A stretch of DNA of 32,037 nucleotides from the NCBI GenBank assembly GCA_902772665.1, contig CACYBU010000221.1:1-32037 (forward strand), in the 5' to 3' direction. Origin of the DNA: an uncultured Methanobrevibacter sp. (lineage in GTDB: Archaea > Methanobacteriota > Methanobacteria > Methanobacteriales > Methanobacteriaceae). The position numbers and the translations under genes are program-made. The notes under the pieces are model-generated. The model was not told the origin of the DNA. It searched no databases and saw nothing but the letters and a program-made list of their open reading frames with translations. Below, piece after piece: positions 1 to 32,037 of this stretch; positions within the stretch are counted from its first letter, which is position 1, and the number at the start of each line of letters is the position of its first letter.

Positions 1-146
1 ATCTGTAAAATAGTTAAAAATAGCATAAATAGAAGTTATGTTACATATAACGCTTTAATAAGTTAATTTAAATTTTGAAATTATTTTGTAAAAATTGACA
101 ATATATGAAAAAAATTATAATAAATACATTCAAAATCATTGGAAAA

Positions 147-485
147 TTTCTTTTATATAGTTTTAATAAATAATTAAAAATAAGATTAATTAAATTATAT
201 TAAATTAATTTAGTATTAATAATATCAATCATAAATTCAATTAAAAACTACTCAATAAAAAAGCCAATATGCTCAATCAAAAATTGATAATATTGACAAT
301 ACCTATTAAAAACCAAAAAGAAAAATAATGAACAACTTTCTTTTATATAGTTTTAATGAATAATTAAAAAAATAATGAAGGAAATGATAAAAAAATTAAA
401 AACCAATTAAAATATCATTCATAAATATAATTAAAAACTGCTCAATAAAAAAGCCAATATGCTCAATCAAAAATTGACAATATTG
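147..485. repeat. Two-copy direct repeat with 190-bp period and a conserved hairpin
   Basis: Two blocks recur exactly 190 bp apart. Block 1 is 147-180 and 337-370, and starts TTTCTTTTATATAG. Block 2 is about 223-290 and 413-480, and includes CTCAATAAAAAAGCC. The DNA between the blocks differs between copies, so the blocks look conserved rather than recently duplicated. Block 2 folds into a hairpin in both copies, at 265-295 and 455-485. Its arms are CAATAT plus TCAAT, pairing with ATTGA plus ATATTG, around a CAAAA loop. A two-base internal loop is GC/TA in copy 1 and GC/CA in copy 2, so the only change in the hairpin leaves the stem intact. A half copy (AAAATTGACAATATATG) at about 91-107 suggests the array continues leftwards. 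Function is unknown. Confidence 0.75.
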
Positions 486-876
486 CACATATACAATATA
501 TGATTCAAAATTTTATCAATTACAAATAAATAAACAATATCTATTTTACTAACCTTTTAACAAATATATTCTTAATGAGCATTAAAGAAAAAGGTTATGT
601 TAAATCTGAAAGTAACATGAGATTAATTAACTGGTTGAGTTAACTGCCGCTATCTGATGGTGTGGTGTTTGCCTGGGGGAACTTAATTTTTATTTCAAAA
701 TTCTGCAAGTCATCGTACATTACTTTATACATTTTCATTAGTTAAGTTACTATTTTATTATATTATTAAAAGTTAACTTGATTAAAAGATAATTTCTCTC
801 ATTAGCTATTAATTTAATAAACTCTTACTTAAAGCATTTGAATGTTAAATGTCATTGACTTTTCAGATATAAGTTT
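486..876. other. Gene-poor stretch with a possible coding remnant
   Basis: No convincing gene was found. The part at about 630-710 is richer in G and C than its surroundings and contains a short minus-strand reading frame at 640-738. It has 32 codons, starts MKMYKVMYDDLQ and ends TTPSDSGS. It may be the end of a decayed gene, but I recognise no family. Confidence 0.3.
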
Positions 877-1490
877 TCATATACTAACTAGGTCATCCTT
901 GTCATCCAGGTCAAATCTGATTGAAGTCTTAATCCCGTCTGAGATATTTTCAATATAATGAGATTCTCCATCATAAACGACACCGTAGAGTGAATCCAGT
1001 TTTGTGAGAGCATCGGTTAGATGGATTTCACCACCGTAACCTGCATCTGTTTCATCAATTTTTTTCAAAAATATCCCGTGTCAGGATATAGCGTCCTATT
1101 ACTGCAAGATTTGACGGAGGATTTTACTGTCTTTCAAAGATTCCTTTAATCCGGTAGATGTTGTCTTCAACTTTATCTCCATCAATGATTTGTATTTGTT
1201 TGTTTGTTGGCTTTTTTTAAGACATTTTTTCTGATTTTTTTAAGGTCACGGTCTTTATCAACCCTCTGTGGGGTGTATTCGAGTTCATATGTTTTGTCAA
1301 AATGGTTCTCAATTGATCTTTGTTTCTGCCGGTTACAATTAAAATATCATCAATTCCTGAAGCTATTGCTTCTTCAATAACATATTGGATTGTTGATTTA
1401 TCATAAAACCTGTAACATCTCTTTTGGATGAGTTTTGGTTGCAAGTAGAAATCTGGTTTCGAAACCTGGCGCGGGAATAACTGCTTTCAT
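877..1490 (-). pseudogene. galU: Decayed UTP-glucose-1-phosphate uridylyltransferase (galU)
   Basis: Pieces of a GalU-type nucleotidyltransferase lie in order on the minus strand but in different frames. The start at 1490 reads MKAVIPAPGFETRFL, then THPKEML, close to the GalU amino terminus. A frame change follows, then TIQYVIEEAIASGIDDILIV. Further on are DKVEDNIYRIKGIFE and PSNLAVIGRYILTRDIFE, and the last frame gives TDAGYGGEIHLTDALTKLD and a typical carboxy end. The whole is about 614 bp, against roughly 850 bp for an intact gene, so a middle segment is missing. Frameshifts and in-frame stops (for example after FERQ) make it inactive. An intact GalU makes UDP-glucose for surface glycans, so this is a lost member of the neighbouring glycan locus. 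The family call is firm from the motifs; the exact lesions depend on the assembly being correct. Confidence 0.85.
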
Positions 1491-1990
1491 AATAAAACTT
1501 CATTAATTTGTATTGTTTTTATGTTAATTTCGACTTTATCTTTTTTAAGTTACTATCTTCTAATGTCTGCTATCGTCTTAAAATGATTTTTTGAGTTTAA
1601 TTTCTATTTTAATCGGTTTTGAAAATTTTAGTTGAAATAATAGTAAATTGTATTAATAAGGATAAATAAAATATTATTTGACACTTTTAGTGTCAGTTTA
1701 AAATTTCGTATATTTCATATACTTTTTAAATCCCATTAAATATTAAAAGGTTTCAGATGTTAATATTACTCTGAAATCACTTTAAAAATATTTAATTTTA
1801 AAAACTATAAGTTTTTATTTACTTACTCATATATCAATTAGATTTTAAGGAGATTATTCTCCTTAAATCTAAAGTTAATTTTTCCTTGAATTTTTTTAGT
1901 GAACATTAGTATATAGTGTTTTAGAAATTTATTTTTGTATATTTATATATGATTTATCCTATTTTTAATTTAATTATTTCGATTTTGACT
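1491..1990. other. Non-coding AT-rich spacer with one strong hairpin
   Basis: No gene is visible. The stretch separates two pseudogenes. A hairpin at 1839-1871 has a 14-bp stem with one bulged T: TAGAT and TTAAGGAGA pair with TCTCCTTAA and ATCTA around the loop TTAT. No U-tract follows closely on either strand. Its role is unknown. Confidence 0.5.
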
Positions 1991-3469
1991 TCAGAATTTA
2001 TATGATGATGTAATTTCTTGATAATTCTCATTTATATAATTATTATCAACTTTAAACCACATTTTTTTTAGATTTCACTGCATTGTAAAAAACTTTTTCT
2101 ACAATCGACTTTAATAATTCTAGTTTTTCATTATCTTTCATTTCAGTGAATCCTTCAATATTATTATAGTACATTTACATCCCTTTTACCTTTCTACCAT
2201 ATTTTTTCTATAATTTGTAATTATGGTGAATATAATGGTAAAAAGCATAATTTTAATTCCTCAGCTATCTTATTTAACTAATGTAGAAGTGTGTGATGGG
2301 AAATTATTGATGATGATAAAGATTATGGCATTAGGGTTTTCTTTTTTTATGGTTCTCATAATCTCGGCAATTGTTTCTTTTTTTGAATTTTCCATGAACT
2401 CTAAATAATCATTGCCTTCGGGAGTTAGTGAGTAAAATCAGGCTGCTTTGCATGCATATCTATTAGTGTCCATTCTCATTTGAGGTTTTCTTAGTGAAAA
2501 AACTTATGTAATTTCCAACAAATTGTAAAGCAGCTTCATCAAAACTAAAGATTAATAATGGGTTTTATTTTGATTTTAAATCTATGATATTCTCGGTTTT
2601 TTGATTATATTTCCGCCCATATTTTCTAAATTTATAATACATTAACATATAGGAGATAGTTTTATAAATGAGGATTTTGACGATAATCTTTTCTATATGG
2701 TTTTTTAAACATTATATTGAAATTTTCCTTTAAAAATGTAATGTAGATAAGGCTAAACTAAAATTCACTTCATAGTTTTTCTTGATTATACTATAGATTT
2801 CCACAATGAAGCCAATTGTCTCTTTTTACTTAGTTTTTTTTAGTCTTTCATCTGTTCATCAATGGGTTTTCTTTTTAATCCTTCATACCCTTTATTTTCC
2901 CAAGTTTTAAACCATATATTACCGGTTACAGGTGTTATTCCAAACATTTGGAGGATTGTTTATTTGTATATCCTAAATATATAGGAGGTATGATAATTTT
3001 TTAAGCATAGGTTAATCTTTCTTCACTAATCAAATTGGAAAGCTTATTTATTTCATCAATACTTTCATTTGGGAGATTATTAATTTTTTCCTAAAACATT
3101 ATTTTTACTTTGAGTTTCAACTTCAAAATGATTAACTATGGGTATGTTTAATTTAATTAACAGGTTTCTAACACCCGAGTATCCTTATTCAACACCATAT
3201 TTTTTCAACATCTTTAATTAACCAACTTTCTTTTGTACTTAAAATTTCCTTTAATTCATCAAGTTCTTTATTTTTCAATTTTGACTTACGGCCTCCACCA
3301 TAATGAGCTATTAATGAATGAATTGCATCCACCTTTATCCCATGAGTCATCCAAATAATATCTGCTACTTTCCTTAATTCCTGCCAATTCGCATGATTCA
3401 ATTTTTGCGAATCCCATTTTCTTGAATTTGAAATATTGTAGTTTTTTATAAAACTTTCTTTTAATCTAA
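1991..3469 (-). pseudogene. Decayed IS630-type transposase
   Basis: On the minus strand, scattered frames spell the parts of an IS630-family transposase. The first part, 3469 down to 3189, carries a helix-turn-helix-like region (KVADIIWMTHGIKVDAIHSL). It is followed in other frames by SGVRNLLIKLNIPI (about 3080-3180) and FSFDEAALQFVGNYI (about 2500-2560). Then come NDYLEFMENSKKETIAEIM and IIFIIINNFPSHTSTLVK (about 2270-2440). The IS630 signature follows at about 2180-2260: CFLPLYSP, stop, LQIIEKIW. The tail at about 1991-2176 includes MKDNEKLELLKSIVEKVF. There are many stops and frameshifts, and the usual catalytic Asp-Asn pair reads Asn-Asn. I found no clear terminal inverted repeats. The element ends next to the flippase stop codon, so its insertion or a later rearrangement may mark the edge of the glycan locus. 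Confidence 0.8.
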
Positions 3470-4900
3470 TCAGTTTTTACCAAGAATGTCTTTTATAACA
3501 TACTTGTCATCATCATCAAATACTCCTATCAGATAAACAGTTGCAAAGTAAATTATTATTCCAACAGGCAATGCCACCCACATGTTCAGGTTCAACAAAT
3601 ATAATGCCACTCCCAAAATCAATGAACTAAGCATTATTTTCACCAAATCTGCATATAATTTTTTATTTGGCCTATGACCCAGTTTATAAATTACATAACA
3701 TTGTATTATCACTATCAACACATCACTCAATACAGTTGTTGTTGCAGCACCATTGTATGAGAAATATGGTATCATAAATAAATTCAAAACAATATTAAAC
3801 ACAGCGGCAATTGCATAAATTTTAGTAATTGTCAATTCTTTATGTGATGCATTTAATAAAGTATTACATGCTCCACTAACAAACAATAAACACACGGTCC
3901 AAATCAATATTGAAAGCACTGAGGAAGCAGGGTCAAATTTATGCCCATAGATTAGTTGCACAATATCAAATGAGTAAAACATTGTCCCAACAGCTATGGG
4001 TATTATTATGAGCATCAAATATTTAACTGATTTCTCAAAACTTATCAATAACATTGATTCATCATTTTTAAAGAATTTACTCATCACAGGAAATATTACG
4101 GCAGTATATACAGAGTAAAACAGTGTTAAAACTGAAATTAACTTATATGATGCATTATAAATTCCAGTCGCATAACTTCCAACCATATTTGTAAGCATAA
4201 CAATATCAATTGAGTAATAAATAGAATATAAAAGACTAGTTACAGCAAAAGGAAGAGAATATAATGTGATTTTTTTACAAAACTCTTTATCCAGTTCAAA
4301 TTTCGGTTTCGAAATATGTTTTGTGAAAACATAATAAACATAAACTAAAGCAATAATATTGGCTAAAATATATGCAACTGCAATTCCATAAATCTCCAAA
4401 TCACCAAAAATCGCAATTAAAATAAAAATTAATAATATGATATTTAATAATGCATTTCCAATACCTTGATATTTACCTTCTTCAAAAGCTTGAAAAGAAC
4501 CATTCAATAATCCAATAAATGATTTAATAATCATTTCAATAGTAAAAAGCAAAGTAACGATTATAGTAAGTTCATCCCTCCCCATCAAAATTAAAATAAT
4601 TAATGTTAAAAGGATTGTTCCTATAGCAAAAATATTTTTAAGAGGTATTGCATTACCAAGATATTTTGGAGCGGAATCATAATCAGTTGCAATATGTCTT
4701 ACAATATGAGTACTAATACCCAAATCAACAGTAATAGCTAACATGCCACTAAAAGATGTTGCAAATCCATAAACTCCAAAATTACTAACTCCAAGATATC
4801 TTCCTAATAATATAGTCCAAATAAAAGCACATATGCTAGCTATTACTTGTGAAATAGTTAACCAACTCATATTCTTAAATATTGTTTGAACTTTACTCAT
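3470..4900 (-). CDS. Polysaccharide flippase (Wzx/MATE-like membrane transporter)
   Basis: This 476-residue protein is hydrophobic along its whole length, with about 12 to 14 predicted membrane spans. It begins with the pattern typical of polysaccharide exporters (FKNMSWLTISQVIASICAFIW, then LLGRYLGVSNFGVYGFATSF). That start and length match Wzx-type O-antigen and capsule flippases of the MOP superfamily, which move lipid-linked oligosaccharides across the membrane. It is transcribed away from the Gfo/Idh gene at 5057. A TATA-like ATATATATAG at about 4930-4940 lies only some 30 bp before the ATG, so the leader would be very short. In this locus it is the natural exporter for the glycan built by the genes to its right. 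The substrate cannot be read from the sequence. Confidence 0.88.
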   Translation of the reverse strand: MSKVQTIFKNMSWLTISQVIASICAFIWTILLGRYLGVSNFGVYGFATSFSGMLAITVDLGISTHIVRHIATDYDSAPKYLGNAIPLKNIFAIGTILLTLIILILMGRDELTIIVTLLFTIEMIIKSFIGLLNGSFQAFEEGKYQGIGNALLNIILLIFILIAIFGDLEIYGIAVAYILANIIALVYVYYVFTKHISKPKFELDKEFCKKITLYSLPFAVTSLLYSIYYSIDIVMLTNMVGSYATGIYNASYKLISVLTLFYSVYTAVIFPVMSKFFKNDESMLLISFEKSVKYLMLIIIPIAVGTMFYSFDIVQLIYGHKFDPASSVLSILIWTVCLLFVSGACNTLLNASHKELTITKIYAIAAVFNIVLNLFMIPYFSYNGAATTTVLSDVLIVIIQCYVIYKLGHRPNKKLYADLVKIMLSSLILGVALYLLNLNMWVALPVGIIIYFATVYLIGVFDDDDKYVIKDILGKN

Positions 4901-5056
4901 AAAATCATCTTGAAAAATATTATAGTTAATATATATAGATTTTCATTTTATATAAGTTTGATAATTATTTTTTTTTAAATTTTAAATATATTGTCATACA
5001 AACAACTTTAATAAGATATTATTGAATATAAAAAAGTAATATGATAAGGTAAAAAC
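4901..5056. promoter_or_regulatory. Divergent promoter region
   Basis: AT-rich spacer between two divergent genes. A TATA-like element at 4930-4940 would serve the flippase on the minus strand. TTTAAATATA at 4981-4990 is the better candidate for the plus-strand gene, which has an SD-like AAGGT at about 5046-5050. Positions come from motif and spacing only. Confidence 0.45.
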
Positions 5057-6004
5057 ATGAAGAATATAGCAATTATTGGCGTCGGAGCACTTGGGAAACG
5101 ACATTTGCAATCTATGGTTGAGTTACAAGACCAATGCAATATTTACGCTGTAGAAATAAATCAAAAGGTAATCAGTGTTTTGAGTAATGAATTTCCAAAT
5201 GTTAAGTTTATCACAACAGTTGGGGACTTACCTAATGAATTAGAAGTTGTAGTTATTGCTACAAATTCAAATATTAGGAGAATTTTATTTGAACAATTGG
5301 TAAATCAGTCTATTGTAAGAAATATTATTTTTGAAAAGGTTTTATTCCAAAAAGAAGAGGATTATTATTTTGTGCAAGAAAAACTTAATGAATTGAATAT
5401 TCGTGCTTGGGTAAATTGTGCAAGACGAGAATGGTATTCTTATAAACTCCTTAAAAAAGAGTTAGATGATTGTAATGAATTATATATATCTGCAATTGGT
5501 GGTCAATGGGGAATAGGATGTAATGCTATTCATATTCTTGATTTAATAGAGTTTCTCTCTGGAAGTGAAATAGAGACTCTTGATTTAAATGGATTAGAAA
5601 ATAAAGTTATTGAAAGCAAAAGAAAGGGGTTTTATGAATTTTTTGGCATAATTAGAGGTACTTCAGGAAAATGCAGAAATTATAATCTGGTATGTATAGA
5701 TAATTCAATTTTACCGTTCCGTATTGAAATTACCACTGAAAAATCAAGATACATTATAGATGAAGCAAATAATTATTTACTCATATCAGATAATGATTCA
5801 AATTGGAACTGGGATAAAAGAGATTTTAAACAGGTTTATCAAAGTCAAATGACTGGTAGGATAGTAAAATCTATTATTGATGATGGAAATTGTAATCTTG
5901 CAGATTATGAATCTTCAATGAAACTTCATCTTAAGTATGTACTCCCTTTAATTGATTTTTTTAAAGTTAATGGGATGGGGGGAGATTTATGTCCGATAAC
6001 TTAA
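5057..6004 (+). CDS. Gfo/Idh/MocA-family oxidoreductase, divergent
   Basis: The 315-residue protein opens with a Rossmann dinucleotide-binding loop (IAIIGVGALGKRHL), as in NAD(P)-dependent sugar oxidoreductases of the Gfo/Idh/MocA family. The usual EKP motif appears as FEKVLFQ, so the lysine is kept but the proline is not. A later segment, NAIHILDLIEFL, has the His and Asp expected in the catalytic helix. It overlaps the next gene by 16 bases and is very probably co-transcribed with it. Its place in a glycan locus points to oxidation or epimerisation of a nucleotide sugar or sugar side group. The substrate is unknown. The ATG at 5057 has an AAGGT SD a short distance upstream. Confidence 0.82.
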   Translation: MKNIAIIGVGALGKRHLQSMVELQDQCNIYAVEINQKVISVLSNEFPNVKFITTVGDLPNELEVVVIATNSNIRRILFEQLVNQSIVRNIIFEKVLFQKEEDYYFVQEKLNELNIRAWVNCARREWYSYKLLKKELDDCNELYISAIGGQWGIGCNAIHILDLIEFLSGSEIETLDLNGLENKVIESKRKGFYEFFGIIRGTSGKCRNYNLVCIDNSILPFRIEITTEKSRYIIDEANNYLLISDNDSNWNWDKRDFKQVYQSQMTGRIVKSIIDDGNCNLADYESSMKLHLKYVLPLIDFFKVNGMGGDLCPIT

Positions 6005-6945
6005 ATGTATTGTTAATTGGTGCAGGTTACATGGGAAAGGAATATGGTAAAGTATTAACTGCTTTAAATGTTCCATATTCAGTTATATGTAGAAGTCAAC
6101 AATCAGCATATAATTTTAATGAAGAATTTGGCGTCATGCCTATATTTGGGGGAGTTGAAAATGCTCTTGTGCATATTGACGAAAAACCTGATGTTGCTAT
6201 TGTTGCTGTAAATGTTGAATTTCTTTCTTCAACTGTTATTGAATTGTTGAACTTCGGTATTAAGAAAGTGCTTGTGGAAAAACCAGCCGGATTAAATAAA
6301 AATGAAATGATTGAAATTTATGAAACTAGTATATCTATGGGTGCTGAAGTTTATGTTGCTTATAATAGGAGATTTTATTCATCAACAGAAAAAGCTTTAG
6401 AAATCATATCTGAAGATGGTGGAGTTTCATCTTTTAATTTTGAATTTACAGAATGGGGATTTAAAATTGAAAAGACATCTCATGCACCAGAAGTAAAAGA
6501 AGAATGGTTACTTGCTAATTCAACTCATGTCATAGATCTTGCTTTCTTTTTAGGAGGTTATCCTAAGGAATTTTGCACATTCAATTCTGGAAAACTTGAC
6601 TGGCATAGTAGAGCGAGCAAATATGCTGGTGCAGGTATAACTGATAAAGGATCGCTTTTTTCATATCAGGCAAATTGGGATGCTCCGGGTCGTTGGGCAG
6701 TAGAAATACTTACAAATGAACATAGATTGTATTTTAGACCAATGGAAGAATTATCTATTCAAAAAAAGGGATCTGTTAATGTTGAAAATGTTGAAATAGA
6801 TAATCAATTGGACCTGGATTTTAAACCCGGATTATATAAACAGGTTGAAACTATTTTATCCAACAGAAAGGATGAGAGATTAGTCACTATTGAAGACCAA
6901 ATTAATCACATGGAATTTTATGAAAGAATAGATGGAAAAATTTAG
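5989..6945 (+). CDS. Gfo/Idh/MocA-family oxidoreductase
   Basis: A 318-residue dehydrogenase with the Rossmann motif VLLIGAGYMGKEYG at the start and a canonical VLVEKPAGL motif, which supplies the catalytic lysine. NSTHVIDLAFFLGG carries the expected His and Asp. The start is well supported: GGGGGAG sits just before the ATG, inside the end of the previous gene. The pair 5057 and 5989 appears to be a two-gene operon and probably acts on the same sugar. It ends 8 bases before the stop of the convergent acyltransferase. Unlike its upstream neighbour and the paralog at 10444, all the usual catalytic residues look intact. Specificity cannot be told from the sequence. Confidence 0.85.
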   Translation: MSDNLNVLLIGAGYMGKEYGKVLTALNVPYSVICRSQQSAYNFNEEFGVMPIFGGVENALVHIDEKPDVAIVAVNVEFLSSTVIELLNFGIKKVLVEKPAGLNKNEMIEIYETSISMGAEVYVAYNRRFYSSTEKALEIISEDGGVSSFNFEFTEWGFKIEKTSHAPEVKEEWLLANSTHVIDLAFFLGGYPKEFCTFNSGKLDWHSRASKYAGAGITDKGSLFSYQANWDAPGRWAVEILTNEHRLYFRPMEELSIQKKGSVNVENVEIDNQLDLDFKPGLYKQVETILSNRKDERLVTIEDQINHMEFYERIDGKI

Positions 6946-6953
6946 TAACTTAT

Positions 6954-8078
6954 TTACTTTAAATAATAACTAAATTTTTCTTCAAAAATTTTAAATTTAC
7001 TGGCAATCCATCTTGGAATGTTATTTAGTTTGTTGTCAACAATATAAATCCATAATTTCTCAATTGTTACTCTACGTACAATATCAATTCCTGTACATAT
7101 AACATAAATAAGGACTGTAATTATTATCAGGGATAATATTAGATATGGGGAATTAATATAATTTGGAATATTTAAGACGGTATAAAATAGATATGGCCAA
7201 ACAAACATATTACTGTGGATTAAATAAACCCCTAAAACACTTCCAGAAATATAATTAATGTATTTATTTGAAAATTCTTTTCTTTTTATAAATATTAAAA
7301 ATAGTGTTATTGCTGAGGTTAATATGAAAAGACTATTTGATGTTTTAAACATTGAAGTCTCTTTATTAAATATGCTTAATTGATTTAATGGACTAATAGA
7401 ATCAAAACCCATGAATAATAAATAACCTATCATCAATGATATGGAAAAAATTATAATTAATTTTTTCATATTAATCTTATCCATATCTACGTGTAATCGG
7501 ATAAAACTGCCAATTAAATATAATATTATGAAAAATATCATTTCTGAATAAGCAAAACAGGTACCTGTAAATGTAGGATAAACAGTCCATAATATAAGTA
7601 CTATTATAAGTAATTTTAAATAAGTCTCTTTTGATAATTTATTAATGAACATGTTTAAAAATGGGGAAAGTAACATTAATACAATATAATTGGTAATAAA
7701 CCAGTAAGCTTCGTGACTGATTGGTAAAATACATTTAACAATATCCAGCATTGTTGTAGGTAGTGCGGGAGTTAAAAATAACGTAAATATAACTAAAAAT
7801 GCAATTGAATAGAAGTATACTGACCCGCCTAAAATTAATAGTTTTCGAAAGTGAAATTTTGATTTAATCATAAAATATGCTGAAATTATGATAAATATGT
7901 CAACACCAAGTTTTCCTAAAATTCCTAAAAAGTATAAAAAATAACTATTTGGGTTTGAAAGGGCAAATGTAACTCCATCAAATCCATGACGAGATAAATG
8001 GAAAGATATGATAAAAATCATTGCAATAATTCTTAAGATTTCTAAATTTGAATTTCTTGGTTTATCATATATTTTCAT
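6954..8078 (-). CDS. Membrane acyltransferase, acyltransferase-3 (OafA-like) family
   Basis: The 374-residue protein starts with the family hallmark NLEILRIIAMIFIISFHLSRHG, containing the conserved Arg and His of acyltransferase-3 proteins. About ten hydrophobic spans follow. These enzymes transfer acetyl or other acyl groups from the cytoplasm to sugars of surface polysaccharides. Here the likely acceptor is the glycan made by this locus, perhaps its nonulosonic acid. The gene runs against the flanking operons. A TATA-like TTTATAAAT (minus strand, at about 8102-8110) lies about 27 bp before the ATG and no SD is seen, so the message may be leaderless. The family is clear; the acceptor is inference. 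Confidence 0.87.
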   Translation of the reverse strand: MKIYDKPRNSNLEILRIIAMIFIISFHLSRHGFDGVTFALSNPNSYFLYFLGILGKLGVDIFIIISAYFMIKSKFHFRKLLILGGSVYFYSIAFLVIFTLFLTPALPTTMLDIVKCILPISHEAYWFITNYIVLMLLSPFLNMFINKLSKETYLKLLIIVLILWTVYPTFTGTCFAYSEMIFFIILYLIGSFIRLHVDMDKINMKKLIIIFSISLMIGYLLFMGFDSISPLNQLSIFNKETSMFKTSNSLFILTSAITLFLIFIKRKEFSNKYINYISGSVLGVYLIHSNMFVWPYLFYTVLNIPNYINSPYLILSLIIITVLIYVICTGIDIVRRVTIEKLWIYIVDNKLNNIPRWIASKFKIFEEKFSYYLK

Positions 8079-8256
8079 ACAATAGTATTTATTATAGACT
8101 ATTTATAAAGATAATGTTTAAGATTGTTTAGTTCACATCTGTGTAGTTATTAAAATTTTATTGTTTTCATATCATTAATTAGTTGATAATATTTTAACAT
8201 AATAATTAAATGATAGGGGTTATAAAAAATAATATATAAATTTGGGGAAGTTTCAG

Positions 8257-9291
8257 ATGTTTTTTGATAATTATTATTATCTTAGTTCAAATAAGTATAC
8301 ATTTATAATTGCTGAAATCGGTGTTAATCATAATGGTGATGTCAATTTAGCTAAAAAAATGATTAAATCAGCAAGTGAATGTGGCGTTGATGCTGTTAAG
8401 TTTCAAACTTTTAATAGTGAAGAATTAGTAACCAAAAATACTAAAACAGCTAGTTATCAGGAGAAAAATACTAATGAAAGTTCACAGTTGGAAATGTTAA
8501 AAAAATTAGAGTTAACATTCGATGATTTTAATGAATTAAAAGATTATGCCTTAAAAAATAATGTAATGTTTATTTCATCTCCTTTTGATTTTAAAAGTGT
8601 TGATTTACTTGAAAAATTGGATGTTCCATTTTATAAACTAGGTTCTGGTGAATTAACCAATTTTGAATTAATAGATTATATTCAAAAAACAGACAAGCCC
8701 ATGATTATATCGACTGGGATGGCTACATTGGATGAAATTAAAGAAACCTATGAGTACATTGTAAATAAAGATAGTTTAATAATTTTACATTGCATAACTG
8801 GTTATCCAACTACTTTTGAAGAAGCAAATCTGAATTTTATCAAAACTTTACAAAATGAATTTGAGGTTCCAATTGGATTTTCAGATCATAGTCCTGGAAT
8901 AGAACTTCCGATTGCAGCAGTTGCATTAGGAGCTTGTGTTGTAGAAAAACATTTCACATTGGATAAAAATTTAGAGGGACCCGATCACAATGCATCTCTA
9001 AATCCAAAAGAATTTAAAGCAATGGTTGATGCAATCAGAAATGTCGAAGTTGCAATGGGTGATGGTGTAAGGAAATTCAGTGAAAATGAAAAAGAGATTA
9101 AAAAAATCGCCCGAAAAAGCATAGTTATAAATCAAGATATTTCAAAGGGAACCGTACTCAAAAGAGAAATGTTGTCAATAAAAAGGCCTGGAACGGGGAT
9201 AGCTCCCAAACATATAAATGAACTTGTTGGTAAAACAGTTATTAAAGATTTAAATCTTGGAACTGTTATGAAATGGGATTATTTAAAATAA
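8257..9291 (+). CDS. neuB: Nonulosonic acid synthase (NeuB/LegI type)
   Basis: The 344-residue enzyme has the NeuB TIM-barrel hallmarks: FIIAEIGVNHNGD, CGVDAVKFQTF, FISSPFD, and EKHFTLDKNLEGPDHNASL. A carboxy-terminal SAF (antifreeze-like) domain follows from about residue 280. It would condense phosphoenolpyruvate with a 2-epimeric hexosamine to give a nine-carbon sialic-type acid. I place the start at the ATG at 8257, preceded by GGGGAAG, rather than at the in-frame TTG at 8242, whose first codons contain that SD. It leads a tight operon with neuC, two Gfo/Idh genes, neuA and an acetyltransferase. The sequence alone does not separate N-acetylneuraminate from legionaminate synthase; context favours a legionaminic-type product. 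Confidence 0.93.
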   Translation: MFFDNYYYLSSNKYTFIIAEIGVNHNGDVNLAKKMIKSASECGVDAVKFQTFNSEELVTKNTKTASYQEKNTNESSQLEMLKKLELTFDDFNELKDYALKNNVMFISSPFDFKSVDLLEKLDVPFYKLGSGELTNFELIDYIQKTDKPMIISTGMATLDEIKETYEYIVNKDSLIILHCITGYPTTFEEANLNFIKTLQNEFEVPIGFSDHSPGIELPIAAVALGACVVEKHFTLDKNLEGPDHNASLNPKEFKAMVDAIRNVEVAMGDGVRKFSENEKEIKKIARKSIVINQDISKGTVLKREMLSIKRPGTGIAPKHINELVGKTVIKDLNLGTVMKWDYLK

Positions 9292-9304
9292 ACTAGTTGA
9301 TTTT

Positions 9305-10438
9305 ATGATTAAAAAAGTATTATATATTACTGGAACAAGAGCAGACTATGGATTAATGCATGAAACTCTTAAATTATTAAATAATAATAAAAAAATTCAA
9401 CTAGATATTGTCGCAACTGGTATGCATTTAATGGATGAATTTGGTTATTCGATAGACGAAATTAAAAGGGATAATTTCAAGTTACATATTGTTGAGCAGA
9501 CTTTTCTAAAAGATGATGAAAAATCGATGGCAGGTTTTATAGGAAATTTAATCACAGATTTAACAAATCTTTTCATTGAATTAAAACCGGACATTATTTT
9601 ATTGCTAGGTGATCGTGGTGAAATGTTGGCTGGAGCTGTTGTTGCATCATATTTACAAATTCCAATTGCTCATGTTCACGGAGGTGATGTATCATCCACT
9701 GTTGATGATTCTACAAGACATGCCATAACAAAACTCGCAAATATTCATTTCCCTGCAACAAAAAAAAGTGCATCAAGAATAAAACAAATGGGTGAAAATC
9801 CAGATAATATTTTTGTTGTTGGCGCTCCTGGATTGGATTCAATAATTTCGGTTAAAGATAACATTGATGAGGAGTACCTGAAAAATAAATATAATATTCA
9901 AAAAGACTTTGTTTTGATATTGCAACACCCAGTAAGTTTGGAAATTAATGATTCTACTTTTCAAATTTCTCAAACACTGGAAGCAGTCACTTCCACAGAT
10001 TATCAAGTAATTGTTGTTTATCCTAATGCTGATGCTGGTGGAAGAGCAATGATTAATAAAATTAATGAATATGATGTTGATACTTATAAAAATATTCCTC
10101 ATGATGATTTCATTGGCCTATTGGGTTTGGCAAATATTTTAATTGGAAACTCAAGTAGCGGAATAATAGAATCTTCATCATTCAAATTGCCTGTAATTAA
10201 TGTGGGAACAAGACAGCAAGGTCGTGAAAAAGCAGAAAATGTTATTGATGTTGATTATAATTATAATGAAATATTAGATGCAATAAATTATATTAACTCA
10301 GATGAATATCTTGAAAAAATAAAGGATTGTGTTAATCCTTATGGTGACGGAAAAGCTTCAGCTAGAATTTGTAAAATATTAAATGATATTAAAATAAATA
10401 AAGAACTGTTGAATAAAGAATTTTTTGAAATAGTGTGA
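9305..10438 (+). CDS. neuC: UDP-sugar hydrolysing 2-epimerase (NeuC/LegG type)
   Basis: The 377-residue protein begins VLYITGTRADYGLM and contains LLLGDRGEMLAGA, HVHGGDVSSTVDDSTRHAITKL and IGNSSSGIIES. These are classic motifs of the GT-B-fold NeuC/WecB-type epimerases. NeuC converts UDP-GlcNAc to ManNAc plus UDP. The LegG form does the same to the 2,4-diacetamido-trideoxy sugar. It lies 13 bases after neuB and supplies its substrate. The start codon has only a weak SD-like GTTGAT. Both the GlcNAc and the diacetamido substrates remain possible; the dehydratase and aminotransferase in the same locus favour the latter. Confidence 0.92.
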   Translation: MIKKVLYITGTRADYGLMHETLKLLNNNKKIQLDIVATGMHLMDEFGYSIDEIKRDNFKLHIVEQTFLKDDEKSMAGFIGNLITDLTNLFIELKPDIILLLGDRGEMLAGAVVASYLQIPIAHVHGGDVSSTVDDSTRHAITKLANIHFPATKKSASRIKQMGENPDNIFVVGAPGLDSIISVKDNIDEEYLKNKYNIQKDFVLILQHPVSLEINDSTFQISQTLEAVTSTDYQVIVVYPNADAGGRAMINKINEYDVDTYKNIPHDDFIGLLGLANILIGNSSSGIIESSSFKLPVINVGTRQQGREKAENVIDVDYNYNEILDAINYINSDEYLEKIKDCVNPYGDGKASARICKILNDIKINKELLNKEFFEIV

Positions 10439-10443
10439 TTTTT

Positions 10444-11451
10444 ATGAATGTTGGTGTTATCGGTTTGGGATCAATGGGAAAAAGAAGAATCAGATTAATT
10501 AAAAGTAATTTTCCAGATGTAAATGTTATTGGAATTGACAATAGTGATGAAAGATGCAGAGAAGTGCAAGATTTATTTTCTATTAAAACCTTAAACGATT
10601 CAATTGAATTTTTTAAAAATAATGATTGTGAAGCTGTTTTTATTTCAACACCTCCTTTAACTCATTCAAAAATAATTAATGATGCACTTAATGCCAATTT
10701 AAATATATTTACAGAAATTAATTTAGTTAAAGATTTGTATGATGAAAACATTAAAATGGCTAATGAAAAGAATTTAACATTATTTTTATCTTCCACTCAA
10801 CTTTACAGAAAAGAAATCAGATATATCGATTCAAAAATTTCAAAATTAAATAAAACAACTAATTATATTTACCATATTGGAAATTACTTACCTGATTGGC
10901 ATCCCTGGGAAAGTTATAAAAACTTTTTTGTTGGAAACAAGAAAACAAATGGATGCAGGGAAATTTTAACAATTGAATTACCATGGATTGTTAAAACATT
11001 CGGAGAGATTAAACAAATTCACGTTTCTAAAAATAAAATCACTCATTTGGATATTGATTATCCGGATAGTTTTTTCATTAACATTACTCATAAAAACGGA
11101 AGTAATGGTGTTTTAATCATTGATTTGGTTTCAAGAAAAGCCGTTAGAAATTTAGAAATAATCAATGAAAACTGTTATATTCAATGGGATGGGACTCCTG
11201 ATGGATTGGAAGAATTCAATATTGATTCTGGCGAAATGGAGAAAATAAATTTATATGAAAAAATTTCAAATGAACAGGATTATAATCAAACAATCATAGA
11301 AAATGCATATCTAGAAGAAATCATTGATTTTTTCAACGTTTTAAATTCAAATAAAAATCATGGTGTATATTCATTTGAAAAAGATAAATACGTTATTGAT
11401 GCAATAGACATTATTGAAGAAACAGATGATAAACAATCTTATATATTTTAG
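10444..11451 (+). CDS. Gfo/Idh/MocA-like protein lacking the usual catalytic residues
   Basis: A Rossmann start (VGVIGLGSMGKRRIRLI) places this 335-residue protein in the Gfo/Idh/MocA family. The EKP motif is replaced by FTEINLV, so the usual lysine is gone. In the helix that normally carries Asp and His, the aligned part reads REILTIELPWI instead of SIDLIHEWDYI, as found in the next gene. It shares the motif LPDWHPWESY with that neighbour (LPEWHPEEDY), so the two are related. I prefer the ATG at 10444, with GTGAT as SD overlapping the neuC stop, over the GTG at 10435. It may be a non-catalytic partner of the next protein or an enzyme with a changed mechanism. Its position between neuC and neuA ties it to nonulosonic acid synthesis. 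Confidence 0.8.
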   Translation: MNVGVIGLGSMGKRRIRLIKSNFPDVNVIGIDNSDERCREVQDLFSIKTLNDSIEFFKNNDCEAVFISTPPLTHSKIINDALNANLNIFTEINLVKDLYDENIKMANEKNLTLFLSSTQLYRKEIRYIDSKISKLNKTTNYIYHIGNYLPDWHPWESYKNFFVGNKKTNGCREILTIELPWIVKTFGEIKQIHVSKNKITHLDIDYPDSFFINITHKNGSNGVLIIDLVSRKAVRNLEIINENCYIQWDGTPDGLEEFNIDSGEMEKINLYEKISNEQDYNQTIIENAYLEEIIDFFNVLNSNKNHGVYSFEKDKYVIDAIDIIEETDDKQSYIF

Positions 11452-11461
11452 GAGGATAATT

Positions 11462-12397
11462 ATGGATAAAATTAAAATATGCTTTGTTGGAGTTGGTTCA
11501 ATTGCAAAAAGACACATTTACAATATTAAAAATTTCATTTTCAAAGATTCTGATTGTGTAATTGATGCTTACAGAAGCAGTAATTCTCCTTTGGATTGTG
11601 ATATTGCAGAATATATTGACAACCAATATTTCAAATATGGGGATGTTCATAATGATTATGATGCTATTTTCATAACAAATCCCACAAAACATCATTATTC
11701 AACTCTTAAACAATTTAAAAATCATTCAGATAATTTTTTCATAGAAAAACCGCTCGTTGATATTTCAGATATTAATCTTGATTTTAAGGAGTTCAACTCA
11801 AAAACATGTTATGTAGCCTGTCCAATCAGACACAGTAGTGTTATCAAATATCTGAAAGAAAATTTGGATTTAAATTTAGTTAATTCAGTTCGATGTATCT
11901 GTTCAACATATCTTCCAGAATGGCATCCCGAGGAAGACTATCGATTGTCTTATAGTGCTAAAAAAGAATTAGGTGGAGGAGTGAGCATTGATTTAATCCA
12001 TGAATGGGATTACATAACATATTTATTCGGAAAACCCTCTGAAATTTTCGCTATTCTTGATAAAATTTCAAAACTAGAAATTGATACTGAAGATATTTCA
12101 ATTTATATTGCTAAATATGAAAATTTACTTTTGGAATTGCATCTTGACTATTTTGGAAGATTTCCAATTAGGGAACTGATGATTTTCACAGATGATGAGA
12201 CAATCGTGGGAGATATTATTAATAATAAAATCATATATAAAAATAGTGATAAATTAATTGATTTTAATGAACAGAGAAATGATTATCAACTTGAAGAGTT
12301 GAAATATTTCTTTAAATTAATTAAAGGCGAAATAAAGAATATTAATGATATCAATAATGCATTAAATGTCATGAAATTAACTCAAGGAGAATTATAA
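11462..12397 (+). CDS. Gfo/Idh/MocA-family oxidoreductase in the neu operon
   Basis: The 311-residue protein has the nucleotide-binding motif ICFVGVGSIAKRHI, the EKP motif (FFIEKPLVD), and GGGVSIDLIHEWDYI with the catalytic Asp and His. It also has the LPEWHPEEDYR segment shared with the upstream paralog. The start at 11462 is fixed by a near-perfect SD, TAGGAGGATA, which overlaps the upstream stop; an in-frame TTG at 11414 is far less likely. Its stop overlaps the neuA start by one base, so translation is probably coupled. It probably oxidises or reduces an intermediate or side chain of the nonulosonic acid. The substrate is not known. Confidence 0.85.
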   Translation: MDKIKICFVGVGSIAKRHIYNIKNFIFKDSDCVIDAYRSSNSPLDCDIAEYIDNQYFKYGDVHNDYDAIFITNPTKHHYSTLKQFKNHSDNFFIEKPLVDISDINLDFKEFNSKTCYVACPIRHSSVIKYLKENLDLNLVNSVRCICSTYLPEWHPEEDYRLSYSAKKELGGGVSIDLIHEWDYITYLFGKPSEIFAILDKISKLEIDTEDISIYIAKYENLLLELHLDYFGRFPIRELMIFTDDETIVGDIINNKIIYKNSDKLIDFNEQRNDYQLEELKYFFKLIKGEIKNINDINNALNVMKLTQGEL

Positions 12398-13140
12398 TGG
12401 AATTATTATTTACTATATGTGGAAGAGCAGGTTCAAAAGGAATAAAAGATAAAAATATTAAAAATTTTTTAGATAAACCATTAGCATTATACTCTTTGTC
12501 GGTCATTGATTTATATTTAAAAAATTCGGATTATTCGGCAGACATAGTATTAAACACTGATAGTGAAGGATTAATTGATATTTTTGATAACAATTCATTA
12601 TGTTCAGTTGATGTTGTTAAACGATTAGCGGAATTGTCTGGAGACAAAGTTGCCAAAATCGATGTTATTAAAAATAGTTGGGAGGAAATGGAGAAAAGGC
12701 TTAATAAAAATTATGATTTAATAATAGATTTAGATATTACTTCTCCATTAAGAACAGTCGATGATTTAAATAATATGATTGAATTGAAATTAAACTCAGA
12801 TTATGATTTAATTTTTTCCGTCACAGATTCAAGAAGAAATCCTTATTTTAACATGGTTAAAAAGACAGATAATGGATATGATAGAGTTATTCCATCTAAT
12901 TTCAATACTCGTCAAGAAGCACCTGAAATTTATGATATGAATGCTTCAATTTATGTCTATTCAAGGGAATTTTTAGAAAAAAATATAGGGTTATTCGATG
13001 GAAAATGTGGAATATATAAGATGTTTGATACAGGAATACTGGATTTGGACCATGAAAATGATTTGTTCCTTATGGAGGTCATAGCAAAATATCTATTTGA
13101 GAATAATGATGAATTTGGTGAGGTTTATAATAATATTTAA
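12397..13140 (+). CDS. neuA: CMP-nonulosonic acid synthetase (NeuA/LegF type)
   Basis: This 247-residue cytidylyltransferase shows the NeuA nucleotide-binding motif near the start (TICGRAGSKGIKDKNIKNF), LIIDLDITSPLRTVDDL, and NTRQEAPEIYDMNASIYVY. It activates a sialic-type acid with CTP to the CMP-sugar used by transferases. AAGGAG lies 8 bases before the ATG, and the ATG overlaps the stop of the Gfo/Idh gene. NeuA, NeuB and NeuC in one operon make the nonulosonic acid assignment secure, although the exact acid is not. The length is normal for the bacterial and archaeal enzymes. Confidence 0.93.
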   Translation: MELLFTICGRAGSKGIKDKNIKNFLDKPLALYSLSVIDLYLKNSDYSADIVLNTDSEGLIDIFDNNSLCSVDVVKRLAELSGDKVAKIDVIKNSWEEMEKRLNKNYDLIIDLDITSPLRTVDDLNNMIELKLNSDYDLIFSVTDSRRNPYFNMVKKTDNGYDRVIPSNFNTRQEAPEIYDMNASIYVYSREFLEKNIGLFDGKCGIYKMFDTGILDLDHENDLFLMEVIAKYLFENNDEFGEVYNNI

Positions 13141-13151
13141 AGGTGAAAAAT

Positions 13152-13553
13152 ATGAGTGAAAATCGTTTTGATAATTGGAAAGCGCCTGAAATAAGAGAAT
13201 GTGAATTAACAAAATATAACTGGTTAGTTCAAAATAAAGAAAATTTAGATTTAGGTTATAAAACAGACATTGGAGCATTTACATATATTAATGCTAAAAA
13301 TAATGTAATTATTGAAGACCATGTTCAAATAGGGTCTCATTGCTCTATTTATTCTGTTTCCACAATTGATGATAAGGAAGGTGAAGTTGTTCTTAAAAAC
13401 AACTGCAGAATCGGAACTCACTCAGTAGTAATGCCTGGAGTTACTGTTGGCGAAAATTCAATTATTGGTGCTTTCAGTTTTGTTACTGAAGATATTCCGG
13501 ATAATGTCATAGCATTTGGTGTTCCTGCAAAGGTTATTCGGAGATTAGATTGA
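13152..13553 (+). CDS. Left-handed beta-helix acetyltransferase
   Basis: A short 133-residue protein made mostly of hexapeptide repeats (IGAFTYIN, VIIEDHVQIGSHCSIYS, CRIGTHSVVMPGVTVGENSIIGAFSFV), ending in the typical IAFGVPAKVIRRLD. Such proteins are trimeric acyl-CoA-dependent acetyltransferases. In the legionaminic and bacillosamine pathways an enzyme of this fold acetylates the 4-amino group made by the aminotransferase. This copy lacks the amino-terminal Rossmann-like domain of PglD. I place the start at the ATG at 13152, with AGGTG six bases before it, rather than at the GTG inside that SD. It is the last gene of the neuB operon. Confidence 0.85.
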   Translation: MSENRFDNWKAPEIRECELTKYNWLVQNKENLDLGYKTDIGAFTYINAKNNVIIEDHVQIGSHCSIYSVSTIDDKEGEVVLKNNCRIGTHSVVMPGVTVGENSIIGAFSFVTEDIPDNVIAFGVPAKVIRRLD

Positions 13554-13683
13554 TAATAATATATTCAATTATTTTTTTCATAAATTTTAGAAACAATTAA
13601 ATAATAATAAAAACATATTTATAATCCTACATATAATTTTGATAATTGATTAATATTTATTGATATATATAAGGAGACCAATA
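13554..13683 (+). promoter_or_regulatory. Internal promoter before the aminotransferase gene
   Basis: A 130-bp AT-rich gap breaks an otherwise tight gene series. ATATTTATAA at about 13615-13624 is a good TATA candidate, giving a start of transcription near 13645. A strong AAGGAG SD at 13671-13676 follows. The aminotransferase and dehydratase may thus be a separate unit. Confidence 0.5.
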
Positions 13684-14802
13684 ATGAACATTCCATTATT
13701 TGAGATATATAATGATGAAAATGATGTCAAGTTTATTTCAGAGGAAATTGCTTCTGGAAAGTTTTGGGCTGTAGGTTCAAGGATTTCAGAGTTTGAGGAA
13801 AAAATTGCAGACTATATTGGAACTAAACATGCAGTGTCATTAAATTCCGGAACTTCAGCATTACATGCAGCTTTATTGTCACAGGGAATAGGTAAAAATG
13901 ATGAAGTAATTGTTCCTTCATTTACATTTATTGCAACAGCTAACTGCGCGTTATTCACTGGAGCCAAACCAGTTTTTGCAGATATTGAAGAAACTTCATG
14001 TGGTTTAAATCCTGAATCTGTTGAAAATTTAATAAACAAAAATACTAAAGCAATTATCCCTGTTCATTATGGAGGTTGTCCATGCCAAATCAATGAATTA
14101 AAAGATATTGCTGAAGACAATGACTTAATATTAATTGAAGATGCTGCCGAAGCTTTTGGAGCATCAGTGGGAGGTAAAAATATAGCTACTTTTGGTGATT
14201 TAAATGTTTTAAGTTTCTGCCAGAATAAAGTCATTACAACTGGTGAAGGCGGAGCTATTGTCACTGATTCAGATGAACTTTATGAAAAATTAAATTTAAT
14301 AAGGTCCCATGGAAGATGGGAAGGGGCAGATTATTTTTCATCTTCAGGATTGTTTGATTATGTTGATCTTGGTTTTAATTGGAGAATGTCTAACCTAACT
14401 GCAACATTGGGAATTTCTCAAATTCAAAAAGTTGATAAAATCATTGAATTAAGACAAAAGAATGCTGATTATCTCTCTAAGAGATTACTAGAAGAAACAG
14501 ATGAAGTAATAGTTCCCGATGTTCCCAAAGGTTATGATCATGTTTTTCAATTATTCAGTATTTTTGCAAATAATCGTAATGAATTAATTAAATATTTGGA
14601 ATCTAATGGTGTTTCATCTAAAATTTATTTCCATCCGATTCATCAGTCTGAATTCTATAAAAACAAATTAAAATATAATGTTAATTTACCTGTTACTGAG
14701 AGTGTTTTTGAAAAAACAATCACTCTTCCAATGTATCCATCAATAACTACTGAACAAATGGATTATATTGCCGAAACAGTTGGAAAATTCTATAAAATAT
14801 AA
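13684..14802 (+). CDS. DegT/DnrJ/EryC1-type sugar aminotransferase
   Basis: The 372-residue protein is a PLP-dependent aminotransferase of nucleotide sugars. It has SLNSGTSALHAALL (phosphate binding), IPVHYGGCPC, ILIEDAAEAFGA and SFCQNKVITTGEGG, in which Lys182 is the expected PLP lysine. The family acts on 4-keto sugars such as those made by the dehydratase that follows 9 bases later. The start at 13684 is chosen for its AAGGAG SD; a TTG at 13660 would place that SD inside the gene. With the dehydratase and the hexapeptide acetyltransferase it would give a diacetamido-trideoxyhexose, as LegC does. PseC-type or perosamine-type specificity cannot be excluded from motifs. Confidence 0.9.
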   Translation: MNIPLFEIYNDENDVKFISEEIASGKFWAVGSRISEFEEKIADYIGTKHAVSLNSGTSALHAALLSQGIGKNDEVIVPSFTFIATANCALFTGAKPVFADIEETSCGLNPESVENLINKNTKAIIPVHYGGCPCQINELKDIAEDNDLILIEDAAEAFGASVGGKNIATFGDLNVLSFCQNKVITTGEGGAIVTDSDELYEKLNLIRSHGRWEGADYFSSSGLFDYVDLGFNWRMSNLTATLGISQIQKVDKIIELRQKNADYLSKRLLEETDEVIVPDVPKGYDHVFQLFSIFANNRNELIKYLESNGVSSKIYFHPIHQSEFYKNKLKYNVNLPVTESVFEKTITLPMYPSITTEQMDYIAETVGKFYKI

Positions 14803-14811
14803 GGTGTCTAC

Positions 14812-15792
14812 ATGATAAATGATTTTTATAAAGGAAAAAAAGTTCTTGTTACTGGAGGTTCTGGATCAATAGGTCAAAAAATTGTTAAAGAACTGTTAAA
14901 TCATGATGTTGACGTTGTAAGAGTATTAGATAACAATGAAACTGCATTATTCGATTTGGAACAAGATTTAAATTCATCAAAAATCAGAACATTAGTTGGA
15001 GATATTAGAGATTATCGACGTTTAGAAAGAGCTTTTAAAGATATTGATATAATTTTTCATGCTGCTGCTTATAAACATGTTCCATTATGCGAATACAATC
15101 CTATAGATGCTGTTAAAACAAATGTGATTGGCACACAGAATATTATTGATGCGGCTATTAGCTGTAATGTTGAAAAAGTCATTTTAATTAGTACTGATAA
15201 AGCTGTCAATCCTGTAAATGTTATGGGAGCTACCAAATTGCTGGCTGAAAGATTAATGATTTCATCCAATGTTTATAGTGGTGTAGGCGGAACTAAGTTT
15301 TCTTGTGTTAGATTTGGCAATGTCTTAAATTCAAGAGGATCTGTTATTCCTGTATTTAAAAAACAAATTAGTAATGGTGGTCCTTTAACAATAACTGACG
15401 AGCGAATGACACGATTTATAATGCATATTCATGAAGCTGCCAAACTCATTTTAACTGCGGGAAGTCTATCTGATGGCGGAGAGATATTTATCCTAAAAAT
15501 GCCTTCTGTAAGAGTTCCTGACTTGGCACGTGCTATGATTGAATATTATGCGCCTAAATATGGTTTTGAGGTGGACGACATTGACATTGAATTCATCGGA
15601 AGAAGAGTTGGTGAAAAATTACATGAAGATTTAATGACTCCCGAGGAAATACTTTATGCTGAAGATAAAGGTGAATTATTTATTATCCGCAATAAAATAA
15701 ATGATAATCATCCGGATTTTGTTTATAATTCTTCTGAAATTGAACAATTATCTAAAAATGAGATTTTGAAAATTTTAGATGAAATTGGATAA
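14812..15792 (+). CDS. UDP-sugar 4,6-dehydratase of the CapD/PglF/LegB group
   Basis: The 326-residue short-chain dehydrogenase has the motif VLVTGGSGSIGQK (Gly15 to Gly21), FHAAAYKHVPLCEYNP, ILISTDKAVNPVNVMGATK and RFGNVLNSRGSVIP. The usual catalytic tyrosine is methionine (Met138, with Lys142), as in the CapD/WbpM/PglF and CapE enzymes, not tyrosine as in PseB. It is the soluble catalytic part only, without the membrane domain of PglF. It would make the 4-keto-6-deoxy sugar for the aminotransferase just upstream. An AGGTG SD precedes the ATG. Whether it keeps or inverts C5 is not decided by these residues. Its stop is 9 bases from the stop of the convergent transferase. Confidence 0.88.
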   Translation: MINDFYKGKKVLVTGGSGSIGQKIVKELLNHDVDVVRVLDNNETALFDLEQDLNSSKIRTLVGDIRDYRRLERAFKDIDIIFHAAAYKHVPLCEYNPIDAVKTNVIGTQNIIDAAISCNVEKVILISTDKAVNPVNVMGATKLLAERLMISSNVYSGVGGTKFSCVRFGNVLNSRGSVIPVFKKQISNGGPLTITDERMTRFIMHIHEAAKLILTAGSLSDGGEIFILKMPSVRVPDLARAMIEYYAPKYGFEVDDIDIEFIGRRVGEKLHEDLMTPEEILYAEDKGELFIIRNKINDNHPDFVYNSSEIEQLSKNEILKILDEIG

Positions 15793-15801
15793 TTTAACAA
15801 A

Positions 15802-16833
15802 TTATTCCTCATCATTAATTATTTTAATTAAATCTTCTCTAAGATTATTTAATCTTTCATTATGTAATTCACCATCATAAACATATATTTCACTTTCTTT
15901 GAAATTCAATAATGAATTAGATATGATTGAACCAACAACAGTAGGGTTTATTCCAATTAAACTTAATATTTCAATTGGAAATGTTTTTTCTATCACTGTT
16001 ACCTTTGGAAAAATTTCTTCATAATTCTTATCATCTCTGGGGTGGGGTTTAATGAATATTTCGTAATCATCGAATTTTTCAATGATTTCACTATAAATGG
16101 TTAGTTCCTGATTTAATGTAAGATGTCCCTCTTGTGAAAACGGTTGGGTTAAAAGTAGTAATGTTTTTCCTTTAAGATTATAACTATTTCTATTGATATT
16201 GAATATTGATAATATTTTATCTTGTTCATTAATTGATAAATTAGCCCACAATTCCTCAATATCAATAACTTTGACTTTATTTTTGAGTAGAGGATGATCA
16301 AATTCTTTTGTTAAATAGACATTTTTAATATTTTTATGACTTCCAAATCCTTCTGTATTGCTTAAAAAGTAAATCCCGCATATATGAAGTATTGTATCTA
16401 AAAGGGGATTTATTTTATGTGTTTCACTAATTTTGATAGTATAATTGGATAATCCGTCTTCAATTATATTTGAATTATCATTTTCATAAAACATGAATGA
16501 AAATGGGGTATGTGCATGACCATAAACTTCAACATCTTTATTTAAGGTTTTAATGAATAGTAGGATTCTTAATTTTAAATATCCATAAAAATATCTCATG
16601 TATCCTATTACATTTTCAAATATGCCTTCAACTGAATTTAGTGGTGCCATTTTAGCACCGTCTTTAAATGAAATTGGAGGTAATTGTATGTGTTTAACAT
16701 TTTTTGAAACTTCTTTGGGAAATAAATCCGTAAATATGAAGATATCTTTTTCATTATAACCATTTATTAATAAATATAGAAAAAACGAATAAACTGTAAT
16801 GAATAAACATATATTTATTTTTTCTTTTGCCAT
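15802..16833 (-). CDS. Glycosyltransferase resembling GT52 sialyltransferases
   Basis: The 343-residue protein carries two short motifs known from bacterial GT-B sialyltransferases: an acidic-Gly motif (NIIEDGLSNY, near residue 130) and a His-Pro motif (IFIKPHPRDD, near residue 258). LLLLTQPFSQEGHL and FPIELLS-like FPIEILSLIG fit the GT52 group, as in streptococcal capsule sialyltransferases. It would use a CMP-nonulosonic acid donor, which the neuA gene nearby can supply. It is the second gene of a minus-strand pair, 15 bases after the GT8 gene, with an AGGGATT SD. The GT52 call rests on motifs; related families GT38 and GT80 are alternatives. The acceptor is unknown. Confidence 0.68.
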   Translation of the reverse strand: MAKEKINICLFITVYSFFLYLLINGYNEKDIFIFTDLFPKEVSKNVKHIQLPPISFKDGAKMAPLNSVEGIFENVIGYMRYFYGYLKLRILLFIKTLNKDVEVYGHAHTPFSFMFYENDNSNIIEDGLSNYTIKISETHKINPLLDTILHICGIYFLSNTEGFGSHKNIKNVYLTKEFDHPLLKNKVKVIDIEELWANLSINEQDKILSIFNINRNSYNLKGKTLLLLTQPFSQEGHLTLNQELTIYSEIIEKFDDYEIFIKPHPRDDKNYEEIFPKVTVIEKTFPIEILSLIGINPTVVGSIISNSLLNFKESEIYVYDGELHNERLNNLREDLIKIINDEE

Positions 16834-16848
16834 TTTAATCCCTAATTG

Positions 16849-17886
16849 TTAATTAATTTCTTTAGCTTTATCATTTTCTTCTTCAATTCCTCTTAGGGCA
16901 TTTTTATTTACTAATTTCCGAACTAGTCCTGCAGGAATTAATTTTAATGTTAATCCAATGCATTTATTGTCCATGCCTTTATAAAACATTTTTGCTTTTA
17001 AAGGTAATTCGTCCAGATATTCTATTACTTCGTTGCAATCAGCTTTCAGGGCATATTCTTTAAATATTTCTGCATATGGGTGGTCTCTGTTATACCATGG
17101 TCTGTCGTAATTAGGTCCGCAGAAGTGTAAAAATACTGGATTTTCACGAGCATTATCAACAATCTCTTTAGTATAATATTCAGTTTCCATGCAGGTAAAT
17201 TTACGTGCCAAATCATAGTCCAAAGTCTGAAAATAAATCTGCAGGTTATACTGTGGTTCGACAATCAGTATTTTATCTTTAAATACATTATTCAGCACTC
17301 CTTGATCGTGTTGGTAGAATCTGTGCTGATTTTCTACCATGAATTTGATAAAGGTCTCTTCAACATTGTTTTCTCGCCATTTTTTCAGATTAACTAGTAA
17401 AAAACCGGCGTTAATGTAGTTGTCATTTCTATCAAAACCCAATGCCTCTTTAACGGAGGTGTTTATTCCGTCAAGCACTCCTGCACAATAGTAATTTGAA
17501 ATATCAACATTCCACAAATCCTTATAAGAGTCTACAATTAAACTGTCGCAATCCAAGTATAATACTTTGTCAATATCTGTTGGCAGCAGTGTGGACATGA
17601 ATAAACGTGCATATGTGGTTAATGATGATTTGTTCAGGTTTCTTTCAAGACCCAATACTTTAAAATCCATTTCATCCAGTTTTTTAGTTTCTATAAATGT
17701 AATGGAACATGAATATTCATCAAAAAAATTTAAAACTTTTGTCTTATTTTTTTCACTGATTCCGTCATCCAAAACATAAATGTTTATCTTATCAAAGTCT
17801 TTCTGATTGTGTTCTAAAAGTGAAAGCACTGATATTGATAAAAATGGAACATAATTGTCATCGGAAGCAAACACTACATTTAACAT
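16849..17886 (-). CDS. GT8-family glycosyltransferase (LgtC-like)
   Basis: A 345-residue retaining glycosyltransferase with the GT8 pattern: the opening NVVFASDDNYVPFLSISVLSLL, the metal-binding DXD in VLYLDCDSLIV, NAGFLLVNLKKWRE, HDQGVLN and the closing FLHFCGPNYDRPW. LgtC-type members add galactose or glucose from UDP-sugars, typically to lipooligosaccharide. It heads a minus-strand pair with the GT52-like enzyme, so the two may add consecutive residues. Family assignment is firm; donor and acceptor are open. Confidence 0.92.
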   Translation of the reverse strand: MLNVVFASDDNYVPFLSISVLSLLEHNQKDFDKINIYVLDDGISEKNKTKVLNFFDEYSCSITFIETKKLDEMDFKVLGLERNLNKSSLTTYARLFMSTLLPTDIDKVLYLDCDSLIVDSYKDLWNVDISNYYCAGVLDGINTSVKEALGFDRNDNYINAGFLLVNLKKWRENNVEETFIKFMVENQHRFYQHDQGVLNNVFKDKILIVEPQYNLQIYFQTLDYDLARKFTCMETEYYTKEIVDNARENPVFLHFCGPNYDRPWYNRDHPYAEIFKEYALKADCNEVIEYLDELPLKAKMFYKGMDNKCIGLTLKLIPAGLVRKLVNKNALRGIEEENDKAKEIN

Positions 17887-17980
17887 AATTCATATCCTTG
17901 GGGTTTTTATAAAAGTCAAGTAAAATTTATAAATTTTATTATATTAATAGTTTACATATAATAATATTAAAGGTATAATA
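17887..17980. promoter_or_regulatory. Divergent promoter between glycosyltransferase operons
   Basis: A short AT-rich spacer holds TATA-like TTTATAAATTTTA near 17929-17941, which reads similarly on both strands. An AAAGGTAT SD for the plus-strand GT2 gene lies at about 17968-17975. The two transferase pairs may share this control region. Confidence 0.4.
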
Positions 17981-19018
17981 ATGTCATATAAAATTTCAAC
18001 AATTATTCCAGTTTATAATGCTCAAGATGATTTAAATCAGGCTATTGATTCTATTATCAATCAGAGTTTCGGTTTTGAAAATATTGAGTTGATTTTAGTT
18101 GATGATGCATCAACTGATAATTCCAAACCGATTATTATGGATTATCAAAAGAGATACGACAATATCAAACTTGTGGAATTGACTCAGAACTCTGGACTTC
18201 CGGGCAGGCCAAGATCACTTGGTATTGATTATGCAACTTCAGACTATATTGTTTTTCTTGATGCTGATGATTCCTATCAAAAGGATGCTTTTAAAGTATT
18301 ATATGAAGCTATTATTAAAACAGGTTCTGATTTTGTAGTTGCAAGTCACTACATTAACTTGGATGGGGATATGGTTAAGGCAAATCTGATTTCAGATGAT
18401 GTTAATGTAATTTCATTTAATCCTCTTGAAAACCAGAATATTTTCGATAAGCTTTCATATAATCATTTGGTTGCTCCCTGGGGTAAGATTTTCAAAAAAG
18501 AACTGTTAATTAAAAACGATATCAGATTTCCTGAGGATTCACTGTGTGAGGACACTTATTTTTACTTTAAAGCGTTAATATCTTCTAAAAAAGTCACGGT
18601 TTTACCTGATAATTATTTATATGTCTATAATACTTTTGAAAATAAGAAAACGGCCATTCATGGTCATGATATGGATAAATTCAATAATTTCCTCAAGGGC
18701 ATGAATTACACGAAAAATTTATTAAAAAACATCAATTTGTCCATTGATGTGTTTCTGGCTGAAAATATTGCAAGTCTGATTTTAATTTTTTCTAATCTTG
18801 ATAAAAAATATAAAAAGGAAGCTGTATTAAAAATTTATGAGTTTGAAGAGGATCTTGATATTCCGATTCCAAGAAAAGAGATTGCTCTTTTAAACGGTTT
18901 TATTGTTAAAAAGCATTTTTCAGCAGCAATACTCGTAAGTAATTTTTATTCATTTTTATACAATAACAATTCAATTAAAAACTTATATAGAAAGTTCAAT
19001 AACAGTAAAAACAGTTAA
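17981..19018 (+). CDS. GT2-family glycosyltransferase, first of a tandem pair
   Basis: A 345-residue GT-A inverting transferase: TIIPVYNAQDDLNQAIDSII, IELILVDDASTDNS, NSGLPGRPRSLGIDYA and the metal-binding YIVFLDADDSYQ. The carboxy part has LVAPWGKIFKKELL and EDTYFYFKAL, as in many capsule GT2 enzymes. No membrane spans are evident. It is followed 14 bases later by a paralog of the same length and motif order, so the two came from a duplication and may add similar sugars in turn. The SD is AAAGGTAT. Confidence 0.92.
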   Translation: MSYKISTIIPVYNAQDDLNQAIDSIINQSFGFENIELILVDDASTDNSKPIIMDYQKRYDNIKLVELTQNSGLPGRPRSLGIDYATSDYIVFLDADDSYQKDAFKVLYEAIIKTGSDFVVASHYINLDGDMVKANLISDDVNVISFNPLENQNIFDKLSYNHLVAPWGKIFKKELLIKNDIRFPEDSLCEDTYFYFKALISSKKVTVLPDNYLYVYNTFENKKTAIHGHDMDKFNNFLKGMNYTKNLLKNINLSIDVFLAENIASLILIFSNLDKKYKKEAVLKIYEFEEDLDIPIPRKEIALLNGFIVKKHFSAAILVSNFYSFLYNNNSIKNLYRKFNNSKNS

Positions 19019-19032
19019 AAAAAAGGTGAGGT

Positions 19033-20055
19033 ATGTATAAGGTTAGCGTGATTATTCCGGTTTATAATGCAGAAAATACTCTTCAAATGGCGGTTAATTC
19101 GGTTATCAGCCAGACAATTGGATTTGATAATATTGAATTAATCCTAATTGATGATAACTCAAATGATAACTCAAAAGAAATCATACGGGAGTATGCGGAT
19201 AAATTCCCTAATATTAAACCCATTTATCTTAAGAATAACAGTGGTTCTCCATCTGTTCCAAGAAATACTGGAATTGAGAATGCCTCCGCACCTTATCTGA
19301 TGTTTCTTGACAATGATGATGAGTACTCCACTGACTACTGTGAAGTTTTATACAATTCCATTACAAAAAATGACGCGGATATTGTTAACTGCAATCATTT
19401 AAGCAAACTGAACAATCAGGTATACATCCCGGGTAATATTGAAAAAATCAATTTCAAAGAACATGTATGTGATGATAGTGAAAAAATGTTTTTAAAACTC
19501 GCCTGCTGGGGAAACATTTTCAGCACATCTTTCATCAGACAAAACAATATCAGATTCCCATCCACATTATATGAAGATGGTGTGTTTTTCCTTCATTGCC
19601 TTTTAAAAACCAGAAAACCTGTTATTAAACTGCCTGAGTATCCGGGTTATATTTACTTGATTGAAAATGATGATTCCATCACTCATAAGGCAAGTTTGAA
19701 TACACTGGCCAGATTTCTGGAAGGATATAAAATCTGCGGTGAATTACTTCGCAAAAATAGTCGTCAGGATGTGGAACAAAGATTATTCAACAGTTTCATC
19801 AACATGGCAATCTTTATTCTAATCAAACTGGACAATCTAAATGAAGGTATGAGGCTTTTATATGAGTTTGAAAGCAATTTGGATTTCACTATAACCCTGG
19901 CCTCCAAGCCTCTTAATATGGTAAACTCTAAAATCATGAATAAACAATTCAGCCAGGCAAAACTCATTTTGAAATTAATGGGATTATTTTACAATAACAG
20001 ACGGATAAAAAACTATATATTCATAAATTACAGTAATATAAAACCTCTGGAATAA
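19033..20055 (+). CDS. GT2-family glycosyltransferase, second of a tandem pair
   Basis: This 340-residue paralog of the preceding protein has VSVIIPVYNAENTLQMAVNS, IELILIDDNSNDNS, NSGSPSVPRNTGIENA and YLMFLDNDDEYS, where the DXD is Asp-Asn-Asp. ACWGNIFSTSFIRQNNIRFP and YEDGVFFLHCLL match the equivalent carboxy motifs of its partner. The SD is AAGGTGAG, just before the ATG. It ends the glycan locus; a T-rich run (ATATTTTTTTTGG) follows its stop. Donor and acceptor cannot be told. Confidence 0.92.
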   Translation: MYKVSVIIPVYNAENTLQMAVNSVISQTIGFDNIELILIDDNSNDNSKEIIREYADKFPNIKPIYLKNNSGSPSVPRNTGIENASAPYLMFLDNDDEYSTDYCEVLYNSITKNDADIVNCNHLSKLNNQVYIPGNIEKINFKEHVCDDSEKMFLKLACWGNIFSTSFIRQNNIRFPSTLYEDGVFFLHCLLKTRKPVIKLPEYPGYIYLIENDDSITHKASLNTLARFLEGYKICGELLRKNSRQDVEQRLFNSFINMAIFILIKLDNLNEGMRLLYEFESNLDFTITLASKPLNMVNSKIMNKQFSQAKLILKLMGLFYNNRRIKNYIFINYSNIKPLE

Positions 20056-20136
20056 TATTTTTTTTGGACAGTAATCTTTTTATATTAAAAATTTCATTAA
20101 CTATTATTTAGCAAAAAAATTGAGAAGGGTACCTAT
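20056..20136 (+). promoter_or_regulatory. Terminator-like T-run and topA promoter
   Basis: ATTTTTTTTGG at about 20058-20068 is a typical archaeal U-rich stop for the glycosyltransferase unit. TTTTTATATTA near 20076-20086 is the TATA candidate for topA, with AGAAGGG as SD at about 20122-20128. Confidence 0.45.
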
Positions 20137-22293
20137 ATGCATGAAGTAATAATTTGTGAAAAACCGAGTTCTGCTGAAAAAATAGCAAAAGCACTTTCAT
20201 CAAGTGCTAAAAAGAAAATATACAATAAGAAAGTGAAATATTGGGAACTTAAACGTGACCATAAAGACATTACAGTTGTTTCAGGTGTCGGACACCTTTA
20301 TTCCTTGGTGCCGGATAAACAGAAGTACCGTGTTTCTTTTGATTTGCACTGGGTTCCGGCTCATGAGGCAAGCAAAAACAGTGCCTTTACCAAAAACTAC
20401 CTGAATGCTATTAAAAAATTCGCCAAAAACGCCGATTCATATATTCATGCCTGTGATTATGATGTTGAAGGAACCCTTATCGGATACAATGCTCTTAAAT
20501 ATGCGTGCGGTGAAGACTCATTAAATAAAGCAACAAGGATGAAGTTTTCCACATTAACCAAAAAGGACATCGTTGATGCTTATGAAAACCGCATTGACAT
20601 TGACATGCATCAGGTTGACAATGGTATTGCAAGACACATTCTCGATTATTACTTTGGAATGAATCTCTCAATTGCCCTTTCAGATTCGGTTAAAAAAACC
20701 AAGCACAGATTTTTAAAGCTTTCAGTCGGTCGTGTTCAGACCCCAACATTATCTATACTTGTCGAGCGTGAAAAGGAAATCCGTGAATTCGTTCCCGAGC
20801 CTTACTGGAACCTTAAGGCAATTCTTGATTTTGAAGACATTGAAATCAAGCATGTTGAGGGAAACATCTTCGACCCGGCAAGAGCTGAGGAAATTTACAG
20901 TAAATGCAACGGTAAAGACGCTGTTGTTGATAAAATTACTTTCACAAAATCAAAAACAAAGCCGCCGGTGCCGTTTAATTTAAGCGGTCTTCAGGCCGAG
21001 GCATATAGTGTTTTTGGATTTTCACCTAAAAGAACCCAGATTGCAGCGCAAAACCTCTACAGTGCAGGTTACACATCATACCCAAGAACCTCCTCCCAGA
21101 AATTACCTGAAAGTCTTGGTTTTGACAATATATTCAAGCAATTATCTGCAAATCCAGAATTCAAACAGCATATTGACCAGTTACCTTCTAAACTCGTTCC
21201 TCACAATGGTAAAAAGGATGATGCTGCTCACCCTCCGATTCACCCGACAGGTATCATACCTACAGGCCTGAATAAGGACGAGCAAAAAATATATAATCTT
21301 ATCGTCTACAGGTTCATTGCAGTATTTTTTGAATCAGCAGAGTTTGAATCAATGAGAACAACCCTTGATATTGAAGGTGAAAAGTTCAAGTTCAACAGAC
21401 GCAGAGTCACTCATAAAGGATGGCTTGAACATTACCCGTATAAAAAAATCGATGATGAAAAGTTCCCCGAGGTTAGGCAAGGCGATATTATGAGCGTTAA
21501 GGAACTCATAAAAGAAGAAAAGGAAACCAAGCCTCCTGCAAGATACAATCAAGCATCATTAATCAAAGAACTTGAAAAAAAGAACCTAGGAACCAAGGCA
21601 ACCCGTGCAGACATAGTCGATAAGTTATATGACAGAAAATACATCTCCGGAACAAAAATCGAGGTCAATGAATTAGGAGAAAACCTCATTGACACCCTAA
21701 ACAAGTACTGTCACAACTTAACATCTGAAAAGCTCACAAGAGACCTTGAAGTCCAATTGGATGGAATCAACCAGGACAAGACCACAAAGGAAAGTGTAGT
21801 TTTTGAGGGTGAAAAGGATGTGCGGGAAATTCTTAAAGATATTGATAAAAACCAGGAAGGTATTGGTTCTAAACTTTATGAGGCATATCAGGCAAGTAAT
21901 ATTGTTGGGACTTGTCTTAACTGTGGTGGAAACCTCATTAAAAGATACTCACCAAAAACCAAGGGGTCATTTGTCGGATGTTCAAATTATCCGGACTGCA
22001 CTACAATTTATTCAATTCCAAAGGGAACCAATTTCCTTAAAAAGACATGTGAGAAATGCGGGTTACCGATTATTTCATTCGGAAAGCCGAGACAAAGAGC
22101 ATGTCTTGATCCCAACTGCGGAAAAGACACCACCAAAAAGCATGAACCAACTGAAGTCGGTGAGTGTCCTGAATGTGGAAAACAATTACTTAAACGTTCC
22201 GGACGTTTCGGTGAGTTTATCGGATGCAGCGGTTTTCCGAAATGCCGATTCACATGTTCAGTTGATGAACTTGAATCCCGACTTAAAAAATAA
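20137..22293 (+). CDS. topA: DNA topoisomerase I (type IA)
   Basis: The 718-residue enzyme relaxes negative supercoils through a transient 5'-phosphotyrosine link. It starts with a TOPRIM domain (VIICEKPSSAEKIAKAL, and HACDYDVEGTLIGYNAL for the acidic metal site). The catalytic tyrosine is Tyr315 in GYTSYPRTS, followed by HPPIHPTG. Three carboxy-terminal zinc-binding Cys4 units are visible: CLNCGG to CSNYPDC, CEKCG to CLDPNC, and CPECG to CSGFPKC. Length and layout agree with archaeal topoisomerase I. It stands alone, with its own promoter and a T-rich tail after the stop. Its base composition is clearly richer in G and C than the neu operon. Confidence 0.97.
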   Translation: MHEVIICEKPSSAEKIAKALSSSAKKKIYNKKVKYWELKRDHKDITVVSGVGHLYSLVPDKQKYRVSFDLHWVPAHEASKNSAFTKNYLNAIKKFAKNADSYIHACDYDVEGTLIGYNALKYACGEDSLNKATRMKFSTLTKKDIVDAYENRIDIDMHQVDNGIARHILDYYFGMNLSIALSDSVKKTKHRFLKLSVGRVQTPTLSILVEREKEIREFVPEPYWNLKAILDFEDIEIKHVEGNIFDPARAEEIYSKCNGKDAVVDKITFTKSKTKPPVPFNLSGLQAEAYSVFGFSPKRTQIAAQNLYSAGYTSYPRTSSQKLPESLGFDNIFKQLSANPEFKQHIDQLPSKLVPHNGKKDDAAHPPIHPTGIIPTGLNKDEQKIYNLIVYRFIAVFFESAEFESMRTTLDIEGEKFKFNRRRVTHKGWLEHYPYKKIDDEKFPEVRQGDIMSVKELIKEEKETKPPARYNQASLIKELEKKNLGTKATRADIVDKLYDRKYISGTKIEVNELGENLIDTLNKYCHNLTSEKLTRDLEVQLDGINQDKTTKESVVFEGEKDVREILKDIDKNQEGIGSKLYEAYQASNIVGTCLNCGGNLIKRYSPKTKGSFVGCSNYPDCTTIYSIPKGTNFLKKTCEKCGLPIISFGKPRQRACLDPNCGKDTTKKHEPTEVGECPECGKQLLKRSGRFGEFIGCSGFPKCRFTCSVDELESRLKK

Positions 22294-22466
22294 TTTTTTA
22301 TTTTTTTCAATTTTTCCCCTATTTTTCATGAAATAACATAATCTTTTAATAATAGTAAAATCAGATATATAAACCAATAGAAATATTTTTTTAATTATAT
22401 TGGTTTAAAAAATTATTTTTATTCACATTTCTTAATTTACAAAAAAAACTAGACAGAGGATTTTTA
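22294..22466 (+). promoter_or_regulatory. topA terminator and aglB promoter with a palindrome
   Basis: T-runs directly after the topA stop (about 22294-22320) look like its terminator. ATATATAAA at about 22365-22373 is a good TATA box for aglB. It overlaps the left arm of a perfect 10-bp inverted repeat: TAAACCAATA at 22370-22379 and TATTGGTTTA at 22398-22407. A site of this form over the TATA box could bind a dimeric repressor. AGAGGA lies near 22455, before the start codon. Confidence 0.55.
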
Positions 22467-25151
22467 ATGAATAAAGAAACGTTAATAACAGTGGGTAAAG
22501 GAATTATCATAATCTTAATTCTTTTAGCTGTTGTTTTTGCATTAAAAGCTCCTGCAGCTGATTTAAATTATTTTGATGAAGAGGGTAAAGCATTATACAC
22601 TGACTCATCAGGTCTTCCTTATTTCAGTGAAATGGATTCATATTATAACTACAGGCTGACCAATGATTATGTAGATCACGGCTATGCGGGAGATGAAATG
22701 AGAGATGGTGTTGCATGGGATATGCACAGGTATTCTCCTGACGGTGAAACGGTTAATTACGAACTAGGTATTACATATGTAACCTCCTGGTTGCACGATA
22801 TGGCAAACAAATACTTTGGAGGAAACTTCTCAGTTAAAGAAGTTGCATTCTGGGCCGGAGCAATTGTATCTACCTTATGTGTAATTCCAGCATTTATCTT
22901 TTCAAGAAGAGTCACCAATGATTACGGGGCGATAGTGGCAACGCTTGTCATTGCACTTGCTCCGAACTACTTTGCGCACACATTCCCAGGATTTTTCGAT
23001 ACAGATATGTTCTATTACATATTCTCGCTTTTATTCGTATTCTTCTTTGTTGAATCGATTAGAAGTGACAACTGGATATGGAAAATCATATTCGCACTCT
23101 TATCCATTGCATCCATAGGTATCTTTTCAACCCAATGGACAGGATGGATCTTTTACGTTGCATTAATGGGATTCTTCGCAGTAGTATACCTTATTGTATC
23201 ATTCATATTCAATGTTGACAATGACAAAGACAAATATCCGAATATCCTTCAAAGGATAATACACAATAAGGAATTCTTATCAATCGTGGCAATTGCAGTA
23301 ATCGCATTTGCCGGACTCGCAGTGTTTAGAGGAGTTAATGGTGTAGTTGGAATATTCAGTAATGTATTCAACCTGCTCAACCTGCAATCCGCTTCAGTTG
23401 TTGTTGGAGGATTCCCGAATGTACTTATTTCCGTAGCAGAGATGCAGATGCCTTCAATGCTCGGTAGCGGTATGACTTCAATGTTTACAGCAAGTACCGA
23501 CGGATTCATAAACGGTATCGGTGGTATCGCAATATTTTTTGCAGCATTAATAGTATTATACATTCTTGTTTCAAGAGCATGGAAATACAGAAAAGTAACT
23601 CAAAAACCGGCTGATGTGAAACCTAAAAAAGGTAAAAGATTATCCGCAGCGGAAAAACTAGACAACAGCCGCAAATTCAAAATCTCCCTTGCTGATTTAA
23701 AAGCCGGTGGGGACGATACAATTCTAGCAAGCAAACGTTTAACAGTATTATACGCAACATTATTTGTTGTATGGGTAGTTGTAACCGCCCTAGCGGTATC
23801 CAGAGGTTCAAGGTTCATTACCACAATCGTACTTCCTTTCGGACTTCTTGCAGGTATATTTGTCGGATACGCCTGTGACTATATTAAAAACAGACTCAAA
23901 AACGATAAACTGTTAACTGTTGCAGTTCTTTTCTGCGGATTTTTAGCAGCCGTACCATTAGCAGCAATAAACACTACATATGCAATCATACTATTTGCAG
24001 CAATTGCAGTAATAGGTCTTGTAAGTATTTATGCTCTTAAGGACAATTCAGCTGATAAAAACCATGTTCCGCTTAAAAAGTACGTTTTAATAATAGCACT
24101 TGTCATTGCATTAATCACACCTAGTATCTGCGGTGCCTATAACACATCAAACAATGTTGTACCAGGTACCAACGATTACATGTGGAACGCAATGCACTGG
24201 ATTGATGAAACCCAACCTGAGGATACAGTAATCACATCATGGTGGGACTTCGGTTACCTCTTCGAAGTTGCAGCCGACAGGCAGGTAACATTCGACGGAG
24301 GTTCCCAGTCAGGGGAACGTGCCTTCTGGCTGGGTCAGGCGATGACCACAGATGATCTGGAACTATCAGCAGGTATATTCAGAATGCTAGATTCAACCGG
24401 TACCCGTGCCGATGAGTATCTTGTAAACCTCACAGGCAGTCCGGGTCAGGCAACTAGCATTCTCATAGACATCCTTCCAAGAACACAGAGTGATGCTCAA
24501 AAAGTACTTACAAGCGAGTATAATCTCACAACCCCTCAGGCAAAACAGCTTTTAGAATACACCCACCCAAAAAACCCGAGACCGGTAATATTTGTTGCTT
24601 CAAGCGATATGCTTCAGAAAGCCGGATGGTGGAGTTACTTCGGTGCATGGAACTTTGAAAACCAGACTTCCGAAAACTACAATTACCACGTCTCATACGA
24701 CACAGCAAAAGTCGAACCGGGTCAGACCGGAAAGGTTTCCGTATTCTCAGATCCACCTATGACAGTTAATGCGGTGATTGAAAGAGGTGCCGGTAACAAT
24801 TCCACCGAAGCCCATATTGAGTGTGTTTACTCAGACTCCGGTGAACCGATTATGGTGAATGACACCGAGTACAATCCATTGAAAGCATCCAGACTGCTTC
24901 TGGTTGAAGACGGAATCTTAATGAAAAACGAATCCATCAAGAACGCAACAGACGGTAACTACACATTGTTCCTCATGGGTCAGAATGGTGAATACACACC
25001 TATTCTTATTGACAAGCACCTTGAAAACTCAATGTTTACCAAACTGTATCTTTTCGGTGGTGGCGGTCAGAACATTTTTGAACCGGTTCATTCGGAAAAC
25101 GGTGTAATGCTGTTTAATGTAAACTTTAACAATACAAAAGCAGGCAGTTAA
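22467..25151 (+). CDS. aglB: Oligosaccharyltransferase AglB (STT3 family)
   Basis: The 894-residue membrane enzyme transfers a lipid-linked glycan to Asn in Asn-X-Ser/Thr sites outside the cell. About a dozen membrane spans fill the first 560 residues, with acidic loops EMDSYYNYRLTNDY and GFFDTDMFYY that match the catalytic metal-binding motifs. The soluble domain carries the STT3 hallmark as Trp592-Trp593-Asp594-Phe595-Gly596 (WWDFG rather than the common WWDYG), followed by DGGSQSGERAFWLGQ. It has its own TATA box with a palindrome and a hairpin terminator. It lies only about 2.4 kb from the end of the glycan locus, so the glycan could be its substrate, though this is inference. Confidence 0.96.
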   Translation: MNKETLITVGKGIIIILILLAVVFALKAPAADLNYFDEEGKALYTDSSGLPYFSEMDSYYNYRLTNDYVDHGYAGDEMRDGVAWDMHRYSPDGETVNYELGITYVTSWLHDMANKYFGGNFSVKEVAFWAGAIVSTLCVIPAFIFSRRVTNDYGAIVATLVIALAPNYFAHTFPGFFDTDMFYYIFSLLFVFFFVESIRSDNWIWKIIFALLSIASIGIFSTQWTGWIFYVALMGFFAVVYLIVSFIFNVDNDKDKYPNILQRIIHNKEFLSIVAIAVIAFAGLAVFRGVNGVVGIFSNVFNLLNLQSASVVVGGFPNVLISVAEMQMPSMLGSGMTSMFTASTDGFINGIGGIAIFFAALIVLYILVSRAWKYRKVTQKPADVKPKKGKRLSAAEKLDNSRKFKISLADLKAGGDDTILASKRLTVLYATLFVVWVVVTALAVSRGSRFITTIVLPFGLLAGIFVGYACDYIKNRLKNDKLLTVAVLFCGFLAAVPLAAINTTYAIILFAAIAVIGLVSIYALKDNSADKNHVPLKKYVLIIALVIALITPSICGAYNTSNNVVPGTNDYMWNAMHWIDETQPEDTVITSWWDFGYLFEVAADRQVTFDGGSQSGERAFWLGQAMTTDDLELSAGIFRMLDSTGTRADEYLVNLTGSPGQATSILIDILPRTQSDAQKVLTSEYNLTTPQAKQLLEYTHPKNPRPVIFVASSDMLQKAGWWSYFGAWNFENQTSENYNYHVSYDTAKVEPGQTGKVSVFSDPPMTVNAVIERGAGNNSTEAHIECVYSDSGEPIMVNDTEYNPLKASRLLLVEDGILMKNESIKNATDGNYTLFLMGQNGEYTPILIDKHLENSMFTKLYLFGGGGQNIFEPVHSENGVMLFNVNFNNTKAGS

Positions 25152-25187
25152 ACTTTTTTTTAACTGCTTATTTTATTTTTTTTTTTA
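25144..25187 (+). terminator. Hairpin terminator overlapping the aglB stop
   Basis: GCAGTTAAA (25144-25152) pairs perfectly with TTTAACTGC (25159-25167), and a long T-rich run follows to about 25187. The stop codon of aglB lies in the left arm. The form is that of an intrinsic terminator. Confidence 0.65.
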
Positions 25188-25366
25188 GATAATACACATG
25201 TTTTGATTCCTTTTTTTTATTTCACATTCTGCATTGTTTTTTCATATTATTTGTTGAGTTTTCGGCCTGCTGCTTTTTATGAATTGGAAGGGGCTTTGCT
25301 TATTTTTCTTGCCTTGCACATAATCTTATCTTATTTTTCACATAAGTTCCCATTCAAATCTCCTCC

Positions 25367-25971
25367 TTAGTATTCAACATGGAATTTCATGCCGTTTTCT
25401 TCCAGTTCATCGAGAATATCATTAACATCAAAAAGAGGCAGCTGTAAATCATATACAATATCTGAAATGTTAGGATTGTCATGAGTTTTCAAGTATTCAA
25501 TTATCTCATGCCTTTCCGGGGATTTTGGTATATCTCTAAAACTCATTTCCCTTTGTATTATTCCGCCATTGTAATTGTTGAAATATGCGGTTCTTGCAAT
25601 GAGATTAATTGCGGAATTATTACTTAACTTGTCGAATTTTTTACCACTAATTTCTGGAAATAACACGACTGTGTTTTCTATATCTTCAATTACCGGTTCA
25701 ATTTCATGATAAATGGTATTGAAATGATCCAACATTCTATTAAAAAACATTTCTTCACTGACATGCACATTTAATAACAATTTAGGTTCTGTTGTCCATC
25801 CTAATTCATCACAGATTTCCAATGAAAATTTCACATTCGGGAAAATGTTTATTTATCAGGGGTTCCATCGCACTAAGTATTGTCAGGGTATTTCCTTTTG
25901 ACTTAATGAAACGGTTTATTTTATTGTTTTGATGAGATTAATGTATATTTTTTATTTAATTTTTCCAACAT
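25367..25971 (-). pseudogene. Frameshifted gene of unknown function
   Basis: The open frame from 25834 to 25367 (155 residues, GTG start, no SD) is only the end of a longer gene. Upstream, two more frames join smoothly. ATG at 25971, with a GGTGGA SD, reads MLEKLNKKYTLISSKQ and then a stop. The next frame continues NKINRFIKSKGNTLTILSAM and EPLINKHFP. The last frame resumes at FPNVKFSLEICDELGW. Two single-base changes would restore one protein of about 200 residues. The carboxy end (RHEIIEYLKTHDNPNISDIV, then VNDILDELEENGMKF) looks like a small winged-helix module, but I know no family for the whole. It may be a true pseudogene, or the frameshifts may be assembly errors. Confidence 0.65.
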
Positions 25972-26285
25972 TGATTTATTCCACCATTTATTATATAAAC
26001 TATTTTTAATTTCCTAGTTTGAGGTTAAGTTCAAATTAAAATAGTTGATTTTTCACTTAAACAATACTATGAATTATATAGTTTATATACTTCTGTATTA
26101 AGCCCATAACAATTTTACAAGGTGAAATCAATATTGCAACAAACATTTAATTGATTAAAATTCCTTAATTGGATTAATTGCAGATTTTAATGATAACTTT
26201 TTATTTTCTTAAATTTCGCCATATTCTTTTAAATATTATAACAATCTAAAATATTAATTACTAGGTTTTAGTAGGAGAAAATCGG
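25972..26285. other. Non-coding spacer with promoters
   Basis: No gene longer than a few codons is seen. TATATAGTTTATATACTT at about 26077-26094 is a strong TATA region. It is followed by AAGGTGAAATC near 26120, a good SD with only a six-codon frame (TTG start) after it. This looks like the start of a lost gene or a tiny leader. AAATATTATAAC at about 26231-26242 is the likely promoter of the GTPase gene, whose SD is TAGGAGA. Confidence 0.4.
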
Positions 26286-27380
26286 ATGGGAATTGAAGAT
26301 AAAATCAAATCAATTGAAGAGGAAATCCAGAAAACCCCATATAATAAGGCAACATCCCACCACATAGGTAAGCTTAAAGCAAAATTATCCAAACTCAAAG
26401 AAGAGTCACTGCAGCGAAGCAGTGGAGGCTCAAAAGGACAGGGTTTTCATGTTAAAAAATCAGGTGATGCAACGGTTGTCCTGGTTGGTTTTCCCTCAGT
26501 TGGAAAATCAACATTACTTAACAATATTACAAATGCCGAAAGTAAAGTCGGAGCCTATCAGTTCACAACCCTCGACATAGTTCCGGGGGTAATGGAGCAT
26601 AAAAACGCAAAGATTCAGGTTTTCGACATTCCAGGTATTATCACCGGGGCAAGCAGCGGAAAAGGAAGGGGAAAAGAAATACTTTCGGTTGCAAGAACCG
26701 CAGATTTAATACTGGTGGTGCTTGACACATTCAACCCCCAGCATCTAAACGTCATCATAAAAGAGCTGAGAGCAATCGGAATCAGACCCAATGAACATCC
26801 CCCGGACGTTACTGTTAAAAGAAAGAAACTCGGAGGCGTCAAGGTATCCTCAACATGCAGGCTCACACATCTAGATGAAAAGACAATCAGATCCATTCTA
26901 AACGAGTACGGATACATAAACGCCGATGTTCTTTTCAGGGATGATGTTACCATGGATCAGTTCATCGACGTGCTTGACAGAAACAAATCCTACGTTCCAA
27001 TGCTTGTTTTGTTAAACAAGGTGGATTTGGTGGATGATGCATATCTTGAGGAGCTTAAAAATTATATCCCCGAGTTCATTCCGATTTCAGCCGACAAGAA
27101 CACCAACATCGACGAGCTCAAGGACACCATATTCGACAACCTTGACCTTGTAAGAGTATACCTCAAACCACAGGGAAGAAAAGCGGACATGGAAGATCCC
27201 CTCGTTATTAAGAAGGGCTCAACTGTAATCGATGCCTGCGGCAAGCTTCACCGTGAATTTGTAAAGAACTTCAGACATGCGAAAGTATGGGGTACATCCG
27301 TCAAATTCCCCGGCCAGAAGGTCGGTCCGGACCATGTTCTTGATGATGAGGATGTGCTTAGAGTTATCCTTAAAAAATGA
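26286..27380 (+). CDS. DRG-family GTP-binding protein with TGS domain
   Basis: The 364-residue protein has the layout of archaeal and eukaryotic DRG GTPases. It starts with a helical part ([25 protein letters not shown]). The G domain has G1 at Gly68 to Thr76 (GFPSVGKST), the switch [11 protein letters not shown], and G3 in [20 protein letters not shown]. An inserted S5D2L-like part carries [11 protein letters not shown]4 is [10 protein letters not shown], and a TGS domain fills the end ([17 protein letters not shown] to [15 protein letters not shown]). DRG proteins bind ribosomes and act in translation. It overlaps the next gene by four bases (ATGA), so the two are translationally coupled. 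TAGGAGA precedes the ATG. Confidence 0.96.
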
Positions 27381-27901
27381 CATCCGTTTTCATAACCGGC
27401 ACACCCGGTGTCGGAAAAACAACACTTGCCTCCAGATTGAATGGACGGTTGATTAAAATTAATGATGTGGCAATTAGTCATGGTTTTGTTATGGGTGTTG
27501 ATGAGAAGAAAGGTTATAAGGTCATTGACACTGAAAAACTATCTGCCTATATATGTGGTGTGTGTGAGAAATCCGATGAACTCATGATTTTTGAAGGCCA
27601 CCTCACACATCTGTGTGATGGTGCTGATATTGTGATAGTTTTAAGAATCTCACCTGAAGTCCTTGAAAAAAGGCTATTGATGAGAAACTACTCTCCTTCG
27701 AAAATCCGTGAAAACCTGGAAGCCGAAGCGATGGGAATATGCACCGCCGAAAGTCTTGAAAAATATCCCGACCGGACACATGAAATAGACATCACCGGCC
27801 TTACAGTTGATGAAACAGCAAAAATCGCAGAAAACATCATCCACAATGGAGAATGTTACCCTCCAGGTGAGGTTGACTTCATGGAATGGCTTTTAAAATA
27901 A
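27377..27901 (+). CDS. Adenylate kinase of the AK6/Fap7 family
   Basis: A 174-residue P-loop kinase with [17 protein letters not shown] (Walker A at the start), [23 protein letters not shown] and [22 protein letters not shown], the lid region of AK6. In yeast and archaea Fap7 has a role in small ribosomal subunit maturation. It shares an ATGA overlap with the DRG GTPase, so a ribosome-linked operon is likely. Its length is normal and all nucleotide-binding motifs are present. The end reads [16 protein letters not shown], typical of archaeal members. Confidence 0.93.
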
Positions 27902-27924
27902 ACTGATTCTTTTTATGATGTTAA

Positions 27925-28209
27925 TATCTATATTGGAAGGTTTTAACTCCTACAATACATTCGTTAGATATTGAAATTAATAGTTTTTGAAATTAAAAAA
28001 TCCTGAGGATTTTTTTTTTAATTCTATCTGATTGAATGGAATTTGGTTATATTTAAAATTAATTGTGATGTTGTGAAACTTAAGGTTTGCTGTGAAGGTT
28101 TGAGACTTAAAAACAGGTACCACTATCTATATTGGAGGGTGTTGATACTTCCAATACACCTGTTAGATATTGAAATTAACTTAACTAATAGTTTTGGAAT
28201 TAAAAATCC
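27925..28209. repeat. Duplicated hairpin-bearing repeat
   Basis: A sequence of about 80 bp occurs twice, at 27925-28002 and 28124-28209. Shared parts are TATCTATATTGGA, CAATACA, GTTAGATATTGAAATTAA, and TAGTTTT followed by GGAATTAAAAATCC or GAAATTAAAAAATCC. Copy 2 has an 8-bp insertion made by repeating TTAAC. Both can form a hairpin; in copy 2 TATTGGA (28130-28136) pairs with TCCAATA (28150-28156). They look like a small non-coding repeat family rather than gene remnants. A plus-strand frame at 28043-28249 spans the second copy and is probably not a gene. Confidence 0.65.
27995..28019 (+). terminator. Intrinsic-terminator-like hairpin with T-run
   Basis: AAAAAATCC (27995-28003) and GGATTTTTT (28007-28015) pair perfectly around the loop TGA, and the T-run goes on to 28019. 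It is the likely end of the GTPase and kinase transcript, about 95 bases past the kinase stop. Its left arm is the end of the first repeat copy. Confidence 0.7.
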
Positions 28210-28252
28210 GAATTGGACTTTTAAAACTCTGTATAATATTAGGGATTAAATC

Positions 28253-28480
28253 TTATATAAACTTAATTATTAAGTTTTTAAACTACGGGGAGTAATCATC
28301 ATAAGTACAACTGCAAACCAAAGATGACCGGGGGAGGTCATCGGAATCAACTCCTCCTGATTATTGAATATCTCTGTTATTTAAAGGCAAGTTGTGTCTT
28401 CACATTTGCTTAGCTAAAAGCAATATGAATGCAGTAGTTAGGCTAGGGTGAATAGTGAAATGTTTAAAACATCAACTATG
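28253..28480 (+). ncRNA. Candidate structured non-coding RNA with its own TATA box
   Basis: CTTATATAAAC at about 28251-28261 is a good archaeal TATA box. About 25 bases later begins a stretch that is much richer in G and C than its surroundings and has no long open frame. It holds three clean hairpins. GATGACC (28323-28329) pairs with GGTCATC (28336-28342). AATCA (28345-28349) pairs with TGATT (28358-28362). TTGCTT (28406-28411) pairs with AAGCAA (28418-28423). An outer pairing of ACAACT (28308-28313) with AGTTGT (28390-28395) would enclose the first two. The loop of the second hairpin is ACTCCTCC, complementary to SD sequences of the GGAGG type. I do not recognise the family; motifs I expect of RNase P RNA or SRP RNA were not seen. 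The 3' end is uncertain. Confidence 0.5.
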
Positions 28481-28485
28481 CATAA

Positions 28486-28647
28486 TTTAAACAAAATTCA
28501 AAGCATATAGTCAACTTTGTTTTGAAAAAGACTTTGGATGAAATTAGAAAGTTGAAAAGAACACAAGATGTGAATATGGATATTTTAAAAGAATCGAAAG
28601 ACAAGCTAATCTATTGTGATGATGTGATTGTTGATATTAAATTTTGA
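28486..28647 (+). pseudogene. Short coding-like fragment
   Basis: A 53-codon open stretch without a start codon near its beginning runs to a TGA at 28645. It reads VNFVLKKTLDEIRKLKRTQD and later KLIYCDDVIVDIKF, charged and helix-like as in a real protein. The only ATG lies inside it. It may be the end of a lost gene or a small protein with an unusual start. No family is recognised. Confidence 0.3.
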
Positions 28648-29236
28648 AGAATTAAATGGGGTATTTTTATTACACTTGAAATGGAGGCATGAATTGAATG
28701 GATAACTCTGAACTGTCCCTATTTTGTTACAAGAGTTTATCGTTGAGTATGAAATTATATAACTATAATATTTTTTAAAACACCTAATTCCAATAATTAT
28801 TAAGAGTTAGTGTTTTAAACAAAACTAGCAATAATCTTTTAAATAAAAAAAGTTGAAATTGAAAGAGACACATTTGAGATAAATTGTCGGATGAATATGC
28901 TACCCCATAAAATTTTTGACAATTCCGTAAGGGCTGTGGTGCAGTAAAAAAATTATCTAAAATCACCAATAATATCCATTAAGGTTTTTTTGGGATTAGT
29001 TTGTGAATCCCCATCGTCTATACAATGGGGAGGGGGTTCAACAGAGATGGTAATCAGATTTGGAAAATTCTAAAATAAAAAAATAATTTTGGCAGTCAGA
29101 TTCATTACACTAATAATATCATGTTTTATATTCAAAACAATATTGTTTTAACTTTATTTAAATTAAAAAGTTTTTTTAGAAACATTTATAACATTAAACA
29201 TTCTAATTTAGTATTAATATTATTTGAAGGGGTATA
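28648..29236. other. Gene-poor stretch with a hairpin and the ATPase promoter
   Basis: No gene is supported. A hairpin at 29004-29040 has the stem CCCCAT (29009-29014) with ATGGGG (29025-29030), and an outer pairing TGAAT with GTTCA. Unlike a tRNA, it has no further arms. CATTTATAAC near 29182-29191 is the TATA candidate for the ATPase gene. Confidence 0.4.
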
Positions 29237-30529
29237 ATGATGGATTCTATGAAATTTATTTTAAACGATTTTGGTTGTATAAATGATGCAAAGTTGGATA
29301 TCGGCAAAATTACAGTTGTGGGAGGTCACAATTCAACTGGTAAATCTAGTGCAAGCAAACTGCTTTTTTCATTTTTAAAAGCCAATTCTTCTAAAAGAAT
29401 GGATTTGGCAATTGAAACAATCAGCCGAGAGATAAGAATCTTATTATTCAAATTCAATGATTATTCAAGAATTAATCCCAATAATTCATTTTATGAGTAT
29501 TCTTCAAAGACTTTTTTGGAATTGAATGAGGATTTGGATAAAAATAATTCTTTAAAATCAAAATTAGATGTTTTTAATTATTTAAAAAATGTTTACGCAA
29601 AATTAGAGATTACTAATGGTTTTAAAGATGAAATTGATAATGATATTAAAAAAATTGATGACCTGATTAAAATTATCACTGAAAATGGTTTTCCATTATA
29701 TATTTCAATCATGAAAAAATTATTGCGGTCTGAATTTTCATCACGTGGTGGAGGTATGGTTAAACTTGAAGGAACATTTAAAGAATTGCCTTATGAATTT
29801 TCAGTTGATTTTGAAAAATATAATTCGAATAATACTGATTCATTTACATGTTTAGGTGGATTCACCATCAATGATGTATTTTTCATTGATTCTCCATCTG
29901 CCCTTGACTTGTATCAACATTTTGGATTGCAAAATACAACTCATTTCAGATTTCTAGAGCAAAATTTGCAGCCTGAATCCGATGAATCTACCTCTTTATT
30001 TGATGAAAAAATCAATGAGAATATAATTGAAATTGAAAAAGAAATCTGTGAGATTATTGAAGGACAACTCAAATATAAAAATGGGGAATTATATTTCATT
30101 CAAAAAGAGGGTGGGGAGTTTTTAATGAAAGACACGGCTTCCGGATTCAAACAGATAGGCATCATTCAGGTTTTACTGTCTCATCGTAAATTAAAAGAGA
30201 ACAGTTTTTTAATCATAGATGAACCTGAAATTAATTTACACCCTGAACTGCAAATTAAATTAGCAGAGATTTTGGTTATTCTTGCCCATAAATTAAATAT
30301 CAAAGTTTATATGAATTCTCACAGTCCAATGTTCATTGAGGCAATCAGTATATTTTCTCATTATCATGATTTAAATGAGAACACTAACTTTTATTTAACA
30401 TTTAAAAAACGTGATGGGATAATATTTCGAAAAATCGCAAATGATGATATGGGTGCAGTCTATGAAAATCTGGCCAGGCCTTATGCAGAACTAGACAAAA
30501 TCAATGCAAAACTTTCTTATGAGATGTGA
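29237..30529 (+). CDS. OLD/SMC-like AAA ATPase
   Basis: The 430-residue protein has the ABC-type ATPase core found in OLD-like and RecF-like proteins. Walker A is Gly30 to Ser37 (GGHNSTGKSS). A long helical middle runs from about residue 45 to 200. Walker B is FLIIDEPEINLHPELQ (Asp328, Glu329), and the H-switch is NSHSPMF (His362). No TOPRIM nuclease domain follows, unlike full OLD or GajA proteins. The start is the first of two in-frame ATGs, after AAGGGG. The next gene, 9 bases later, appears to encode a nuclease-like partner. ATPases of this kind act with a separate effector in several anti-phage systems, so a defence role is plausible but unproven. Confidence 0.85.
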   Translation: MMDSMKFILNDFGCINDAKLDIGKITVVGGHNSTGKSSASKLLFSFLKANSSKRMDLAIETISREIRILLFKFNDYSRINPNNSFYEYSSKTFLELNEDLDKNNSLKSKLDVFNYLKNVYAKLEITNGFKDEIDNDIKKIDDLIKIITENGFPLYISIMKKLLRSEFSSRGGGMVKLEGTFKELPYEFSVDFEKYNSNNTDSFTCLGGFTINDVFFIDSPSALDLYQHFGLQNTTHFRFLEQNLQPESDESTSLFDEKINENIIEIEKEICEIIEGQLKYKNGELYFIQKEGGEFLMKDTASGFKQIGIIQVLLSHRKLKENSFLIIDEPEINLHPELQIKLAEILVILAHKLNIKVYMNSHSPMFIEAISIFSHYHDLNENTNFYLTFKKRDGIIFRKIANDDMGAVYENLARPYAELDKINAKLSYEM

Positions 30530-30538
30530 GGCGGGAAC

Positions 30539-31359
30539 ATGGATTTCAACAAACAACAAAACCTGTTTTGCGATTTTTTTAAAACATATTCTCATCATCT
30601 TAAAAAAGCTCATATTATTGCTGAAAACAACGATGACGAAATATATTAAATGCAAGGAGTATAGGAAATAACTATAAATTTTATTCCCTTGATACAATTT
30701 GTAAAACCAGATTGTTATTTATTAAATCAGAAATAAATTTTACACCTAAAACCATAGATGCAATAGGATTTAAAAAATGTGAAAACGGATCATTTATTAT
30801 TTACTTAATCGAATTTAAAGGGGATAAAATACATAATAAAACATCAAAAGCAAAATTTAAACAATATTTGGATGAATTAAAACAAAAACATGATAATGCT
30901 TTAAATTTCATTGAAGAAGAAGAAATACAAGATATTCTTAATCATATTGAACCATTATATCATAAATATTCGGATTCCTTACTAAACAGTTTGGCTTTAA
31001 AACCATTGGAAACAGTTACAACTGCTCTGCCATTGATATATAAGGATTATTGTGAAAATAATAATCCCCGTGAAATATTTGACATTGTTGAGTTTTTAAG
31101 AAAAACTGTAATTAATTATTATGTTGTTTTAATTCCAGATGATGAAACAAATACATTCAGGACTAGAACTGCTGCAAAAACACTGGCCAATGCGGTTGTT
31201 GATGGTGATGTTGATTTGGAACTTAGGGAAAATTATGAAAATAATTTAAAGACATATTATGAAAGATACAAACAGGCGGGTATTATTGATTCTTATAAAT
31301 TCATTGATACAAGTGAATTCAACACTTTTGTTTTAGATATTTTCATGGCTGAAAAATAG
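30539..31359 (+). pseudogene. Frameshifted nuclease-like partner of the ATPase
   Basis: The gene starts at ATG 30539, 9 bases after the ATPase stop, with GAGGCGGG as SD. It reads MDFNKQQNLFCDFFKTYSHH to DDEIY, then a TAA at 30647. Another frame continues with KCKEYR, and a third from about 30664 (NNYKFYSLDTICKTRLLFIK) runs open to 31359. Two frame changes thus break one gene of about 270 codons. The third frame has TIDAIGF followed by IIYLIEFKGDK, the Asp and Glu-X-Lys spacing of a PD-(D/E)XK nuclease core. The rest is helical (KFKQYLDELKQKHDNALNFI). It would be the effector of the ATPase next to it. Sequencing error is possible, since the long frame is well preserved. Confidence 0.62.
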
Positions 31360-31383
31360 TATGTTTTTGATAACGTGAATACA

Positions 31384-31751
31384 ATGACTCCAAAAGCAAT
31401 AATAAACCCTGAAAATGATGATTGGGCATAGTAGTATGCAGGATTTATTGGCGAGTATGAAAAATCCTTGCTGGATACATCAAAAAACATTACAAATCAT
31501 GGGAACGGGGAAAAATATCCAACATGCAATCAGTAAGACAGGTAAGCAACAAATATGGTATTTCCACAGCATTTTTCTTCATGCAAACTCCTTTTCCTGA
31601 TTATTTTCATAAGTTATCTGATTTCAGATTATCAACTCCAAGTAAAAATAAATCTCTGGATTTAATCAGTTATATTCGCAAATCACAAAAAAGAAGGGAA
31701 ATTTATTTTGATTTGATGTTTGAATTAAAGAGGAACCTCATTAATTGTTAG
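31384..31751 (+). pseudogene. Decayed ORF of unknown function
   Basis: ATG at 31384 reads MTPKAIINPENDDWA, then two stops in a row at 31429-31434. The same frame goes on with YAGFIGEYEKSLLDTSKNIT to a stop near 31536. A different frame, open from 31524, continues with SVRQVSNKYGISTAFFFMQT and KRREIYFDLMFELKRNLIN to 31751. The frames join in order like one broken gene of about 120 codons. It follows the nuclease-like gene by 24 bases, so it may be a third member of that unit. No family is recognised. Confidence 0.45.
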
Positions 31752-32037
31752 GGATTAATTGGTTTTCTTGTTTTGAGTCTGTATAGTGGAGATAAATGCA
31801 TTAAATTGATTTTAAGATTTTTGATTCTATATTGGAAGAAAAATAGAGGAGTAGATTTTTTAGTTAATTTTATGTATAATCATCATCAAAAGAGTATAAC
31901 AGGACACCAACAATGAGAAAAATCAAAATCACTAACACTGAATATCAAGTATACTTTAATATTTGGTGAAAATTAGCGATTTTAACCGATTTTTGACGCT
32001 TAGGTGACCTAAATAAAACCATTTATACATGGTTGAG
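31752..32037. promoter_or_regulatory. Edge region with two palindromes
   Basis: No gene is seen apart from an 18-codon frame at 31913. Near the edge, TTAGGT (32000-32005) and ACCTAA (32007-32012) form a perfect inverted repeat about a single G. Next to it, AACCAT (32017-32022) and ATGGTT (32029-32034) flank TTATAC, which is TATA-like. This could be the control region of a gene beyond the window. Confidence 0.35.

Follow-up and report, generated by a model that had tools for sequence, protein, structure and literature searches.

A putative UDP-route legionaminic-type nonulosonic acid locus with a GfoA–GfoB–NeuA' unit in a Methanobrevibacter-like methanogen

Gene content and host of the locus

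Positions 8257–15792 of the window, as the whole stretch of 32,037 nucleotides analyzed here is termed, are occupied by a run of eight co-directional genes encoding, in order, NeuB, NeuC, GfoA, GfoB, NeuA', a hexapeptide acetyltransferase, a DegT aminotransferase and a CapD dehydratase (Table 1). The genes abut or overlap, apart from that of DegT, which starts ~130 bp after the hexapeptide gene, and a purine-rich stretch lies upstream of most of the start codons. All eight open reading frames are intact and give strong family matches to Pfam and NCBIfam profiles, which bears out the preliminary description, in which homologues of NeuB, NeuC and NeuA had been recognized beside hexapeptide, DegT and CapD genes. 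A GT52-family gene on the reverse strand (15802–16833) and a second Gfo/Idh pair (5057–6945) had been overlooked.

The host is a Methanobrevibacter-like methanogen, a close relative of Methanobrevibacter, in agreement with the archaeal origin assumed earlier. Contamination of the metagenome-assembled genome (MAG) was considered and rejected because the Methanobrevibacter MAG L004 has this locus too, flanked again by the archaeal topoisomerase and AglB genes. A 350-residue protein encoded 3' of CapD in L004 gave no match in PDB or Pfam searches.

Table 1. Features of the locus and its surroundings, with positions in the window
Feature	Position	Strand	Evidence and remarks
NeuB/LegI-like nonulosonic acid synthase, SAF domain	8257..9291	+	profiles, active-site columns, tree; ORF opens at TTG 8242, ATG 8257
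NeuC/LegG-like hydrolysing NDP-sugar 2-epimerase	9305..10438	+	profiles, PDB match, tree
GfoA, divergent Gfo/Idh/MocA protein	10444..11451	+	PF01408, residue alignment, distribution
GfoB, canonical Gfo/Idh/MocA oxidoreductase, PtmF-like by position beside NeuA/LegF	11462..12397	+	PF01408, alignment, fold matches
NeuA', putative CMP-nonulosonate cytidylyltransferase, Gfo-adjacent (LegF/PtmF) clade	12397..13140	+	PF02348, tree
Short hexapeptide (LbH) acetyltransferase, presumed 4-N-acetyltransferase (PglD/LegH step)	13152..13553	+	PF00132
DegT/DnrJ/EryC1 PLP aminotransferase (putative sugar 4-aminotransferase step)	13684..14802	+	PF01041
Soluble CapD-type putative UDP-GlcNAc 4,6-dehydratase, T-x9-M-x3-K triad	14812..15792	+	PF02719, motif, tree
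GT52/polysialyltransferase-family glycosyltransferase, candidate nonulosonyl transferase	15802..16833	-	PF07922, EDG and KPHP motifs, model
Gfo1, accessory Gfo/Idh protein, NeuB/NeuC-linked in L035	5057..6004	+	profile match, synteny
Gfo2, accessory Gfo/Idh protein, NeuB/NeuC-linked in L035	5989..6945	+	profile match, synteny
Wzx-like oligosaccharide flippase; adjoins nonulosonic acid genes also in L004, L035–L037	3470..4900	-	profile match, synteny
Acyltransferase-3 family membrane protein; homologue adjoins cluster in L035	6954..8078	-	profile match, synteny
AglB/STT3 oligosaccharyltransferase, downstream here and in L004; context only	22467..25151	+	profile match, synteny

Core enzymes and conservation of the cassette

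NeuB matches PF03102 (4e-97) and exceeds the cut-off of the NCBIfam Neu5Ac equivalog model (TIGR03569; 442.2 against 399.65 bits), as does NeuC (TIGR03568; 413.8 against 235.9 bits), although these models probably do not separate legionaminic (Leg) from Neu enzymes. In its active-site columns NeuB has SGE, with Gly at the position where pseudaminic (Pse)-type enzymes carry Phe (PMC7371886). The active-site rules were also considered as a classifier by themselves and were set aside: they exclude Pse and fit Leg and E. coli-type Neu enzymes alike. The signature columns of NeuC are mixed (two Neu, three Leg and two neither), and its top PDB match is human GNE, in a score ranking against PDB entries that did not discriminate between enzyme types. 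In trees constructed without C. jejuni NeuB1–3/NeuC and L. pneumophila NeuC, both proteins fall outside the Neu5Ac clades and outside the bacterial legionaminic enzymes, in weakly rooted methanogen groups of their own, the archaeal NeuC group being joined as one clade with low support values (71/55). NeuA' (PF02348, 1.6e-9) clusters with LegF from loci carrying NCBIfam-named LegB and LegC (100/97).

CapD is a CapD-type SDR (PF02719, 4e-109) with the triad T-x9-M-x3-K (TDKAVNPVNVMGATK in the window), which was found in all cassette homologues examined except that of L011, where the motif search had no match. The same triad is given for Bacillus SpsM of a UDP-route Leg pathway (PMC7439481); CapE and FnlA also carry Met, and the triad therefore does not fix the C5 stereochemistry of CapD. 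Methanobacteriaceae PseB proteins have Tyr in the triad and cluster with Helicobacter PseB (100/99), whereas the PseB/CapE/Pen clade (99/98) does not include CapD. Against the GDP-route dehydratase LegB (TIGR04180, cut-off 475) CapD scores 73.8 bits, and against LegC (TIGR04181, cut-off 420) DegT (PF01041, 1e-111) scores 263.5 bits; their top NCBIfam matches are PseB and PseC, though again under the cut-offs (CapD 317.5 against 407.75 bits; DegT 299.9 against 423.5 bits). The hexapeptide transferase (PF00132, 1e-13) has no counterpart of the N-terminal PglD/NeuD domain.

Many methanogens share a conserved cassette of the six core genes, whose recurrence in the same order or nearly so shows that they are not a chance assembly. 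DegT and CapD adjoin NeuC at 11 of the 12 readable Methanobacteriota loci (contig ends truncate two further loci) and at all readable loci of Methanosarcinales, Methanomicrobiales, Methanothrix and one Patescibacteria genome. The sole exception, L039 in another Methanobrevibacter, has a Neisseria-type Neu NeuB loop and no DegT/CapD. In Methanocalculus (L007) an N-formyltransferase occupies the place of the hexapeptide gene between NeuC and DegT, which agrees with N-acylation of the 4-amino sugar. In the congeneric genome L035, homologues of Gfo1/Gfo2 sit between NeuB and NeuC.

Proposed pathway, alternatives and related systems

Judged from its genes, the locus probably encodes a UDP-route legionaminic-type nonulosonic acid pathway; the intact core families and the linkage of the cassette across genomes support the six-step UDP-type route outlined in the preliminary description. 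CapD would dehydrate UDP-GlcNAc to a 4-keto-6-deoxy sugar, on which DegT would place a 4-amino group; the hexapeptide enzyme would acetylate this amino sugar to a UDP-diacetylbacillosamine-type sugar, which NeuC would hydrolyse and 2-epimerise to 2,4-diacetamido-2,4,6-trideoxymannose. NeuB would condense the latter with phosphoenolpyruvate, NeuA' would CMP-activate the product and the GT52-family enzyme would transfer the activated acid to a glycan of the cell surface. GfoA and GfoB, which form one exchangeable unit with NeuA', might conceivably oxidise or reduce the sugar before or around activation. A full-length match to PtmE, taken as a GlcN-1-P guanylyltransferase with CBS and NTP-transferase parts, is absent from the draft genome (82.6% complete), the best match covering the nucleotidyltransferase part only (29% identity), in line with the earlier remark that no GDP-GlcNAc-forming enzyme is present.

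The term legionaminic-type names a class, not an isomer or a set of N-acyl groups, and rests mainly on gene linkage and the NeuA/LegF tree, because NeuB and NeuC form their own groups, the NeuC columns are mixed and CapD and DegT score far below the LegB/LegC cut-offs. On that linkage and tree the earlier assignment is partly supported; a grouping of NeuB and NeuC with bacterial legionaminic enzymes was not found. Firm clustering of both with Neu5Ac enzymes, with the dehydratase and aminotransferase in an unrelated pathway, had been named in advance as contrary to the assignment; the trees place NeuB and NeuC outside the Neu5Ac clades, and CapD and DegT are members of the cassette rather than of a Pse pathway.

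A true Neu5Ac pathway, with NeuA, NeuB and NeuC acting on UDP-GlcNAc and with a separate amino sugar of the same glycan supplied by DegT, CapD and the hexapeptide enzyme, would account for the equivalog scores, the GNE match and the mixed NeuC columns. However, it is unlikely, as this NeuC group is linked to DegT and CapD in several orders, the Neisseria-like Neu locus L039 has neither of the two, and NeuA' clusters with LegF of LegB/LegC loci. Less probable still is a pseudaminic acid pathway in which CapD is PseB and DegT is PseC, as their best, sub-threshold NCBIfam matches and the pseudaminic acid reported in M. smithii (Lewis 2009, cited in PMC6137143) might suggest: the cluster contains NeuC and neither PseG nor PseH, the CapD triad has Met and not Tyr, CapD is placed outside the PseB clade, NeuB lacks the Pse-type Phe and the same genome has a separate PseF–PseG fusion beside another NeuB. 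Methanobacteriaceae pseudaminic clusters (for instance L123, L125 and L127) share the host family, and in several of them GT52 adjoins the synthase; unlike the window, they have a Tyr-triad PseB, a PseG/PseH-type fusion (L123) and no NeuC.

The legionaminic-type pathway class is not new in Archaea, since legionaminic acid is documented in Halorubrum sp. PV6, where N-formyl-legionaminic acid is made via six genes and LegI and LegF activities were demonstrated (PMC6137143). With it the putative pathway in the window shares six steps from NDP-GlcNAc to CMP-legionaminic acid and the clustering with N-glycosylation genes; however, the Halorubrum genes span 67 kb and yield an N-formylated product, whereas the cassette in the window is compact and its CapD-type dehydratase scores below the LegB cut-off, and the part of PMC6137143 consulted describes neither a Gfo/Idh–NeuA module nor a GT52 gene. 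The Bacillus subtilis sps UDP-route likewise has six enzymes, UDP-linked sugars and a T-x9-M-x3-K dehydratase, but is divided between two loci (spsM apart), and linked Gfo/Idh genes are not described in the portion of PMC7439481 consulted. The GDP-route leg clusters of Campylobacter, Plesiomonas and Rhizobium (PtmE–PtmF–LegF) share NeuB, NeuC and a Gfo/Idh gene directly before NeuA/LegF, with NeuA' in their LegF clade; in contrast, PtmE was not found here, there is no PtmA SDR, the Gfo/Idh genes are two in tandem and the dehydratase and aminotransferase are not of the LegB/LegC family. The earlier view that the Gfo/Idh genes depart from bacterial clusters thus stands for the tandem pair and the missing PtmE, but not for a Gfo/Idh gene directly before NeuA/LegF, which is usual in those clusters.

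The Gfo/Idh module and the candidate transferase

What is unusual here is the GfoA–GfoB–NeuA' unit, which loci comparison and trees show to move as one in place of the single-gene archaeal NeuA; one pathway step seems to have been swapped for a three-gene unit common to gut bacteria. Relatives of the unit lie on a gut Clostridia plasmid, and none of GfoA were found in the viral contigs searched. The two Gfo/Idh proteins of the run match PF01408 (3e-12 and 4e-7). GfoB keeps EKP and HExDY, EKP being invariant in ten homologues; in GfoA the catalytic Lys of EKP is replaced (EIN/ELN in five of five homologues) and LPW, also conserved across the five, stands where GfoB has its active-site His, although the Rossmann domain still matches PF01408. 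RgNanOx and YjhC, Gfo/Idh enzymes that act on sialic acid derivatives, are among the fold matches of a GfoB model based on six archaeal/Patescibacteria sequences only. A Gfo–NeuA–SDR trio with no PtmE gene nearby occurs in Methanogenium (L008) and Roseovarius (L044).

The unit is possibly a tailoring-plus-activation module. Refining the legionaminic-type reading rather than excluding it, GfoA–GfoB (with or without Gfo1–Gfo2) and NeuA' might turn the Leg5,7Ac2 of the core into another isomer, for instance 8-epi- or 4-epi-legionaminic acid, or else oxidise it to a derivative. This tentative proposal is consistent with the joint exchange against the archaeal NeuA, with the RgNanOx and YjhC matches and with known 8-epimerisation sets that pair oxidoreductases with a cytidylyltransferase. 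Acinetobacter lga/ela/aci and epaAB (PMC9676051, PMC5595891, PMC12053666) similarly add an exchangeable module with oxidoreductases to a Leg or Pse core, elaABC being found in place of lgaG (PMC9676051), and 8-epimerisation by EpaA (CTP_transf_3 and aldo-keto reductase) with EpaB (SDR) was shown by NMR (PMC12053666); EpaA/EpaB are likened to the present module by description only. However, those papers describe SDRs or aldo-keto reductases as the oxidoreductases and not Gfo/Idh proteins, adjacency alone could explain the joint swap, and GfoA lacks the catalytic residues.

GfoB, and GfoA with it, might equally tentatively serve precursor supply and leave the nonulosonic acid untouched, a role that Schoenhofen is said to have proposed in 2009 for PtmF/PtmA of Campylobacter; GfoB stands to LegF as PtmF does in bacterial leg loci, but the module is present although PtmE was not found, and the L008 and L044 trios likewise have no PtmE gene nearby. 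Also speculative, and less likely than not, is a new kind of Gfo/Idh-based tailoring-plus-activation module, common to gut Clostridia and rumen/gut Methanobrevibacter, in which GfoA would perhaps be a partner subunit and which would convert the legionaminic core to a different nonulosonic acid, one so far unreported from archaea.

The GT52 protein matches PF07922 with 76.5 bits (cut-off 26.1; Pfam E 2.7e-21), and its EDG and HP (KPHP) motifs are invariant in 11 homologues. Its model has a sialyltransferase-like GT-B fold, and the top fold matches are CMP-sialic-acid sialyltransferases, with a moderate fit (TM about 0.45–0.58). NeuB is present in all 12 GT52 genomes, and eight of the 12 GT52 genes lie within 10 kb of a NeuB; no homologue was found in the genomes behind the named loci, so that among the archaeal genomes searched the gene is so far confined to Methanobacteriaceae. 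From sequence and model, the enzyme is the likely transferase attaching the nonulosonic acid to surface sugars. According to the 2018 Halorubrum paper (PMC6137143), the transferase for legionaminic acid was then unidentified in all organisms that use this acid to glycosylate proteins; Maf4 of C. jejuni was later put forward as such an enzyme (PMC9298399).

With the GT52 protein, Archaea gain a candidate nonulosonyl transferase, and sister loci with either GfoA–GfoB–NeuA' or a single NeuA offer a natural experiment. The cassette provides a testable route to a legionaminic-type acid in gut methanogens; if this reading is true, the product would be a bacterial-type sialic acid mimic in a gut methanogen, and nonulosonic acids on host-associated methanogens could contribute to host recognition.

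A conserved gene core in an archaeal genome

The preliminary description had placed a complete legionaminic-type nonulosonic acid (NulO) pathway in the window, and its eight genes were found to be intact, tightly packed and in the same direction, with the families confirmed by family scans.

Genes of the NulO cluster and the adjoining glycosyltransferase gene
Gene	Position	Strand	Family match
NeuB	8257-9291		
NeuC	9305-10438		
GfoA (Gfo/Idh)	10444-11451		
GfoB (Gfo/Idh)	11462-12397		
NeuA' (NeuA-like cytidylyltransferase)	12397-13140		
Hexapeptide acetyltransferase	13152-13553		
DegT aminotransferase	13684-14802		
CapD 4,6-dehydratase	14812-15792		
GT52-family gene	15802-16833	-	Glycosyltransferase family 52, 2.7e-21; polysialyltransferase, 3.9e-19

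The window is a contig (G000:C221) of a draft genome that is 82.6% complete; among named relatives, a Methanobrevibacter MAG from the duodenum of a goat (L004) ranks best. Both share, in the same order, a flippase, NeuB, NeuC, the hexapeptide acetyltransferase, DegT, CapD, a GT8-like gene, a topoisomerase and AglB, which rules out contamination and identifies the locus as archaeal.

NeuC was found in 12 of 152 Methanobacteriota genomes, at 14 loci, two of which are truncated by contig ends (L036 and L041). DegT and CapD adjoin NeuC at 11 of the 12 readable loci (the window, L029-L035, L037, L038 and L040), with no match to the hexapeptide gene or NeuA at L032 and L034. As a cassette, the six-gene core is conserved: equivalent sets, often ordered NeuA-NeuB-NeuC-Hex-DegT-CapD, occur in Methanococcoides, Methanocalculus, Methanogenium and Methanothrix, and also in a Beckwithbacteria genome. 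In Methanocalculus chunghsingensis (L007, 11166-11939) an N-formyltransferase occupies the hexapeptide slot between NeuC and DegT, as expected if this slot serves to acylate the 4-amino group, and this replacement suggests an N-formyl NulO as the product; Halorubrum produces an N-formyl-legionaminic acid (PMC6137143). The sole exception, L039 of another Methanobrevibacter (G059:C304, 8232-11194), carries NeuC and a Neisseria-type NeuB without linked DegT or CapD. Its NeuB substrate loop is almost identical to that of the Neisseria Neu5Ac synthase and its NeuC clusters with an Alistipes plasmid NeuC (100/100), making it a candidate for a true Neu5Ac locus in an archaeon.

Elsewhere in the draft genome, a second NulO locus (L003 on G000:C4, 7903-10623, - strand) has a PseF-PseG fusion adjoining another NeuB, from which a pseudaminic (Pse)-type acid may also be produced. 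A second Gfo/Idh pair, unnamed in the preliminary description, lies at 5057-6945 of the window; its L035 homologues sit between NeuB and NeuC. At 29237-31359 (+), an OLD-like AAA ATPase (430 aa; PADLOC matches HEC-02A/PD-T4-4) and, after it, a 215-aa protein without known family form a possible defence pair.

Nature of the nonulosonic acid

A Pse pathway was rejected: the cluster has no PseG, NeuB carries Gly where Pse synthases have Phe (a rule from PMC7371886) and the CapD triad is T-x9-M-x3-K, whereas PseB proteins of the same archaeal family have Tyr and cluster with Helicobacter PseB (100/99). The M-triad also marks the dehydratase SpsM in the UDP-route legionaminic (Leg) pathway of Bacillus (PMC7439481); since CapE and FnlA share it, it does not fix the C5 stereochemistry. 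Taken alone, the sequences of NeuB (active-site residues, tree) and NeuC (signature columns, tree) do not separate Neu from Leg. The pathway is not clearly Neu: the linkage of NeuC to DegT and CapD speaks against it, as does the grouping of NeuA' with LegF from LegB/LegC loci (100/97). The dehydratase and aminotransferase score far under the LegB and LegC cut-offs and are therefore not filed in these families; they would perform equivalent jobs, but on UDP-sugars. The reported absence of a GDP-GlcNAc-forming enzyme held, with no full PtmE (the GDP-route guanylyltransferase) in the 82.6% complete genome, which fits a UDP route as far as an incomplete draft allows.

The exchangeable GfoA-GfoB-NeuA' unit

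In the NeuA tree, Gfo-adjacent sequences separate cleanly from Gfo-less ones (97/89); only a NeuA from a Legionella plasmid breaks the pattern. The Gfo-adjacent group contains a plasmid of Subdoligranulum (L043) as well as the window, L035, L037 and L040, and L004 falls in the Gfo-less group, whereas the window and L004 are sisters by NeuC (98/96) and NeuB (93/85). The three-gene unit and a single-gene NeuA have therefore replaced each other within the genus; loss from L004 is more likely, because the remaining close relatives all carry the unit. The plasmid (OY725868.1, 3090-11553) holds an unannotated gut Clostridia cluster of LegC-like, PtmE, NeuB, NeuC, GfoA, GfoB, NeuA and GNAT genes.

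GfoB retains the HExDY motif as well as the canonical lysine of EKP, and its model most closely resembles sugar dehydrogenases of the Gfo/Idh family, GnnA among them (TM about 0.8). GfoA has lost both the lysine and the HExDY-motif residue in all five homologues, and may thus be a partner subunit or operate differently. In one experimentally shown case, EpaA/EpaB, oxidoreductases and a cytidylyltransferase domain change NulO C8 stereochemistry (PMC12053666). Sets of this kind stand in for the ordinary gene for CMP-Leg synthetase in capsule loci of Acinetobacter (lgaABCDEFG versus lgaABCDEF/elaABC; PMC9676051). By analogy, tailoring plus activation by the unit is a reasonable guess, although a tentative one at well below even chances. 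The main alternative is that the Gfo proteins act in precursor supply, as for PtmF/PtmA. A GfoB-NeuA-SDR trio resembling PtmF-LegF-PtmA lies beside a UDP-type cassette in Methanogenium marinum (L008, 6425-8939), showing that PtmF/PtmA-like genes can occur without a nearby PtmE gene.

A candidate transferase and relation to earlier work

The GT52-family gene had been overlooked previously. The E-D-G and H-P motifs of its protein are retained in 11 homologues, and the top PDB matches of its predicted structure (pLDDT 86) are bacterial CMP-sialic-acid sialyltransferases (best E about 1e-7, TM about 0.45-0.58). Among the 152 Methanobacteriota genomes, 12 have GT52, all with NeuB, against 100 overall (hypergeometric 0.005, ignoring relatedness and glycan-gene clustering), and eight of the 12 genes lie within 10 kb of a NeuB. 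GfoA occurs in five genomes, always with NeuC (hypergeometric 1e-6) and GT52; none of the seven NeuC genomes without GfoA has GT52. Certain GT52 genes adjoin Pse-type synthases (L125-L127), and the family therefore probably handles more than one NulO. At the corresponding position after CapD, on the opposite strand, L004 has a 350-aa protein without known family (7853-8905, +). In a more distant Methanobacteriales genome, a polysialyltransferase-family gene (PF07388) adjoins NeuA (L029, 12552-13679, -).

Archaeal legionaminic acid is already known from Halorubrum PV6 (PMC6137143). That paper also cites a survey of archaeal NulO genes by Kandiba and Eichler (2013) and a report of Pse from M. 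smithii (Lewis, 2009). As far as checked, the compact UDP-type cassette across methanogens, parts of which may already appear in the 2013 survey, is new, and so are the candidate transferase of family GT52 and the Gfo-NeuA' unit with its exchangeability.
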